Position numbers and translations under genes: made by a program | Notes under the pieces: model-generated | What the model was told of the DNA's origin: nothing | What the model saw: only the letters and a program-made list of their open reading frames with translations | Database searches by the model: none | Assembly: GCF_021502675.1 (NCBI RefSeq) | Contig: NZ_JAKFHA010000014.1 | Span: 106,748-170,747 of the forward strand | Direction: 5' to 3' | DNA from: Yinghuangia soli | GTDB taxonomy: Bacteria > Actinomycetota > Actinomycetes > Streptomycetales > Streptomycetaceae | DNA: 64,000 nucleotides | In this document: piece after piece, positions 1 through 64,000 of the stretch | How the letters are laid out: each line of letters opens with the position of its first letter | Position numbering within the stretch: the stretch's first letter is position 1

Positions 1-75
1 CGCCCCCACCCCCCCCCCCGGGCGGGCCGGGGGGGGGGCGCCCCCCCGGGGGGGGGGCCCCCCCCACACCCGCCC
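1..75. repeat. Low-complexity C/G homopolymer stretch at the window edge
   Basis: The first bases are almost only runs of C and G, including runs of about 9-11 identical bases. There is no coding or RNA signal here. It may be a real GC-tract spacer or an unresolved homopolymer in the assembly. A second poly-G tract at about 56.3 kb looks similar. Confidence 0.7.
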
Positions 76-175
76 ATCGACGGTGGCTTGGCGCACGGCG
101 GCGGCGCACTAGTGTGGGGGCCGCAATCAGGGCCGCAGCCGAGGCGGCCGTGTCCCGGTACCGCTTGGAGCACCT

Positions 176-1381
176 GTGACCAGCCGCGAGCCCCTGCGCA
201 CCTTCGGAGAATCCGGTCGGGCTTTCCGGATCCTTGTCACCGGTGGCGGGACCGGCGGCCACACGTACCCTGCGCTGACCGCCGTCCGGACGCTGCAGGC
301 CCGGTTGGCCGCGTCGGGCCGGTCGGTGGACGTGCTGTGGGTGGGCACCGAGGCCGGACTGGAGTCGCGGGTCGCCGCGGCCGAGGGCATCGAGTTCGCG
401 GCCGTGGCCACCGGCAAGATCCGGCGTTCCTCGAACCCGTTGAAGATGGTGTCGCCGGCGAACGTGAAGGACATGGGCCGGGTGCCCCTCGGCGTCGCCC
501 AGGCGCGGTCGATCGTGGCGAAGTTCGGGCCGGACGTGGTGCTGTCGACCGGCGGGTACGTCGCCGTGCCGGTGGGCCTCGCGGCGCGGATGTGCCGACG
601 GCCCTTGGTCGTTCACGAGCAGACCGTACGGCTGGGACTGGCGAACAAGGTCCTGGCCCGCGGGGCCGCGTGCGTCGCGGTGTCCGCGGAGTCGACGCTG
701 GCGCTGCTGCCGGATTCGGCGCGGGCCACGGCCGTGGTGACGGGCAATCCGGTGCGTCCGGAGGTGCTCGCCGGCCGGCCGGACAAGGCGGTGCAGGCGC
801 TCGGCCTGCACGGCTTCGACCTGCGCCTGCCGACCGTGTACGTCACCGGCGGCGCCCAGGGCGCGCAGCAGATCAACGCGGTGGTGCGCGACAACCTGCC
901 GTGGCTCCTCAAGCAGGCGAACGTCATCCACCAGTGCGGCCCGGCGAACGTGGACGCACTGCGCGAGGCTGCCGCCTCCCTGCCCGCCGAGTCGGCCGCG
1001 CGCTACCTGCTGACCGGCTTCGTCGGCCCCGAACTCCCCGACGTACTGGCGCTTGCGGACGTAGTGGTCTCGCGCAGCGGAGCCGGGACACTCGCCGAGC
1101 TGACGGCCCTGGGCAAGGCGGCAGTGTTCGTGCCGCTGGCGTCGTCCGCGGGCAACGAACAGGCGCACAACGCGCGGCACTTGGCCGAGGCAGGGGCTGC
1201 CGTGGCGCTGCTCGGCGAGGTGTCGGCGCAGACGCTGCAGGACGCCCTGGGCCCGCTGCTGGCCGACGGGCACCGTCGGGCGGAAATGGCAGGACGCGCC
1301 CGGTCCCACGGCCGCCCCGACGCCGCCGACCAGCTCGTGGACGTCCTGCTCGCGGCTGCCGCCGGCGGCCGCAGCCACTAG
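176..1381 (+). CDS. MurG-like UDP-GlcNAc:undecaprenyl-PP-MurNAc-pentapeptide GlcNAc transferase (paralogue)
   Basis: A 401-residue GT-B glycosyltransferase of the MurG family. MurG makes lipid II at the inner membrane face by adding GlcNAc to lipid I. The N-terminal Rossmann half carries GGGTGGH at residues 23-29, the family's glycine loop, after a roughly 17-residue extension. The C-terminal half carries RSGAGTLAE near residues 299-308 and GNEQAHNA near 325, the UDP-GlcNAc binding region. The usual HEQN segment reads HEQTVRLGLANK. The gene stands alone, not in a division/cell-wall cluster, so I infer a second MurG copy rather than the housekeeping one. The GTG start is taken just before the conserved glycine loop. 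Confidence 0.82.
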   Translation: MTSREPLRTFGESGRAFRILVTGGGTGGHTYPALTAVRTLQARLAASGRSVDVLWVGTEAGLESRVAAAEGIEFAAVATGKIRRSSNPLKMVSPANVKDMGRVPLGVAQARSIVAKFGPDVVLSTGGYVAVPVGLAARMCRRPLVVHEQTVRLGLANKVLARGAACVAVSAESTLALLPDSARATAVVTGNPVRPEVLAGRPDKAVQALGLHGFDLRLPTVYVTGGAQGAQQINAVVRDNLPWLLKQANVIHQCGPANVDALREAAASLPAESAARYLLTGFVGPELPDVLALADVVVSRSGAGTLAELTALGKAAVFVPLASSAGNEQAHNARHLAEAGAAVALLGEVSAQTLQDALGPLLADGHRRAEMAGRARSHGRPDAADQLVDVLLAAAAGGRSH

Positions 1382-1494
1382 AGCTGCGGGGCTGACGTAC
1401 CGCAAAGCCCCGCGCAACCGCACGCAAGCGCCTCCGCAGCGGCTCCAAGTCGTTTCCAAGTGGCCTCCATGAAGCCCCGGCCAAGCTTCAGCAC

Positions 1495-2175
1495 ATGGAA
1501 ACCGCGAGCAACACCCAGAGCCCCGCAGCCGCCCGCCCCGACACCCACGGCATGGTGGTCGTCCACCGCGGCATACGCCGCGAATCCCGGATGCTGGCGC
1601 AGCTGATCGCCGAGGTCGCCCCCGGCGACACCGCCCGGGCCCGGGTCCTCGCGGACCACTTCCGCGACTACCGGCTCGGCCTGCACAACCACCACCACGG
1701 CGAGGACGAGCACCTGTGGCCCGTCCTCCTGGGCCGCGTCGACCTCGAAGCCGACCTGGTCCTGCGCATGGAGGCGCAGCACGAGCGCGTCGCCGCGACC
1801 CTGGCCGGCGCCGAAGCGGCGCTCCCGGCCTGGGAGGCGACCGCCGGCGAGGCCGAGCGCGACACCCTGGTCGCCGTACTCACCGACCACTACGCCGTCC
1901 TCGTCGAGCACCTCGACGACGAGGAGAACGAGCTGCTCCCGGTCGCCGCCCGGCACCTGACGGTGCGTGAGTGGGACGCGATGGGCGATCACTTCCTCGC
2001 CGCGACGCCCAAGCCCAAGCTGCTCTTCTTCCTCGGCATGGCCCTGGAGGACGCCGACCCCGCCGAGCGCGCCGCGATGCTCGGCGCACTGCCCGGGTTC
2101 GCCAAGGTCCTCTGGTACGTCGTCGGCCGCCCGGCGTACGCCCGCCGCATGCGCGCCGTGCGCGGCACCGTCTAA
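1495..2175 (+). CDS. Hemerythrin HHE-domain protein
   Basis: A 226-residue cytosolic protein with an N-terminal hemerythrin-like four-helix bundle, a di-iron fold used for oxygen, NO or redox sensing. Candidate iron ligands are His24, the HNHHHGEDEH segment at residues 64-73, the QHE triplet at 95-97 and His139 with the DDEENE run behind it. The C-terminal third is helical and has a YVVGRPAYARRMR end. It is followed after 64 bases by a small DUF4267 membrane protein on the same strand, probably a two-gene transcript. No signal peptide or membrane segment is visible. The physiological ligand cannot be told from sequence. Confidence 0.85.
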   Translation: METASNTQSPAAARPDTHGMVVVHRGIRRESRMLAQLIAEVAPGDTARARVLADHFRDYRLGLHNHHHGEDEHLWPVLLGRVDLEADLVLRMEAQHERVAATLAGAEAALPAWEATAGEAERDTLVAVLTDHYAVLVEHLDDEENELLPVAARHLTVREWDAMGDHFLAATPKPKLLFFLGMALEDADPAERAAMLGALPGFAKVLWYVVGRPAYARRMRAVRGTV

Positions 2176-2239
2176 GCCTCAGCTCACCCCAGTTCGACCC
2201 ATCCCCCTGCCACCCCCGCGACACCCCTGGAGACTTGCC

Positions 2240-2659
2240 ATGACCACGAAGCGCATCACCACCGTCCTCGCCGTCCTCGGCGGCCTGTTCCTCCTCTACA
2301 TCGGCATCGGCTACCTGGCAGCCCCGCAGTCGATGGCCGAGGGGTTCGGCCTGACGACCATCACGGGCGACGAAGGGACCGGCTTCCTGAGGGTCAAGGG
2401 GGACCGCGACGTCACCCTCGGCCTGGTGATCTTCGCGCTGCTGTTCGCCGGGCAGCGCAAGGCCCTGGGCTGGGCCATGGCGGCGATGACGGTCGCCCCG
2501 CTGAGCGACATGCTGCTCGTGCTCGACGAAGGCTCGGCTGCGACCGCGTTCAGCGTCCACGGCTCGGCGGCCGTCGTGGTGGCCCTCACCGCAGGCCTCC
2601 TCCTCCGCGAGCGCGCCGACGCGCCGCAGACCGCCGCCCCGCAGACCGCCGCGGCCTAG
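2240..2659 (+). CDS. DUF4267 family small membrane protein
   Basis: A 139-residue protein with about four hydrophobic segments. The first is near residues 8-26 and the others are spread to about residue 125. The pattern GFGLTT..DEGTGFLRVKGDRDVTLGL matches what I recall of DUF4267, a family of unknown function often seen with small redox or regulator genes. The ATG was chosen because the membrane segment begins directly after it. The tail repeats the segment APQTA twice. It lies downstream of the hemerythrin gene on the same strand and ends at a strong convergent terminator. Confidence 0.75.
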   Translation: MTTKRITTVLAVLGGLFLLYIGIGYLAAPQSMAEGFGLTTITGDEGTGFLRVKGDRDVTLGLVIFALLFAGQRKALGWAMAAMTVAPLSDMLLVLDEGSAATAFSVHGSAAVVVALTAGLLLRERADAPQTAAPQTAAA

Positions 2660-2710
2660 GCTCCGGCACGCGATCCGCACCATGGGAAGACGTCGTCCTG
2701 ACGTACCGCC

Positions 2711-2745
2711 AAGCGCCCCGCCGACAGGAAGTCGGAGGGGCGCTT
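2711..2745. terminator. Bidirectional terminator between DUF4267 and DoxX-like genes
   Basis: The stem pairs AAGCGCCCC (2711-2719) plus CCGAC with GTCGG plus GGGGCGCTT (2737-2745). There is one mismatch and an AGGAA loop. It sits between two convergent stop codons. Confidence 0.85.
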
Positions 2746-2760
2746 TGTCGGTTCCGGGCC

Positions 2761-3108
2761 TCAGGCGGCGAAGCTCAGACCGAGCGTCACGGCGACCGGG
2801 GCCAGGTAGAGCACCGGGAACAGGACGGTCTTGTAGGACCGGGCTCGCAGGACCGTGATCACCGCGCCCAGGAAGTACAGGATCAGCCCCACCGCAGCCG
2901 CGATGCCGATGGCCGGCACCGCCAGACCGGCCAGCAGACCCGCCGCACCGGCGAGCTTCGCCGCCGCGAGCGGCGTCCACCACGCCTTCGGCACCCCGTA
3001 CTCGACCAGCGGCTCGGTGACGAACTCCGCGCGGCGGGCGAGCGAGACACCGGAGAACCCGACCCACAGGGCGCTGATGACGGCGAGGACGATGTAAGCG
3101 ACAGACAT
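2761..3108 (-). CDS. DoxX-like membrane protein
   Basis: A 115-residue protein made almost entirely of four hydrophobic helices: residues about 4-20, 45-66, 70-88 and 95-113. The layout, the VxYGVPKAWWTPLAAAKLAGA motif and the short length fit the DoxX-like family of small integral membrane proteins, some of which work with redox or thiol-stress systems. It reads toward the convergent terminator shared with the hemerythrin pair. A MarR-type regulator gene lies upstream on the same strand, about 160 bases away. The exact role is unknown. Confidence 0.72.
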   Translation of the reverse strand: MSVAYIVLAVISALWVGFSGVSLARRAEFVTEPLVEYGVPKAWWTPLAAAKLAGAAGLLAGLAVPAIGIAAAVGLILYFLGAVITVLRARSYKTVLFPVLYLAPVAVTLGLSFAA

Positions 3109-3265
3109 GGCTTTTCCCCGGATTCGACGTGGTCGGCAGACTGTTCTTCACGTCCGCTGCCTGCGCGTTTCCGTCAGGCTCGGACACAGCACTGACGGAG
3201 CCCGGCGATCATGTGTGACAGCCCGGGGCGGGGATTTTTCGACCGGAGCGGCCGTACGCCCGGCC

Positions 3266-3748
3266 TCAGCCGCGCGGCGTACCCCTGAGACGCTCCGCCT
3301 GGGCCCGCCCCACCTCGCCCGCGCGTTCCAAGTAGGCGGCCACGGTGCGGAGTTCGTCTTCCGAGAAGCCTTCCAGCACCTCCGCGAACGCCTTGCCCGG
3401 CTCCTCCCACGCCGCCCCGATGCGCTGCCGGGCCTCGGGGACGAGAGCGACGAGTTGCCGCCGGCGGTCCTGCGGGTCGGCGTGCCGCTCGACGATTCCG
3501 GCCTTGACCATGCGGTCCACCAGGCGCGTCGCCGAGCCCGAGGTCAGACCTGTCATGCGGGCGATGTCCCCGGTGCTCACCGGCCCGTCCTGGAGGTCGA
3601 GGAGGGCGATGCACTGCAGGTCGGTGGCGTGCAGGCCGAGGTGGTCGGCCATCGCCTGGTTGAACGCCATGTAGTCGGCGTAGTGCCGCTGGCTGTCGTC
3701 GGCGATGCGCGCCAAGAGCTCTGCACGGGTTGACACCGGCACCTCCAT
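3266..3748 (-). CDS. MarR-family transcriptional regulator
   Basis: A 160-residue winged-helix repressor. The recognition core reads STGDIARMTGLTSGSATRL, followed by VDRMVKAGIVERHADPQDRR, the typical MarR recognition helix and wing. Flanking helices would form the dimer interface. It is transcribed divergently from an NmrA-like NAD(P)-binding gene. The 95-base gap contains a perfect palindrome (see 3761-3775), so I infer it represses itself and that neighbour and responds to a small ligand that cannot be named from sequence. Confidence 0.9.
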   Translation of the reverse strand: MEVPVSTRAELLARIADDSQRHYADYMAFNQAMADHLGLHATDLQCIALLDLQDGPVSTGDIARMTGLTSGSATRLVDRMVKAGIVERHADPQDRRRQLVALVPEARQRIGAAWEEPGKAFAEVLEGFSEDELRTVAAYLERAGEVGRAQAERLRGTPRG

Positions 3749-3760
3749 GCCCCAGATTTA

Positions 3761-3791
3761 TCTGCGTGACGCAGAGATTGCGCGACGCAGA
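3761..3791. promoter_or_regulatory. Probable MarR operator (palindrome plus extra half-site)
   Basis: TCTGCGT-G-ACGCAGA (3761-3775) is a perfect 7-base inverted repeat. The half-site ACGCAGA recurs at 3785-3791, 16 bases on. It lies in the divergent gap between a marR gene and an oxidoreductase gene, which is the usual place for a MarR operator. Confidence 0.7.
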
Positions 3792-3843
3792 ATCTTCTTC
3801 ACGCACTCATCCTAACTCGTCCCCGTCCCGAAAGGCCTCTGCC

Positions 3844-4674
3844 ATGACCACGCTCATCACCGGCGCCCGCGGCGCCGTCGCCCGCCACCTCATGAATCTC
3901 CACGACGACGCGGGCCTTCCGTACCGCGCCGCCACCGCCGACCCCGCGACCGCGGCCGCCACGCCGGGCACCGTGCACCTGGACCTCGCCGCCCCCGGGA
4001 CCTTCGCCCCCGCACTCACCGGCATCAAGCAGGTGTTCCTGTACGCGTCCGCCGAGCACATCGACGTGTTCATCAAGGAGGCGGCGGCCGCCGGGGTCCG
4101 GCATGTCGTCCTGCTGTCCTCGTCGGCCGTGCTCGCCGAGGACGCCGAGAACAACCTCATGGCCAAGGCGCACCTCGACGTCGAGAACGCGCTGCTCGCC
4201 TCGCCGCTGCCGACCACGGTCCTGCGTCCCGGCTCCTTCGCCGGCAACGCGCGCGGCTGGGCGTGGGCCATCAAGTCCGGCTCGCCGGTCAACCTGCCGT
4301 TCCCGGGCGCGCACAACGACCCGATCCACGAACTCGACGTCGCCGAATGCGCGTTCTCGGTACTGGCCGACCGCAGCAAGGCCGGGCAGGTCTACCACCT
4401 GACCGGCCCCGCCTCGATGGACTTCCGCACCCAGATCGCCGAACTCTCCGCCGCGCTGGGCCGTACCGTCGAGATCGCCCAGGTCACGCCCGACGCCTGG
4501 AAAGCCGAGGTCGCCGCGTACGTCCCCGCCCCGTACGCGGACGCCCTGATCGATTGGTGGCGCAGCAACGACGGCAAGCCCGTCGACACCACCGGCACCG
4601 TCGCCACCCTGACCGGCCACCCGGCCCGCCCCTTCACCACCTGGGCCGAGGACAACGCCGCCGACTTCGCCTGA
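3844..4674 (+). CDS. NmrA-like NAD(P)-binding protein (atypical SDR)
   Basis: A 276-residue Rossmann protein. Residues 4-15 hold the dinucleotide loop LITGARGAVARH, then FLYASAEHIDVFIKEAAAAG and the HVVLLSSSAV strand, with RPGSFAGNA near residue 130. This layout matches the NmrA/QOR2-like atypical short-chain dehydrogenases, which either sense NAD(P) state or reduce quinones and similar substrates. The usual Tyr-Lys catalytic pair of classical SDRs is not evident. The ATG fits the conserved start of the family. It is divergent from the MarR gene and likely its target. Confidence 0.82.
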   Translation: MTTLITGARGAVARHLMNLHDDAGLPYRAATADPATAAATPGTVHLDLAAPGTFAPALTGIKQVFLYASAEHIDVFIKEAAAAGVRHVVLLSSSAVLAEDAENNLMAKAHLDVENALLASPLPTTVLRPGSFAGNARGWAWAIKSGSPVNLPFPGAHNDPIHELDVAECAFSVLADRSKAGQVYHLTGPASMDFRTQIAELSAALGRTVEIAQVTPDAWKAEVAAYVPAPYADALIDWWRSNDGKPVDTTGTVATLTGHPARPFTTWAEDNAADFA

Positions 4675-4682
4675 CCGGCCGC

Positions 4683-5966
4683 CTACTCGACGGCCGACTT
4701 CGGGCGGGGCTCCGGGACCGCGCCGGAGGCGACCCGAACAGTCCCCGTCCGGTTCGGGTTCAGCAGGCCCGCGCCGAAGATCAGGCCGGACGCCAGGGCT
4801 GTCACCAGGATGAACGACCCCACCAGCGACGTCGCGTCCGCGATGCCGCCGATCAGGCTGGGGGCGATCAGGCCCGAGGTGTACGTGACGGTCGCGACGC
4901 CCGCGATGGCCTGGCTCGGGTTGGGGCCGCTGCGTCCGGCGGCCGCGAAGGCCAGCGGTACGACGACCGCCACGCCGAGGCCGATCAGCGCGAAGCCGGC
5001 CATCGCCATCGCCGGGTGCGGCGCCAAGACCACGAGCAGGCCGCCCAGGGTGGCCAGGATGCCGCCGGAGCGCACCGCGGGAACCGCGCCGAAGCGGTCG
5101 ACCAGGCGGTCGCCGAGCAGGCGGGCGATGGCCATCGTCAGGGCGAAGCCGGTGGTGGACGCGGCGGCCACCGCGGCCGAGGAGTCCAGGACGTCCTCCA
5201 GGTAGACCGCCGACCAGTCCAGGCTGGCGCCCTCCGCGAAGACCGCGCAGAACGCGATGCCGCCGATCAGCAGCGCGGACTTGGGCGGCAGCGCGAAGTG
5301 CGGCGGCGCCTCTTCCTCTTCTTGACCCGGCTCGGGCCGGACGTCCAGCACCCACTGCGTGACAACCAGGCCGATGACCGTCAGCACCACGGCAGCGACG
5401 CTGAATTGCACGCGCGCGTCGATGTCCGCGTGCGCGCAGATCGTGCCCACGCCGGACCCGATCAGGACGCCGACACTCCACATCCCGTGCAGGCCGGACA
5501 TGATCGACCGGCCCATCCGGTTCTCGGTCTCGACGCTGAGCGCGTTCATGCCGACGTCCGAGGTGCCGGCCGTGGCGCCGTACAGGAAGAGCGCCGCGCA
5601 CAGGGCCCACACGTTGGGCGCCCAGCCCGGCAGCAGAAGGACCAGGGTCCACAGCGCGAGCATGACGCGCAGGGTCGGCTTCACCCCGAAGCGGTGGCTC
5701 AGCCGGGCCGCCATCGGCATGGCCAGTGCCGCACCGATCGCCGGGAAGGCGAGGGCGAAGCCGAGCTGGCCCGCGCTGACCCCGGCGTGGTCCTGGACCC
5801 ACGGGACGCGGGCGACGAAGGTGCCGGTCACCGCGCCGTGCACGGTGAACACCCCGGCGATCGCGTACCGCGCCCGGAGCAGCTCGCGGCTCGGCCGGGG
5901 CCGGCCGCCCTGAGCCGCGCCCGGCAGCGTGCCGGACGGCGAATCCGCCGACATGGCGTTGCTCAT
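4683..5966 (-). CDS. MFS transporter
   Basis: A 427-residue integral membrane protein with roughly 12 hydrophobic helices in two halves. An MFS-type loop, ARLSHRFGVKP, follows the second helix, and a related ARLLGDRLVDRFG occurs at the matching point of the second half. The family moves small molecules, most often outward, with proton motive force. It is divergent from a ROK regulator with an exact palindrome in the gap. ROK genes next to MFS genes often control sugar or related transport, so a sugar exporter or importer is possible, but substrate cannot be assigned. Confidence 0.88.
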   Translation of the reverse strand: MSNAMSADSPSGTLPGAAQGGRPRPSRELLRARYAIAGVFTVHGAVTGTFVARVPWVQDHAGVSAGQLGFALAFPAIGAALAMPMAARLSHRFGVKPTLRVMLALWTLVLLLPGWAPNVWALCAALFLYGATAGTSDVGMNALSVETENRMGRSIMSGLHGMWSVGVLIGSGVGTICAHADIDARVQFSVAAVVLTVIGLVVTQWVLDVRPEPGQEEEEAPPHFALPPKSALLIGGIAFCAVFAEGASLDWSAVYLEDVLDSSAAVAAASTTGFALTMAIARLLGDRLVDRFGAVPAVRSGGILATLGGLLVVLAPHPAMAMAGFALIGLGVAVVVPLAFAAAGRSGPNPSQAIAGVATVTYTSGLIAPSLIGGIADATSLVGSFILVTALASGLIFGAGLLNPNRTGTVRVASGAVPEPRPKSAVE

Positions 5967-6007
5967 GTCGTCTCCCTCTCTCCCCTGGGCCTGTGCTGTG
6001 CGTTAAA

Positions 6008-6030
6008 TTATCAGGAACCCTGCCTGATAA
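6008..6030. promoter_or_regulatory. Probable ROK operator
   Basis: TTATCAGG (6008-6015) and CCTGATAA (6023-6030) form a perfect 8-base inverted repeat with a 7-base spacer in an AT-rich island. It lies 42 bases from the MFS start and 24 from the ROK start, well placed to block both divergent promoters. Confidence 0.75.
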
Positions 6031-6053
6031 AAAGATCTGGAAGGATCTGCGTC

Positions 6054-7253
6054 ATGGCCCCCGCTTCACCGAGCACCGCCCGCGCCCTCAACGACCGGCT
6101 GGCCCTGCGCCTGCTGCAGAGCGAGGGCCCGCTCACCGCAGGACAGCTGAAGACCCTCACCGGGCTGTCCCGGCCGACCGTCGCCGACCTGGTCGAACGC
6201 CTCCAGGGCTCGGGCCTCATCCACGTCGTCGGCGAGGCGGGCGCGGCCCGCCGCGGCCCCAACGCCCGGGTGTACGGGATCGTCGCGGAGCAGGCCTATC
6301 TGGCCGGGCTGGACGTGCGGATGGACAGCGTCGAGGTCGTCGTGACCGACCTCCTCGGCACCCGGCTCGCCGAGGCGTCCGCCCCCGTCGCCGCGGCCGC
6401 CGACACCGAGACCGCCGCGCACGAGGCCGTGGCCCTGGTCGAACGCGCCGCCCGCGAAGCCGGCGTGACCCGCCTGCACAGCATCGGCATCGGTGCGCCC
6501 GGGCTCATCGACCCGGCCACCGGCGACCTGCGCGACTCCAGCAGCCTGCCCGCCTGGCACCGCCGCCTGGTCACCGTGCTCCAGGAACGCCTGCCCGCCG
6601 CCATACAGGTGGAGAACGAGACCAACCTCGCCGCACTCGCCGAGCAACGCCTCGGCGCGGCACGCGGGTTCGAGACGTTCGTGATGATCTGGCTGAGCTT
6701 CGGCATCGGCGCGGCCGTCGTCCTCGACGGCAAGATCCGCCGCGGCGCCTCGGGCGGGGCCGGCGAACTCGGCTTCCTGCCGGTGCCGGGCACGGGCGGA
6801 CTGCCGTCCAAGGACTCCTGCGACGGCGGCTTCAACTCCCTGGCCTGGAGCCCCGGCGCCGTCCGGCTCGCCGCCGAATACGGCCTGTCCCCCGCCCCCG
6901 ACGACGGCGAACTCCCCGGCGCCGCCCTGATCCGCACCGCGGTCGCCGCGGTCGCCGCGGGCGCCGACGGCACTCCCGAGGACGCCTTCCTGGACGCCTA
7001 CGCCGACCGCGTCGCCCTCGGCGCCGCGGCCGTCGCCGCGGTCCTCGACCCCGGCTGCGTCGTCCTCGGCGGCGAGATCGGCCGCGCGGGCGGCGCGGAA
7101 CTCGCCCGCCGCGTCCAAGACCGGCTGACCCGCCTCTCCCCGCTGCACACCGAGGTACGCGCCACCGAACTGGGCGGCCAAGCGGTCCTGCGCGGCGCAC
7201 TCCTGGCCGCCCAGCAGTCCGCCCAGGACGCCCTGTTCCCGACCGGAACCTGA
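6054..7253 (+). CDS. ROK-family transcriptional regulator
   Basis: A 399-residue protein with an N-terminal winged helix (LTAGQLKTLTGLSRPTVADL, about residues 24-43) joined to a ROK sugar-kinase-like domain from about residue 80. The kinase part shows GAPGLIDPATG, ENETNLAALAEQRLGAARG and the glycine-rich FGIGAAVVLDG. The zinc cluster CxCGxxGCxE of classical ROK proteins is missing; its place holds a short PSKDSCDGGFN segment. A regulator role, not catalysis, is therefore most likely. It starts 24 bases after a palindrome shared with the divergent MFS gene and probably represses both until a sugar-like ligand binds. Confidence 0.88.
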   Translation: MAPASPSTARALNDRLALRLLQSEGPLTAGQLKTLTGLSRPTVADLVERLQGSGLIHVVGEAGAARRGPNARVYGIVAEQAYLAGLDVRMDSVEVVVTDLLGTRLAEASAPVAAAADTETAAHEAVALVERAAREAGVTRLHSIGIGAPGLIDPATGDLRDSSSLPAWHRRLVTVLQERLPAAIQVENETNLAALAEQRLGAARGFETFVMIWLSFGIGAAVVLDGKIRRGASGGAGELGFLPVPGTGGLPSKDSCDGGFNSLAWSPGAVRLAAEYGLSPAPDDGELPGAALIRTAVAAVAAGADGTPEDAFLDAYADRVALGAAAVAAVLDPGCVVLGGEIGRAGGAELARRVQDRLTRLSPLHTEVRATELGGQAVLRGALLAAQQSAQDALFPTGT

Positions 7254-7307
7254 CGCGGGGTACGCGCCGGGAACGACCCGAGAGCTCAGCCGGTACGAAG
7301 CAAGGAA

Positions 7308-7817
7308 TCAGCCCGCAAGCCGCTGCCCCGCCCGCACGTACTGGTCCGTCACCCGCTTCTGCATCATCTTCGCGACCGGCGCCCCGAGCTTCGCCCACCA
7401 CGGCCCGGGACGGCTGAACGCCCGCACCACGAACCACACTTCACCATCGGCACCCATCTCGGCGAGGAACGCCTCCTCGCCGCGCTCCGGATGCCCCGGC
7501 AACGTCCCGTACGCAAACCCGGCCCGCGCGGCCTCGTCGACGACCGCGACCACCCGGCACGGCACCGGCACCCGCACCGGCCCGACACGCGTCACACACG
7601 TGATGTCGACGTCCACCGCCGCGCGATCAGCGGCCGCCCGCACCTCGAGCCCGGCCCCGCGCTGGATCTCCCAGCGCATGATCCCCTCCGCCAACGCCCG
7701 AAACGCCCGCTCCCCACTCCCGACACACACCCGCCGCTCCACGTGGTGATACCCGGGCGGCATCGCCGACCCCAGAGTCGCCCCGATCTCGGTGTACGTC
7801 AGTCGCGCAGTAGCCAT
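7308..7817 (-). CDS. DUF1990 family protein
   Basis: A 169-residue protein. It has the LTYTEIGAT..PPGYHH opening and the RRVCVGSGERAF..EGIMRWEIQRGAG segment of the DUF1990 family, followed by a beta-rich SRPBCC-like body with HPERGEEAFLAE and a WFVVRAFSRP strand. Function is unknown; related domains bind hydrophobic ligands. The ATG directly precedes the conserved LTYTEIGA, so the longer upstream reading frame is not used. It is divergent from the Uma2-type nuclease gene with a 72-base gap. Confidence 0.8.
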   Translation of the reverse strand: MATARLTYTEIGATLGSAMPPGYHHVERRVCVGSGERAFRALAEGIMRWEIQRGAGLEVRAAADRAAVDVDITCVTRVGPVRVPVPCRVVAVVDEAARAGFAYGTLPGHPERGEEAFLAEMGADGEVWFVVRAFSRPGPWWAKLGAPVAKMMQKRVTDQYVRAGQRLAG

Positions 7818-7889
7818 GACGGAGATTGTCCCGCACCCCGGATTCCACTCATCCGATCGGGTGATCGCCGACGACCCTAGGCTGAAGTC

Positions 7890-8483
7890 ATGGCGTCGAC
7901 ACACCATCCCAATGCCATCCCCGACCTCCTCGAAGAGGTACCGGTGCCCGACCGCCGCTGGCGTGCGGAGTATGTCGAAGGCGGAATCGCGATCACGCCT
8001 CCCGCCGACTTGGAGCACCTGGATATCGAGCGCGATCTTCTGTTCCAAATGCACCGCGGGAACGTCGAGTCGGCCCGGTTGCGAGGGCTCGGCTACTGCC
8101 ACTCGGCACGCTGCACGGACGAAGCGACCGGCAACCACGTCGTCCCGGACCTTGCCGTGCTCACTCGCACCTACACACCCGCCGAAGTCTCTTCGGCCGC
8201 CGGACATCTGAACTGGCTTCCCAGCGATCCGCTCGACTTGGTCGCCGAAGTCACCGGCAACGACCTCATTGCGGACATGCTCGTCAAGGTCAGGGCCTAC
8301 GGACGCATGGCGATCCCGTACTACCTGATCGTCGACCGCAGCGTCCGGACGGTCACGCTGCTCTGCACGCCCACAGGCGACGTGGACGAACCCGGCTACG
8401 CCGACAAGCACGAATTCCGTTTCGGCAAGGACGTCGATCTTCCCGCGCCCTACCCCGCCCTCACAACCAAGAACTGGCGGTAG
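7890..8483 (+). CDS. Uma2-family (DUF820) predicted endonuclease
   Basis: A 197-residue protein of the Uma2 family, a PD-(D/E)XK-like fold common in Actinobacteria and Cyanobacteria. Visible landmarks are YVEGGIAITPPA near residue 30, the VVPDLAVLT strand with its Asp near residue 87, LVAEVTGND with the catalytic-type Glu, and YLIVDRSVRTVTLL toward the end, together matching the D..ExK-like active site. No partner toxin, antitoxin or transposase is nearby. Most members have no proven target, so nuclease activity is a family-level inference. It ends at a convergent terminator facing guaA. Confidence 0.82.
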   Translation: MASTHHPNAIPDLLEEVPVPDRRWRAEYVEGGIAITPPADLEHLDIERDLLFQMHRGNVESARLRGLGYCHSARCTDEATGNHVVPDLAVLTRTYTPAEVSSAAGHLNWLPSDPLDLVAEVTGNDLIADMLVKVRAYGRMAIPYYLIVDRSVRTVTLLCTPTGDVDEPGYADKHEFRFGKDVDLPAPYPALTTKNWR

Positions 8484-8502
8484 CACCGCTGCCCCGCAAC
8501 GG

Positions 8503-8552
8503 CGAAGTGGCCTGCTGCGCCCGTGAATTCAGCGGGGCGGCAGGCCACTTCG
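8503..8552. terminator. Bidirectional terminator between Uma2 gene and guaA
   Basis: CGAAGTGGCCTGC (8503-8515) pairs perfectly with GCAGGCCACTTCG (8540-8552) over 13 bases, with a 24-base loop. It lies between convergent stop codons. Confidence 0.85.
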
Positions 8553-8573
8553 TTTACCAGTGCTCCGTGGGGA

Positions 8574-10163
8574 CTACTCCCACTCGATGGTGCCCGGGGG
8601 CTTGCTGGTCACGTCGAGGACGACGCGGTTGATCTCGCGGACCTCGTTGGTGATGCGGTTCGAGATACGGGCCAGCAGGTCGTACGGGAGGCGCGACCAG
8701 TCCGCGGTCATGGCGTCCTCGGACGAGACCGGGCGCAGGACGACCGGGTGGCCGTAAGTGCGGCCGTCGCCCTGCACGCCCACCGAGCGGACGTCGGCCA
8801 GCAGCACCACCGGGCACTGCCAGATCTCGCGGTCCAGGCCGGCCTTGGAGAGCTCGTCGCGGGCGATCGCGTCGGCGTCGCGGAGGATCTCCAGGCGGTC
8901 GGCGGTCACCTCGCCGATGATGCGGATGCCGAGGCCGGGGCCCGGGAACGGCTGGCGCCACACGATCTCGGAGGGCAGGCCCAGCTCTTCGCCGACCGCG
9001 CGGACCTCGTCCTTGAAGAGCTTGCGCAGCGGCTCGATGAGCTTGAACTGCAGGTCCTCGGGGAGGCCGCCGACGTTGTGGTGCGACTTGATGTTCGCGG
9101 TGCCGGTGCCGCCGCCGGACTCCACGACGTCCGGGTAGAGCGTGCCCTGGACCAGGAACTCGACCTGCTCGCCGTGCGCGCCGGCCTCGGCGACGACCTC
9201 GGCCGCGGCGTGCTCGAAGACCCGGATGAACTCGCGGCCGATGATCTTGCGCTTCTCCTCGGGGTCGGTGACCCCGGCCAGCGCGTTCAGGAAGCGCTCC
9301 TGCGCGTCCACGACCTTCAGCGAGACGCCGGTGGCCGCGACGTAGTCGCGCTCGACCTGCTCGGCCTCGCCCTTGCGCAGCAGGCCGTGGTCGACGAAGA
9401 CGCAGGTCAGCTTGTCGCCGACGGCCTTCTGCACGAGCGCCGCGGCGACCGCGGAGTCGACGCCGCCGGACAGGCCGCAGATGACGTGCTTGTCGCCGAC
9501 GGTCTCGCGGATGTGGTCGACCTGCTCGTCGATGACGTTGGCCATCGTCCAGTCCGCGCGCAGCCCGGCGCCCACGTGCAGGAAGCGCTCCATGACCTGC
9601 TGGCCGTACTTCGAGTGCAGAACCTCGGGGTGGTACTGGACGCCGTACAGCCGGCGCTCGTTGTCCTCGATCGCGGCGACCGGGGCGCCCGCGGAGGTCG
9701 CGGTGACCGCGAAGCCCTCCGGGGCGCGGTCGACGGCATCGCCGTGCGACATCCACACCGACTGGTCGGCGGGCTGGCCGTCGAACAGGGTGGAGGCGGT
9801 GTCGGTGACCGTCAGCTCGGTGGCGCCGAACTCGGCGAGGCCGGTCTCGGCGACGTTGCCGCCCATCGCGCGCGCCATCGCCTGGAAGCCGTAGCAGATG
9901 CCGAGGACCGGGACGCCGGCCTGGAACAGCGCCGGGTCGACGCTCGGCGCGCCGTCCGCGTACACCGACGACGGGCCGCCGGAGAGCACGATGGCCGCGG
10001 GCTTCTTCGCCAGCATCTCGTCGACCGGCATGGTGTGCGGGACGATCTCGCTGTAGACGCGGGCCTCGCGGACCCGTCGGGCGATCAGCTGCGCGTACTG
10101 GGCACCGAAGTCGACGACGAGAACGGTTTCGGTACCGCTCGCGTCCGGACTGGTCGAGGTCAC
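8574..10163 (-). CDS. guaA: GMP synthase (glutamine-hydrolysing)
   Basis: A 529-residue enzyme of normal length that makes GMP from XMP, ATP and glutamine, the last step of guanylate synthesis. The N-terminal class I amidotransferase domain shows [16 protein letters not shown] and the nucleophile loop GICYGFQAM. The ATP pyrophosphatase domain has the P-loop [12 protein letters not shown] near residue 233, and the C-terminal XMP/dimer domain has [16 protein letters not shown]. The start is GTG (10163). guaB and guaB3 for the preceding step lie some 18-21 kb away, so the pathway is not one operon. It is divergent from the chorismate mutase leader. Confidence 0.98.
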
Positions 10164-10267
10164 GGAAGGCCTTCCGAGGAGTGCGGGGGTCCCTTGATTC
10201 TACGGGCTCGTGATCGGACGCCCGTCTCGGCATCCGGAAGGTGCGCCCGGGGCGGCGTGGTACAGGG

Positions 10268-10273
10268 CATACT
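10268..10273 (+). promoter_or_regulatory. Probable -10 box of the chorismate mutase leader transcript
   Basis: CATACT ends 8 bases before the ATG of the leader peptide, so the transcript would start at or next to that ATG and be leaderless. The shbA-type sigma gene shows the same GGCATACTG context at the same distance. No clear -35 box is seen. Confidence 0.45.
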
Positions 10274-10280
10274 GTGCGCC

Positions 10281-10346
10281 ATGTTCAGTGCGGCGTACGT
10301 CTTTACCTATGGCTCCGGGGATCCCGGCGCCATCGCTGTTGCCTGA
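10281..10346 (+). CDS. Putative Phe/Tyr leader peptide for attenuation of chorismate mutase
   Basis: A 21-codon reading frame (ATG to TGA). Its first ten residues read MFSAAYVFTY, giving two Phe and two Tyr codons within ten. It is followed 15 bases after the stop by a 17-base-pair hairpin and then, in the same direction, by the chorismate mutase gene, whose product feeds Phe and Tyr synthesis. This is the layout of ribosome-mediated attenuation: stalling at aromatic codons would favour an alternative fold. A weak hairpin GCCTG/CAGGC (10341-10358) overlaps the leader stop and, when extended, would pair with the first bases of the terminator stem. The peptide is inferred from context alone. 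Confidence 0.62.
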   Translation: MFSAAYVFTYGSGDPGAIAVA

Positions 10347-10361
10347 ACGACCACAGGCTTC

Positions 10362-10398
10362 AACGGCGCCCCGGGTTCTCGGAACCCGGGGCGCCGTT
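10362..10398 (+). terminator. Attenuator-type terminator upstream of chorismate mutase
   Basis: A perfect 17-base-pair stem runs from 10362-10378 to 10382-10398 with a 3-base TCG loop, and is followed by a short pyrimidine run. It separates the leader peptide from the chorismate mutase gene. Its position in front of a gene rather than after one marks it as an attenuator. Confidence 0.75.
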
Positions 10399-10450
10399 CC
10401 GTTTCCCGGGTATGCGAGACACCGGTCCGCCCGACCCGAGGAGAACTCCC

Positions 10451-10756
10451 GTGACCAGCACCACGCCTTCCGCCTCCGCCGCCTCCGCCGCGGGCGCCGA
10501 CCCGCAGGCCTCCCCCGAGCAGGTCATCGCGGACACCCGGACCCGCATCGACGATCTGGACCGGCGCATCATCGCGCTGATCGCGGAACGCGTGGCGCTG
10601 TCCCAGGAAGTGCAGCGCACCCGGATCGCCGCGGGCGGCCGCCGCGTGCAGCTGACCCGCGAGATGGAGGTCATCAACCGCTACCGCGAGGCGCTCGACA
10701 AGCCGGGCACCGAGGTCGCGATGGCCCTGCTGGAACTGTGCCGCGGCCGCATCTGA
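10451..10756 (+). CDS. Chorismate mutase (AroQ class)
   Basis: A 101-residue all-helical AroQ-type mutase that turns chorismate into prephenate, the branch point to Phe and Tyr. The core is TRIDDLDRRIIALIAERVAL, then SQEVQRTRIAAGGRR, a long second helix, and LLELCRGRI at the end. Residues Arg, Lys/Arg and Glu of the AroQ active site are in the usual places. The GTG start follows AGGAGA at good spacing. About 26 residues at the N-terminus are Ala/Ser-rich and likely disordered. The leader peptide and hairpin upstream suggest control by charged Phe/Tyr tRNA. Confidence 0.9.
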   Translation: MTSTTPSASAASAAGADPQASPEQVIADTRTRIDDLDRRIIALIAERVALSQEVQRTRIAAGGRRVQLTREMEVINRYREALDKPGTEVAMALLELCRGRI

Positions 10757-11248
10757 CGTGTCCTCAGGCCGCCGTCCGGCAGGCGTTTCCCGGGCACATC
10801 ACTCGAAAGGGGACGCCTGCCGACCCGACGGCGTAACCTCCCCGCGCCGACCGTCGTTGTGCCTGCTGACCAGCCGCCCACCGGCGGCCCTGGTCGCCGA
10901 GATCGTCGGCGCGATGAGGCATGTCGTATGCGGCTGCCGTGGGACCTCGCGCCGGCGCCGTGACCGGGACGCAGGGGACAGCAATCCGGTCACGACCCCG
11001 CCGGCGGCCGGTGTCGGGGACGCCCGATATCGGCCGCCGAGCCTCAGGCGGACACCACGGCGACGCGGTGAAAGGCACGCCTGCAGACGCCGGCATCGAC
11101 AATCGTCACGCTGCGCCTGGAGATCACACACTATCTGTAATCGGGGCGACTGCGAGCGGTACGGCACACCGGACCGGCCGGAAGCCCGCACGGGACCCCG
11201 GCCGACCTGCGCAAAGACCGATGCGGACATCGGCCCCGCGGCCGCGCC
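10757..11248. other. 492-base intergenic stretch, no gene recognised
   Basis: Reading frames here on both strands are Arg/Pro-rich, without family motifs or good ribosome sites, and codon-position GC bias is weak. The motif ACGCCTGC appears twice in near-repeat contexts around 10812 and 11077. I see no convincing gene, RNA or terminator beyond that. Confidence 0.5.
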
Positions 11249-12823
11249 TCAGCGCACGCCGAACGTCTTCATGATGCGCAGCGACAGCGTCAGCGACCGC
11301 GCCCACTGCTCGTCGGTCATGCCGAACGGCGCCGCGATCGGGATCACCCGCTGCGTGGCGACGGTCTGCGCCTCGGTGAACTTCGTGATGCCCTCGACGC
11401 CGTGCCGCCGCCCGAGGCCGGAGTCGCCCATGCCGCCCATCGGCGCCCCCGCGCTGCCGTACGACGCGGCGTAGCCCTCGTTGACGTTCACGCTGCCCGC
11501 GTGCAGCCGCCGCGCGAGGCGCGCGCCGCGCGCGGTGTCGCGGGTCCACACGCTCGCGTTGAGGCCGTACGCCGTGGCGTTGGCCCGCTCGACAACCTCG
11601 TCGACGTCGGTGAACGGGTAGACCGAGACGACCGGCCCGAAGGTCTCCTCGGCGCACACCGCCATGCCGGGAGTGACGTCCTGCAGCACGGTCGGCTCGT
11701 AGAACAGCGGGCCGATGTCGGGGCGCGCCCGGCCGCCGGTAAGCACCTTGGCGCCGTTCTCACGGGCCTGGTCGACGTGCCGGGAGACGTTCTCCAGCTG
11801 GCGGCGCGAGGTGAGCGAGCCCATGTCGGCGTCCCAGCCGTAGCCGGCCGCGAGGCGCATGCCCTCGACCCGGGCCAGGAAGCGCTCCAGGAACTGGTCG
11901 TGCACGTCGGCGTGCACGAACATGCGCTCGATCGACACGCACAGCTGCCCGGCCGACGAGAAGCACGCCCGCACGGCGCCTTCCGCGGCCCGGTCCAGGT
12001 CGGCGTCCGGGAGCACGATCATGGCGTTCTTGCCGCCGAGTTCGAGTGATGCGCCGACCAGCCGGGCGGCAGCCTGCTGCGCGACCTGCCGGCCGGTGCG
12101 GGTCGAGCCGGTGAAGCACACGTAGTCGGCGTGCGCGACGACCGCCGGGCCGACGACCGGGCCGTCGCCGATGACGATCTGCCACAGGTCCTCGGGCAGG
12201 CCGCACTCGGTGGCGACGTCGAGCGCCCACAGCGCGGTCAGCGCGGTCTGGGTGTCCGGCTTCATGACCACCGCGTTGCCCGCGATCATCGCCGGGATCG
12301 CGTCGCCGATGGACAGCGCCAGCGGGTAGTTCCACGGCGAGACCAGGCCTACGACCCCCTTGGGGTGCCGGACCTCGACGGCCTTGGTGAGCACCGGCAG
12401 CGCGCCGGCGCGGCGCCGGGTGCGCAGGTAGCCGCGGGCCCGGCGGCCGTAGTGCCGGCAGGTGAGCGCGACGTCGAGGACCTCTTCGAAGGCGTGCTTG
12501 CGGACCTTGCCGGTCTCGGTCTGGATGATGTCCAGGATCTCGTCCTGGCGGGCCAGCAGGCGGTCGTGGAAGCGCAGGAACACCGCGGCGCGCTCGCCGA
12601 CCGGGCGCTCGGCCCAGCGCTGCTGCGCGACCCGGGCCCGCTCGTACGCCGTCGCGACGTCCTCCGGGGTGGACTCCGGCAGGTCGGCCACCGCGGCGCC
12701 GGTGAACGGCGCGCGGGTGGTGACCCGGGTCGGGACGGCGCCGGCCACGACGCGCCGCACCAGGCGGTCGACCGGGAGCTCGGGGTGGGCAGCGGGGGCC
12801 GCGGCGCGGGCAATGTCCGTCAT
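11249..12823 (-). CDS. Succinate-semialdehyde dehydrogenase (NADP+ type)
   Basis: A 524-residue aldehyde dehydrogenase most like GabD2-type succinate-semialdehyde dehydrogenases of Actinobacteria. They oxidise succinic semialdehyde to succinate in the GABA shunt or a bypass of 2-oxoglutarate dehydrogenase. Landmarks are VVGLVSPWNYPLALSIGDAI (cofactor and oxyanion Asn), TGSTRTGRQVAQQ, the general-base LELGGKNAMIV and the catalytic Cys in SSAGQLCVSIER. The C-terminal part has EETFGPVVSVYPF. It is the last gene behind the minus-strand kinase group, 75 bases after the kinase stop, so partial co-transcription is possible. Substrate choice is by family likeness. Confidence 0.87.
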   Translation of the reverse strand: MTDIARAAAPAAHPELPVDRLVRRVVAGAVPTRVTTRAPFTGAAVADLPESTPEDVATAYERARVAQQRWAERPVGERAAVFLRFHDRLLARQDEILDIIQTETGKVRKHAFEEVLDVALTCRHYGRRARGYLRTRRRAGALPVLTKAVEVRHPKGVVGLVSPWNYPLALSIGDAIPAMIAGNAVVMKPDTQTALTALWALDVATECGLPEDLWQIVIGDGPVVGPAVVAHADYVCFTGSTRTGRQVAQQAAARLVGASLELGGKNAMIVLPDADLDRAAEGAVRACFSSAGQLCVSIERMFVHADVHDQFLERFLARVEGMRLAAGYGWDADMGSLTSRRQLENVSRHVDQARENGAKVLTGGRARPDIGPLFYEPTVLQDVTPGMAVCAEETFGPVVSVYPFTDVDEVVERANATAYGLNASVWTRDTARGARLARRLHAGSVNVNEGYAASYGSAGAPMGGMGDSGLGRRHGVEGITKFTEAQTVATQRVIPIAAPFGMTDEQWARSLTLSLRIMKTFGVR

Positions 12824-12898
12824 GCGGCCAGCCTAAGCCGGGCTACTTCGCAGTAACAAGGCTTCGGCAAGCTTCCGGGACGCGTGCCCGGGTGCCGG

Positions 12899-14944
12899 TC
12901 AGCCCTCGCGGAAGTTGGCGAGGACCGTGTCGAAGACCTTGCGGGAGCTCGACCAGTCGGGGTCGAACGAGGCGACATAGACCGAGAAGTCGGTGCCCTT
13001 GTCGGTCCGCATGCCCACGTCGATCGCGTGGCTGGGCTTGAGGTTGCCGCCCTGCGGGTCGAACGGGTTGCCGAGCCACGTGAACTCCCACACCGCGGCC
13101 TCCCAGCCGGGCCGGCCGATGGGGTACGAGGCGAGCTGCAGCGTGCGGTAGTCCTGCTTCTTCTTCTTGAAGTCCGCATCGATCGCGGTCAGGTTGTCCA
13201 GCGGGCGCACGCCGCCGTTGTCGATGCCGATCCGCAGGAACGTCTTGCTGCGCGGGTCGACGTAGTCGATCTGCGCGCCGCTCTGCGAGCGCGTCCAGCC
13301 GTTCGGCACGAACAGCGAGAAGCCGGCCGGGTCGCGGGTCCAGGTGTAGCCGGGCACCGGCGCGGGCGCACCGGTCGTCGCGGGCGGCGTGGTGGCACCG
13401 GGCGGCGGGACGATCGCGCTCGGGCCGCCGCTCGCGCTCGGCGAGCCGCTCGGCCGGTCGCCGGGCTGCCCGCTGACCTGCACACCGTCGGTGGCGGCGG
13501 CGTTCACCGGCGGATTCGCCTTGTCGTCGTCGCCGCCCCGCAGCACGAACGTGACCGCGACGCCGGCCGCGATCAGCGCGATGACCAGAGCCGTGATGCC
13601 GAGCGCCATCGGCTTGCGGGACGCCCGGGCGGGCGGCGCGGCCGGGCCCGATGCCTGCAGGGTGTGCGGACCGGTCGGGTACGGGCCCGCGGGCGCGGCG
13701 GGTCCCGCCGGGTAGCCCTGGCCGTACGTCGGGCCGTACCCCGCCGCGGGCCACGGCGTTCCGGCCGAGTGCGAACCGGGATGCGACCCGGGACCCGACC
13801 CCGGATTCGACCCTGGATTCGATCCCGGATACGTCCCCGCGTAGGACCCCGGTCCCGAGTCGGAGCCGGCCGAAGGACCGGTCACCGTGGGCGAGTTGCC
13901 GACCGCGAATGCGGCGCCGTGCACGGTGGCCGTACCCGCGCCCACGCCCGGCGCCATCCCGTGCGCCGACTCCGCAGCGGGTATGGAACCCGCTGGCGGC
14001 ACTGCCGAGTTGGCCTCGGTCGGCGGGACCGCTCCGCGGTGCGCCTGGGTCTGGTCGCCGCGCACGATCCCGGTCAGGAGGCGCTCGACCTCCTTGGCGG
14101 GCAGGCGCTGCGCCGGGTCCTTCTGCAGCAGGCCGTGGATCACCGGGAGCAGGACGCCCGCCCGGCGCGGCGGGTCGGGCTCTTCGAGCAGGATCGAGTT
14201 GAGCGTGCTGATCATCGTCGGCCGGTCGAAGGGGTTGCGCCCCTCGACCGCCATGTACATGACCAGGCCGAGCGACCACAGGTCGGCGGCGAGGTTCGGG
14301 CGCAGGCCCTGGGCCCGCTCCGGGGCCAGGAAGTTGGGCGAGCCGATGAGCATGCCGGTCGCGGTCAGCGTCTGCGCGCCGGTCTCGGTCGCGATGCCGA
14401 AGTCGGTGAGCACGACCCGGCCTTGCAGCGTCACCAGGATGTTGGCCGGTTTGACGTCCCGGTGCAGGACGCCTTTCTCCTCGGCGGCCATGAGCGCGCC
14501 GAGGACCTTGAGGCCGACCTCGGCGGCCTCGGCGGGCGCCAGCGTGCCGCGGTTCTTGAGCACGTCGGCAAGCGACTCGGCCTCGACGAGTTCCATGACG
14601 ATCCACGGGATGCCGCCGTCCTCGACGACGTCGTGGATGGTGACGACGTTCTCGTGGGTGATCCGCGCGGCGGTGCGCGCCTCGCGCAGCGTGCGCTGCT
14701 GCTGGATCTCGCGCTCTTCGTCGTCGAGGTGCTCGGGGAGCCGCAGTTCCTTGATCGCGACGTCCCGGTGCAGCATCTCGTCGACGGCCCGCCAGACCGT
14801 GCCCATGCCGCCGCGGCCGAGCACCCCGGCCAGCCGGTAGCGGCCCGCCACGATGCGTGCGGCACCGGCCGGACGCGCCGGCCCGCCCGCGTCCGCGCGT
14901 GCCGCATCCCCGGACACGCCGCCGGCCGGCCCGCCGTCCGCCAT
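12899..14944 (-). CDS. Membrane Ser/Thr protein kinase 1, with shared C-terminal WEFTW domain
   Basis: A 681-residue Hanks-type kinase. The kinase domain runs from about residue 33 to 300 with glycine loop GRGGMG (43-48), Lys65, HRDVKPAN (161-168) and DFG (181-183), so it should be active. A Pro/Gly/Ser-rich linker contains short PGSN/PGSH tandem repeats. One membrane helix (ALGITALVIALIAAGVAVTF, about 449-468) follows, then about 60 linker residues and a roughly 150-residue outer domain (about 529-681) with FSLFVPNGW and AVWEFTW. That end domain recurs in four neighbours. The next kinase starts about 215 bases upstream. It may belong to the kinase cluster linked to spore-wall synthesis in S. 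coelicolor. Confidence 0.93.
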   Translation of the reverse strand: MADGGPAGGVSGDAARADAGGPARPAGAARIVAGRYRLAGVLGRGGMGTVWRAVDEMLHRDVAIKELRLPEHLDDEEREIQQQRTLREARTAARITHENVVTIHDVVEDGGIPWIVMELVEAESLADVLKNRGTLAPAEAAEVGLKVLGALMAAEEKGVLHRDVKPANILVTLQGRVVLTDFGIATETGAQTLTATGMLIGSPNFLAPERAQGLRPNLAADLWSLGLVMYMAVEGRNPFDRPTMISTLNSILLEEPDPPRRAGVLLPVIHGLLQKDPAQRLPAKEVERLLTGIVRGDQTQAHRGAVPPTEANSAVPPAGSIPAAESAHGMAPGVGAGTATVHGAAFAVGNSPTVTGPSAGSDSGPGSYAGTYPGSNPGSNPGSGPGSHPGSHSAGTPWPAAGYGPTYGQGYPAGPAAPAGPYPTGPHTLQASGPAAPPARASRKPMALGITALVIALIAAGVAVTFVLRGGDDDKANPPVNAAATDGVQVSGQPGDRPSGSPSASGGPSAIVPPPGATTPPATTGAPAPVPGYTWTRDPAGFSLFVPNGWTRSQSGAQIDYVDPRSKTFLRIGIDNGGVRPLDNLTAIDADFKKKKQDYRTLQLASYPIGRPGWEAAVWEFTWLGNPFDPQGGNLKPSHAIDVGMRTDKGTDFSVYVASFDPDWSSSRKVFDTVLANFREG

Positions 14945-15159
14945 GATTTCCTCCCGCTGTGCCGGTGGTCCGGCCTCCCCCGCCGGGACTCCACCGGATG
15001 TGTGCCGTTAGCCCGGTCAGCCTAAAGCCTCCGGGGCCGCGCGACCGGCGCCCGCCCCCGTCCGGCCGCCCGCGCACGGCCGTTCCCGCGGCATCCGGGC
15101 AAGCCGGAGGCCCGGATGCGGCAGGAACGGTCCGCCTCGTATGTACGCGTCCGCCTCGG

Positions 15160-16863
15160 TCAGCCGGCGACCTCGGCCGCCGGGGCCACCACCACCGGTC
15201 CGCTGCTCGGCGGCGTGGTGGTGGGCGGCTTCGTCGTGGTCGGCTTGGTGGTCGTCGGCGCCGTCGTGGTCGGCTTGGTGGTCGTGTTGGTCGGCCGGTG
15301 CGTGGTCGTCGGACGCGTGGTCGGCGACGTCTTCTTCGTCGCCGGGGAGTCGTCCTTCGTCTCGGATCCGCCCGCCCCGGCATTGCCGTTCGAGTCGTCG
15401 GTCGCCGGGCTCAGCACGCCGCCCACACCCGCATCGGAGCTGTCGCCGGTGGCCCCGGCGCTGTTGCCGCTGTCGTTCCCGGTGCCGCCGCCTCCGCCGC
15501 CGTCCTTGTCCATCGCCGCCGGGATGGCCCAGATCGCCGCGGCCACCGCTGCCGCGGCCAGTCCGCCCATCAGGACGTACTTCGACCGCGAGCGCTGCCG
15601 CGGCGGGAAGGCCTCGCCGGTCATCCGCTGCGTACCGCCGGGGCCGACCGGCGCCTCGGCGCCGTGCATGGCCGGGCCCGGGAACGGCGGCGGGGTGTCC
15701 GGGTTGCGCGGGTGGCCGGCACCCGCGGTCCGCGTCTCGTCGGCCTGCTCGTGCGCCACCGGAACCCAGCCGGACGACTCGCCGGCCGCGCCGTACGCAC
15801 CCGCGCCCAGCGCCCCGGCCGCCGCACCCTCGCCCGCCGTGCGGGCGAAGCCGGGCCCCTGGGTGAGCCCGTGCGGTCCGCGCGGGTCCTCGACGGTGGC
15901 CTGGCCGCCGAACGACGAGGGCTCCGGCGGCGCCGGGATGCCCAGCGCCGCGGCGCCCGCGCCGGTGGCCAGTGCCGTCTCGGCGCTCGCGTGGCCGCCC
16001 GCCGCGAGGGCCTGCCCGGTGCCGTGCTGCTTCCCCTTCAGCGCAGCACCGAGCAGGAGTTCGGTCTCGGCCTCGTCGGGCCGGTCGTCCGGTTCCTTGC
16101 GCATGAGCGCGGCGATCGCCGGGCCGAGCGCGCCTGCGTACCGGGTGGCCGCAGGCTCGTCCTGCAGCACCGCGGTCAGCGTCTCGATGGCGCCGCCCCG
16201 GGCGAACGGGGAGCGCCCCTCGACCGCCTGGTAGAGCGTCACGCCCAGCGACCACAGGTCGGACGCGGCCCCGGGCCGCCGGCCCAGGACGCGCTCCGGC
16301 GCCAGGTATTCGGGCGAGCCGATCAGCATGCCGGTCGCGGTCAGCGTCGCGGAGCCGAGCACAGTGGCGATGCCGAAGTCGGTGAGCACGACCCGGCCGC
16401 CGCTGCCGATCAGGATGTTGCTGGGCTTCACGTCGCGGTGCAGCACGTCGGCATCGCGCGCCGCGCGCAGCGCGGACAGCACCTTGATGCCGATCTCGGC
16501 GGCCTCGGACGGGCCGAGCCGGCCCTCGTGCTCGATCACGTCGTCGAGCGAGCGGGCCCGCACCAACTCCATGACGATCCACGGGCGGCCGCCGTCCTCG
16601 ACGACGTCGTAGATGGTCACCACGTTCGGATGCACCACGCGTGCGGCCGCCCTGGCCTCGCGCATGGCGCGCTCGCGCCGGGTCTCCTGCTCCGCGGGGT
16701 CGAGGTCGTCCGGTATACGGACTTCCTTGACCGCCACCTCGCGGCGCAGCAGTTCGTCGACGGCGAGCCAGACCGTGCCCATCCCCCCGCGGCCCAGCGA
16801 TTCGCCGAGCCGGTACCTGCCATTGACCAGGCGGCTTTCGCGGCCGCCACTTGCCTCCGTCAC
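15160..16863 (-). CDS. Membrane Ser/Thr protein kinase 2, Thr/Pro-rich outer tail, no end domain
   Basis: A 567-residue Hanks-type kinase: GRGGMG at 24-29, Lys46, HRDVKPSN at 142-149, DFG at 162-164. A single membrane helix lies near residues 430-450. The outer part is about 117 residues of Gly/Ser then Thr/Pro-rich sequence with TTTKPTTT-like repeats and no folded domain, unlike the other five kinases here. Only about 215 bases separate its stop from the next gene, so the missing domain is not simply frameshifted nearby. GTG at 16863 is chosen over longer forms because GGGAGGG lies just upstream of it. Confidence 0.92.
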   Translation of the reverse strand: MTEASGGRESRLVNGRYRLGESLGRGGMGTVWLAVDELLRREVAVKEVRIPDDLDPAEQETRRERAMREARAAARVVHPNVVTIYDVVEDGGRPWIVMELVRARSLDDVIEHEGRLGPSEAAEIGIKVLSALRAARDADVLHRDVKPSNILIGSGGRVVLTDFGIATVLGSATLTATGMLIGSPEYLAPERVLGRRPGAASDLWSLGVTLYQAVEGRSPFARGGAIETLTAVLQDEPAATRYAGALGPAIAALMRKEPDDRPDEAETELLLGAALKGKQHGTGQALAAGGHASAETALATGAGAAALGIPAPPEPSSFGGQATVEDPRGPHGLTQGPGFARTAGEGAAAGALGAGAYGAAGESSGWVPVAHEQADETRTAGAGHPRNPDTPPPFPGPAMHGAEAPVGPGGTQRMTGEAFPPRQRSRSKYVLMGGLAAAAVAAAIWAIPAAMDKDGGGGGGTGNDSGNSAGATGDSSDAGVGGVLSPATDDSNGNAGAGGSETKDDSPATKKTSPTTRPTTTHRPTNTTTKPTTTAPTTTKPTTTKPPTTTPPSSGPVVVAPAAEVAG

Positions 16864-17007
16864 GGGTCCCTCCCCATCGGACCGTGCTGTACATCGTCCC
16901 CCCGAGACAACGTATGGAGGCCCATGCCCGTTCGGAGCTGCCGCAATCGGATCCGGACGTGCCCGTGACGGAACCGGCACAGTACTCGCCCGCATCGGGC
17001 GCCCTGA

Positions 17008-18849
17008 TCAACTACGGGGCGTGAAGGTGGACTTCGCCGCCTCGAAAACCGACCTTATGGTCGGTGTGCCGGCCTCCGGACCGGACACCCAGAAGTCGTA
17101 CGTAAGGCCGTTGGCGACGTACCGCAGGTTGACGGACCGGCGCAGCGTGCCCTGGTCGTTCCAGGTGAACTCCCAGATCCCGGCCGGGCCGCCGCCGAAC
17201 GTGGTCTTCTCCAGGCGCACCCGCGTGTACCCGGGATAGGTCGCGGTGGCCGAGCTGCCGCTGCCGTTCGCGTCCTGGGCGGCCAGGTCGGAGTACGGGT
17301 CGCCGGAGGCGTCGGCCGCGTTCATCCGCACGCCGAGGCGCATCGTGCCGTCCGGCGACCGGTAGAACACCCGGCCGCCCTCCGCGGAACGCTGCCAGCC
17401 GTCGAGCACCGCGACCCGGAAGCCGCCCGGGTCGTCGACGTAGTGGTAGCCGGCCGGGGCAGGGACCGGGGCCGAGGACGGCGGCGCGGACGTGGCCGGC
17501 GGGCCCGGCGGAGGTGCGGGCACCCCGGCGGTCGACGTCGCGGACGGACCGGGCTTCGACGTCGCGGACGGGCCGGTGCTCGGCGGCGCGGACGCGCCCG
17601 GTGCCGTCCCCGGGGCGCTCGTGGCGTTCGGCGGGGTCGTGGCCGATGCGGGCTTCGCGGCGCTTCCGCCGCCGTCGCGCCCGGCGACATACGCCCACAC
17701 CCCCGCGCCCGAGGCGACCAGGACCAGGGCGAGCACCGGCACGAGGACCCGCACGCGCCGGCTCGGCACGGGCAACGTGTCCGAGCCGGGCCCGAGTTCG
17801 CCGCCGGAGGAGCGCGGGTCCACCGCGTACAGCGGCGCGGACCAGTTGTCGGCCGTCGGCCATTCGGGCGTGTCGGGTGCCTGCGGGCCCACACGCGGCG
17901 GCGCGGCGGGCATCGGCGGGGGCGGCGGTATGGCCGCGGCCGGCGCGGCGCCGAGCTCGGTCTCGGGCACGGCTGCCGGCGGAGGTGGCAGAGGCGACGG
18001 AGGTACAGGCGCGGTCACCGCCGCAGCACCCGCGGCGGAGGACTGCGCCAGCAGCCGCAGTCCCTGGTCCGCGGTCAGCCGCAGCAGCGGGTCCACGGTG
18101 AGCAGCCCGGCCAGCACTTCGCCCAACTCGCCCGCATGCCGCGGCGGGTCGTACACGCCGTCCAACACGGCCTGCAGCGTGGCGAATTCGCCGTTGCGCC
18201 GGAACGGCGAGCGGCCTTCGAGCATCTCGTACAGCGTCGCGCCGAGCGACCACAGGTCCGACGCCGGTCCGGGGCGCATGCCCTGGGCGCGCTCCGGGGC
18301 CATGTATTCGAGCGTGCCGATGGTCGTGCCGGTGACCGTGATCGTCGACGAGCCGACCAGGGTCGCGATGCCGAAGTCGGTGAGCACCGCGCGCCCGTCG
18401 AGCGCCATCAGGACGTTGCCGGGCTTGATGTCGCGGTGCACCACGCCCGCGGCGTGCACGGCGGCGAGCGCCGCCAGCAGGCTGCGGGTGACGCGGGCCG
18501 CCTCGGAGACCGGCAGTCGGCCCTCGGAGAGGTCGTCGGCGAGCGTCCGGCCCGGCACCAGTTCCATGATGATCCAGGGGCGTTCGCCGTCCTCGACGAC
18601 GTCGTAGACGGCCACCACGCCGGGATGCGTCACGAGTGCGGCGGCCCGCACCTCGCGCATCGCCCGGGCCGCGCGCCGGGCGCGCTCGTCGTCCGGAAGG
18701 TCGTCCGGCACCCGGACTTCCTTGACCGCCACGGTCCGGTCCAGCACGGTGTCGTACGCGCGCCACACCGTGCCCATGCCGCCCCGGCCCAGCATGTCCG
18801 CCAGCCGGTAGCGCCCGGCCACCATGCGCTCCCCGGTCGGATCCGTCAC
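17008..18849 (-). CDS. Membrane Ser/Thr protein kinase 3, with shared C-terminal WEFTW domain
   Basis: A 613-residue kinase. GRGGMG is at 21-26, Lys43, HRDIKPGN at 138-145 and DFG at 158-160. The linker is Pro/Ala-rich. One membrane helix (VLVPVLALVLVASGAGVWAY, about 364-383) precedes a second Pro/Thr/Ala linker and the outer domain (about 463-613) with FRVAVLDGWQR, FYRSPDGTMRLGVR, ATYPGYTRVRL and IWEFTWNDQ. The GTG start at 18849 has GGGGAG upstream. It lies between kinases 2 and 4 with gaps of about 140 bases on each side; one gap holds a short tandem repeat. Confidence 0.93.
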   Translation of the reverse strand: MTDPTGERMVAGRYRLADMLGRGGMGTVWRAYDTVLDRTVAVKEVRVPDDLPDDERARRAARAMREVRAAALVTHPGVVAVYDVVEDGERPWIIMELVPGRTLADDLSEGRLPVSEAARVTRSLLAALAAVHAAGVVHRDIKPGNVLMALDGRAVLTDFGIATLVGSSTITVTGTTIGTLEYMAPERAQGMRPGPASDLWSLGATLYEMLEGRSPFRRNGEFATLQAVLDGVYDPPRHAGELGEVLAGLLTVDPLLRLTADQGLRLLAQSSAAGAAAVTAPVPPSPLPPPPAAVPETELGAAPAAAIPPPPPMPAAPPRVGPQAPDTPEWPTADNWSAPLYAVDPRSSGGELGPGSDTLPVPSRRVRVLVPVLALVLVASGAGVWAYVAGRDGGGSAAKPASATTPPNATSAPGTAPGASAPPSTGPSATSKPGPSATSTAGVPAPPPGPPATSAPPSSAPVPAPAGYHYVDDPGGFRVAVLDGWQRSAEGGRVFYRSPDGTMRLGVRMNAADASGDPYSDLAAQDANGSGSSATATYPGYTRVRLEKTTFGGGPAGIWEFTWNDQGTLRRSVNLRYVANGLTYDFWVSGPEAGTPTIRSVFEAAKSTFTPRS

Positions 18850-18888
18850 CCGACTCCCCGCTCCCGCCCGATGTGCAGCTCGTCCGCT

Positions 18889-18934
18889 TGCCTGCTTGCC
18901 CGCGTGCCTGCCTGCCCGCGTGCCTGCCCGCCCC
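18889..18934. repeat. 16-base tandem repeat between kinases 3 and 4
   Basis: Two near-identical 16-base units starting TGCCTGC (18889-18904 and 18905-18920) are followed by a partial third (18921-18934). It is intergenic, without coding signal. Confidence 0.75.
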
Positions 18935-18986
18935 TGTCACGGCCACCGTACCCACCGGGCGGCCGCGGCCCTCCGCGCGGCCGGGT

Positions 18987-21239
18987 TCACCGCCTGATGG
19001 CCATGTTCTCCTTCGCGTGGTCGAAGTACGCGGCGGCGGTGGGCCACAGCTCCTCGCGGCACCGGACGGTCATCCAGTACCGCACGCCGTCCCCGGTGCG
19101 CACGACAAGGTCCTTGCCGTGGAACGCGGCCCCCTCCGGGCCGCGCCACACGTACTCCCACTCGGCGGCGTCGTGCCCGCGGTAGTCCATGGACTCCAGC
19201 TCCACGCGCCGGTACCCCTCGCTGTCGCGGTAGTCGCGCGATGCCAGCGTGCCGTGCTCGCGGTGCAGCACGGACTCCTCCGGCGGCATCACGATGCCGC
19301 GGTCCACACTGACGGTCACCGAGATCAGCCGGTCCGGGTCGTACACCGCGAGGCCGCTGTCGGTGGTCGTGCAGCTCCAGCCCTCCGGCACGGGCAGCGC
19401 GAACCCGAGCCCCGACCCGGTGCGCAGCCGGCGCAGCACCGCGCCGTCGATCAGCGGACCGAGCGCCAGGCAGCCGCCGACCAGACCGAGCACCCACACC
19501 AAATCCGGGTCGATGTCCCGGAGTTCGAGGGCGCCGCCGCCGATCACGCCGATCAGCATCGCGGCCGGCACCGAGCGCGAGAGTCTGCGGTGCGGCAGCA
19601 CGAGCCATACGCCGAGCGCCGCGGCGAGCAGGGAGATCGTGTACATCCCGGCCCAGGAACCGTAGTTCGCGAGCCACTTGGCCATCGCGGCGCTGATGAT
19701 CGCGACGATCACCAGCACGGTCGCCCAGTGCCGGATGTACCAGCGCGGCCAGCGCCGGTAGCGCGCCCGGAACCCGCCGCCGCGGCGGGCCCGCGCACGG
19801 TCGCGGCGGCCGAGCTTGCCGGACCCGGCGGACGAGCCGGGGTCGCCGGCCCGGGTTCCGGCGCCGGTGGCGGTGGCGGTGGCTGCGCCGCTGCCGGATG
19901 CGGAGCCGGCGCCCCGGCCGAAGCGCTTGCGGGCCCGTTTGCCGGTGTCCGCGCCGGAGCCGCCGGGCGGCACGGTCTCGCCCGCGCGCGTGCCCTGCAC
20001 ACGCAAGTTGGTCTGGGTGACGCCGGTGGGCGGCGCCGCGACGTCCTCGGCGGGGGCTGCGGCTGACTTCTCGGCTCCCCGGCCTGTGCCTGTGGCCCCC
20101 GCGGAACCGGCGCCCGCGGAGTCGCGATCGGCGGCAGGCCTACGGGCCCCCGCGCTCGTACCGGTGGCGGCGCCGGCGCCGGTGCTTGCGGCCGCCCCCA
20201 GCGCTCCGCGTCCGGTCCGGCCGGTCGCGTGCCCGCGCGCGCCGCTCCCGGCGAGGACACCGGATCCGCGGCTGCCCGGGTCGCCGACGTAGTGCCGTCC
20301 GCCGCCCGACGCCCCCGCGGCGGTCCCGGAGCCGCCGTGCCAGGCATGCCGGCGGGCCGCCGCGGGGCGGGCCCGTCCGGAAAACGTCCGGGCCGGCCCC
20401 GGCGGCGCGGGCGCCGCCTCCGCGGCCTCGACCAGCCGCTCACGCAGCAGCACCGCGTCGGCGCGCGCGGTCGGGTCCTGGACCAGCACGGACCGCAGCA
20501 CGGGCATCAGGGCGCCGGCGTGCTCCAGTTCCGGGAACCGCGCGGCAGCGACCGCGGCAAGGGTGGCGGCGTGCGTGGCGCGCCGGTACGCCGGGCGGCC
20601 CTCGACCGCCTCGTACAGCGTCACGCCGAGCGACCACAGGTCCGCGGGCGGGCCGGGCATCTGGCCGTCCACCTGCTCGGGCGCGAGGTACTCCGGCGAG
20701 CCGACGAGCGCGCCGAGCTGGGTGAGGGTGGCGCTGTCCTCCACGGAGGCGACGCCGAAGTCGGTGAGCACCACGCGCCCGTTGCGGGCCAGCAGGACGT
20801 TGGCGGGCTTCACGTCGCGGTGCAGGACCCCCGCGTCGTGCGCCGCCTCCAGCGCGGAGAGCAGCCGCAGGCCCATCTCGGCGACCTGCCCGGGGGCCAT
20901 CGGGCCGTCCTTCTCGATCTCCTGCGCGAGCGAGAGGCCGCGGACGAGCTCCATGACGATCCACGGCCGGCCGTCCTCGGCGACCACGTCGAAGATGGTC
21001 ACGACGTTCGGGTGGTCGATCCGCGCGGCGGCGCGCGCCTCGCGGAGCATGCGGGCGCACAGAGTGCCGCGCTCTTCGTCGTCCACGTGGCCCGGCACCC
21101 GGAGTTCCTTGACCGCGACCTGCCGGTCGAGCACTTCGTCGAGGGCGCTCCAGACGGTGCCCATGCCGCCGCGCCCCAGGCGTTCCCGCAGCCGGTACCG
21201 GCCCGCGAGCAGGCGCCCGTCGGACTCCGGGTCGGTCAT
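18987..21239 (-). CDS. Polytopic Ser/Thr protein kinase 4, end domain behind about four membrane helices
   Basis: The largest of the set at 750 residues. The kinase core shows GRGGMG at 22-27, Lys44, HRDVKPAN at 140-147 and DFG at 160-162. A long Ala/Gly/Arg-rich low-complexity linker follows. Near residues 505-605 there are about four hydrophobic segments (WATVLVIVAIISAAMAKWLA, MYTISLLAAALGVWLVL, AAMLIGVIGGGALEL, LVWVLGLVGGCLALG) rather than one. The end domain (about 608-750) keeps LPVPEGW and AEWEYVW and is related to that of the other kinases. With four helices it would face the cytoplasm. It is the first kinase of the minus-strand group. Confidence 0.92.
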   Translation of the reverse strand: MTDPESDGRLLAGRYRLRERLGRGGMGTVWSALDEVLDRQVAVKELRVPGHVDDEERGTLCARMLREARAAARIDHPNVVTIFDVVAEDGRPWIVMELVRGLSLAQEIEKDGPMAPGQVAEMGLRLLSALEAAHDAGVLHRDVKPANVLLARNGRVVLTDFGVASVEDSATLTQLGALVGSPEYLAPEQVDGQMPGPPADLWSLGVTLYEAVEGRPAYRRATHAATLAAVAAARFPELEHAGALMPVLRSVLVQDPTARADAVLLRERLVEAAEAAPAPPGPARTFSGRARPAAARRHAWHGGSGTAAGASGGGRHYVGDPGSRGSGVLAGSGARGHATGRTGRGALGAAASTGAGAATGTSAGARRPAADRDSAGAGSAGATGTGRGAEKSAAAPAEDVAAPPTGVTQTNLRVQGTRAGETVPPGGSGADTGKRARKRFGRGAGSASGSGAATATATGAGTRAGDPGSSAGSGKLGRRDRARARRGGGFRARYRRWPRWYIRHWATVLVIVAIISAAMAKWLANYGSWAGMYTISLLAAALGVWLVLPHRRLSRSVPAAMLIGVIGGGALELRDIDPDLVWVLGLVGGCLALGPLIDGAVLRRLRTGSGLGFALPVPEGWSCTTTDSGLAVYDPDRLISVTVSVDRGIVMPPEESVLHREHGTLASRDYRDSEGYRRVELESMDYRGHDAAEWEYVWRGPEGAAFHGKDLVVRTGDGVRYWMTVRCREELWPTAAAYFDHAKENMAIRR

Positions 21240-21416
21240 GCGCGTCTCCTGTGCTGGGGTTCGCGGCCCTTCCAGTCAACCACCCCGGCCCGGGGTTGGG
21301 CGGGTCGTCCGGCCGTCATTTCCCGCCAAATGGCCTGACACTTCGTCAGATCAGGGCATCGCGGGACAACGGCCGGGACGACGCGCGGGGCAGTCGGGCG
21401 GCAGTCGGGCGGCCGG

Positions 21417-23126
21417 TCAGGCGAGCGGGACGACCTCCTCGGCGCCCATCCGGACCGCATCCGCGGTCCGGTCGTCCGGCTGCTCCTGCGACTCGCGCTC
21501 GGCCTCCACCCGCTTGAGGTAGTAGTCGACCTCGCGGCGCACCTGCTCGTCGGTCCAGCCCAGCACCGGGGCCATCAGCCGCGCGCACTCCTCGGCGACC
21601 CGCACACCGCGGTCGAACGTCTCGATCGAGATGCGGGTACGCCGGTCCAGCACGTCGTCCAGGTGCAGCGCGCCCTCGTGGGTGCAGGCGTAGACGACCT
21701 CGGCGCGCAGGTAGTCGTCGGCGCCATCCAGCGGCTGGCCGAGCCCGGCGTCCGCATCCACGAGGGCCAGCACCTCGTCGACCAGCGACCCGTAGCGGTT
21801 GAGCAGGTGCTCCACCCGGACGACGTGCAGGCCGCTGCGCGCGGCGATGGCCGCCCGGGCGTTCCAGAGCGCGTGGTAGCCCTCCGCGCCGGCCAGCGGG
21901 ACCGTGTCGGTGCAGCTCGCCGCGACCTTGCGGTCCAGGCCGTGCACCGCGGCGTCGACCGCGTCGGCGGCCATCACCCGGTACGTCGTGTACTTGCCGC
22001 CGGCCACCACCACCAGGCCGGGCACCGGGTGCGCGACCGTGTGCTCGCGGGACAGCTGGCTGGTCGCGTCCGACTCGCCGCGCAGCAGCGGGCGCAGCCC
22101 GGCGTACACGCCCTCGACGTCCTCGCGGCTGAGCGGCACCGCGAGCACCGCGTTCACCCGTTCGAGCAGGTACTCGATGTCGGTGCGGCTGGCCGCCGGA
22201 TGCGTCTTGTCCAGGTCCCAGTCGGTGTCCGTGGTCCCGATGATCCAGTGCCGGCCCCACGGGATCACGAACAGCACCGACTTCTCGGTGCGCAGGATCA
22301 GCCCGGTGGACGAATGGATGCGGTCCTTCGGCACCACCAGGTGGATGCCCTTGGACGCGCGCACGTGGAACTGCCCGCGCTCGCCGACCATCGCCTGGGT
22401 CTCGTCGGTCCACACGCCGGTCGCGTTGACGACCTGCCGGGCCCGGATGTCGTACGTGCGGTCCTGTTCGAGGTCGCGCACCTGCACCCCGACCACGCGC
22501 TCGCCCTCGCGCAGGAAGCCGGTCACCGAGGCCCGGGAGGCGACGTGCGCGCCGTAGCCGGCCGCGGTGCGCACCAGGGTCATGGTGTGCCGCGCGTCGT
22601 CCACCTGCGCGTCGTAGTACTGCACCGCGCCGACCAGCGCGTCCTTGCGCAGCGCGGGCGCCAGGCGCAGCGCGCGGCGGCGCGACAGGTGCCGGTGCGC
22701 GGGCAGGCCGCGGGCGTAGCCGGACGACACGCCCATGGTGTCGTACAGCGCCACCCCCGAGCCGACGTACAGCCGCTCCCAGCCGTGGTGCTGCAGCGGG
22801 TACAGGAACGGCACCGGCTTGACCAGGTGCGGAGCCAGTCGCTGGACCATCAGGCCGCGCTCCCGCAGGGCCTCCCGGACCAGCGCGAAGTCCAGCATCT
22901 CCAGGTACCGCAGCCCGCCGTGGATCAGCTTGCTGGACCGGCTGGAGGTGCCCGACGCCCAGTCCTTGGCCTCGACCAGGCCCACGCTCAGGCCGCGGGT
23001 GACCGCGTCCAGGGCCGTCCCCGCGCCGACCACGCCGCCGCCGACCACGACGACGTCCAACTCCCGCTCGGCCATCCGGTCCAGTGCGTCTTCGCGTGCC
23101 CGCAACCCCAACGCCGTGGTCCTCAA
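21417..23126 (-). CDS. glpD: Aerobic glycerol-3-phosphate dehydrogenase
   Basis: A 569-residue FAD enzyme that oxidises sn-glycerol-3-phosphate to dihydroxyacetone phosphate and passes electrons to the quinone pool at the membrane. The FAD loop VVVGGGVVGAGTALDA lies near residues 26-41, followed by SSRSSKLIHGGLRYLE, HLVVPKDRIHSS, IPWGRHWIIGTTDTDWD and GGKYTTYRVMA, all typical of GlpD. The likely start is TTG at 23126, kept because MRTTALG-type openings occur in Streptomyces GlpD; ATG at 23075 is an alternative. It sits between the two kinase groups, the same place as in S. coelicolor as I recall. Confidence 0.96.
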   Translation of the reverse strand: MRTTALGLRAREDALDRMAERELDVVVVGGGVVGAGTALDAVTRGLSVGLVEAKDWASGTSSRSSKLIHGGLRYLEMLDFALVREALRERGLMVQRLAPHLVKPVPFLYPLQHHGWERLYVGSGVALYDTMGVSSGYARGLPAHRHLSRRRALRLAPALRKDALVGAVQYYDAQVDDARHTMTLVRTAAGYGAHVASRASVTGFLREGERVVGVQVRDLEQDRTYDIRARQVVNATGVWTDETQAMVGERGQFHVRASKGIHLVVPKDRIHSSTGLILRTEKSVLFVIPWGRHWIIGTTDTDWDLDKTHPAASRTDIEYLLERVNAVLAVPLSREDVEGVYAGLRPLLRGESDATSQLSREHTVAHPVPGLVVVAGGKYTTYRVMAADAVDAAVHGLDRKVAASCTDTVPLAGAEGYHALWNARAAIAARSGLHVVRVEHLLNRYGSLVDEVLALVDADAGLGQPLDGADDYLRAEVVYACTHEGALHLDDVLDRRTRISIETFDRGVRVAEECARLMAPVLGWTDEQVRREVDYYLKRVEAERESQEQPDDRTADAVRMGAEEVVPLA

Positions 23127-23371
23127 CGCGCCGTCACCCGCTCCCGTTCGTGCCTGCCCGGTCCCTCCTGATCATCACCTGTGCACCGGCCCTCGGCGCG
23201 CAGGCGACACGGATCGAGCCCCGCACGGCAGCCGAGCGGAGCCCTGTCCCCGGTCCTCTATACCCCTGCCGGGTGAACTTCCCGTGTGCGGCCGCGTACC
23301 GTCGGAACACGGTCCGCCACTCGGCGTACCGCGCCGATCCCGAAGGCGCCTTCCGCGAGAGCGAGGACCGG

Positions 23372-24262
23372 ATGCCGACGACGCCCGCCGCCGCACCGCT
23401 GATCGTGTGCGACCTCGACGGGACGCTGCTGCGCCCCGACGCGACCGCATCGGACTACACCCGTGCCGCACTCGGCCGCCTGATCGCGGCCGGCACCGCG
23501 CTGACCATCGCCACCGCACGCGGCGTACCGTCCATCCGCGCCCTGCTCGCGGGCGTCGAACTGCCGCTTCCGGTCATCGAGTTGAACGGTGCCTACATCT
23601 CCGATCCGGGCACCGGGGCGCACCTCGACCACCATACGCTCGACGCCGCGACCGCGAGCGCCGTGGTGGACTGCCTGGTTGCCGCGGGCATCGAGCCCAC
23701 CCTCACCACCTGGGACGGGACCGCCGACCACGTGGACTTCGGCGCGCTGTCGAACGAGTCGGCACGCTGGTTCCACGACGAGAAGGCCGCGGCCGGCGAC
23801 CCCCGACTCCGGTACTGCACCGACTTCGCCGCGCTGGCCCGCACCTCGACCGTGGCGCTCATCCGCCTCGCGGTCCCGCACGACGACGCCGAGCGCACCG
23901 CCAAGCTCCTGGACGGCGTCTGCGGCGACCGCGCGACGGTCCTCGGCATCCGCAACGACTACATCCCGGGCTGGACCGAGTTCAGCGTGCACGGCCCCAC
24001 CGCCGACAAGGGCAGCGCGCTGCGCGGCCTGCGGGCCCGGATCGGCCACACCGGGCCGCTCGTGGTGTGCGGCGACCACCTCAACGACCTGCCGATGTTC
24101 GACGCCGCGGACGGCCCGGACGACCGGCGCGTGGCCCCCGCGACCGCCCACCCGGACGTCCTGGCCCGGGCGACGGATGTGGCCGGGCCGAACCACGAGG
24201 ACGGAATCGCCCGTTTTCTCCTGGCCTCTTTCCTCGGCAGCGGAGAAGACCTGGCATCGTGA
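23372..24262 (+). CDS. HAD-superfamily Cof-type phosphatase
   Basis: A 296-residue HAD hydrolase of the Cof/YidA type, which removes phosphate from small metabolites such as sugar phosphates or flavin nucleotides. Motif I is CDLDGTLLRPD near residue 13, motif II TIATARG, motif III the ADKGSALRGL lysine, and motif IV CGDHLNDLPMF near residue 230. The ATG has AGGA just upstream. Its last codons overlap the start of a 20-base element (24248-24267) repeated in front of the second downstream kinase. Substrate is not predictable. Confidence 0.88.
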   Translation: MPTTPAAAPLIVCDLDGTLLRPDATASDYTRAALGRLIAAGTALTIATARGVPSIRALLAGVELPLPVIELNGAYISDPGTGAHLDHHTLDAATASAVVDCLVAAGIEPTLTTWDGTADHVDFGALSNESARWFHDEKAAAGDPRLRYCTDFAALARTSTVALIRLAVPHDDAERTAKLLDGVCGDRATVLGIRNDYIPGWTEFSVHGPTADKGSALRGLRARIGHTGPLVVCGDHLNDLPMFDAADGPDDRRVAPATAHPDVLARATDVAGPNHEDGIARFLLASFLGSGEDLAS

Positions 24263-24267
24263 CCGTG
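24248..24267 (+). repeat. 20-base element, copy 1, upstream of kinase 5
   Basis: The 20 bases beginning GACCTGGCATCG are identical to 25986-26005. This copy spans the HAD stop codon and lies 106 bases before the kinase 5 ATG; copy 2 lies 50 bases before the kinase 6 ATG. Confidence 0.8.
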
Positions 24268-24353
24268 CGAGGGCACGGTGCGCAGCAGCCGCGGGGATGT
24301 GCCGGACGCGTCGGGATCTGTCGGTACTTGTCGGGAGAGGCACGGAGAAGCAC

Positions 24354-25955
24354 ATGGACGACGTACCGGCGGGATCGGGCAGACGCGTCTGCGACGGCCG
24401 GTTCGAGCTGCGCGAACGCCTCGGCAGCGGGGCGATGGGCACCGTGTGGCGCGCCCTGGACACCACGCTGCACCGCGAGGTCGCACTCAAGGAGGTCCGC
24501 GCCCCCGAGGGCGCGTCCGCCGAGGAGGCCGAGACCATCCGGGCCCGCGCGCTGCGCGAGGCCCGGGCCCTCGCCCGGCTGCGCAACCCGCACGTGGTGG
24601 CGATCCACCAGGTCGCCGACGACGAGCCGTTCCCGTGGATCGTCATGGAGCTGGTCCCGGGCCGCACCCTCGCCGCGGTGCTCGCCGACGGCCCGCTGGA
24701 CCCGCGGACCGCGGCCGGGCTCGGCGCGGACCTCCTCGACGCCCTCACCGCCGCGCACGGCGCGGGCGTGCTGCACCGCGACGTGAAGCCCGCGAACGTG
24801 CTGGTCCGGCCGGACGGACGGGCGGTCCTGGTGGACTTCGGCATCGCCGCGGTCGAGGGCACCGCGGCGGTCACCACCACCGGGTCGTTCATCGGCACCC
24901 TGGAGTACGCGGCCCCGGAGCGCACCGCGGGCGGCGAGCCCTCGCCGGCCACCGACCTGTGGTCGCTGGGCGTCCTGCTCTGCACCGCCGTCGAAGGCCG
25001 CAACCCGTTCCGCCGGGCCAACGAGTGGGCCACGCTCGGCGCGATCGTCAACGAACCGCACCCGCCGCCGCAGCACGCGGGCGCCCTCACCCCGGTCATC
25101 GACGCGCTGCTCACCAAGGACCCGGCGCAGCGCCCGGACGCCGCGACCGTCGCCGCGGGGCTGGCGGCGGCCAGGCAGCAGGCCGATGTCCCGACGCTGC
25201 ACGCCGCCCTGAGCACCGCGCCCGCGGCACACGCCTCGACCACCGGGCCCGAACCGTCCACCGACGCCGACCTGCCCACGGTCCCGGCCCGGCCCGCACC
25301 CGCCGCCCCGTCGCCGTCCGGCCGGGCACCGCGCCGCAAGCGCGCGCTGCTCGTCGGCGCCCTGGTCGCGGCGCTCCTCGCCGGCGGCGGCGTCGCGGCG
25401 TGGACGCTCACGGACGGAAGCGGCGACGGCGGCAAGAAGACCCCCCAGGCCGGCCCGACGACCCCGGCCGCCCCGGGCAGCACCGCGCCCTCGGCCCCCG
25501 CGCTGCCGGCCGGCTACGAACTGCGCACCCACGGCACGGGCTTCCAGGTCGCGGTCCCGGCCGGGTGGACGGAGGCCGCCGACAAGTCGGGCAGCCCCGT
25601 CTACGAATCCCCGGACCGCACCGCACGCCTCACGGTCCGCGTCCTGCCCGGCAACAGCGCCGACCCGTACGCGGAGCAGCAGAAGTCCCAGCGCGAGACC
25701 GCCGCTTCGCCGTCGTACCCCGGCTACGTCAACGTCGGCCTGACCCAGGGCATCCAGTCCGGGGGCACCTCGGCGACCTGGGAGTACACGTACACCCCCG
25801 CGGACGGCAAACGCCGTATCAAAGACGTCCGCTGGCGCATCGGCACGACCGGCTACAACCTGTGGATGTCCGCCCCGGACGGCAGGTCCTGGCCGCAGCA
25901 CGCGCAGCACCTGGACGTCGCCCTGGCGCACTTCAAGGACACCGCCCGGCGCTGA
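24354..25955 (+). CDS. Membrane Ser/Thr protein kinase 5, with shared C-terminal WEYTY domain
   Basis: A 533-residue kinase with GSGAMG at 24-29, Lys46, HRDVKPAN at 141-148 and DFG at 161-163. The glycine loop (GSGAMG) and LVDFG differ from the GRGGMG/LTDFG of kinases 1-4, so this is a second subfamily shared with kinase 6. One membrane helix (ALLVGALVAALLAGGGVAAW, about 332-351) leads to a short linker and the outer domain (about 385-533) with FQVAVPAGW, PSYPGYVNVGL and TWEYTY. Kinase 6 follows after 80 bases and is nearly the same protein. Both start from ATG near a GGAGAGG-type site. Confidence 0.93.
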   Translation: MDDVPAGSGRRVCDGRFELRERLGSGAMGTVWRALDTTLHREVALKEVRAPEGASAEEAETIRARALREARALARLRNPHVVAIHQVADDEPFPWIVMELVPGRTLAAVLADGPLDPRTAAGLGADLLDALTAAHGAGVLHRDVKPANVLVRPDGRAVLVDFGIAAVEGTAAVTTTGSFIGTLEYAAPERTAGGEPSPATDLWSLGVLLCTAVEGRNPFRRANEWATLGAIVNEPHPPPQHAGALTPVIDALLTKDPAQRPDAATVAAGLAAARQQADVPTLHAALSTAPAAHASTTGPEPSTDADLPTVPARPAPAAPSPSGRAPRRKRALLVGALVAALLAGGGVAAWTLTDGSGDGGKKTPQAGPTTPAAPGSTAPSAPALPAGYELRTHGTGFQVAVPAGWTEAADKSGSPVYESPDRTARLTVRVLPGNSADPYAEQQKSQRETAASPSYPGYVNVGLTQGIQSGGTSATWEYTYTPADGKRRIKDVRWRIGTTGYNLWMSAPDGRSWPQHAQHLDVALAHFKDTARR

Positions 25956-25985
25956 ACCCGGGGCGGCCGCACCGCCGGCGGCCCG

Positions 25986-26005
25986 GACCTGGCATCGTGA
26001 CCGTG
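25986..26005 (+). repeat. 20-base element, copy 2, upstream of kinase 6
   Basis: Identical to 24248-24267. It sits in the 80-base gap between kinases 5 and 6, which suggests that the gene pair arose by tandem duplication with its upstream control region. Confidence 0.8.
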
Positions 26006-26035
26006 GGACAGTCGTGCGGCCTTGGGGAGAGGCAC

Positions 26036-27832
26036 ATGTACGAGGAAGCGCCAGGGCCCGGCAGACGCGTCTGCGACGGCCGGTTCGAACTGCGCGAACG
26101 CCTCGGCAGCGGGGCCATGGGCACGGTGTGGCGGGCCGTCGACACCATGCTGCACCGCGAGGTCGCCCTCAAAGAGGTCCGCGCGCCGCTGGACGCCTCC
26201 GCCGAAGAAGCCGCGGTCATGCACGCCCGCGCGCTGCGCGAGGCCCGCGCCCTCGCCCGGCTGCGCAACCCGCACGTGGTGACGGTCCACCAGGTGGTGG
26301 ACGAAGAACCGTTCCCGTGGATCGTCATGGAACTCGTGCCGGGCCGCACCCTCGCGGCCGTACTCGCCGCGGGCCCGCTGCCCCCGCACACCGCGGCCGC
26401 GATCGGTGCCGACATCCTCGACGCACTGGCCAACGCACACGCGGCCGGTGTCCTGCACCGCGACGTCAAACCCGCGAACGTCCTGATCCAGCCGGACGGC
26501 CGGGCCGTGCTCGTCGACTTCGGCATCGCCGCCGTCGAAGGCGCGTCGTCGGTCACCGCGACCGGCTCTTTCATCGGCACTCTCGAGTACCTCGCCCCCG
26601 AACGCGCCGCCGGCCTGCAGCCCACCGCGGCGACCGACCTGTGGTCGCTCGGCGTGCTGCTGTACGTCGCGGTCGAAGGACGCAGCCCCTTCCGGCGTGC
26701 CAACCAGTGGGCCGTCATATCCGCGATCGTCAACGAGCCGCACGCGCCCGCGACCCAGGCCGGGCCGCTCGCCGGGCTGATCGACGCCCTGCTCGCCAAG
26801 GACCCGGCAGCCCGACCGGACGCCGCAGCGGTCGCCCGCGCGCTCGACGCCGCCAAACAGCCTGGCCCTGCTCCCGGCGCTGCTCCCGGCCCGGCCGCCG
26901 ACCCCGGCCCGCCCGGAGCCTCGGCTGTGGCGAACGCTCCGACCACCCTGAACGCCGCGGCCGGTCCGCCCGCCCCGCCGATACCGCCCGCGGCCCCGGA
27001 CCTCTCCACGGTCACCTCGGGACCGCCGCCGCGCCCCGCCTCGGCTCCGCGTATCCCGGCACCGGCACCGGTAGTGCCAGTGGTACCGGCGCCGCCGGGA
27101 CGAAGACGTACGCGCAACGTCGTCGTCGCCATCGCGGCCGCCGTCCTGCTCGTCGGCGGCGGTGTCGCCGGAACGTTGGTGCTCACCTCCGGCGGCAACG
27201 GCTCCGAGGGCCGGAAGACCGGCGCCGCGGAACCCCCGTCGGCATCCACCACCGCCCCGGCGAACAGCCCCGCTCCCGGCCCCGGCGTGACGACCGGCCC
27301 ACCGCCCGCAACCGCCTCGACCACGCCGGCCGGCACTCCCGCGCCCGCCACCACTCCCCCGGTGTCGACGCCTCCCGCAGGGCCGCCGACCGGCTACGAA
27401 CTCCGCACCCACAGCGCCGGATTCACCGTCGCCGTACCCAAGGGCTGGAAGGAGACCCGGGACAAGTCCGGCAACCCGGCCTACGAGTCGCCGGACGGCA
27501 GTTCCCGCCTCGTGGTGCGCGTCCTGCGCGGCGACACGGCCGACCCCTACGCGGAGCAACTCCGGTCCGCGAACGAGACGCGCGCGTCGGCGTCGTACCC
27601 GGGCTACCGGCAACTCGCCCTGAACCAAGGCACCCGGGACGGCGGCCCATCGGCCACCTGGGAGTACACGTACACGGCTCCCGAGGGCAGTCGCCACCTC
27701 AAGGACATCCGCTGGCGCGTCGGCACGACGAGCTACAACCTCTGGATAGCCGCCCCCGACGGCCCCGCCTGGCCGCAGTACGCCGAGCAACTCGACATCG
27801 CCTTGGCCCACTTCCAGGACACCCGCGCCTGA
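26036..27832 (+). CDS. Membrane Ser/Thr protein kinase 6, with shared C-terminal WEYTY domain
   Basis: A 598-residue kinase and close paralogue of kinase 5: both share VCDGRFELRERLGSGAMG and REVALKEVRAP at the same positions. HRDVKPAN (141-148) and DFG are intact. The linkers on both sides of the membrane helix (VVVAIAAAVLLVGGGVAGTL, about 363-382) are longer and rich in Pro/Ala/Thr. The outer domain (about 451-598) has FTVAVPKGWK, ASYPGYRQLAL and TWEYTY. I infer that kinases 5 and 6 share signal type and possibly substrates. Downstream is a 477-base stretch without genes. Confidence 0.93.
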   Translation: MYEEAPGPGRRVCDGRFELRERLGSGAMGTVWRAVDTMLHREVALKEVRAPLDASAEEAAVMHARALREARALARLRNPHVVTVHQVVDEEPFPWIVMELVPGRTLAAVLAAGPLPPHTAAAIGADILDALANAHAAGVLHRDVKPANVLIQPDGRAVLVDFGIAAVEGASSVTATGSFIGTLEYLAPERAAGLQPTAATDLWSLGVLLYVAVEGRSPFRRANQWAVISAIVNEPHAPATQAGPLAGLIDALLAKDPAARPDAAAVARALDAAKQPGPAPGAAPGPAADPGPPGASAVANAPTTLNAAAGPPAPPIPPAAPDLSTVTSGPPPRPASAPRIPAPAPVVPVVPAPPGRRRTRNVVVAIAAAVLLVGGGVAGTLVLTSGGNGSEGRKTGAAEPPSASTTAPANSPAPGPGVTTGPPPATASTTPAGTPAPATTPPVSTPPAGPPTGYELRTHSAGFTVAVPKGWKETRDKSGNPAYESPDGSSRLVVRVLRGDTADPYAEQLRSANETRASASYPGYRQLALNQGTRDGGPSATWEYTYTAPEGSRHLKDIRWRVGTTSYNLWIAAPDGPAWPQYAEQLDIALAHFQDTRA

Positions 27833-28256
27833 CACCCCCGCGATCCGCCGCCCCCGGACCCGGCACCCGCCACGGCGGCTCGCGCCCCGGTGCGTGACGC
27901 CCCGCGATCCGCCGCAGCCGCCCCGGAACCGGCGCCCGCCTCGCCCCCGGCACCCACTCCTGCCGTTCACGCCCTCGGCGGCCAGGCCCGCCGCCACGCA
28001 ACAGCGGCGGGCGCGAGACTTCACGCCGGGTCGGCACACCCACGCGACGCGGGCGGAACCGGCGGACGCGCCTCGGCTCCTGCGGACCTTCCGCCCCCAC
28101 TACGGCGGCTGGCGTTCCGCTGCCACCCGTCCTGCCGCCACGCGGCAGCGGCCGAACGGTGTCTCCCATCCGGGCGGCGCACGCCGACGAGCCGCAGGTC
28201 GAACCCAGGACGCTTCCAGCCCTCGTCGCTCTCTCCCCCGCCCGTCCGAAACGCGA
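27833..28256. other. Non-coding GC-rich stretch with an imperfect direct repeat
   Basis: This part of the 477-base gap between kinase 6 and guaB3 has no credible gene. A segment starting CCCGCGATCCGCCGC at about 27836 recurs at about 27900 with similar following bases (CCCGGACCCGGCACCCGCC-like). Reading frames are Arg/Pro-rich and lack ribosome sites. Confidence 0.5.
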
Positions 28257-28293
28257 CGGCGGCCCGGTCCCCCCGCAGGGGGCCGGGCCGCCG
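28257..28293 (-). terminator. Terminator after guaB3
   Basis: CGGCGGCCCGG (28257-28267) pairs with CCGGGCCGCCG (28283-28293), and an inner CCCCC/GGGGG stem closes a GCA loop. It lies just downstream of the guaB3 stop on the minus strand. Confidence 0.8.
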
Positions 28294-28309
28294 TGGTGTG
28301 TCGTCCGAC

Positions 28310-29425
28310 TCAGTGGGCCGGGGAGACCGTCACCTCGACCTGCTGGAACTTCTTCAGCTCGGTGTAGCCGGTCGTCGCCATCGCCCGGCGCAGGGCGCCG
28401 AAGAGGTTCATCGAGCCGTCCGAGACGTGCGACGGCCCGTTGAGCACCTCCTCCAGCGTGCCGACCGCGCCCAGGTTCATACGGCGCCCGCGCGGCAGTT
28501 CGGGGTGGTGGGCCTCGGAGCCCCAGTGCACGCCGCCGCCCGGCGCGTCCGTGGCGCGGGCCAGCGCGGAGCCGATCATGACGGCGTCCGCACCGCACGC
28601 GACCGCCTTGGCGATGTCGCCGCTGCGGCCGACGCTGCCGTCCGCGATGACGTGCACGTAGCGGCCGCCCGACTCGTCGAGGTAGTCGCGGCGGGCCTCG
28701 GCCACGTCCGCGACGGCCGTCGCCATCGGCACCGCGACGCCCAGCACGCCGCGCGTGGTGTGCGCCGCGCCGCCGCCGAAGCCGACCAGCACGCCGGCCG
28801 CGCCGGTGCGCATGAGGTGCAGCGCGCCCTGGTAGGTCGCGCAGCCGCCGACGATGACCGGCACGTCGAGGTCGTAGATGAACTGCTTGAGGTTCAGCGG
28901 CTCGGCGCGCCCGGAGACGTGCTCGGCGGACACCGTGGTGCCGCGGATCACGAAGATGTCCACGCCCGCGTCGATCACGGCCTTGTGGTACTGCGCGGTG
29001 CGCTGCGGCGAGAGCGCCGCCGCGGTCACCACACCCGCGTCGCGGATCTGCTTGATGCGCTCGCCGATCAGCTCGGCCTTGATCGGCTCCGCGTAGATCT
29101 CCTGCATGCGCCGGGTGGCGGAGGCCTCGTCGAGCGTGCCGATCTCCTGGAGCAGCGCGGTCGGGTCCTCGTAGCGGGTCCACAGGCCTTCGAGGTTGAG
29201 CACCCCGAGGCCGCCCATCCGGCCCACCGCGATCGCCGTCTCCGGCGAGACCACACTGTCCATCGGCGCGGTCAGGAACGGCAGCTCGAACCGGTACGCA
29301 TCGATCTGCCAGGCGATCGAGACCTCTTCGGGGTCCCGGGTGCGCCGGCTCGGGACGATGGCGACGTCGTCGAAGTGGAAGGCACGCCGTCCGCGCTTGC
29401 CTCGACCGATCTCGACCTCAGTCAC
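28310..29425 (-). CDS. guaB3: GuaB3-family IMP dehydrogenase-related protein
   Basis: A 371-residue TIM-barrel protein of the actinobacterial GuaB3 family. It opens with VEIGRGKRGRRAFHFDDVAI and has LPFLTAPMDSVVSPETAI, GGCATYQGALHLMRTGAAGV and ADGSVGRSGDIAKAVACGAD. It lacks the two CBS domains of true IMP dehydrogenase and the GSICTT catalytic loop. Some GuaB3-type enzymes reduce GMP or differ in activity, so a role in purine salvage or regulation is possible. GTG at 29425 has AGGAGAGG upstream and matches the family start; longer forms are rejected. It follows guaB but a strong hairpin lies between them. Confidence 0.92.
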   Translation of the reverse strand: MTEVEIGRGKRGRRAFHFDDVAIVPSRRTRDPEEVSIAWQIDAYRFELPFLTAPMDSVVSPETAIAVGRMGGLGVLNLEGLWTRYEDPTALLQEIGTLDEASATRRMQEIYAEPIKAELIGERIKQIRDAGVVTAAALSPQRTAQYHKAVIDAGVDIFVIRGTTVSAEHVSGRAEPLNLKQFIYDLDVPVIVGGCATYQGALHLMRTGAAGVLVGFGGGAAHTTRGVLGVAVPMATAVADVAEARRDYLDESGGRYVHVIADGSVGRSGDIAKAVACGADAVMIGSALARATDAPGGGVHWGSEAHHPELPRGRRMNLGAVGTLEEVLNGPSHVSDGSMNLFGALRRAMATTGYTELKKFQQVEVTVSPAH

Positions 29426-29580
29426 GTTGCGCCTCTCCTGCCGTTCTCGGGTGCTCGGCGTCCGGTCGGACCGCCGAGCGGACGTACCGCCGGTCCGCGC
29501 GGGCCTGTCGTGGGGACAGCCGCCCGTGCGGTGCGCGGTTTCGGGCCGCCGTTCATACGACAGGCCCGCGGACAAGCGTA

Positions 29581-29617
29581 CGGGGCGGCCCGGAACCTCA
29601 GGTTCCCGACCGCCCCG
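29581..29617 (-). terminator. Terminator between guaB and guaB3
   Basis: CGGGGCGG (29581-29588) pairs with CCGCCCCG (29610-29617), enclosing a GGAACC/GGTTCC inner stem and a TCA loop. It follows the guaB stop on the minus strand, so the two genes are probably separate transcripts. Confidence 0.75.
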
Positions 29618-29632
29618 GACGGAAAACTCCGG

Positions 29633-31351
<1,719 letters not shown>

Positions 31352-31419
31352 CTACTCGGCTCCGACGGGCCTTGGACCCAGGACCGCCCGGCCGCCGGGA
31401 CCCGCCGCCCCGGACCGGG

Positions 31420-31644
31420 TCAGCAGCGCTCGCCGACCGGGCGGCGGCCCGCCGGATTCGCGTCCACCTCGGCGAGCAGCGCCTGGAAGAGCCGGGACAC
31501 CCGGTCCCCGGAAGTACGCGCGGACCGGCGGCGCAGCGTCTCCACGAACTCGTCGTCGCGGCGCAGGAGCCCCAGATCGGCGAGCGCCCGCGGGGTCGGC
31601 GGGCCGACCCGCAACTTCCGCATCCCGGGGATCCCTGCGTTCAC
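31420..31644 (-). CDS. Small protein translationally coupled to the ShbA-type sigma factor
   Basis: A 74-residue basic protein whose ATG overlaps the sigma stop in an ATGA junction, so the two are probably translated together. The sequence holds [20 protein letters not shown] and [16 protein letters not shown], mostly helical, with no membrane segment. In Mycobacterium the anti-sigma gene rsdA occupies this place next to sigD. This protein is far too short to match it and lacks a transmembrane part, so an anti-sigma or sigma-partner role is only a guess from position. Confidence 0.75.
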
Positions 31645-32255
31645 GCGGTCATCTCCTCCTCGGCCAGCGCGCGGAGCCGGGACAGCGCCCGGTGCTGCGC
31701 GACCCGCACGGCGCCCGGCGACATGCCCATGGCGCGGCCGGTCTCCTCCGCGGACAGGCCCACGGCGACCCGCAGGACGAGGAGTTCACGCAGGTTGTCG
31801 GGCAGCCGGCCGAGCAGCGCGCGGGCCTGGGCGGCGTCGCTGCGCCGCACCACCTGGTCCTCGGGACCCGGGTAGTCGTCGATGGCCTCGGGCAGATCGC
31901 AGGTCGGCACCGCGGCGCGGACCGCGGCCCGCTGCACGTCGACCACCTTGTGCGCGGCGATGCCGAAGACGAACGCCTCGAACGGGCGCCCCTCGTCGCG
32001 GTAGCGCGGCAGTGCGGACAGCACCGCGAGGCACACTTCCTGGGCCGCGTCGTCCGCGGCATGCTCGGCGCCGGGCACCCGGCCGAGCCTCGCCCGGCAG
32101 TACCGCAGCACCAGCGGGCGCACGTATGCCAGGAGTTCGTCGGTGGCCTGCAGGTCCCCCTGGACAGCCCGGACGACCACGGCACGCATGCCGTCGTCTG
32201 CCCGGCTGTCGGCCCTGTCCGGTCTGTCCGGCATGCGCTCGGCGATCCCGCCCAT
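31641..32255 (-). CDS. shbA: Sigma-70 family (ECF-type) factor, ShbA-like
   Basis: A 204-residue sigma factor. Region 2 covers about residues 45-110, including [28 protein letters not shown] and [20 protein letters not shown]. Region 4 holds [20 protein letters not shown] and [20 protein letters not shown]. Its place between bldM and guaB matches ShbA of Streptomyces, reported to drive the main sigma gene hrdB, and SigD of mycobacteria. The symbol rests on likeness and synteny. A CATACT box ends 8 bases before the ATG, so the transcript may be leaderless. The stop overlaps the start of a 74-residue protein. Confidence 0.83.
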
Positions 32256-32262
32256 GAGATTC

Positions 32263-32268
32263 AGTATG
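32263..32268 (-). promoter_or_regulatory. Probable -10 box for the shbA-type gene (leaderless)
   Basis: On the minus strand, CATACT ends 8 bases before the ATG in the context GGCATACTG, which also precedes the chorismate mutase leader at the same distance. There is no ribosome site in the short gap. Confidence 0.45.
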
Positions 32269-32340
32269 CCGGGCCGCGGACCCTGCGGTTCGCCCCGGTC
32301 GTCCCGGAGGCCTCCCGCAGGGCCGTGATCCCTCGGCGAA

Positions 32341-32952
32341 TCAGCGCACGAGGCCCCATCGGAAGCCCAGTGCGACCGCGTGCGCGCGGTCCGAGGCGCC
32401 GAGCTTCTTGAACAGCCGGCGCGCGTGCGTCTTGACGGTGTCCTCGGACAGGAACAGCTCGCGGCCGATCTCCGCGTTGCTCCGGCCGTGGCTCATGCCC
32501 TCGAGGACCTGGATCTCCCGGGCCGTGAGGGTCGGCGCGACGCCCATGTCCGCGGAGCGGAGCCGGCGCGGGGCCAGCCGCCACGTCGGGTCGGCGAGCG
32601 CCTGCGAGACGGTGGCGCGCAGTTCCGCGCGCGACGCGTCCTTGTGCAGGTAGCCGCGGGCACCCGCGGCGACCGCGAGGGCCACGCCGTCGAGGTCCTC
32701 GGCCATCGTCAGCATGATCACCCGGGCCCCCGGGTCGCCGGCCAGCAGCCGCCGTACGGCCTCCACACCGCCGAGCCCGGGCATGCGCACGTCCATGAGC
32801 ACGAGGTCGGAGCGCTCGGCGCCCCAGCGGCGCAGCACCTCCTCGCCGCTCGTGGCGGTCGTCACCCGCTCGACGCCGGGCACCGTGGCCACCGCGCGCC
32901 GCAGCGTCTCCCGAACCAGCGGGGAATCGTCGCAGACCAGGACGGTCGTCAT
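32341..32952 (-). CDS. bldM: Atypical response regulator BldM
   Basis: A 203-residue regulator of aerial growth and sporulation, the same length as Streptomyces BldM. The receiver domain (1-120) opens [19 protein letters not shown] and has Asp54 in [14 protein letters not shown]. The C-terminal LuxR-type helix-turn-helix reads [20 protein letters not shown] and [20 protein letters not shown], ending in [12 protein letters not shown]. BldM is known to work with little or no phosphorylation, alone or with WhiI. ATG at 32952 gives the family length; a longer frame is not used. It is divergent from whiD. Confidence 0.96.
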
Positions 32953-33420
32953 CGCCGGCCTCCGCAGCAGATCCGCGTCACGTTGAGCCTCCACGCCTGT
33001 ACGTTCCGTTGCCTTCGCGATCGGTGATCAAAAAGTGTGGCCCGCCCGCCCTGTGCACGGGAGCCGAACCGCCGACCGCCTCATTCATCACCAACGACCG
33101 TCACCCGAAAGGGTTACGGGGTCGAGTCGCGGGTAGTTCGGGGACCTTCGGCCCGCCGCTACCACAACGAGCCGACCCCATCGGAGGGCACGCCGACGCG
33201 GTGACCTTTCCGAGCGACACGCGCTCACCCGCCAGAGGCACATATTTTTTACTGGTTTTCGCGCATAAGACCGATATATGCATGGAACTGATCATTCTGT
33301 GGCACTTTCGCACCATCGTTTGATCGCATGGTCATGCCACCTCTTGCGGAGCGATCCGCACAGTGACCGTGACGGCACAGGTACGACCCTGCAATTGCCC
33401 CTGAACCCGAGGGACGACTC
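32953..33420. promoter_or_regulatory. bldM-whiD divergent regulatory region
   Basis: A 468-base gap between two developmental genes facing apart. It includes an unusually AT-rich patch around 33240-33330 and the near-palindrome TCACCCGAAAGGGTTA (33101-33116). No gene was recognised inside. Promoters for both genes must lie here, but I cannot place -10 or -35 boxes with confidence. Confidence 0.65.
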
Positions 33421-33732
33421 ATGGCTGATTTCTCACGGCTCCCCGGCCCGAACGCCGACCTGTGGGACTGGCAGTTGTCCGCCGCCTGCCGAGGTGTCGA
33501 CAGCGCGCTGTTCTTCCACCCGGAGGGCGAACGCGGCGCGGCGAGGGTCGCGCGGGAGGCTGCGGCCAAGGAGGTGTGCCAGCGCTGCCCGGTCCGCATG
33601 CAGTGCGCGCAACACGCGCTCGCGGTACGCGAACCTTACGGCGTCTGGGGCGGCCTCACCGAGGACGACCGCGTCGAAATGGACGGCAGGCGCCGGATGC
33701 TCAACAGGACCGATGTGACCACCGCGGGGTGA
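33421..33732 (+). CDS. whiD: WhiB-family iron-sulfur regulator WhiD
   Basis: A 103-residue protein of the Wbl family, whose [4Fe-4S] cluster senses NO or oxygen and which binds the main sigma factor. The four cluster cysteines are Cys23, Cys53, Cys56 and Cys62, with the family GVWGG at residues 74-78 and EGERGAARVAREAAAKEVC between. The N-terminus MADFSRLPGPNADLWDWQL closely matches what I recall of Streptomyces WhiD, needed for late spore maturation. It is a little shorter than that protein at the C-terminus. A strong terminator follows. Confidence 0.95.
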   Translation: MADFSRLPGPNADLWDWQLSAACRGVDSALFFHPEGERGAARVAREAAAKEVCQRCPVRMQCAQHALAVREPYGVWGGLTEDDRVEMDGRRRMLNRTDVTTAG

Positions 33733-33738
33733 CCCGCA

Positions 33739-33786
33739 GATGACGGTGCCCCCGTCCCGAGGATTCGGGACGGGGGCACCGTCATC
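33739..33786 (+). terminator. Strong terminator after whiD
   Basis: A perfect 22-base-pair stem runs from 33739-33760 to 33765-33786 with a 4-base GGAT loop. It would also block transcription from the convergent SDR gene. Confidence 0.9.
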
Positions 33787-33855
33787 CTGCGCGGAGCGGG
33801 GGCCGGGGCCGGCACGACACGTGTCGTACGCGGCCGCGGCACCGGGCCGCCGGCC

Positions 33856-34665
33856 TCACATGCCGAAGGCGGACAGGTCCAGCTCCCACATCGCGGGCCA
33901 GTCCTTGCCGCGCAGCAGCGCGTCGGTGCCGCCGTCCGAGAAGACCACCGAGCCGACGAAGAACGTCGACTCCGGGCCGAGCAGGAACGCGGTGAGCGCC
34001 GCGATCTCCTCCGGGCGGCCGCCGCGGCCGATCGGCAGCGGGAACATCTTCATGCCCTCGGCGGTCAGCGGGTCGACCTTGCCCGCCGCGGTCATCGGGG
34101 TCTCGATGAGGCCCGGGGCGATCGCGTTGAGGCGGATGCCCGCGCCGATCCACTCCTCCGAGACGCCCTTCGTGCGCACGTAGTACGCCAGCGCCGCCTT
34201 GGCCGCCGGGTACGAGCCCAGCGGATCCTTGTCGGCCGCCTCGCGCGCCGCTGCCTCGTCGCCGGCCAGGCACAGCTCGGCCAGCTCCACCGGCCAGTTC
34301 GGCTGGCACGTCGTGGAGTTCGAGCTCACCAGCACGACCGACGGCTTCTCGGCCTTGGCCAGCAGCGGGCGCAGGCCTTCGAGCAGCACGATCGCGCCGA
34401 AGTAGTTCACCGACACCATCAGCGAACCGGGGCGGCCGGTCGCCGCGGCCAGGCCCGCGAACGGCGCGAAGCCGTCCAGGGAGTCCCCGGCGAGCTCGGT
34501 GATCCGCTCGACCGCCTCGGCGCGCCCCTCGGCCGTGGACAGGTCCACGTTCACGTCGCTGCCCTGCAGGTCGACGCCGATGACCCGGTGCCCGTCCGCC
34601 TCCAGACGGGCCTTGGTGGCCGCCCCGAGGCCCGAAGCCGCACCAGTGATCGCGTACGTACCCAT
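33856..34665 (-). CDS. Short-chain dehydrogenase/reductase
   Basis: A 269-residue classical SDR. Residues 7-14 give the cofactor loop TGAASGLG, a catalytic Ser lies in VLVSSNSTT near 115-117, and the catalytic pair is Tyr152 and Lys156 in SYPAAK. NAIAPGLIETPM follows. The shape resembles 3-alpha-hydroxysteroid dehydrogenase-like or carveol-dehydrogenase-like SDRs, so the substrate may be an alcohol or ketone of terpene or steroid type, which is only a guess. It lies downstream of groEL but is separated from it by a hairpin and about 300 bases. Confidence 0.87.
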   Translation of the reverse strand: MGTYAITGAASGLGAATKARLEADGHRVIGVDLQGSDVNVDLSTAEGRAEAVERITELAGDSLDGFAPFAGLAAATGRPGSLMVSVNYFGAIVLLEGLRPLLAKAEKPSVVLVSSNSTTCQPNWPVELAELCLAGDEAAAREAADKDPLGSYPAAKAALAYYVRTKGVSEEWIGAGIRLNAIAPGLIETPMTAAGKVDPLTAEGMKMFPLPIGRGGRPEEIAALTAFLLGPESTFFVGSVVFSDGGTDALLRGKDWPAMWELDLSAFGM

Positions 34666-34971
34666 GGTTCTCCCTTGTTCTTGGCCGTTGGCCGCCGAAC
34701 CCTGCCGCAGCGGTGTTCTGACGCAACGTCAGGCGCGGCACTGCCTGCACTTTCGCAGAACGCGTCCGCACCTGGAAGGACCCCGCGCTGTGACGCTCAC
34801 CAGGTACGCGAACGGGCCCGGCCCCCGAAGGGGACCGGGCCCGCAAGCTCGGTGCAGACGTACCACGCGCCCGCGGCCGGCCGGGCCGACCACTGCGCCG
34901 CGACCGCCGGGCGGACCCGGCAGCTACGTACGTCCGAACCTATCTACGCCAGTACCGATGCGATGTCCGCG
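34666..34971. other. 306-base gap between the SDR gene and groEL
   Basis: This stretch holds the promoter region of the SDR gene and the terminator listed separately at 34813-34843. I see no further gene or RNA. The segment at 34711-34745, including TCTGACGCAACGTCAG, is a possible operator (CTGACG..CGTCAG inverted repeat). Confidence 0.5.
34813..34843 (-). terminator. Terminator downstream of groEL
   Basis: CGGGCCCGG (34813-34821) pairs with CCGGGCCCG (34835-34843), with an inner CCCC/GGGG stem. It lies about 130 bases past the groEL stop on the minus strand. Confidence 0.7.
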
Positions 34972-36735
<1,764 letters not shown>

Positions 36736-36739
36736 GATG

Positions 36740-37048
36740 TCACTTCTCGATGATCGCGAGAACGTCGCGCGCCGAGAGGACGAGGTACTCCTCGCCGTTG
36801 TACTTCACCTCGGTGCCGCCGTACTTGCTGTACAGGACAACGTCGCCGACCTTCACGTCGAGCGGCAGGCGCTGCCCGTCCTCGAAGCGGCCCGGGCCGA
36901 CGGCCAGGACGACGCCCTCCTGGGGCTTCTCCTTCGCCGTGTCCGGAATGACCAGGCCCGAGGCCGTGGTCTGCTCGGCTTCGAGCGTCTGGACCACGAT
37001 GCGGTCCTCAAGCGGCTTGATGGCAACCTTGGTGCTGGCGGTCGTCAC
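36740..37048 (-). CDS. groES: Co-chaperonin GroES
   Basis: A 102-residue co-chaperonin that caps the GroEL ring. The family signature [20 protein letters not shown] opens the protein. A mobile-loop region [19 protein letters not shown] follows, then VLAVGPGR and [20 protein letters not shown]. It is first in the groES-groEL transcript. The promoter region carries two CIRCE operators about 100-170 bases upstream, so HrcA repression relieved by heat is the expected control. Confidence 0.98.
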
Positions 37049-37143
37049 GATCCGACCTCCCCCTTCGGAGATCTCACGGGGTAATTGTCAGGTGGCGACC
37101 AGGTAAGCCCGTCGTCGCGGGTGCCGGACCTGCCCGTCGCGTG

Positions 37144-37170
37144 TTGGCACACTCATAGGGAGAGTGCCAA
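37144..37170. promoter_or_regulatory. CIRCE operator 1 (HrcA box)
   Basis: TTGGCACAC (37144-37152), nine bases, then GAGTGCCAA (37162-37170). One mismatch from the CIRCE inverted repeat. It lies upstream of groES. Confidence 0.9.
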
Positions 37171-37190
37171 TCACAGACCCTAAGGTCCGC

Positions 37191-37217
37191 TTAGCACTCC
37201 GTCAACTAGAGTGCCAA
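37191..37217. promoter_or_regulatory. CIRCE operator 2 (HrcA box)
   Basis: TTAGCACTC (37191-37199), nine bases, then GAGTGCCAA (37209-37217). It is close to the consensus TTAGCACTC-N9-GAGTGCTAA. The two boxes are 47 bases apart centre to centre. Confidence 0.93.
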
Positions 37218-37502
37218 TCATCGGGGCCTCGGTCCCACCTGCGGGGGAACGCGGAGCCCTTTCAGGGGGCGATTCCGTGGAGCTCTCGCCGGGCCGTGAT
37301 CACGCCGGACGACTGCGGCAAAGCGGCCTCCCTGTCCCCTGATTTGGAGCCCCGCCACCGGGTCGTGGCGTCGGCGTGTGCGCCGGGGGGCGTGGGGCGA
37401 GTCCGGCAACTTCCTGGTGTTCATGCGGAGTTCATCGGGGCGCAGTGGCCTGCCGGCCAGGCCGGGCGATCATGGGAGGTCCAGCAGAATCGGGGAGGTC
37501 CT

Positions 37503-37718
37503 GTGGACGTGTCGGTGCTGGTCTTTGCCGGGGTTGTCGCGGTCGCCGCGGTCGCCGTGCTCGTGGTGTGGGCGGTCAGGTCGCCCGAGCGGGCCGCGGC
37601 CGGAGACTCCGGGCTGCAGCGTGTCGGAGACGCGCCGGTCGGCAGCGGGGAGGCTGCGGAGCGGGCGGCGGGGGCCACCGCCTGGATGCGCGGCGGCGGG
37701 GGCGGCGGGGGAATTTAG
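37503..37718 (+). CDS. Small single-pass membrane protein, unknown
   Basis: A 71-residue protein starting at GTG behind a GGGGAGG ribosome site. Residues about 4-24 form one hydrophobic helix ([20 protein letters not shown]), then a soluble tail that ends in seven glycines. It is divergent from groES, about 285 bases beyond the nearer CIRCE box, and followed by a methyltransferase gene on the same strand. I do not recognise the family. The ribosome site and codon bias make it a likely real gene. Confidence 0.65.
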   Translation: MDVSVLVFAGVVAVAAVAVLVVWAVRSPERAAAGDSGLQRVGDAPVGSGEAAERAAGATAWMRGGGGGGGI

Positions 37719-37840
37719 GCCGGGGCGGGATCTGCCGGAGTCGGCTCGGGGGTGGTGGGAGTCCCCCGCGCCGCGACCGGGGCGGCCGGCCTCGGGCCGT
37801 CCGGTGCGGGGTGCGGGGTCCGCGCAGCGAGAATGGGGGC

Positions 37841-39025
37841 GTGGACTCCGAGATCTTTGTGCGGCTGCTGGGGGATGAGGGCCGGGACCTGCTGGCCGTG
37901 CTGGCCGATCATGCGGCGGCGGACGAGTTGGCGTGGGCGACGCGGCTGCGCAAGGAGCATGACGCGGAGCTGGTCGCGGCGGCGCTGACGCAGGCGCGGT
38001 TGCGGCAGCGGGCGCGGGTGAAGTTCGGGGCCGATGCGGACCGGATGTTCTTCACGCCGAACGGGGTGGAGCAGTCGACGCGCGCCGAAGTGGCCGCGCA
38101 TCGGGCGGCGCGGATCGCGGCGGCCGGGGTGCGGCGGGCGGCGGACCTGTGCTGCGGGATCGGCGGCGACGCGCTGGCCCTGGCCCGGGCGGGCATCTCG
38201 GTGGTGGCGGTGGACCTGGACCGGCTGACCTGTGCGGTGGCGGCGGCCAATGCCGAGGCGCTGGGGCTGGGCGGGCTGGTCGAGGTCCGGCAGGGGGACG
38301 TGACCGAGATGGAGCTCGGCGGGTTCGATGCGGCGTTCCTGGATCCGGCGCGGCGGACCGCGCGGGGGCGGGTGTTCGACCCGGAGGCTTATTCGCCGCC
38401 GTTCTCGTTCGTGGGCACGCTGGCGGAGAAGGTGCCGTGCGGGGCGGTCAAGGTGGCCCCGGGCATTCCGCACGAGGTGGTGCCGGCCGGCATGGAGGCC
38501 GAGTGGGTCTCGTACGGCGGGGATGTGAAGGAAGCCGTGGTGTGGTGGGGCCGGCTCGCGGGTGAGCGGCTGCGGGCCACCTTGCTGCCGTCCGGGGCGG
38601 AGCTGACCGCGGCGGCGGAACGGCAGGCGCCGGACGGGCCGGTGGGGCGGTATCTGTACGAGCCGGACGGGGCGGTCATCCGGGCGCACTTGGTCGCCGA
38701 GGTCGCGGAGGAGGTCGGCGGCGTGCTGGTGGATCCGTCGATCGCGTACATCACCGGGGATGCGCTGGTGGGCAGTGCCTACGCCACGGCGTACGAGCTG
38801 ACGGACGTGCTGCCGTTCAACCTGAAGAAGCTCAAGGCACTCGTGCGCGAGCGCGGCATCGGGACGCTGACCGTGAAGAAGCGCGGCTCGGCAGTCGAGC
38901 CCGAGGAAGTGCGCAAGCGGGTGAAGCCGAGCGGCCCCGCGTCCGCGACGGTGTTCCTCACGCGCGTCGCCGGGCAGCCCGCGATGCTCATCGGCCGACC
39001 GGTGCGCGCGGCCGGTCAGACGTAG
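37841..39025 (+). CDS. Class I SAM-dependent methyltransferase with THUMP-like end domain
   Basis: A 394-residue protein. The SAM-binding loop ADLCCGIGGDALALARAG lies near residues 101-118, the acidic strand VVAVDLDRLTC after it, and FLDPARRTARGRVFDPEAYS near 165-185 is the motif IV region. The C-terminal third, with YLYEPDGAVIRAHLVAEVAE and LPFNLKKLKALVRERGIGTL, matches the THUMP-like domain of a methyltransferase family of Actinobacteria whose RNA or other target is unproven. The GTG start gives the family length. Its 3' end overlaps the convergent deacetylase gene by 10 bases. Confidence 0.87.
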   Translation: MDSEIFVRLLGDEGRDLLAVLADHAAADELAWATRLRKEHDAELVAAALTQARLRQRARVKFGADADRMFFTPNGVEQSTRAEVAAHRAARIAAAGVRRAADLCCGIGGDALALARAGISVVAVDLDRLTCAVAAANAEALGLGGLVEVRQGDVTEMELGGFDAAFLDPARRTARGRVFDPEAYSPPFSFVGTLAEKVPCGAVKVAPGIPHEVVPAGMEAEWVSYGGDVKEAVVWWGRLAGERLRATLLPSGAELTAAAERQAPDGPVGRYLYEPDGAVIRAHLVAEVAEEVGGVLVDPSIAYITGDALVGSAYATAYELTDVLPFNLKKLKALVRERGIGTLTVKKRGSAVEPEEVRKRVKPSGPASATVFLTRVAGQPAMLIGRPVRAAGQT

Positions 39026-39900
39026 TCCTCCAGGCGCGCGACGGCGAAACCCTGCGCCTGGATCTTGCGGAGCAGGTTGGCCATCATCTGCGTCATCGTC
39101 TTGCCCTTGAGGTCGGACGGCCCGCGGAAGTGCGCCAGGATCACGTCGCCGGGCTTGAGCGTCTTGTCGGCGTCCACATATTGCATGTCGCCGATCTGCA
39201 TGGCCTCGCGCCACAGGATGATAGCGCCGACGCCGCACCCGCCCGCGGCCTGCACAGTGGTGGAGTTGTAGTTCCCGAAGGGCGGGCGGAAGAGGTACGG
39301 GCGCGTGCCGTACTCCGCCTCGATCCGGTCGGAGTTGCCGCAGATCTCGCGCTTCTGCGCGTCCGGGCCGAGCTTGACCATGTTGGGGTGGTCGAGCGTG
39401 TGGTTCTGGACGCTGTTGCCGAGCTCCTGCAACTTCCGGAAGTAGCCGGGGTCCTGGCGTACGTACGTGTCGTTCAGGAACATCGTGAACGGCACCTTCA
39501 GGTCGCGCATCATCTCGACGAACTTCGGGTCCTTCTCGGCGCCGTCGTCGATGGTCACGAACACGATCTTCTGGTCGGTGGGGATCCGCTTGACCACCGG
39601 CGGCGCGGCCGGGTCCGCCTTGACCGGCTTGACCGCCGGGGCGGGCGGTGCGGCGCGCAGCGGTTCGAGGCCCCAGCGGGCCGCCGCGGCAGCCGCGTCG
39701 CCCGGCGCGGGAGCACCCGAACCGCCTTGGCTTCCGGCGCCGTTCGGGTTCTCCGCGGAGGCGGTGCCCGGTACGTCCAGGCCGTGCGGCGTCCCGCTGC
39801 CGAACGGGCCCGGCTCGTCCGCCCCCCCGCACGCCGACACGGCGAGCGCCAGGACCACCGCCGCCACGACCCCGAGCCGGCTCCGAACTGCTGTACGCAC
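39016..39900 (-). CDS. Polysaccharide deacetylase (NodB-type) lipoprotein
   Basis: A roughly 294-residue exported protein. A lipoprotein signal runs to Cys24 in LALAVSAC, so it should be anchored to the outer face of the membrane. The NodB deacetylase domain has VTIDDGAEKDPKF (catalytic and metal Asp), QNHTLDHPNM (metal His pair) and RPYLFRPPFGNYN. Such enzymes remove acetyl groups from peptidoglycan or chitin-like polymers; target not known. GTG at 39900 is preferred because it places AGGA about 9 bases upstream; GTG at 39906 or 39942 is possible. Confidence 0.86.
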   Translation of the reverse strand: MRTAVRSRLGVVAAVVLALAVSACGGADEPGPFGSGTPHGLDVPGTASAENPNGAGSQGGSGAPAPGDAAAAAARWGLEPLRAAPPAPAVKPVKADPAAPPVVKRIPTDQKIVFVTIDDGAEKDPKFVEMMRDLKVPFTMFLNDTYVRQDPGYFRKLQELGNSVQNHTLDHPNMVKLGPDAQKREICGNSDRIEAEYGTRPYLFRPPFGNYNSTTVQAAGGCGVGAIILWREAMQIGDMQYVDADKTLKPGDVILAHFRGPSDLKGKTMTQMMANLLRKIQAQGFAVARLEDYV

Positions 39901-40157
39901 CGCCACCGTTCCTGATGCCTTTCCGTCGGCCGCCGCCCCCACGCTAGGCGACGCGCATACACCATCCCGGCCGCGACAGGCACGGGAATGCGGTTACGTG
40001 TGTAAACCACAGGGTGACCGGGGCACACTCAAGACCTGAAGGCATGGCTCGTGCGGCGGCGCGATGCCATGAGCGCGGCCCGTCTCGCCCCCGGCTTGTG
40101 AATCAGGCCTCCTCGCCGGGGGCGGGCCGGATGTCCCGGCCCTGCTCCGGCGGCCGG

Positions 40158-40427
40158 TCAGCGCTGGATCTGCTCGAAGTCCCAGGCGTGCGGCGGCCGG
40201 GCGACCAGCCGCGCCGGCGGGTCGGGCAGCCAGGCCGGCTCTCCCGTCCACAGGCTGATGACGACCACGCGGCTCTCCTCACCGCTGCGGAACACCTCGA
40301 CGCGCCCGAGCCCGGGCAGGCCTTCCAGGGTCGGCAGCGCCGTCGCATAGACCCAGTCGACGAGCGCGTCCCCGCAGCCCGGGTTGGCCTTCGCCTCCCA
40401 CATGGCGGCCGTGATGCGTGCAGTCAT
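40158..40427 (-). CDS. Small ABM-like protein of unknown function
   Basis: An 89-residue protein: TARITAAMWEAKANPGCGDA, then LPGLGRVEVFRSGEESRVVV and an ISLWTGEPAWLPDPPARLV tail. The beta-alpha-beta pattern and the length suggest the antibiotic-monooxygenase-like (dimeric ferredoxin-like) fold, but the motif match is weak. It follows tsaD on the same strand after about 30 bases and may be co-transcribed. No catalytic role can be assigned. Confidence 0.75.
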   Translation of the reverse strand: MTARITAAMWEAKANPGCGDALVDWVYATALPTLEGLPGLGRVEVFRSGEESRVVVISLWTGEPAWLPDPPARLVARPPHAWDFEQIQR

Positions 40428-40457
40428 GGCGGGTCCTCCGTCTTCTGTGGACGCACG

Positions 40458-41498
40458 CTAGGCCTGCGTCACGGTGACCGGCATGGACGAGTCCGCCGGG
40501 ATGTCGAGCAGCGACGGCGCCCTGTCGCGCCACACCATCTCGGCGCCGAGCGCCGCGACCATGGCCCCGTTGTCGGTGCACAGTGCAGGACGCGGCACGC
40601 GCAAGGTGATGCCGGCCGCCGCGCAGCGTTCCTCGGCCAGCGCGCGCAGCCGCGAGTTGGCCGCGACGCCGCCGCCGAGGAGGAGGTGCTCCACGCCGTT
40701 CTCGCGGCAGGCCCGGACCGCCTTGCGGGTCAGCACATCCACCACGGCTTCCTGGAAGGACGCCGCGACGTCCGCGACCGGCACCGCCTGCCCTTCGCGC
40801 TGCCGCGTCTCGATCCAGCGGGCCACCGCGGTCTTCAGGCCGGAGAACGAGAAGTCGTACGCCGCATCGCGCGGCCCGGTGAGCCCGCGCGGGAACGCGA
40901 TCGCCGCCGGGTCCCCCTCGCGCGCGTGCCGGTCGATGGCCGGCCCGCCCGGGAACCCGAGCCCGAGGACGCGGGCCACCTTGTCGAACGCCTCGCCCGC
41001 CGCGTCGTCGATGGTCGCGCCGAGCGGCCGCACATCCGAGGTGACGTCCGGGACCATCAGCAGCGACGAGTGCCCGCCGGACACGAGCAGGGCCATGCAC
41101 GGCTCCGGCAGCCGGCCGTGCTCGAGCTGGTCGACGCACACGTGCGCGGCGAGGTGGTTGACGCCGTAGACCGGCTTGTCGAGGGCCATCGCGTAGCCCT
41201 TGGCGGCAGCTACGCCGACCAGCAGCGCGCCGGCCAGCCCCGGGCCCGCGGTGACCGCGATGGCGTCGATGTCGGACATCGTGACGCCCGCGTCCTTCAG
41301 CGCGCGGTGCACCGTGGGGAGCATCGCCTCCAGGTGCGCGCGGCTGGCGACTTCGGGGACCACGCCGCCGTAGCGGGCGTGTTCGTCGACGCTGGAGGCG
41401 ACGGCGTCGGCGAGCAGCGTGGTGCCGCGCACGATGCCGACGCCGGTCTCGTCGCACGAGGTCTCGATGCCCAGGACCAGCGGTTCGTCAGCGGCCAC
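40458..41498 (-). CDS. tsaD: tRNA N6-adenosine threonylcarbamoyltransferase
   Basis: A 346-residue enzyme that moves threonylcarbamoyl onto A37 of tRNAs reading ANN codons, working with TsaB and TsaE. It opens [19 protein letters not shown], has the metal-binding [10 protein letters not shown] near residues 110-120, [10 protein letters not shown] and [20 protein letters not shown], and ends near [13 protein letters not shown], all typical. It overlaps the end of rimI by 11 bases, so the two are coupled. tsaB, normally next to rimI, lies beyond a nuclease gene here. Confidence 0.97.
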
Positions 41499-41994
41499 CG
41501 GTGTCCACTCCCTCGTTCGGCGCAGGCTGCTCGGACGCCCCGAGGTCGCAGCGCATCACCAGCGCGTCGACGTTCGCCGGCTGGTAGTACCCGCGCCGCA
41601 CCCCGAGCGGGACGAACCCGAAGCGCTCGTAGAGCCGTTGCGCCCGCGTGTTGTCGACGCGCACTTCCAGCAGCACGTGGTGGCAGCCGCGCGCCCGGGC
41701 CTCGGCCAGCAGGTCGGCGAGCAGCGTCGCGCCCAGCCCGGTCCCCCACTGGTCGCGGCGTACGCCGATGGTCTGCACATCGCCTTCGCCGCCCGCGGTG
41801 GCCAGCCCGGCGTACCCGGCGATCTCGCCGGACTCGTCCTCGGCGATCACGTAGTGCCGCGTCTCGGGGTCGGCGAGCTCGGACCAGAACATCCCCGGCG
41901 ACCAGGCGTCCTCGGGGAAAAGGTCGTGTTCGAGCGCCAGCAGCGGCGCGATGTCCCACCAGCGCAGAGGGCGCAGTGTCGGAGCGGACGTCAT
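41488..41994 (-). CDS. rimI: Ribosomal-protein-alanine N-acetyltransferase-like GNAT
   Basis: A 168-residue GNAT whose family acetylates the N-terminal Ala of ribosomal protein S18. It opens [20 protein letters not shown] and has [15 protein letters not shown], the acetyl-CoA loop [15 protein letters not shown], and [17 protein letters not shown], as in RimI. The ATG gives the family length. It overlaps tsaD and both read in the same direction, a common arrangement with t6A genes. In Actinobacteria the specific substrate is less certain. Confidence 0.93.
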
Positions 41995-42314
41995 GGACGC
42001 GAGTCTACGGCCGCGCCCGCCGCCGCCCGTCCGCCCGCCGCGCGGGCTACGCGCGTCGACTCCGGCATCTTCCGCAGGCCCCCGCCCACGCCCTAATGTC
42101 GGCCCCACAGTTCTACGCGCGAAGAGTCGGGGGAGCGACTTGTCCGCATTCCCGACCGTTGTTCCGCCGCCCACGCACCTCGCGTCGCCCGCGCGACGGA
42201 CGGCGTTCACCGGCACTCCCGAGGATTCGCGGGAGCGCCGGATTCCCCGGGCCACGCACATCCGTTCCGCTTTTCGCCCCCGAGCAGAACCCAGCCAGAC
42301 CCAGGAGGATTCGG
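41995..42314. promoter_or_regulatory. 320-base divergent gap upstream of rimI and the nuclease gene
   Basis: No gene recognised. It must hold promoters for the rimI-tsaD transcript and the secreted nuclease. An AGGAGG ribosome site (42303-42308) precedes the nuclease GTG by six bases. Confidence 0.5.
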
Positions 42315-44810
42315 GTGACATCACGTCAGTTGTCGTCGCGTGCGCGGCGGCGACGTACGTCCGGAGCGGTGGCGACCGCACTGGCCGGCGCGCTTGCCGC
42401 CACTCCCGTGCTGTTCGTGCCGTCGGCCGCGGTCGCGGCCCCGTCCGCCGACGCGGTCGTCGCCGAGGTGTACGGCGGCGGCGGGAACGCCGGCGCCACG
42501 CTGAACCAGGACTTCGTCGAACTGGCCAACCGAGGCGGCACCGCACTCGCCCTGGACGGCTGGAGCGTGCAGTACCTGCCCGCCGCGCCCAGCCCGACCA
42601 GCAAGTGGCAGGCGATCGCGCTGACCGGCTCGCTCGCCCCCAACGGCCGCTACCTCGTGGCCGCGGCTAAGGGCTCCGGCGGCACGGTGCCGCTGCCCGC
42701 GCCCGACGCGTCCGGCGGCTTCAACATGTCCGGTACCGCGGGCACCGTCGCCCTCGTGCAGGGCACCACGCCGCTGACCTGCCTGACCGCCGCCGACTGC
42801 CTCGCCGACGCGAGCGTGCGCGACCTCGTCGGCTACGGCACCGCCGTGGTGCGCGAAGGCGCCCCGGCGCCGGCCACCGCCAATGCCACCTCGGCGGCTC
42901 GCGGCGCGGCCCTGGCCGACACCGACGACAACGCCGCGGACTTCGCCGCCGGCGCGCCGACCCCGCTCAACTCGCGCGGCGAAGGCCCGGTCGACCCGGG
43001 CCCCGGCCCCGGCGGCCCGTCCGCGCGCATCCACGAGATCCAGGGCACCGGGCGCGTCTCGCCGAAGAACAACACCCAGGTCACCGCGGTGCCCGGAGTG
43101 GTCACCGCGATCCGGGCGTTCGGCTCGGCCCGCGGCTTCTGGTTCCAGGACACCGCACCGGACGCCGACCCGCGCACCTCCGAAGGCCTGTTCGTCTTCA
43201 CCGGCTCGGCCACCCCGCAGGTCGCGGTCGGCGACCTGGTCGCGGTCGACGGCAAGGTCACCGAGTTCTACCCGGGCTCCGCGTCGTCCAACGGCCAGTC
43301 GATGACGCAGGTCACCGGCGCCACGTGGAAGGTCACGTCGTCCGGCAACGCGCTGCCCGCTGCGGTGGTCGTGGACGCGGCTTCGGTGCCCGACGCGTAC
43401 ACCGCCGACGGCGACCTGGAGGCCCGCCCGCTCGAGCCGACCGCGTACGCCCTCGACTTCTACGAGTCGCTCGAAGGCCAGCGCGTGCAGGTCTCCGACA
43501 CCCGGATCACCGGCGCCACCACCGAGTTCAACGAGCTGTGGGCGACCGTCGAGCCGACGCAGAACCCGACCGCCGCGGGCGGCACGCTCTACAACTCGTA
43601 CGCGGCGCAGAACGGCGGCCGGATCAAGGTCACCTCGCTGATCCCGTTCGCCGAGAGGCCGTTCCCCAAGGCCAATGTCGGGGACACGCTGTCCGGCGTG
43701 ACCGCCGGGCCGCTGAACTACGACAGCTTCGGCGGATACGTCATCGCCGCGACCACGCTCGGCACGGTGACCTCCGCGGGTCGCACCCCCGAGGTCACCC
43801 GCGACCAGCGCAACACCGAGCTGGCGATCGCGACCTACAACGTCGAGAACCTCTCGCCGGTGGACGCCCAGGCCAAGTTCGACCGCCTCGCGCGCGGCAT
43901 CGTCACCAACCTGTCGACGCCGGACATCGTGGCCCTGGAGGAGATCCAGGACAACACCGGGCCGGTCAACGACGGTGTGGTGGCCGCGAACCAGACCCTC
44001 GACAAGCTGGTCGAGGCGATCGTGGCGGCCGGCGGCCCGCGCTACGAGTGGCGCACCATCGACCCGCAGGACGGCAAGGACGGCGGCCAGCCGGGCGGCA
44101 ACATCCGCAACGCCTTCCTGTTCGACGCCAAGCGCGTGCAGTTCGTCGACCGCGCGGGCGGCGACGCGACCACCGCGGTCGGGGTCCGCAAGAACTGGCT
44201 CGGCCAGACCCAGCTGACGCTCTCCCCCGGGCGCGTGGCCCCGGCCGACGAGGCGTGGACGAGCAGCCGCAAGCCGCTCGCCGCGGAGTTCAAGTTCCGC
44301 GGCCGCACGGTCTTCGTGGTGGCGAACCACTTCGCGTCCAAGGGCGGCGACCAGACGCTCGACTCGCGCACGCAGCCGCCGGTGCGCAGCTCCGAGGTGC
44401 AGCGGATCAAGCAGGCCCAGGTCCTGCACGGCTTCGTGGGCGAGATCCTCAAGGCCGACCCGCGCGCCAACATCGTGGTGCTCGGCGACCTGAACGACTT
44501 CGCCTTCTCGCCGTCCGTCCAGGCGCTGACCGGCGACGGCTCGCTCAAGGCGCTGGTCGAGACCCTGCCCGCGAACGAGCAGTACGGGTACGTCTTCAAC
44601 GGCAACAGCCAGGTCCTGGACCACATCCTGGCGAGCCCGCGGGTGACCCGGTTCGAGTACGACATCGTGCACGTGAACGCGGAGTTCGCGGACCAGGCGA
44701 GCGACCACGACCCGCAGGTGCTGCGGGTCCGGCCGAGCACCGGGAACGACTTCCTGGACACCGTGGACCAGTGGTTCGAGGGGTGGCTGGACAGCCTCCC
44801 GGCGAGCTGA
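42315..44810 (+). CDS. Secreted ExeM/NucH-like nuclease with lamin-tail domain
   Basis: An 831-residue exported protein. A long Arg-rich signal peptide ends near AAVAAP (about residue 43). Next is a lamin-tail-like domain (VVAEVYGGGGNAGATLNQDF and FVELANRGG), a Pro/Gly linker, an OB-like middle region, and a C-terminal endonuclease/exonuclease/phosphatase domain with IATYNVENLSP, DIVALEEIQDN, VVANHFASKGG, VLGDLNDFAFS and DQASDHDPQV, which carry the catalytic residues. The family degrades extracellular DNA, or DNA released at cell death. GTG sits behind a perfect AGGAGG. It interrupts the usual tsaB-rimI neighbourhood. Confidence 0.9.
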   Translation: MTSRQLSSRARRRRTSGAVATALAGALAATPVLFVPSAAVAAPSADAVVAEVYGGGGNAGATLNQDFVELANRGGTALALDGWSVQYLPAAPSPTSKWQAIALTGSLAPNGRYLVAAAKGSGGTVPLPAPDASGGFNMSGTAGTVALVQGTTPLTCLTAADCLADASVRDLVGYGTAVVREGAPAPATANATSAARGAALADTDDNAADFAAGAPTPLNSRGEGPVDPGPGPGGPSARIHEIQGTGRVSPKNNTQVTAVPGVVTAIRAFGSARGFWFQDTAPDADPRTSEGLFVFTGSATPQVAVGDLVAVDGKVTEFYPGSASSNGQSMTQVTGATWKVTSSGNALPAAVVVDAASVPDAYTADGDLEARPLEPTAYALDFYESLEGQRVQVSDTRITGATTEFNELWATVEPTQNPTAAGGTLYNSYAAQNGGRIKVTSLIPFAERPFPKANVGDTLSGVTAGPLNYDSFGGYVIAATTLGTVTSAGRTPEVTRDQRNTELAIATYNVENLSPVDAQAKFDRLARGIVTNLSTPDIVALEEIQDNTGPVNDGVVAANQTLDKLVEAIVAAGGPRYEWRTIDPQDGKDGGQPGGNIRNAFLFDAKRVQFVDRAGGDATTAVGVRKNWLGQTQLTLSPGRVAPADEAWTSSRKPLAAEFKFRGRTVFVVANHFASKGGDQTLDSRTQPPVRSSEVQRIKQAQVLHGFVGEILKADPRANIVVLGDLNDFAFSPSVQALTGDGSLKALVETLPANEQYGYVFNGNSQVLDHILASPRVTRFEYDIVHVNAEFADQASDHDPQVLRVRPSTGNDFLDTVDQWFEGWLDSLPAS

Positions 44811-44878
44811 GGACGGCCTGCCGGCCGCAGCCGCTCAAGCCCCCCGCCCGGGGGTATCGCTTCCGTGAGTGAACGACC

Positions 44879-44911
44879 AAGGCGGCCTCCCCACTAAGGG
44901 GAGGTCGCCTT
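44879..44911. terminator. Bidirectional terminator; loop holds the stop codon of the minus-strand gene
   Basis: AAGGCGGCCTCCCC (44879-44892) pairs with GGGGAGGTCGCCTT (44898-44911), with one G-U pair. The minus-strand stop codon (44894-44896) lies in the loop. Confidence 0.85.
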
Positions 44912-45253
44912 GTGTTCTGCCACGCGCACCGAGAAGTGGAACGCCTCCATGGCCCCGTCGATGAGCACCGTCCAGTGCCCCTCGTCGTACCGGAAAGCGT
45001 TGCGGCTCTGCGGCCTCCTTGGGTGCCGCGGCTCATAGGTATGGGCGTAGTGAGCCGCCACCGCGCATGCCCCGGCACGGTCGGCGGCCCAGGCCACGAC
45101 CCGCACCGTGGTGCGGCGGTTCGTGCTCATCTGCTCCTCGATGAGCACCGCCCAGTTGCCCGGCTTCGGCAACCCGGCGGGCACCGATCCGGCCTCGTAC
45201 TGCGGCGGAGGCGGCGGCACCGCAGGCGGCGGCGGGTACGGCGGTCCGTTCAT
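44894..45253 (-). CDS. Hypothetical protein with Pro-rich N-terminus
   Basis: A 119-residue protein. The first 20 or so residues are rich in Pro (PPYPPPPAVPPPPPQYEAG), followed by NWAVLIEEQMSTNRRTTVRV and AACAVAAHYAHTYEPRHPR-like segments, then EGHWTVLIDGAMEAFHFSVR. A small alpha/beta fold is likely; no membrane segment. It follows tsaB on the same strand after 54 bases. I do not recognise the family. Its last codons form part of a terminator stem. Confidence 0.78.
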   Translation of the reverse strand: MNGPPYPPPPAVPPPPPQYEAGSVPAGLPKPGNWAVLIEEQMSTNRRTTVRVVAWAADRAGACAVAAHYAHTYEPRHPRRPQSRNAFRYDEGHWTVLIDGAMEAFHFSVRVAEHKATSP

Positions 45254-45307
45254 GACAGTCCTCCCCCAGGACGGTTGTCTCAGGACGGAACCCTCAGGTC
45301 GAGGCCC

Positions 45308-45961
45308 TCAAGACGGTACGACAGGCTTGTAGTTGGCCGGCACCTTCGCGTCCGGCCGCCGCAGGTAAAGCGGTTCGGGCAGCAGGATCTCCCCGCCGTC
45401 CTTCAGGCGCTCGACCGCGAGTGCGGCCAGCGCCGCGGCGTCCACGTGCTCGGGGCCGTCCACCGACGCGAACGCGTCGGCGTACAGCGCAGCCCCCGCG
45501 CCGACCGCGGGCAGGCCCGCGACGGACTCCGCAAGATCGGCGGCGCGGCCCACGGACGGGCCCTCGACGCGCGTGCGGGAGTTCTCGTAGCGCGCCCAGT
45601 AGACCTCTTTGCGGCGCGCGTCGGTCGCGGCGACGAAAGGCGTGTCGCGGCCGGTGGCGTACGCAAGGGCGTCCAGGGTGCAGATGCCGTGCACCGGGAT
45701 GCCGAGCGCGTCGCCCAGCGCGCGGGCGGTCATCAGGCCGACCCGCAGGCCGGTGTACGGGCCCGGGCCCACGCCGACCGCGATGCCGGTCAGCTCGGCG
45801 CGGTCGCGGCCGGCCTCGGCCAGCGCCGCGACGATGCCGGGGACCAGCAGCTCGCCGTGGCGGCGGGCGTCGACCTGGGTGCAACCGGACACGACGCCGG
45901 ATCCGTCGTGCAGAGCGACGGTCACTGCGGGGGTGGCGGTATCGAAAGCGAGCAGAAGCAC
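45308..45961 (-). CDS. tsaB: tRNA threonylcarbamoyladenosine biosynthesis protein TsaB
   Basis: A 217-residue ASKHA-fold partner of TsaD in t6A synthesis. It opens MLLLAFDTATPAVTVALHDG and has ARRHGELLVPGIVAALAEAG, VGVGPGPYTGLRVGLMTARA and GICTLDALAY, all TsaB marks. The metal site of TsaD is absent as expected. It stands alone between an esterase gene, which is divergent, and a hypothetical gene, and is split from rimI-tsaD by a secreted nuclease and from tsaE by three wall or envelope genes. Confidence 0.95.
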   Translation of the reverse strand: MLLLAFDTATPAVTVALHDGSGVVSGCTQVDARRHGELLVPGIVAALAEAGRDRAELTGIAVGVGPGPYTGLRVGLMTARALGDALGIPVHGICTLDALAYATGRDTPFVAATDARRKEVYWARYENSRTRVEGPSVGRAADLAESVAGLPAVGAGAALYADAFASVDGPEHVDAAALAALAVERLKDGGEILLPEPLYLRRPDAKVPANYKPVVPS

Positions 45962-46156
45962 CGGCCCAGGCTATCCCGGGAGCGCCGCCGACCTGGCCGG
46001 GTCAGGGCGGGGTGGGGCGGGTCCAGAGCACTCCGCCGCGCGGGTGACACTGGATGGATGTGCCTGAAACGGCGCAAAGCACACCAAATCCTCCCGCATC
46101 TCTCCCGTCCCTCCCCCGCACCGCCGAGAGCAAGCAGCAGCAAGGAGCACGCACCC

Positions 46157-47317
46157 ATGGGTCCTGCCGGTACGCCGTTCATGTGGCTGACCGTCCTGCT
46201 CCTGCTCGCGGTGATCGCGGTGACCGTCGCCGTGTGGCCCCGGCTCGCGCAGCGCAAGGCGAGCCACATAGCCGGGCGTACCGGCCTCGTCGTCACCGGC
46301 CAGGTCGTCGCCGCGCTGTGCGCGCTGATCATCACCAACAAGACCCTCGGGCCGTTCTACGTGACCTGGGCCGACCTGTTCGGGCAGGACGTGGGCGACG
46401 TGACGGCCGGCCAGGCCTCCGCGCCGGGCACCCCGCACCCCGGAGGCGCCGGGCATGCCGGGCCGGGCGGCGCGGCGCCGGGCACGACTCCCGCGAGCGG
46501 CGTGCCGCACAACGGCACCCAGCAGTTCAAGCCGTACTCGGGACGCTTCGTGAAGACCGACTTCACCGGGCCCAAGTCCGGCGTCACCGGCGAGGTCGAC
46601 GTGTACACCCCGCCGCAGTACGACGACCCGGCGAACAAGGACCGCGAGTTCCCGGTCGTGATGCTGCTGCATGGCATCCCGGGCACCAACTCGGGCTGGG
46701 TGGGCGGCGGGGCGATGAACGTGCAGAAACAGGTCGAGCCGCTGTTCGCGGACGGCCGCGTGCAGCCGTTCGTCCTCGTCGTCGCCGACATCGGCAACAA
46801 CACCACGAACACCCAGTGCAGCGACGTGCCCGGCAAGGGCAACCGGGCGACCTGGCTGGCCGACGACGTCCGGACGATGGTGATCAGCAACTTCCGGGTG
46901 GCGAGCGACCCCAAGAAGTGGGCGGCGCTCGGTTATTCGACGGGCGGCACGTGCGCCGCGAAGCTGGCCGTGCAGTTCCCGCAGGCGTTCCACTACGGCA
47001 TGAGCATCGCGGGCGACGACTTCAAGGGCGACGCGTCGGCCTTCGGCGGCGACAAGGACCTGCGCGACCGCAACAGCGCGCTGTGGCTGCTGGGCCACCA
47101 CAAGCCCGCGCCGGACGCCTCGCTGTGGCTGATGACCAGCAAGGAGGACGAGGTGGGCCTGTCGCGCTACAGCGACGAACTCGTGGCGGCTGCGCAGCAG
47201 GCCGGCGTGCCCGCCGAGGCGTACACCGTGCCGCGGGGCGGGCACGTGACGGCGACGTGGCGGCAGCTGATCGAGCCCGCGTTCCTGTGGCTGAACGGCA
47301 AGATGCAGACCCACTGA
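46157..47317 (+). CDS. Membrane-anchored alpha/beta-hydrolase-fold esterase (antigen 85-like)
   Basis: A 386-residue protein. Two hydrophobic helices at about residues 10-29 and 42-62 hold the N-terminus in the membrane, then a Gly/Pro/Ala-rich linker leads to an esterase domain. That domain has VMLLHGIPGTNSGW, the nucleophile elbow GYSTGG, DEVGLSRYSDEL and the catalytic-type His in GGHVTATW. The layout resembles the esterase-D/antigen 85 group, which acts on lipid or sugar esters outside the cell. It is divergent from tsaB. Substrate unknown. Confidence 0.85.
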   Translation: MGPAGTPFMWLTVLLLLAVIAVTVAVWPRLAQRKASHIAGRTGLVVTGQVVAALCALIITNKTLGPFYVTWADLFGQDVGDVTAGQASAPGTPHPGGAGHAGPGGAAPGTTPASGVPHNGTQQFKPYSGRFVKTDFTGPKSGVTGEVDVYTPPQYDDPANKDREFPVVMLLHGIPGTNSGWVGGGAMNVQKQVEPLFADGRVQPFVLVVADIGNNTTNTQCSDVPGKGNRATWLADDVRTMVISNFRVASDPKKWAALGYSTGGTCAAKLAVQFPQAFHYGMSIAGDDFKGDASAFGGDKDLRDRNSALWLLGHHKPAPDASLWLMTSKEDEVGLSRYSDELVAAAQQAGVPAEAYTVPRGGHVTATWRQLIEPAFLWLNGKMQTH

Positions 47318-47458
47318 CGGATTTTCCACAGCTGCGGGCCGCCCGGCCACGGCAGGCCCCGCCCTGCTGGCACGATGTGTGCCAGGAAATCCTGTCCCGG
47401 CCTCCGACTCGGGACCGGGCAGGGCAGAAGGTTCGGCGGTTCTCCGAGAGGCACGGCA

Positions 47459-48133
47459 ATGGCGAATCCGGGTACGACGGTCGCGGGCATCACGGTCGCG
47501 GCGCTGATCGGCGTGGGCGCACTGGCCTGGCAGGCCTCGGACAGCGCACCCAAGGACCGCAGGGCGGCGATAACGTCGTCCACCGCCCCTCCGCCCAGCG
47601 GCGGCGCGCCGCAGGAACCGCAGCCGCCGACCACGGCACCGGACCCGGGCGTGCCGAACGGCTCGGGCAGCGGTAAGCGCGTCGTCTACTCGGTCGGGCA
47701 GAACCGCGTGTGGCTGGTCGGCCTGGAAGAAGGCAAGGACAAGGTGCTGCGCACATACAGCGTGGCCCCTGGCACGGCACTCACCCCGGTGGGCAACTAC
47801 CGGGTCGAGGGCAAGACGACCGGCCCGCAGTCGGGCGGCGACGGCCTGAAGATCGTCAACACCGTGGTGATCAAGCGGGCGGGCAACCTCGTCTACGGCT
47901 TCAGCGGCACCGAGACCCCGCTCGCCGAGATAATCGCGGCGAACGCGCCCACCCCGATCGCCCCGTCCACCAGCCCGTCGGGGACCGCGACGCGCAAGGC
48001 GACCGGCAAGGCCACCGCGAAGCCGACCGCGTCCAACAAGGCCAAGAACGCGGGCGTGCGCGAGACGGTCCCGGACAGCCTCGCGATGTACCAGTTCGTG
48101 GACATCGGAACCCTCGTGGTCGTGGTCGCGTAG
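47459..48133 (+). CDS. L,D-transpeptidase-like protein without catalytic cysteine
   Basis: A 224-residue protein with an N-terminal signal or anchor helix (TVAGITVAALIGVGALAW, about 6-23), a Pro/Ser/Thr linker, then VVYSVGQNRVWLVGLEEGKD and LRTYSVAPGTALTPVGNYRV, the opening strands of the YkuD fold. The place where the HG..SxGC catalytic loop should be holds a low-complexity TATRKATGKATAKPTASNKA stretch, and the protein has no Cys at all. It should be catalytically dead, perhaps a wall-binding or scaffold protein. It lies directly before a class A PBP on the same strand. Confidence 0.75.
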   Translation: MANPGTTVAGITVAALIGVGALAWQASDSAPKDRRAAITSSTAPPPSGGAPQEPQPPTTAPDPGVPNGSGSGKRVVYSVGQNRVWLVGLEEGKDKVLRTYSVAPGTALTPVGNYRVEGKTTGPQSGGDGLKIVNTVVIKRAGNLVYGFSGTETPLAEIIAANAPTPIAPSTSPSGTATRKATGKATAKPTASNKAKNAGVRETVPDSLAMYQFVDIGTLVVVVA

Positions 48134-48472
48134 CGGCAGCCCCTGAGGCCGCCCCCGAGGCTGCCGCCGAGGCCGCCTTCAAAGCCGCTCCCGCGGCGTA
48201 GCCGGAGGCCGGCCGGCCGTCGCAGCGCACGTCCGCCGCCCCGGCGGCCGTGGCCTAACTCTCATTTCCCGGCCTGGTACTCCCGGGCCCGGGTACCGGG
48301 CGCACCGCCGCAATCCCCGGTCCGACCTGCCTCGTTCGGCTCGGACGCCGCGGCCGGGCGCGTCCGCGGCACGCCCGGCAAACCAGCAGCAACATCACTT
48401 TTTCCGATTTATCGACATACCATCGCCTTCAAGATCGGGGAGGCATGTCGGTACGGCGGAAGTGGTGACGGA
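48134..48472. other. 339-base gap before the PBP gene
   Basis: The first 70 bases repeat GAGGCYGCC-like units. The rest includes an AT-rich patch around 48390-48420, likely the PBP promoter region. No gene recognised. Confidence 0.45.
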
Positions 48473-50887
48473 GTGGCGAAGCAGACCCCGGGTCCCGGCG
48501 CACCCGCGGGCGGCCGCCCTCCGGCCGCGCCTGCCGTGAGCGCCGTCCGGCGGCGCCGCCTCGTCGACTACCCGCGGTCCGGCCGGACCGGCGTCCGGCG
48601 CTGGATCCCGTCGTTCAAGCACGTGGCCACCACAGTGCTGCTCGGCCTCGGGCTGCTCTTCCTCGGCGTGGGCGTGGTGTACGCCATCACCCCGATCCCC
48701 TCGCACGCGAACGCCACGGCCACCAAGCAGAGCAACATCTGGCAGTGGAGCGACGGCAGCGAGATCGTCCGGACCGGCTCCACGAACCGGCAGAACGTGC
48801 CGCTGTCGACCGTCCCCAAGCCGGTCCAGCAGGCGTTCCTGGCCGCCGAGAACCGCAGCTTCTACACCGACTCCGGCATCTCCCTGACCGGCACGCTGCG
48901 CGGCCTGGCCAAGTCGGTCACCAGCGGCGGATCGTCGCTGCAGGGCGGCTCCACCATCACGCAGCAGTACGTGAAGAACCTCTACCTGACGCAGGAACAG
49001 ACGCTGTCGCGGAAGTTCAAGGAAGCGGTCATCGCAATCAAGATGGACCGCACCGAGTCCAAGGACGACATCCTCGAGGGCTACCTGAACACGGTGTACT
49101 TCGGGCGCGGCGCGTACGGCATCCAGGCCGCCGCGCAGGCCTACTACGGCGTGGACGCTTCGCAGTTGACCGTCGAGCAGGGCGCGTACCTGGCCGCACT
49201 GGTCAACGCGCCGAGCGCCTACGACGTCAAGAACACGACCGCCCGCGGCCGCGCGAACGCCATCGCGCGCTGGAACTACGTCCTGGACGGCATGGTCAAG
49301 TCCAAGTGGCTGACCGCCGAGCAGCGCGCCGCAATGGTCTTCCCCGAACCGCTCGACCCGCAGACCCAGCCCGGTCTGGAGGGCATGAACGGCTACCTCG
49401 TCGAGACCGCCAAGCAGTACCTGCTGGAGAACAACATCGTCGACGAGCAGCTGCTCGCGGCCGGCGGCTACACGATCAAGACGACGTTCGACAAGGCCAA
49501 GACCCAGGCCATGTACGACACCGTGCAGAACTCCCTGGCGGACAACCTGGATCCGGAGGCGCGCGCGAAGGATGTCGGGGTCCGGGTCGGCGGCGCTTCG
49601 GTCGAGGTCGGCACCGGCAAGATCGTGGCCATCTACGGCGGGCCCAACTACGTGAAGCAGTACGTCAACAGCGCGACGCGCCGCGATGTGCAGGTCGGCT
49701 CGACGTTCAAGCCGTATGTGCTGGCCTCGGGCCTGCGCGAAGGCGCGCAGAAGGGCAAGAAGCGCGTGCCGGTCACGCCGCAGACGCGGTACGACGGCGA
49801 CGACGACGTGGTCATCACGTACCCCAACGGCAAGCCCGTGATGGAGGGCGGCAAGCCCTGGCAGCCGGGCAACGAGGACGGGCGCGACTACGGCATGGTC
49901 ACGCTGTCCCGGGCCATGGACGTCTCGGCGAACACCGTCTACGCGCAGCTCGGCGTGGACGTCGGCACCGACCGGGTGGTCGAGGACGCGGTACGGGCCG
50001 GTCTGCCGGAGAACACCCCGGGTCTGAACACGAACCCCGCGGTGTCGCTCGGCACCGCGTCGCCCAGCGCGCTGGACATGGCCGGCTCGTACGCCACGTT
50101 CGCCGGGCAGGGCACGCGCGTCGACGCGTACTCGGTCGAGCAGCTGACCCGCAACGGCAACGAGATCGGGCTGCCGGACCACGACAAGAAGTCCGCGTAC
50201 AGCGAGGACGAGGCCAACAGCGTCAACGAGGTGCTGCAGTCCGTCGTGCAGACCGGTACCGGCGCACGGGCCCGCGCGCTGGGCCGCCCGGCGGCCGGCA
50301 AGACCGGCACCACGGACGAGAACAAGTCGGCCTGGTTCGTCGGCTACACGCCGCAGCTGTCCACCGCGATCGGGATGTTCCGGCAGAACCCGACCACGAA
50401 CGAGTTCGAGTCCATGAACGGCACCGCGGGCCTGGCCCGCGTGGACGGCGGCAACCTGCCCACCCGGATGTGGACCGACTACATGAAGGCCGCGCTGGCC
50501 GGCGAGCCGGTCGTGGACTTCGAGGTCCCGGCGGACAACAGCAACGACAACCGCGTCCCGGAGACCACCGCGCCGCCCGCCACGACGGCACCGCCGACGA
50601 CGGCCCCGCCCACGACCACGGCACCGCCGGAGACCTCCGGTCCCCCGACGTCGGGCCCGCCCACGTCGGCACCGCCGACGGGCTCCACAGGAGGCTCGAA
50701 CGGCGGCTCGACGGGCGGCTCCACGGGCGGATCCAGCGGCGGCTCGACCGGCGGCAGCACGGGCGGATCCAACGGCGGCAGCAGCGGAGGCTCCGGCGGC
50801 AACGCAGGCAGCTCGGGCGGCAGCACCCCGACCGGCCCACCCCCGCCCACGAACCGCATCGTCGTCCCGCCCCCGCCCACGGAGTGA
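48473..50887 (+). CDS. Class A penicillin-binding protein (transglycosylase-transpeptidase)
   Basis: An 804-residue bifunctional wall synthase. A cytoplasmic Pro/Arg-rich N-terminus leads to one membrane helix (HVATTVLLGLGLLFLGVGVV, about 44-63). The glycosyltransferase domain has AENRSFYTDSG with the catalytic Glu near residue 125 and GGSTITQQYVKNLYL. The transpeptidase domain has SxxK in GSTFKPYV (near 408), SxN in SANTVYAQLG (near 485) and KTGTTDENKSAWFVGY (near 608). The last 90 residues are Pro/Thr then GGSTGGS repeats with a PPPPT end. It starts with GTG. No PASTA domain is visible. Confidence 0.96.
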   Translation: MAKQTPGPGAPAGGRPPAAPAVSAVRRRRLVDYPRSGRTGVRRWIPSFKHVATTVLLGLGLLFLGVGVVYAITPIPSHANATATKQSNIWQWSDGSEIVRTGSTNRQNVPLSTVPKPVQQAFLAAENRSFYTDSGISLTGTLRGLAKSVTSGGSSLQGGSTITQQYVKNLYLTQEQTLSRKFKEAVIAIKMDRTESKDDILEGYLNTVYFGRGAYGIQAAAQAYYGVDASQLTVEQGAYLAALVNAPSAYDVKNTTARGRANAIARWNYVLDGMVKSKWLTAEQRAAMVFPEPLDPQTQPGLEGMNGYLVETAKQYLLENNIVDEQLLAAGGYTIKTTFDKAKTQAMYDTVQNSLADNLDPEARAKDVGVRVGGASVEVGTGKIVAIYGGPNYVKQYVNSATRRDVQVGSTFKPYVLASGLREGAQKGKKRVPVTPQTRYDGDDDVVITYPNGKPVMEGGKPWQPGNEDGRDYGMVTLSRAMDVSANTVYAQLGVDVGTDRVVEDAVRAGLPENTPGLNTNPAVSLGTASPSALDMAGSYATFAGQGTRVDAYSVEQLTRNGNEIGLPDHDKKSAYSEDEANSVNEVLQSVVQTGTGARARALGRPAAGKTGTTDENKSAWFVGYTPQLSTAIGMFRQNPTTNEFESMNGTAGLARVDGGNLPTRMWTDYMKAALAGEPVVDFEVPADNSNDNRVPETTAPPATTAPPTTAPPTTTAPPETSGPPTSGPPTSAPPTGSTGGSNGGSTGGSTGGSSGGSTGGSTGGSNGGSSGGSGGNAGSSGGSTPTGPPPPTNRIVVPPPPTE

Positions 50888-50979
50888 CCCGGCAGACGAC
50901 GCCGATGTGATCATCCGACCGCACCATGCGCCCCCGCTTCAGGGACTTACCAAGAGTGGGAGCAGTCGCGCGGAGGTCT

Positions 50980-51086
50980 GTCCACAGGCTGTGCAGAGCG
51001 CGCCAGAGCGGCCGCCGTCAGATACCCGCCTTGCGGGCCGGGACGGGGGTCAGCCGCGGGTCAAGGCCTCGGCCACGACGACTCCG
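50980..51086. repeat. Imperfect tandem copy A of the tsaE 3' end and terminator
   Basis: This segment closely matches 51096-51192, including GTCCACAG..CTGTGC, the hairpin CCCGCCTTGCGGG and TCAGCCGCGGGTCAAGGCCTC. On the minus strand it encodes VVVAEALTRG and a stop, a relic of the TsaE end VDVAEALTRD. Confidence 0.8.
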
Positions 51087-51095
51087 TCCCGGCCC

Positions 51096-51192
51096 GTCCA
51101 CAGACTGTGCGGAGCCCGCGAGAGCGGATGCCCGCCTTGCGGGCCGGCACCGGGCTCAGTCGCGCGTCAGCGCCTCGGCCACGTCGACTCCG
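51096..51192. repeat. Copy B, containing the real tsaE 3' end
   Basis: It pairs with 50980-51086 at an offset of 106-116 bases. It includes the last codons and stop of tsaE and the CCCGCCTTGCGGG hairpin (51131-51143), which probably terminates tsaE. Confidence 0.8.
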
Positions 51193-51719
51193 GCCCAGCG
51201 GGGGCCGTGGCCGCGCAGGATCACGGTGCGCGGGTCGGACGGCGGGTCGACGTCGGCATCGGCGTCCGTGCCGCCGCCGTCGGCGGCGTCCTCGCCCTCG
51301 GCGCGCTCGATGACGACCGTGAGGCGGTCCTCGTTGAGGTCCTCGACCTTGCCCTCGCCCCACTCGACGACCGTCACCGACTCGTCCAGCGACGCGTCCA
51401 GGTCCAGGTCGTCGACCTCGCCCGCGACGTCGCTCGTGGCGCCGAGGCGGTACGCGTCCACATGCACCAGCGCGGGGCCGCCCACCAGCGAAGGGTGCAC
51501 GCGGGCGATGACGAAGGTCGGCGACGTCACCGCTCCCCGCACCCCGAGCCCCGCGCCCAGCCCCTGCGTCATCGTCGTCTTGCCGGCCCCGAGCCCGCCG
51601 GACAGCACCAGCAGGTCACCGCCGCGCAGCAGTCCCGCAAGGCGGCGGCCGAGGTCCCGCATCTCCTCGCCGGTCGCGACCGTCACGCGGACTTCCTGCA
51701 CCGTCTCGTTCACCGCCAC
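51156..51719 (-). CDS. tsaE: tRNA threonylcarbamoyladenosine biosynthesis ATPase TsaE
   Basis: A roughly 187-residue ATPase of t6A synthesis. The Walker A motif is SGGLGAGKTTMTQGL, with TSPTFVIARVH and VHVDAYRLGA following, and VVEWGEGKVEDL as the Walker B-like part. The C-terminal part has an acidic insert (EDAADGGGTDADADVDPPSD) before the conserved DPRTVILRGHGPRW. Start: GTG at 51719 or 51713, both near AGGA; longer forms add a low-value Pro/Gly N-terminus. It is downstream of alr and a hydrolase on the same strand, 70 or so bases from the latter. Its 3' end is partly duplicated. Confidence 0.93.
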   Translation of the reverse strand: MAVNETVQEVRVTVATGEEMRDLGRRLAGLLRGGDLLVLSGGLGAGKTTMTQGLGAGLGVRGAVTSPTFVIARVHPSLVGGPALVHVDAYRLGATSDVAGEVDDLDLDASLDESVTVVEWGEGKVEDLNEDRLTVVIERAEGEDAADGGGTDADADVDPPSDPRTVILRGHGPRWAGVDVAEALTRD

Positions 51720-51794
51720 AGCTTCCTGTCCCTGCCCATGCTCGGGCCCGGGCTCATACCCGGGCCGTGGTCCTGCACCTATGCCGCGCACCGC

Positions 51795-52946
51795 CTAGCC
51801 GGCGTCACGATCGCCGCCGCTGCGAGGGGAGCCAAACGATCCGTTTCGCCGCGGCCCACCTCCGGTGCCGGCGTGCCGGCCCGGTTCGCGCGCGGCGCGC
51901 GCAAGGAGCCCGCGCAGCGCCGCATTGACCACCTCCGGATGCTCGAGAGGGGTCAGGTGCCCGGATTCGGGCACCACGACCAGCTCGGAGTCCGGCAGTG
52001 CGTCGTGGATCGCCTCGCTGTGCGACGCGGGCGTCATCAGGTCGCCCGCTCCCCCGACCACGAGCGTCGGCACGCGGCCCAGCACCGGCAGCGCGGCCAG
52101 CTTGTCGTGTGTCTCGAACGCCGGGAAGAACTCCGCGATCACGTCGATCGGCGTCGCCGAGATCATCCGGTCGGTGAACCGCACGACCGTCGGGTCCACG
52201 TCCGAGTCGAACGCGTACCGCTCGGTGAACACGTACACCAGGTCACGGGCTGCCCGGCGGCCCGCCTCGACCAGCGCCGCGCGGCGCCCGAGCGTCCGCA
52301 TCACGCCGGGCGCCACCCGGTGCAGCAGCCGCGCGCCGGCCGCCGGGATGCCGAGCGTCACGGTCGCCCATTTGCCCGCCGACGTGTTGAGCAGCGCGAC
52401 GCCGACGATCCGGCGCCCGAACAGCTCCGGGTGCTGGTCCGCCAGCGCCATGATCGTCATGCCGCCCATGGAGTGCCCGACCAGCACCATCGGGCCGCGC
52501 GGCACCAGCTCCTGCAGCACCGCGTACAGGTCCTCGCCGAGTTGGTCGATCGTGGACGTCTCCGGCGCGCCCCGACCGGAGCGCCCGTGGCTGCGCTGGT
52601 CGAACAGCACCAGCCGGTAGTCGTCCTGGAGTTCGGCGCGCTGGAAGTGCCAGCAGTCCATGTTGAGCGTGTAGCCGTGGCACAGGACCACGGTGAGCGG
52701 GGCCCGCGGGTCGCCGTCGACCTCGGCGTACAGCTCGACGCCGTCCTCCGCCGCGACGATGTGCGGTTCACCGCGCAGGGTGCCGAACTCCGCGATGGCG
52801 TCCAGCTCTTCCTCGGCCCGGCGGCGCACCCGGCCGACCGTCATCCGCTCGATGGCGACCCCGGCCGCGGCGCCGACCGCGAGCACGCCGACGGCCGCCC
52901 CGAGGATCCCGGCGCGGCGTCCGACATTGCTCCCGGCATCGCTCAC
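51795..52946 (-). CDS. Alpha/beta hydrolase, membrane-anchored
   Basis: A 383-residue protein with one N-terminal helix (AGILGAAVGVLAVGAAAGVA, about 12-31). The hydrolase domain has VVLCHGYTLNMDCWHFQRAE, VLFDQRSHGRSGRG, the nucleophile elbow GHSMGG, VVGGAGDLMTPASHS (acid) and VPESGHLTPLEHP (catalytic His). The GTG start overlaps the alr stop by four bases, so translation is coupled. This hydrolase commonly lies between alr and tsaE in Streptomyces. Substrate unknown. The last 30 residues are Gly/Arg-rich. Confidence 0.9.
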   Translation of the reverse strand: MSDAGSNVGRRAGILGAAVGVLAVGAAAGVAIERMTVGRVRRRAEEELDAIAEFGTLRGEPHIVAAEDGVELYAEVDGDPRAPLTVVLCHGYTLNMDCWHFQRAELQDDYRLVLFDQRSHGRSGRGAPETSTIDQLGEDLYAVLQELVPRGPMVLVGHSMGGMTIMALADQHPELFGRRIVGVALLNTSAGKWATVTLGIPAAGARLLHRVAPGVMRTLGRRAALVEAGRRAARDLVYVFTERYAFDSDVDPTVVRFTDRMISATPIDVIAEFFPAFETHDKLAALPVLGRVPTLVVGGAGDLMTPASHSEAIHDALPDSELVVVPESGHLTPLEHPEVVNAALRGLLARAAREPGRHAGTGGGPRRNGSFGSPRSGGDRDAG

Positions 52947-54067
52947 CGGGCCCCCAGGTACACCCGCGGCACGCGCGACCCGATCCGCGTGACGACCTCG
53001 TACGCGATGGTGCCGGCCGCCTGCGCCCAGTCCTCGGCGGTCGGCTCGCCCCGGTCCCCGGGGCCGAACAGGATCACCTCGTCGCCCGGCTCGGCGGTGC
53101 CGTCGCCCAGGTCGACCACGAACTGGTCCATCGCCACCCGGCCCACGAGCGTGCGGCGCTGCCCGCCGATCAGCACCGGACCGGCGCTGCTGGCGTGCCG
53201 CGGGATGCCGTCCGCGTAGCCGACCGGCACCAGCGCGAGCGTCGATTCCGCTTCGGCGTGCCAGGTGTGCCCGTAGCTCACTCCGTGCCCGGCCGGGACC
53301 CGCTTGACGGACGCCACCGACGCGGCCAGCGTCATCGCCGGCCGCAGGCCCAGCTCGGCGGGCGTGTGCAGGTCGGGGACCGGCGAGACGCCGTACGTGG
53401 CAAGGCCGCTGCGGACCAGGTCGAAATGCGATTCGGGGAGCAGCAGCGTGGCCGGCGAGTTCGCCATGTGCCGCACCTCGGGGGTGACGCCGCGCTGCTC
53501 GGCGTAGTCCACCGCATCGCGGAACGCGGCCAGTTGCAGGGCGATCGACGGGTGCCCGGGCTCGTCCGCGCACGCGAAGTGCGACCACAGCCCGACCACC
53601 TGGACCAGCCCGTCGGCCTCCGCCTTGAGCGCGGACTCGACCAGCGCCGCCCAGTCGTGCGGCTGGCAGCCGTTGCGGCCCAGACCGGTGTCCGCCTTGA
53701 GGTGCACGCGCGCGGTACGGCCGGTCGCGCGCGCCGCGTCCTCGACCTCGCGCAGCGCCCACAGCGCGCTCACCGAGATGTCGACGTCGGCCTCGACCGC
53801 CTCGGCGAACGGGTCGCCGGGCACCCACAGCCAGGTCAGGATCCGGCCGTCCAGCCCGGCCCGGCGCAGTCGGAGCGCCTCACCCGGGATAGCAGTGCCC
53901 AGCCACGAGGCGCCGGCCTGCTGCGCGGCACGGGCGCAGGCCACCATGCCGTGCCCGTAAGCGTCGGCCTTCACCACCGCCATGACCTCGGCCGATCCGG
54001 CCCGGCCGCGCACCGCGGCGATGTTGTGCCGGACCGCGTCGAGATCGATCCGGGCTTCGGCACGCAT
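52943..54067 (-). CDS. alr: Alanine racemase
   Basis: A 374-residue PLP enzyme that makes D-Ala for peptidoglycan. It opens RAEARIDLDAVRHNIAAVRG with the PLP Lys in VMAVVKADAYGHGMV (near residue 34), has HLKADTGLGRNG, the second catalytic base Tyr in SYGHTWHAE near residue 265, VGYADGIPRH and RVAMDQFVVDLG. The length is normal. It is first of an alr-hydrolase-tsaE unit with a four-base overlap to the hydrolase. Confidence 0.97.
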   Translation of the reverse strand: MRAEARIDLDAVRHNIAAVRGRAGSAEVMAVVKADAYGHGMVACARAAQQAGASWLGTAIPGEALRLRRAGLDGRILTWLWVPGDPFAEAVEADVDISVSALWALREVEDAARATGRTARVHLKADTGLGRNGCQPHDWAALVESALKAEADGLVQVVGLWSHFACADEPGHPSIALQLAAFRDAVDYAEQRGVTPEVRHMANSPATLLLPESHFDLVRSGLATYGVSPVPDLHTPAELGLRPAMTLAASVASVKRVPAGHGVSYGHTWHAEAESTLALVPVGYADGIPRHASSAGPVLIGGQRRTLVGRVAMDQFVVDLGDGTAEPGDEVILFGPGDRGEPTAEDWAQAAGTIAYEVVTRIGSRVPRVYLGAR

Positions 54068-54305
54068 AGGGCGGTGGATCCCCTCATTCGGCGGTCGTAC
54101 GGTCGTGCGGGCCGCGCTGTCGGGCCCGATCGGGTCTCCCAGTGTGGCAGGCCCGCGCCCGCGACGCTGGCGCGGACGCGGCAGCCAAACAGTGCGGTGA
54201 CGCTCTTGTGACGGTCCACACCTGTGCGGCCGTGGTCCGCGGATGTCCGTTTCTCCGGGGACGACCGCACGCGGCGTACCCGCGGTGCGTCGTCCTCACT
54301 CCTCG

Positions 54306-55790
54306 TCACTCCTCGTCCGGCGCGCCCGCCTCGCGCACCGCGCGCCACGCCGCAGGCAACGCCGCCGACACGTCCGAAGCCGCGCACGGGACGTCTCCGT
54401 CCGAGGCGATCCGGCCTGCCAGACCGTGCAGGTACGCGCCCGCGACGGCCGCCTCGGCCGGGGTCAGGCCGGCCGCCAGCAGCGCGCCCGCGACGCCGGT
54501 GAGCACGTCGCCGCTGCCCGCGGTCGCCAGATACGGCGTGCCCGTCGGGTTCACCCACACCTCGCCGCGCGGGTCGGCCACCACGGTCGTGCTGCCTTTG
54601 AGGAGCACGGTGGCGTCGTATCCGGCCGCCAGCCGGACCGCCCACGTCAGCCGCTCGGCCTCGACATCCGCCCGGGTCGGCGACTCCCCCAGTCCGGCCA
54701 GCAGGCGGACGGCCTCCCCCGCATGCGGGGTCAGCAGCGCGCCGGGCACGCCTTCGAGCGCCTTGGGGCCGGCCTCGGCGAGGAGCGTGAGCGCATCGGC
54801 GTCGACCAGCACGGGGACGCCGCCGTCCAGCGCCGCGGCGAACCGGCCGCGCGCCTCTTCGCCCGTGTCGAGCCCCGGACCGACCGCGTACGCCTGCACG
54901 CGCCCGGAGCCCGCCATCACTTCGGGGTGCGCCGAGACCACCGCATCGGCGACCGCGCGCGGTCCCAGATAGCGGAGCGCCCCTACGCCTGCCCGCAGCG
55001 CGGACCCGGCGGCCAGTACCGCGGCGCCCGGGTAGCGCTCCGAGCCGGCCGCGAGCCCGAGCACTCCGCGTGCGTACTTGTCGGTCTCGCGTGCCGGGGT
55101 CGGCAGCAGGGCGGCGATGTCGACGTGTTGGGGGGCCCGCAGGACGGGCGCGGGCGGCTGCAGGCCGATGTCGACGAGCTCGACGGCTCCCGCGTACGAG
55201 GCTCCGGGGTCGACCAGGAGCCCGGGCTTCCAGGTCCCGAAGGTGACCGTGACGTCCGCCCGGACGGCTTCCGCCGCGACCGCGCCGGTGTCCGCGTCGA
55301 CGCCGCTGGGCAGGTCGACCGCGACGACGACCGCGCGCGACTGCGCGGCGGCGCGGGCCAAGTCGTCCGCGGGGGCGCGCAGTCCGCCCCGGCCGCCGAT
55401 GCCGACGATGCCGTCCACCACGAGGTCCGCGGCGGCGACGAGGTCGTGTGCGGCTGCGGGAAAGCCCAGGGCGTCGGCCGGGAGGATCCGCCCGCCCGCA
55501 CCGCGCAAGGCCGCCAGACCGCCCGCGTGGGCCCGCTGCGGGGCCAGCAGGAGCGCGTCGACGCGTGCGCCGCGCCGGGCCAGCCGGGCACCCGCGATCA
55601 GGGCGTCGCCGCCGTTGTCACCGCTGCCGACGAGCAGCACGACGCGGCTGCCGTGGACGCGGCCGAGAAGTCCCGCGCAGGTCGCCGCGAGACCCGCGGC
55701 GGCACGCTCCATGAGCGCGCCGTCCGGCAGCAGGGCCATCAGCGCGGCCTCGGCCGCCCGGACCTGCCAGACATCATGAGCCTCGCGCAC
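54306..55790 (-). CDS. nnr: Bifunctional NAD(P)H-hydrate repair enzyme
   Basis: A 494-residue enzyme that repairs hydrated NADH and NADPH. The N-terminal epimerase (YjeF_N) domain has LMERAAAGLAATCAGLLG, VVLLVGSGDNGGDALIAGAR, and VDLPSGVDADTGAV. The C-terminal ADP-dependent dehydratase (ribokinase-like) has VLVDADALTLLAE, LLTPHAGEAVRLL and the ATP loop ATAGSGDVLTGVAGALL. GTG at 55790 sits behind AAGGGG; longer forms are rejected. It lies between alr and acpS, a common order in Actinobacteria. Confidence 0.95.
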   Translation of the reverse strand: MREAHDVWQVRAAEAALMALLPDGALMERAAAGLAATCAGLLGRVHGSRVVLLVGSGDNGGDALIAGARLARRGARVDALLLAPQRAHAGGLAALRGAGGRILPADALGFPAAAHDLVAAADLVVDGIVGIGGRGGLRAPADDLARAAAQSRAVVVAVDLPSGVDADTGAVAAEAVRADVTVTFGTWKPGLLVDPGASYAGAVELVDIGLQPPAPVLRAPQHVDIAALLPTPARETDKYARGVLGLAAGSERYPGAAVLAAGSALRAGVGALRYLGPRAVADAVVSAHPEVMAGSGRVQAYAVGPGLDTGEEARGRFAAALDGGVPVLVDADALTLLAEAGPKALEGVPGALLTPHAGEAVRLLAGLGESPTRADVEAERLTWAVRLAAGYDATVLLKGSTTVVADPRGEVWVNPTGTPYLATAGSGDVLTGVAGALLAAGLTPAEAAVAGAYLHGLAGRIASDGDVPCAASDVSAALPAAWRAVREAGAPDEE

Positions 55791-55934
55791 GCTTGCCCCT
55801 TCCGAAGACCGCTCCGCGACCGGAGACCTCCACCGGAGACCGTCCTGCCCGGTCTCGCGGCGAATCATCCGGGCGCCCCGGACAGGCCGAGAGCCCACCC
55901 GCCGCGTACCGCGAGAACCGCGGCCCGGCCGGGC

Positions 55935-56315
55935 TCAGCCCTCGGCGATGACCACCGCGGAGGCGATGCCCGCGTCGTGGCTCAGCGACACATGCCAGGT
56001 CGTGACGCCCAGTTCCGCGGCCCGCGCCGCGACCGTGCCGCGCACGGTGAGCACCGGGCGGCCGGAGTCCTCGGTACCGATCTCCGCGTCCTGCCACTGG
56101 AGTCCGCGCGGGGCGCCGAGCGCCTTGGCGAGGGCCTCCTTGGCCGCGAACCGGGCGGCCAAGGAGGCGACGCCGCGCTCCTGCCCGGGGCGCACGTAGC
56201 GCTCCGCCTCGGTGAACAGCCGGTCGGCGAGCCCCGGGGTCCGCTCCAGCGACTGCCCGAAGCGCCCGATGTCCGCCACGTCGATGCCCACGCCCACGAT
56301 CACGCGGGCCAGCAT
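55935..56315 (-). CDS. acpS: Holo-[acyl-carrier-protein] synthase
   Basis: A 126-residue enzyme that puts the 4'-phosphopantetheine arm of CoA onto acyl carrier proteins. It has [19 protein letters not shown] (Mg-binding Asp), the second signature [17 protein letters not shown], and ends in [19 protein letters not shown]. The first codons read [10 protein letters not shown]; the real start may be GTG at 56303. The DNA just upstream is a 21-base poly-G tract on the plus strand (poly-C on the coding strand), so promoter and ribosome site cannot be judged. Confidence 0.93.
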
Positions 56316-56328
56316 GGCACGCCGCCGC

Positions 56329-56395
56329 GGGGGGGGGGGGGGGGGGGGGCCGGGGGGGGGGGGGCCGGGGCGGGGCGCCCGGGGGCGGGCCGCGG
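56329..56395. repeat. Poly-G tract upstream of acpS
   Basis: Runs of 21 G (56329-56349) and 13 G (56352-56364) are followed by more G/C-only DNA. It may be a real G-rich spacer with quadruplex potential or a base-calling or assembly fault. It is the only such tract besides the window start. Confidence 0.8.
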
Positions 56396-56466
56396 CCGAA
56401 CGGTCGCCCGTCCGGTCCGCGGCGCGGCGGCATCCGGCCTGTGCCGGGAAGGAGTCACCCAGGGAC

Positions 56467-57927
56467 TCAGAATCCGCCCTTGTGCCACGGCCCCCAGACC
56501 GCGATTGACATGCCCTTCCGCGACTGGATGTTCACGTACAACGTGTGCCCGTCCGGGCCGAACGTCGAGCCCGCGAACTCCGCGCCCGCGTCGCCGGCCA
56601 CCGGCTCCATGCGCGCCAGGTCGAAGATGCGCCCGTCGACCGTCAGGCCGCGCAGGAAGTTGTCGCCGTCGCCGTCCTCGCACAGCACGAGGGTGCCGCG
56701 CGGGCTGACCGTGACGTTGTCCGGCAGGTCGAGCTTGGCCGAGCCCGGCGACTCGAAGACAAGCCGCAGCCGCCGTGTGACGGTGTTGTACGCCCACACC
56801 TGGCCGCGGCCGTCGCCGAAGCCGTCCGGTGCGGTGTCGCCGGCCGGGGTCGCGCCGCCCTGCGTCGAGACGAAGTACACGACGCCGCGCTGGTAGTAAG
56901 CGCCTTCGAGCCGCGAGAACAGCGCCGCGCCCTTGGCCCGCCCCTGGTTGCCGACCGCCTGGATCGCCTGGTCGTTGGTCGTGCCGGGGGCGAACGCCGG
57001 GTCCGGGTCGTCGATGTCGACCCAGGTGATGTCGTACGCCGCGCCCGGCTGCTGGCCGGCCGACAGGTCGAGGTTGGGACGCTTCTTGACCGCGAGCATC
57101 TGCAGGCGTCCGCCGTCGCGGAGCTTGCCGCCGATCCACGGGGTCACCGGCGGCAGGTAGCGGTAGAAGCCGGATGCGAAGCCGAAGTTGTCCTCGGTCA
57201 TGTAGACCGCGCCGGTGATCGGGTCGAACACCGCCGACTCGTGGGCGAAGCGGCCCGCGCTGCGGATCGGCACACGCGACGACGTCCCGTCGGACGGCAC
57301 CTCGAACAGGTAGCCGTGCTTCTGCGTCAGCTTGGTGTTGGGCTGCCCGGTGAAGTCGGGGCCGACGTCCGGGCCGTTGACGGTCTCCTCGCAGGTGACC
57401 CACGAGCCCCACGGCATCGGGCCGCCCGAGCAGTTCATCTGGGTGCCGTTGAGGCTCACGCCGGACCACTCGACGTTGCCGTAGCGGTCGACGATCGCGG
57501 TGGTCGTGCCGCCGCCGCAGGCCGGGTCGTACGCCTCGGCGGCGTTGCCGAACGCCCCGACCGGCCCGTTCACCTCGTGGTTGCGGACCAGGACGGTCTT
57601 GCCGCGGCGGCCGCGGAACGAGGCCATGCCGTCGTGCTTGCCCGGCGTCGGGGTGCCGTCCGACATCGGCGAGCCGGCCTCGTTGAAGGACCGGTAGCGG
57701 AAGCCCTCGGGCAGGTGCAGGCGGACCGCGCCGTCGCGCTCGTCCGGGGTGGGCAGCAGCGGGCCGTAGCCGCCCGCGCCGGGACGGCCCCGCGCGGCGT
57801 CCGCGCCGGGGGCGCGGTTCGTGCCGGCGTGCGCGGTACCGGCCGCAAGGCCCTGGAACGGTCCGCCGACGACGGCGGTGCCGGCCGCGACGGCGGCGCT
57901 GCGGGACAGGAATCGGCGACGGTCCAC
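56467..57927 (-). CDS. phoX: PhoX-family phosphatase, Tat-exported
   Basis: A 486-residue protein of the PhoX (DUF839) family. It starts with a twin-arginine signal [19 protein letters not shown], so it should be folded with its cofactor before export. The body has [53 protein letters not shown] and [19 protein letters not shown], typical of PhoX, which uses calcium and iron to release phosphate from phosphoesters. Phosphate control by PhoP is usual, but I cannot place a clear PHO box. GTG is the start. Confidence 0.9.
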
Positions 57928-57985
57928 AGGCGTACGTCCTCCCTCGGGGTCCGGCGCGGCCGGACGCGGATGCGTGGAAACCGCT

Positions 57986-58010
57986 GAGACGCTACTCGCG
58001 TAGAGGTCTC
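57986..58010. promoter_or_regulatory. Inverted repeat upstream of phoX
   Basis: GAGAC-CTAC and GTAG-GTCTC arms (57986-58010) pair over nine bases with a TCGC loop and small bulges. It lies 59 bases upstream of the phoX start, either in its 5' leader or an operator. Confidence 0.5.
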
Positions 58011-58103
58011 ATGGCCATAGCCAACAGGAACGTTTTTGTTAACCGCCGCGCACAGTGCCGTTCAGACCCTCGCAACTCCGGGGAACCGGCCCGCACATGC
58101 GGA

Positions 58104-58130
58104 ACGGCGGGGCCGAAGAGGCCCCGCCGT
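58104..58130 (-). terminator. Terminator after the EamA gene
   Basis: ACGGCGGGGCC (58104-58114) pairs exactly with GGCCCCGCCGT (58120-58130) around a GAAGA loop. Confidence 0.85.
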
Positions 58131-58148
58131 CCACGTACTTGCCCGTTC

Positions 58149-58178
58149 AGATCCGCTCAGATCCGCTCGGATCCGCTG
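58149..58178. repeat. 10-base tandem repeat, three copies
   Basis: AGATCCGCTC occurs twice (58149-58168), followed by GGATCCGCTG (58169-58178), directly after the EamA stop codon. Confidence 0.8.
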
Positions 58179-58179
58179 C

Positions 58180-59223
58180 TCAGCGCCCGACCGCGAGCAC
58201 CTCCCGCCGGCCCTCGGCCTCGGTGCCCTCCGCCGCCTCGGCGTGCGGAGCCGGCCCGGTGCCCGCGGCGTCCGCGGCCGGCTCGCCCTCGACGGGGGCC
58301 GGGCCGCCCTTGCCGCCGCCCTCCGCGACCACGGTCGTCTTGGGCTTGGCCGGCGCCTGGCCGGCGAACATCGCGCCGAGCGCCAGCGCCAGGCCGAGCA
58401 CCTGCCAGGCGGTCAGCGTCTGGCCCAGGACCACGATGCCGCCGATGGTGGCCACCGCGGGGTTGATCAGACCGAGGAAGGAGACCGGGCCGGCGCCGAG
58501 GCGCTCGATACCGCGGAACCACAGGACGTAGACCAGCGCGGTGCCGAACAGGCCGAGGTACGCGAAGCCGATCCAGTTCTGCGCGGTGAACGCGGGCGGC
58601 GCGCCTTCGGTGACCAGGGCCAGCGGGGCCAGGAACAGGCCGCCCGCGACCAGCTGCCAGGCGGTCAGGTCGACCATGGTGACGCCCTCGGGCTTGCCCC
58701 ACTTGCGGGTCAGGACGGTACCCAGCGCCATGATCAGGATGGCCACCAGCATCGCGGCGATGCCCAGGCCGTCCAGCTTCGCGCTGCCCTTGAGGACCAG
58801 CAGCGCCACGCCCGCCACGCCGACGAGGCCGGCGATCACCGCACGGCGGGTCGGCCGCGCTCCCAGGATCATCGCGGAGAACCCGATGACCAGCAGGGGC
58901 TGGATGGCCCCGATGGTGGCCGCGACGCCGCCCGGCAGGTGGTAGGCGCCCAGGAAGATCAGCGGGAAGAAGAAGCCGATGTTCAGCATGCCGAGGATCG
59001 CGGCCCGCCCCAACCACTTGCCCTTCGGCAGCTTGCGGCCGAGCAGCAGGAGCAGCAGGCCGGCGGGCAGCGCGCGCATCGCGGCCAGCAGCATCGGGCG
59101 GCCGTCCGGCAGGAGCTCCGTGGTCACCAGGTACGTCGTGCCCCAGGCGGCCGGCGCCAGCGCCGCAGCCGCCGCGACGCCGAACCGCCCGGCCGATCCC
59201 TTGCCTGCACCCAAGACGCCCAT
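58180..59223 (-). CDS. EamA/DMT-family transporter
   Basis: A 347-residue integral membrane protein with about ten helices in two EamA repeats: AAWGTTYLVTTELLPDGRPM and RALPAGLLLLLLGRKLPKGK in the first, and WQLVAGGLFLAPLALV and GPVSFLGLINPAVATIGGIV in the second. The C-terminal 60 residues are Gly/Ala/Glu-rich and soluble. The family exports amino acids, nucleotides or other metabolites. It is divergent from a MarR regulator with two matching operators in the gap, so export of the regulator's ligand is a fair guess. Confidence 0.9.
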   Translation of the reverse strand: MGVLGAGKGSAGRFGVAAAAALAPAAWGTTYLVTTELLPDGRPMLLAAMRALPAGLLLLLLGRKLPKGKWLGRAAILGMLNIGFFFPLIFLGAYHLPGGVAATIGAIQPLLVIGFSAMILGARPTRRAVIAGLVGVAGVALLVLKGSAKLDGLGIAAMLVAILIMALGTVLTRKWGKPEGVTMVDLTAWQLVAGGLFLAPLALVTEGAPPAFTAQNWIGFAYLGLFGTALVYVLWFRGIERLGAGPVSFLGLINPAVATIGGIVVLGQTLTAWQVLGLALALGAMFAGQAPAKPKTTVVAEGGGKGGPAPVEGEPAADAAGTGPAPHAEAAEGTEAEGRREVLAVGR

Positions 59224-59246
59224 GACCCGATCCCCTCAGCGCTTAC

Positions 59247-59264
59247 TATCTGAACGTTGAGATA
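59247..59264. promoter_or_regulatory. MarR operator copy 1
   Basis: TATCTGAACGTTGAGATA. The outer arms TATCT and AGATA are inverted repeats with a central AACGTT. It differs from 59296-59313 at two of 18 positions. Confidence 0.78.
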
Positions 59265-59295
59265 AGTTTTACGCAAGAGACCTACGAACGTCAAG

Positions 59296-59313
59296 TATCT
59301 GAGCATTGAGATA
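59296..59313. promoter_or_regulatory. MarR operator copy 2
   Basis: TATCTGAGCATTGAGATA. It is 49 bases (centre to centre) from copy 1 and adjoins an unused ATG at 59314, which supports the later start of the MarR gene. Confidence 0.78.
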
Positions 59314-59367
59314 ATGAATGATGGGCGAACAGCCCGCGACGGTCCGGCAGACGAGAGAGGCGGAACC

Positions 59368-59910
59368 ATGCAGGAGCAGACCCCAGAGCAGCCCCAGGCG
59401 CAGGTCCAGGCGCGCGACGCCGTGGACGACATCGTCGACCAGTGGGCCCGGGAGCGCCCCGACCTCGACCTGTGGGCCATGGCCCTGGTCGGCCGCTACA
59501 ACCGCTTCCAGTCCCATGTGGAAAGCGCGCTGCGCGAGTACTTCTCCCTGCACGGCCTGGACTTCTCCGAGTTCGACGTGCTGGCCACGCTCCGCCGGTC
59601 CGGCGAGCCGTACGAGCTCAACGCCCGGGCCCTGCTCAAGTCCGCGATGGTCACCTCGGGAGCCATCACCAACCGGGTCGACAAGCTCTCCGCCAAGGGC
59701 CTGGTGGAACGCCGCCCGTGTGCGACCGACCGCCGCGCGGTCCTCATCCGGCTGACCCCGGCCGGCAAGGAGCTCATCGACCGCACCGTGGCGGGGCACG
59801 TCCGCAACGAGGAGAACGTCATGAGTGCGCTGACCCCCGAGGAACGCGTCACGCTCGACGGCCTGCTGCGCAAGCTGCTCATCGCCAAGGAAGGCTCGCC
59901 GCAGACCTGA
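59368..59910 (+). CDS. MarR-family transcriptional regulator
   Basis: A 180-residue winged-helix regulator. It has DFSEFDVLATLRRSGEPYEL, the recognition part LLKSAMVTSGAITNRVDKLS, and the wing KGLVERRPCATDRRAVLIRL. The first 25 residues are Gln/Glu-rich. ATG at 59368 has GAGAGAGG upstream; an earlier ATG at 59314 abuts an operator and lacks a ribosome site. It probably represses itself and the divergent EamA exporter through two near-identical palindromes. Confidence 0.92.
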   Translation: MQEQTPEQPQAQVQARDAVDDIVDQWARERPDLDLWAMALVGRYNRFQSHVESALREYFSLHGLDFSEFDVLATLRRSGEPYELNARALLKSAMVTSGAITNRVDKLSAKGLVERRPCATDRRAVLIRLTPAGKELIDRTVAGHVRNEENVMSALTPEERVTLDGLLRKLLIAKEGSPQT

Positions 59911-59992
59911 GCCGCACCGAGTCGTCCTGAGTCGTACGCCGCACGCGGGGCACGCGCCCCTCAGCCGCACGCGCCTGCCTGACGCGCCCGCC

Positions 59993-60538
59993 TCACACCG
60001 AGGCGAGCTCCCGGCGCAGTATGTGCTGCGGCCCCGCGTCGCCGCCCAGATACAGGTCCCCGTCGTCCACGAAGCCGCCGGCCAGATAGGCCCGCACCGC
60101 GCCGGCGTTGCGCACATTCACGGTCAGCAGCAGCACATCCGCGTCCGCCCGCACCTTGCGGGCCGCCTCGGGCAGCGCCCGGATCGCCGCACCGCCGAAA
60201 CCGCGCCCCTGGTACGCCGCCCCCACGTAGAAGCCGCGCAGCAGCACCGCAGGCCGCGGTTCGCGGGCCAGTTCGTCCAGATACCCCTGCACGTCGAGCA
60301 CCCCGAAGCCGACCGCCTCGCCGTCGTGCACGATCGCGAACGGCGTACGGAACGGGTCCTGGTCGGCCACCGGCAGCGTCTCGCGGGCCCGCCCGCAGAA
60401 CTCCTCCTGGTCGGCCCGCGGCGCCAGACCGAGCACCGCGGTCCGCAGCGCGCGCACCCGGGGTTCGGCGTCCGCCTCGGCCACCCCGTCGGGAACCGCC
60501 AGATCGACCAGCTCGACGCCGGGCTGTATGCGTGCCAT
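59993..60538 (-). CDS. GNAT-family N-acetyltransferase
   Basis: A 181-residue GNAT. It has FAIVHDGEAVGFGVLDVQGY, the acetyl-CoA loop VGAAYQGRGFGGAAIRALP and VLLLTVNVRNAGAVRAYLAG, with GGFVDDGDLYL near the end. The fold and motifs are typical, the substrate open. It lies behind glmS, about 110 bases after it, on the same strand. Confidence 0.87.
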   Translation of the reverse strand: MARIQPGVELVDLAVPDGVAEADAEPRVRALRTAVLGLAPRADQEEFCGRARETLPVADQDPFRTPFAIVHDGEAVGFGVLDVQGYLDELAREPRPAVLLRGFYVGAAYQGRGFGGAAIRALPEAARKVRADADVLLLTVNVRNAGAVRAYLAGGFVDDGDLYLGGDAGPQHILRRELASV

Positions 60539-60648
60539 GCCCGCGATCTTGCCACCCCGGCCGGCCGGGCGCGCCGCCTCGCACTGCGGGCCGGACGCCA
60601 CCCGGCGCCCGGCCCGCACATGCACATCCCGCAGCGACTGCGCGGGAA

Positions 60649-62499
60649 CTACTCGACCGTGACCGACTTCGCCAGGTTGCGCGGCTGGTCCACCTCGTGG
60701 CCCTTGGCCGTGGCCAGCTCGCACGCGAACACCTGCAGCGGCACCGTGGCGACCAGCGGCTGCAGCAGCACCGGGGTGGCCGGGATGCGGATCAGGTGGT
60801 CGGCGTACGGCTCGACCGCGGTGTCGCCCTCTTCGGCGATCACGATGGTCCGCGCACCGCGCGCCCGGACCTCCTGGATGTTCGACACGATCTTGTCGTG
60901 CAGCACGCTGCGCCCGCGCGGCGACGGCACCACGACGACGACCGGCAGGCCCTCTTCGATCAGCGCGATCGGCCCGTGCTTGAGCTCGCCCGCCGCGAAG
61001 CCCTCGGCGTGCATGTACGCCAGCTCCTTGAGCTTGAGCGCACCCTCCAGGGCGACCGGGAAGCCCACGTGCCGGCCCAGGAACAGCACCGAATTGGCGT
61101 CCTTGAGCGAGTGCGCCAGCTCGCGCACCGGCTCCATCGTGTCGAGGACCTTCTCGACCTGCTCCGGCATCGCGGCCAGCTGCTCGATCACCTCGGTGAT
61201 CTCGTCGCCCCACTTGGTGCCGCGCACCTGGCCCAGGTACAGCGCCACCAGGTAGCACGCCACCAGCTGGGTCAGGAACGCCTTGGTCGAGGCGACCGCG
61301 ACCTCGGGGCCGGCGTGCGTGTACAGCACGGCGTCGGCCTCGCGCGGCATCGTCGAACCGTTGGTGTTGCAGATCGCCAGCACCTTGGCGCCCTGCTCGC
61401 GCGCGTGCCGCTGCGCCATCAGGGTGTCCATCGTCTCGCCGGACTGCGAGATGGTGACGACCAGCGACTGCTTGTCGAGGATCGGGTCGCGGTAGCGGAA
61501 CTCGCTGGCGAGCTCGACCTCGCAGGGCACCCGGGTCCAGTGCTCGATCGCGTACTTGGCGATCATCGCGGCGTGGAACGAGGTGCCGCACGCGATGATG
61601 ACGACCTTGTCGACCTCGCGCAGCACCTGGTCCGGGATGCGCACCTCGTCCAGGTGCAGGCGCCCGTCGGTGCCGATGCGGCCCAGCAGGGTGTCGGCGA
61701 CCGCCTTGGGCTGCTCGGCGATCTCCTTGAGCATGAAGTAGTCGTAGCCGTCCTTCTCGGCGGCCGACGCGTCCCAGTCCACGTGGTACTCGCGGAACGT
61801 GCCCGGGTTGCCCAGGAAGTCGGTGATCGTCACGCCGTCCCGGCGCAGCTCCACGACCTGGTCCTGGCCCAGCTCGATGGCCTCGCGGGTGTGCGCGATG
61901 AACGCCGCCACGTCCGAGGCCAGGAAGTTCTCGCCCTCGCCGCGGCCGACCACCAGGGGCGAGTTGCGGCGCGCCGCGACCACCACGTCCGGGGCATCCG
62001 CGTGCACGGCGACCAGGGTGAACGCGCCTTCCAGCAGGCGGCACACGCGGCGCATCGCCTCGGCGAGGTCGCCGCCGGCCGGCTCGTAGTGCTCGGCGAG
62101 CAGGTGGCCGACCACCTCGGTGTCCGTCTCGGACAGCAGGGTGTGGCCGCGCTCGGTCAGCTCGGCGCGCAGTGCCGCGAAGTTCTCGATGATGCCGTTG
62201 TGCACCACCGCGACCTTGGCCGCGTTGTCCAGGTGCGGGTGGGCGTTGGCGTCCGTCGGCGCGCCGTGCGTGGCCCACCGGGTGTGGCCGATACCGGTCG
62301 TGCCGACCGTCAGGGGGTTCTCGTTCAGCGACTTCTCGAGGTTGGCGAGCTTGCCCGCCTTCTTGTCGCTGACCAGGGCACCGTCGGCGAGCACTGCCAC
62401 GCCTGCCGAGTCGTACCCGCGGTATTCCAACCGCCGCAGCCCCTCGATCACCACGTCGAGGGCCGACTTCTCACCTACGTATCCGACAATCCCACACAC
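60649..62499 (-). CDS. glmS: Glutamine-fructose-6-phosphate aminotransferase
   Basis: A 616-residue enzyme that makes glucosamine-6-phosphate, the entry to UDP-GlcNAc for peptidoglycan. The start VCGIVGYVGEKSALDVVIEG places the catalytic Cys right after the removed Met. The glutaminase has RLEYRGYDSAGVAVL and HTRWATHGAPTDANAHPH. Two SIS domains carry GTSFHAAMIAKYAIE, SQSGETMDTLMA and HAEGFAAGELKHGPIALIEE. GTG at 62499 has AAGGGA upstream and fits the family; the longer form is rejected. No ribozyme signal is seen. Confidence 0.97.
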   Translation of the reverse strand: MCGIVGYVGEKSALDVVIEGLRRLEYRGYDSAGVAVLADGALVSDKKAGKLANLEKSLNENPLTVGTTGIGHTRWATHGAPTDANAHPHLDNAAKVAVVHNGIIENFAALRAELTERGHTLLSETDTEVVGHLLAEHYEPAGGDLAEAMRRVCRLLEGAFTLVAVHADAPDVVVAARRNSPLVVGRGEGENFLASDVAAFIAHTREAIELGQDQVVELRRDGVTITDFLGNPGTFREYHVDWDASAAEKDGYDYFMLKEIAEQPKAVADTLLGRIGTDGRLHLDEVRIPDQVLREVDKVVIIACGTSFHAAMIAKYAIEHWTRVPCEVELASEFRYRDPILDKQSLVVTISQSGETMDTLMAQRHAREQGAKVLAICNTNGSTMPREADAVLYTHAGPEVAVASTKAFLTQLVACYLVALYLGQVRGTKWGDEITEVIEQLAAMPEQVEKVLDTMEPVRELAHSLKDANSVLFLGRHVGFPVALEGALKLKELAYMHAEGFAAGELKHGPIALIEEGLPVVVVVPSPRGRSVLHDKIVSNIQEVRARGARTIVIAEEGDTAVEPYADHLIRIPATPVLLQPLVATVPLQVFACELATAKGHEVDQPRNLAKSVTVE

Positions 62500-62686
62500 A
62501 GACTGGATCCCTTCCGTGGGAGCTGTCCCACGATGCCGCACTGGACGGCCAGCCTAAAGGGTTCGCCGGTCCGCGGCGGCCCGGGGAGCTCCGGGTACGT
62601 CACGGCCGGGCTCCAGGTGCGCTCCGCGGGGGCTTGAGGGCATCCCGGCGGGCGGCGGCGCAGCACCGCCGGAGAGAATGTGTGCT

Positions 62687-63655
62687 GTGCACACCATCGT
62701 CACTCCTGGCGCGGCACGCGACCTCTCCCGGTACGTGGAACTGGACCGTGAGGCGTGGAGCCGGCTCCGGGCAAGTACGCCGCTGCCGCTGACCGCCGAC
62801 GAGCTCGAGCGGCTGCGGGGCCTCGGCGACGTCGTGGACCTCGACGAGGTCAGCGACGTCTACCTGCCGCTGTCCCGGCTGCTCAACCTCTATGTCGCGG
62901 CGACACGCGGCCTCAACTCGGCGCTGACCACCTTCCTCGGCAACGACGAGCGCCGCACCACGCCGTTCGTCATAGGCATCGCGGGCAGCGTCGCGGTCGG
63001 CAAGAGCACCACGGCCCGCATCCTGCGCGAACTCCTGGCCCGCTGGCCGGACCACCCGCACGTGGCGCTGCTGACCACCGACGGCTTCCTCTATCCCAAC
63101 GCCGAGCTGGAACGCCGCGGCATCATGCACCGCAAGGGCTTCCCGGAGTCGTACGACCAGCGCGCCCTGGTGCGCTTCGTCGCCGACGTCAAAGCCGGGA
63201 AACCCGAGGTGAGCGCGCCGGTCTACTCGCACCTGAGCTACGACATCGTGCCCGACGAGCGCCTCGTCGTCCGGCAGCCCGACATCCTCATCGTGGAGGG
63301 CCTCAACGTCCTGCAGCCGGCCCGCATCGGCCCGGACGGCCGCCCCCGCCTTGCGGTTTCGGACTTCTTCGACTTCAGCGTGTACGTCGACGCCCGCACC
63401 TCGGACATCCGGCACTGGTACCTGGAACGCTTCCTGAAGCTGCGTCAGACCGCATTCCGGGACCCCGCCTCGTACTTCCGGCGCTACGCCGCGATGACCG
63501 AGGAGGAAGCGGTGGCCTACGCCCAGGGCGTGTGGCGCGACATCAACGAGCTGAACCTCGTGCAGAACGTGCTGCCCACCCGCGGCCGCGCGACGCTGGT
63601 CCTGCGCAAGGGCGCGGACCACACGGTGAGTCGTCTGCGTTTGCGGAAGCTGTGA
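62687..63655 (+). CDS. coaA: Type I pantothenate kinase
   Basis: A roughly 322-residue kinase for the first step of coenzyme A synthesis. The P-loop is [20 protein letters not shown], followed by [40 protein letters not shown] and [15 protein letters not shown], as in type I enzymes. [20 protein letters not shown] follows. An ATG at 62678 lies only one base after GGAGAG, too close; GTG at 62687 has better spacing and is preferred, but the longer form cannot be ruled out. It is divergent from glmS. Confidence 0.95.
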
Positions 63656-63673
63656 CCGCGTAGCGTCCGAAGC

Positions 63674-64000
63674 ATGCTGCATCTGAGGGTCATCGTGCCG
63701 CGCGAGAAGTCGGACGCCGTGCGGCGCTTGCTGGAGGCCGAGGCGGGGGTCACGCATCTGGTCGTGTGGCCGGGCGCCGCGGTCTCGCCGCCCGGCGACG
63801 TCATGTCCTGCGACGTCGCCCGCGAAGCCGCCAACACCGTGCTGGAGGACCTGCGCCACCTCGGCATCGACGACGACGGCGCCATCGTCCTGGAGGACCT
63901 CGACGTCGTGCTGTCCCGCTCGGCCCGCGAGGCCGAGCTGGCGGCACCGGGCGAAGGCGCCGACGCGGTGGTGTGGGAGCAGATCACCGAGGTGACCTCC
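63674..64000 (+). CDS. DUF389 family protein (start only)
   Basis: The first 109 residues of a protein cut by the window edge. It opens MLHLRVIVPREKSDAVRRLL and has HLVVWPGAAVSPPGDVMSCD, LEDLRHLGIDDDGAIVLEDL and EGADAVVWEQITEVTS, which fit the N-terminal domain of DUF389 proteins. A set of membrane helices should follow beyond the window. Function is unknown. It starts 18 bases after the coaA stop on the same strand. Confidence 0.82.
   Translation, partial: MLHLRVIVPREKSDAVRRLLEAEAGVTHLVVWPGAAVSPPGDVMSCDVAREAANTVLEDLRHLGIDDDGAIVLEDLDVVLSRSAREAELAAPGEGADAVVWEQITEVTS

Follow-up and report, generated by a model that had tools for sequence, protein, structure and literature searches.

To our knowledge, Streptomyces and its kin carry dozens of receptor-like kinases without known inputs. 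PASTA domains are sensors for muropeptides, and the kinases that bear them (PknB/Stk1, NF033483) are laid out as a kinase, a transmembrane (TM) part and an outside domain. A second described system is the Streptomyces coelicolor cluster SCO4775-4779 (pkaH, SCO4776, pkaD, pkaI and pkaJ), a tandem kinase array to which the published account assigns a role in spore-wall synthesis (PMC4416010). The same source links both deletion of the five genes and extra gene copies to damaged spores, and describes phosphorylation of MreC and PBP2 by PkaI in E. coli (PMC4416010). A kinase cluster of this type is already known.

Organization of the kinase island

The window analysed is a 64,000-nt stretch of the Yinghuangia soli genome, whose open reading frames include six Hanks-type kinases at positions 12899-27832, K1-K4 on the (-) strand and K5-K6 on the (+) strand (Table 1). 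All six retain the glycine loop, the VAxK lysine and the HRD, DFG and APE motifs and score over the Pkinase cut-off, in agreement with the first-pass annotation, which had described six intact kinases within 15 kb, split four and two between the strands around glpD and a HAD phosphatase. The Pkinase profile matches 57 places in the 9.7 Mb assembly, with a few genes matched twice; six kinase genes in 15 kb, in a block that is syntenic in relatives, are thus clustered far from chance.

The same annotation had noted that PASTA repeats are missing, and Pfam indeed lists no PASTA family for any of the six kinases at E <= 1. NF033483 matches their kinase part, with 213.7-244 bits against a cut-off of 450. 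The layout resembles that of PASTA kinases, but identity with them was rejected on the missing repeats and on scores far under the cut-off.

Table 1. Features of the kinase island and its flanks (positions in the window)
Feature	Position	Strand	Description
SSADH (succinic semialdehyde dehydrogenase)	11249..12823	(-)	other conserved flank
K1	12899..14944	(-)	kinase, one TM helix (about 13541-13597), P-rich linker, end domain
K1 end domain	12902..13351	(-)	PsbP/Mog1p-like (predicted)
K2	15160..16995	(-)	kinase, one TM helix, Thr-rich tail of about 119 residues
K3	17008..18849	(-)	kinase, one TM helix (about 17692-17748), P-rich linker, end domain
K3 end domain	17011..17454	(-)	
K4	18987..21239	(-)	kinase, long Ala/Gly/Arg-rich stretch, four predicted TM helices, end domain
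K4 end domain	18990..19436	(-)	
K4 TM helices (four, predicted)	19428..19745	(-)	from structure model and loop charges
GlpD-like glycerol-3-phosphate dehydrogenase	21417..23126	(-)	conserved flank of the kinase block
Cof-type HAD hydrolase frame	23084..24262	(+)	true start later; first about 100 codons overrun glpD start
Stretch of about 20 identical bases	24251..24267	(+)	upstream of K5; repeated upstream of K6, about 25989
K5	24354..25955	(+)	kinase, one TM helix (about 25344-25400), short linker, end domain
K5 end domain	25503..25952	(+)	
K6	26036..27832	(+)	kinase, one TM helix (about 27119-27175), linker, end domain
K6 end domain	27389..27829	(+)	structure modelled, pLDDT 95.7

A C-terminal domain shared by five kinases

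K1, K3, K4, K5 and K6 end in the same domain, which is absent from K2. In a set of 996 frames, of which half were shuffled, a profile that omits the domain in question recovers that of K1 at 8.8e-11, K3 at 1.4e-23 and K4 at 2.4e-18, and a profile lacking both K5 and K6 recovers K6 and K5 at 2.9e-20 and 1.5e-17; the six leave-one-out searches return no other match at E <= 10 among these frames. The proposal of one end domain common to five kinases is borne out by these searches. The three motifs named for it are present, namely a VPxGW-like strand (VPNGW, VLDGW, VPEGW, VPAGW and VPKGW), YPGY, found only in K3, K5 and K6, and a WE core (WEFTW twice, WEYVW once and WEYTY twice). Strong conservation is limited to the fold core. 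A search beyond the kinases, which had also been suggested, turned up related domains on one-TM and lipoprotein-like proteins. The phylum draw scored at most 20 candidates per genome, its 34/198 being a lower bound, and the set of 20 regions was hand-picked to take in short frames and is a non-random sample.

Divergence of the kinases and that of their end domains are correlated (Mantel r 0.77 for 86 proteins, reached in 0 of 999 permutations), and the two parts were inherited together. Across the nine groups of active kinases compared, divergence of the end domain is 1.2 to 4.2 times faster than that of the kinase. The Mantel comparison and the kinase tree required a score over 300 and exclude pseudokinases, partial kinases and the loci L063, L066 and L073 as duplicates of L035, L038 and L041; the tree also omits L053.

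The start of K2 is likelier to be a later GTG near 16863. The end domain is absent from all four of its orthologues (in L035, L036, L037 and L064), and the idea that K2 is a broken copy of the kinase and end-domain architecture was therefore discarded. K6 is a tandem duplicate of K5. A search of 41 genomes at E <= 1e-10 gave, beyond K5, no match to the K6 domain above 36% identity (K3) apart from the K4 domain of the same genome at 37%; K5 and K6 form a pair that lacks close relatives among these genomes. TIGR03931 (type VII secretion-associated Rv3446c, C-terminal) gives a weak match of 29.8 bits that spans the linker and a portion of the end domain in K5; its matches in this genome are all low-scoring, the best reaching 34.3 bits against a cut-off of 47.6, and a link to type VII secretion was considered and is weak, the match being partial and under the cut-off.

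Predicted fold of the end domain

Structures were modelled for two of the five end domains, those of K6 (AlphaFold, pLDDT 95.7) and K4. Foldseek places the K6 model closest to the cyanobacterial PsbP 2xb3 (E 2.4e-9), with further matches to Mog1p, LpqN, MTC28, Apa, DcrB, EagT6, SciW and Tsi3, and the K4 model in the same fold family. By their PDB titles, several of these matches were solved in complex with a protein partner, and most of the nearest folds either bind proteins or have no known function. PsbP also heads a profile search by sequence alone, though weakly (E 0.002); Pfam PsbP (PF01789) finds none of the five window domains at E <= 10, while within the family alignment it picks up 24 of 70 relatives at E <= 0.1, the best of them at 4.5e-9. 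Models, Foldseek and profile search agree with the earlier guess of a PsbP/Mog1p- or DUF1795-like fold, and the end domain is predicted to belong to the PsbP/Mog1p/DUF1795 superfamily (PsbP, Mog1p, LpqN, MTC28, Apa, DcrB, EagT6 and SciW), with which it shares the P-x-GW part. Unlike those proteins, the window domains are fused to kinases through TM segments, and identity in the structural matches is 10-19%. As the P-x-GW part also occurs in the PsbP alignment, the conserved core marks the fold and is uninformative on a ligand; the kinases may be receptors for related signals.

Membrane topology

A single TM helix and a P/T/S-rich linker separate kinase and end domain in K1, K3, K5 and K6, whose end domains are predicted to lie outside the membrane, so that the label of receptor probably fits these four. 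It had been extended to all five, and here K4 departs, with four predicted TM helices and a domain that is probably cytoplasmic. The K4 model P0001 has helices at 17-43, 47-65, 74-91 and 98-122, with a modest pLDDT of 47-74 by blocks. Loop charges follow the positive-inside pattern in 5/5 members of the K4 group, and the gap between TM part and domain is only 6-9 residues, the five shortest of 120 proteins (at least 12 in the others, median 47); from the helices, charges and short linker together, the domain is probably inside. Cysteine occurs in 5/5 end domains of the group, while 86 of 115 others have none.

Three or five membrane passes, which would put the K4 domain outside like the others, would accord with plain hydropathy, where only three K4 segments exceed the threshold, and with an undistinctive divergence ratio. 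This arrangement is nevertheless quite unlikely given the four helices of the model, the alternating charges, the short linkers and the cysteines. The ratio of domain to kinase divergence itself was set aside as proof of an inside location, K4 (1.23) being inseparable from K3 (1.26).

Relation to the S. coelicolor cluster

A block of glpD, kinases and SSADH is conserved across Streptomycetaceae loci, and the window island lies at this location; the 39 loci were collected by a single pattern scan with A2 and do not amount to a census. Five-gene clusters of the Streptomyces type adjoin glpD, have SSADH at the other end where the stretch extends that far, and carry the same end domain. By gene number and order they would correspond to SCO4775-4779, and a glpD/SSADH location may be expected for S. 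coelicolor too. In the kinase tree (118 rows) K1-K4 form their own orthologue groups. The island thus differs from the SCO4775-4779 type in that K1-K4 are not one-to-one orthologues, K4 has its four predicted TM helices, K5 and K6 are extra, and Yinghuangia/Embleya have no pseudokinase. The synteny asserted in the first-pass annotation is supported for a Streptomyces-type cluster that agrees with the published S. coelicolor one in gene number and order (PMC4416010), whereas the spore-wall role is not simply transferable to the window kinases, as one-to-one orthology is lacking.

A pseudokinase in related species

Outside Yinghuangia/Embleya, one member is a pseudokinase in 19/19 complete blocks examined, and the end domain is kept in 18 of them; overall, 24 pseudokinases with observed sequence losses were found, 20 with the end domain (this count covers neither L038 and L041, which are duplicates, nor loci below L035). 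No pseudokinase occurs in the Yinghuangia/Embleya blocks examined; the pseudokinase piece is at most 44% identical in five genomes of that type, compared with 91-94% in two of the Streptomyces type. Compared within one set of six genomes, end-domain conservation is 0.69 for the pseudokinase, 0.59 for the first gene and 0.56 for the third, and the PkaI-type domain (0.73) is as conserved as that of the pseudokinase. The degenerate kinase of L049, which lacks the HGN/HRN motif used in the search, is outside the count; another gene there has its kinase and end domain in different frames.

From its position, the pseudokinase probably corresponds to SCO4776. An added copy of SCO4776 is reported to harm spores (PMC4416010), which would not fit a purely catalytic explanation.

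Proposed mechanism and alternatives

We consider it reasonably likely that the locus encodes an array of membrane-bound Hanks-type kinases, expanded in this lineage, in which a common C-terminal module of the PsbP/Mog1p superfamily docks partners. The single TM helix and linker would place the domains of K1, K3, K5 and K6 outside, the four-helix part of K4 would return its domain to the inside, pressed against the membrane, and in K2 the Thr-rich tail would replace the domain. We infer that the end domain docks envelope protein partners or wall material, that docking brings kinases together or apart, and that phosphorylation of envelope-building proteins would thereby follow the state of the wall. 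Among paralogues the fold would be kept and the surface varied, each docking a different partner, and in most relatives the dead member with the same domain may act as co-receptor or decoy. In the published two-hybrid work, the partner-binding stretch of PkaI is 257-357/380 (PMC4416010); in the PkaI-like proteins analysed here this would comprise the end of the kinase and the TM part, before the end domain, and counts against docking by that domain, although the assay is blind to outside contacts.

A broader reading, which we hold tentatively, is a co-evolved one-locus network of PsbP-type kinases in Streptomycetaceae with the end domain, not catalysis, as common currency. A dead SCO4776-type receptor would compete or pair with live kinases through this domain, which would explain why spore walls are upset by an added copy of any one of several members, the dead one among them. 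In Yinghuangia/Embleya, K4, with its probably cytoplasmic domain, would fill the place of the dead member.

Instead of docking proteins, each end domain could be a genuine sensor that binds a ligand of its own, be it a small molecule or a fragment of the wall. Four of them are predicted to lie outside on long linkers, and their faster divergence is as expected for changing ligands; this is still rather unlikely, as the nearest folds point mostly to protein binding or to no known function, and K4 would have to sense from inside. A mainly passive role, in which the domain holds the kinases in place by anchoring them to wall or membrane or by forming part of a dimer, and reads no signal, would suit conservation limited to the fold core and P/T-rich linkers that could thread the wall, and is very unlikely given a K4 domain predicted inside, where wall anchoring is impossible, and a pseudokinase that retains the domain despite lost catalysis.

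Implications

With a named fold for the end domain, one paralogue predicted to be inverted and a probably dead member of the published cluster, the question of what these kinases sense becomes concretely testable. If SCO4776 is inactive, the published view that extra kinase activity leads to the spore defect would need a second look (PMC4416010).

A predicted PsbP-like domain shared by five kinases

Six Hanks-type kinases (K1 to K6) lie where the first-pass annotation had placed them in the window (contig C6, 106748-170747, of a 9.7 Mb assembly), all six with intact catalytic motifs, and five of them share the C-terminal end domain that it had described; K2 is without it. The match among the five is far beyond chance, and the end domains do align by profile: leave-one-out profiles recovered each omitted domain at E 8.8e-11 (K1) or better, with no other match at E≤10 among 996 window and shuffled frames. 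In its own genome, the five-domain profile gave six matches at E≤1, the five of the window plus a sixth within a further kinase gene, on contig C9.

The PsbP/Mog1p-like fold guessed from the sequence is upheld by structure prediction and Foldseek for K6 and K4, the two of the five domains modelled. The K6 model (mean pLDDT 95.7, alignment of 70 rows) had 48 PDB matches at E≤0.001, of which ranks 1-18 are PsbP or PsbP-like chains from chloroplasts and cyanobacteria, followed by Mog1p, Tsi3, MTC28, EagT6, LpqN, DcrB, Apa, SciW and others; PsbP is also the top match of the K4 model, membrane part included. PsbP came first in a sequence-only profile search as well (E 0.002). Of the 70 family members, 24 were matched by Pfam PsbP at E≤0.1 (best E 4.5e-9), six by LpqN and two by DcrB; Pfam PsbP matched none of the five window end domains at E≤10. 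In the available parts of PMC3482391 and PMC12839542, PsbP/MOG1-like domains are described in secretion, immunity and BREX proteins and not in these kinases, and a literature search, mostly outside subscription journals, returned no paper that reports Ser/Thr kinases with a PsbP-type domain.

Distribution beyond kinases

The end-domain profile matched 17 of 25 close relatives and at least 34 of 198 genomes sampled from the phylum. Among 20 hand-picked regions, the domain lies within a kinase gene in 12 and occurs without a kinase in eight, on one-TM or lipoprotein-like proteins, and three further kinase-free copies are found in L052 and L053, loci fetched from relatives. The module is therefore not exclusive to kinases. 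In L053, four kinase genes accompany two stand-alone relatives on the opposite strand, an arrangement suggestive of sensor and kinase being encoded separately. In four kinase-free proteins (L127, L128, L129, L052), a short N-terminal part is joined by one TM helix and a linker to the end domain; two of these N-terminal parts have an RWD...QW motif. Secreted or lipoprotein-like stand-alone relatives (L122, L123, L124, L126) have a common NPPGDIPD-type lead-in before the domain.

Positions of features in the window and in loci from relatives
Feature	Locus	Positions	Strand	Remark
K2 tail	window	15160-15519	-	
Upstream stretch, K5	window	24235-24270		
Upstream stretch, K6	window	25973-26008		
Kinases and stand-alone relatives	L053	6605-16685		
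Stand-alone end-domain relatives	L053	7802-8557, 10716-11552	+	membrane-anchored
Kinase with PQQ-type beta-propeller part	L053	8600-10882	-	one scanned of four kinases
Kinase-free end-domain protein	L127	3314-4198		
Kinase-free end-domain protein	L128	2688-3923		
Kinase-free end-domain protein	L129	2183-3181		
Kinase-free end-domain protein	L052	8810-9754		
Pseudokinase without end domain	L040	7536		ends in TM helix
Pseudokinase without end domain	L042	8642		ends in TM helix
Pseudokinase without end domain	L048	8777		ends in TM helix

Membrane topology

K1, K3, K5 and K6 have a single hydrophobic segment, then a linker of 37-80 residues, rich in Pro, Thr, Ser and Ala, ahead of the end domain. 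The K2 tail (about 119 residues, 27 Thr, 15 Pro) is a candidate for outside O-glycosylation. The K4 end domain is probably cytoplasmic, because its model has four helices (at modest confidence in that part), the loops predicted to lie inside carry 8-9, 3 and 3-7 Lys/Arg in the K4 group versus 0-1 in the outside ones (5/5 members), the 6-9 residues from last TM to end domain are the five shortest gaps among 120 proteins (next shortest 12 and median 47 outside the group), and every K4-group end domain has at least one cysteine, a residue that 86 of 115 others lack. However, hydropathy alone gives three segments in K4, and the divergence ratio fails to separate K4 from K3.

Evolution of the block and its pseudokinase

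The glpD-kinases-SSADH block is present across Streptomycetaceae. The tree built from 118 kinase domains places each of K1 to K4 in its own well supported five-member group, drawn from three Yinghuangia and two Embleya-type genomes and separate from Streptomyces-type groups, and pairs K5 with K6. Leaving K5 aside, matches to the K6 end domain in 41 genomes (E≤1e-10) reach 37% identity at most; those at 37% and 36% are K4 and K3 of the same genome. An identical 20-base stretch lies upstream of both K5 and K6, and the stretch GACCTGGCATCGTGACCGTG, duplicated ahead of the two genes, may be part of a promoter of each. A Mantel test on 86 proteins (r 0.77, 0/999 permutations) showed kinase distances and end-domain distances to agree; thus, both parts were mostly inherited as one unit.

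Degenerate kinases number 24 among the fetched loci, with HRD changed to HRN or HGN, DFG absent (L.GL or L.GM instead) and the VAIK lysine replaced by Arg or His in the 18 sequences in which this region could be recognised. The end domain is kept in 20; three are without it, and L078 is cut by the contig end. Among blocks with both flanks, a pseudokinase occurs in 19/19 outside Yinghuangia/Embleya (18 with end domain, L048 without) and in 0/4 of Yinghuangia/Embleya, window included. Identity to a pseudokinase piece is 91-94% in two Streptomyces-type genomes and no higher than 44% in five Yinghuangia/Embleya-type genomes. Counted from glpD, the pseudokinase comes second in all eight Streptomyces-type clusters (L044, L077, L102-L107; genus label inferred from L077) and third in Streptantibioticus-type clusters. 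L044 and L103-L105 have the five-gene order given for S. coelicolor SCO4775-4779 (pkaH, SCO4776, pkaD, pkaI, pkaJ) in the available part of PMC4416010; an additional kinase precedes SSADH in some. Given this order and the second-gene position, SCO4776 is probably this pseudokinase, on which, as such, the same literature search returned no paper.

Possible implications for spore-wall kinases

As far as the available part of PMC4416010 goes, the S. coelicolor genes are each transcribed separately, deletion of all five gives dead, misshapen spores and vancomycin sensitivity at germination, and a similar defect arises when any of them other than pkaI, SCO4776 among them, is present in an extra copy. 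PkaI phosphorylated MreC and PBP2 in E. coli, its two-hybrid interaction part being residues 257-357/380 (PMC4416010). The spore-wall link is restated in the parts available of PMC9739823 and PMC9600765. The extra-copy effect was read as excess kinase activity (PMC4416010); if SCO4776 is dead, this could not be the whole explanation. We infer that the end domain is most likely a docking module deciding which kinases assemble where on the envelope, with linkers determining reach and paralogues the partner; K4 would read the inner face, and the dead member would buffer or couple the other kinases.
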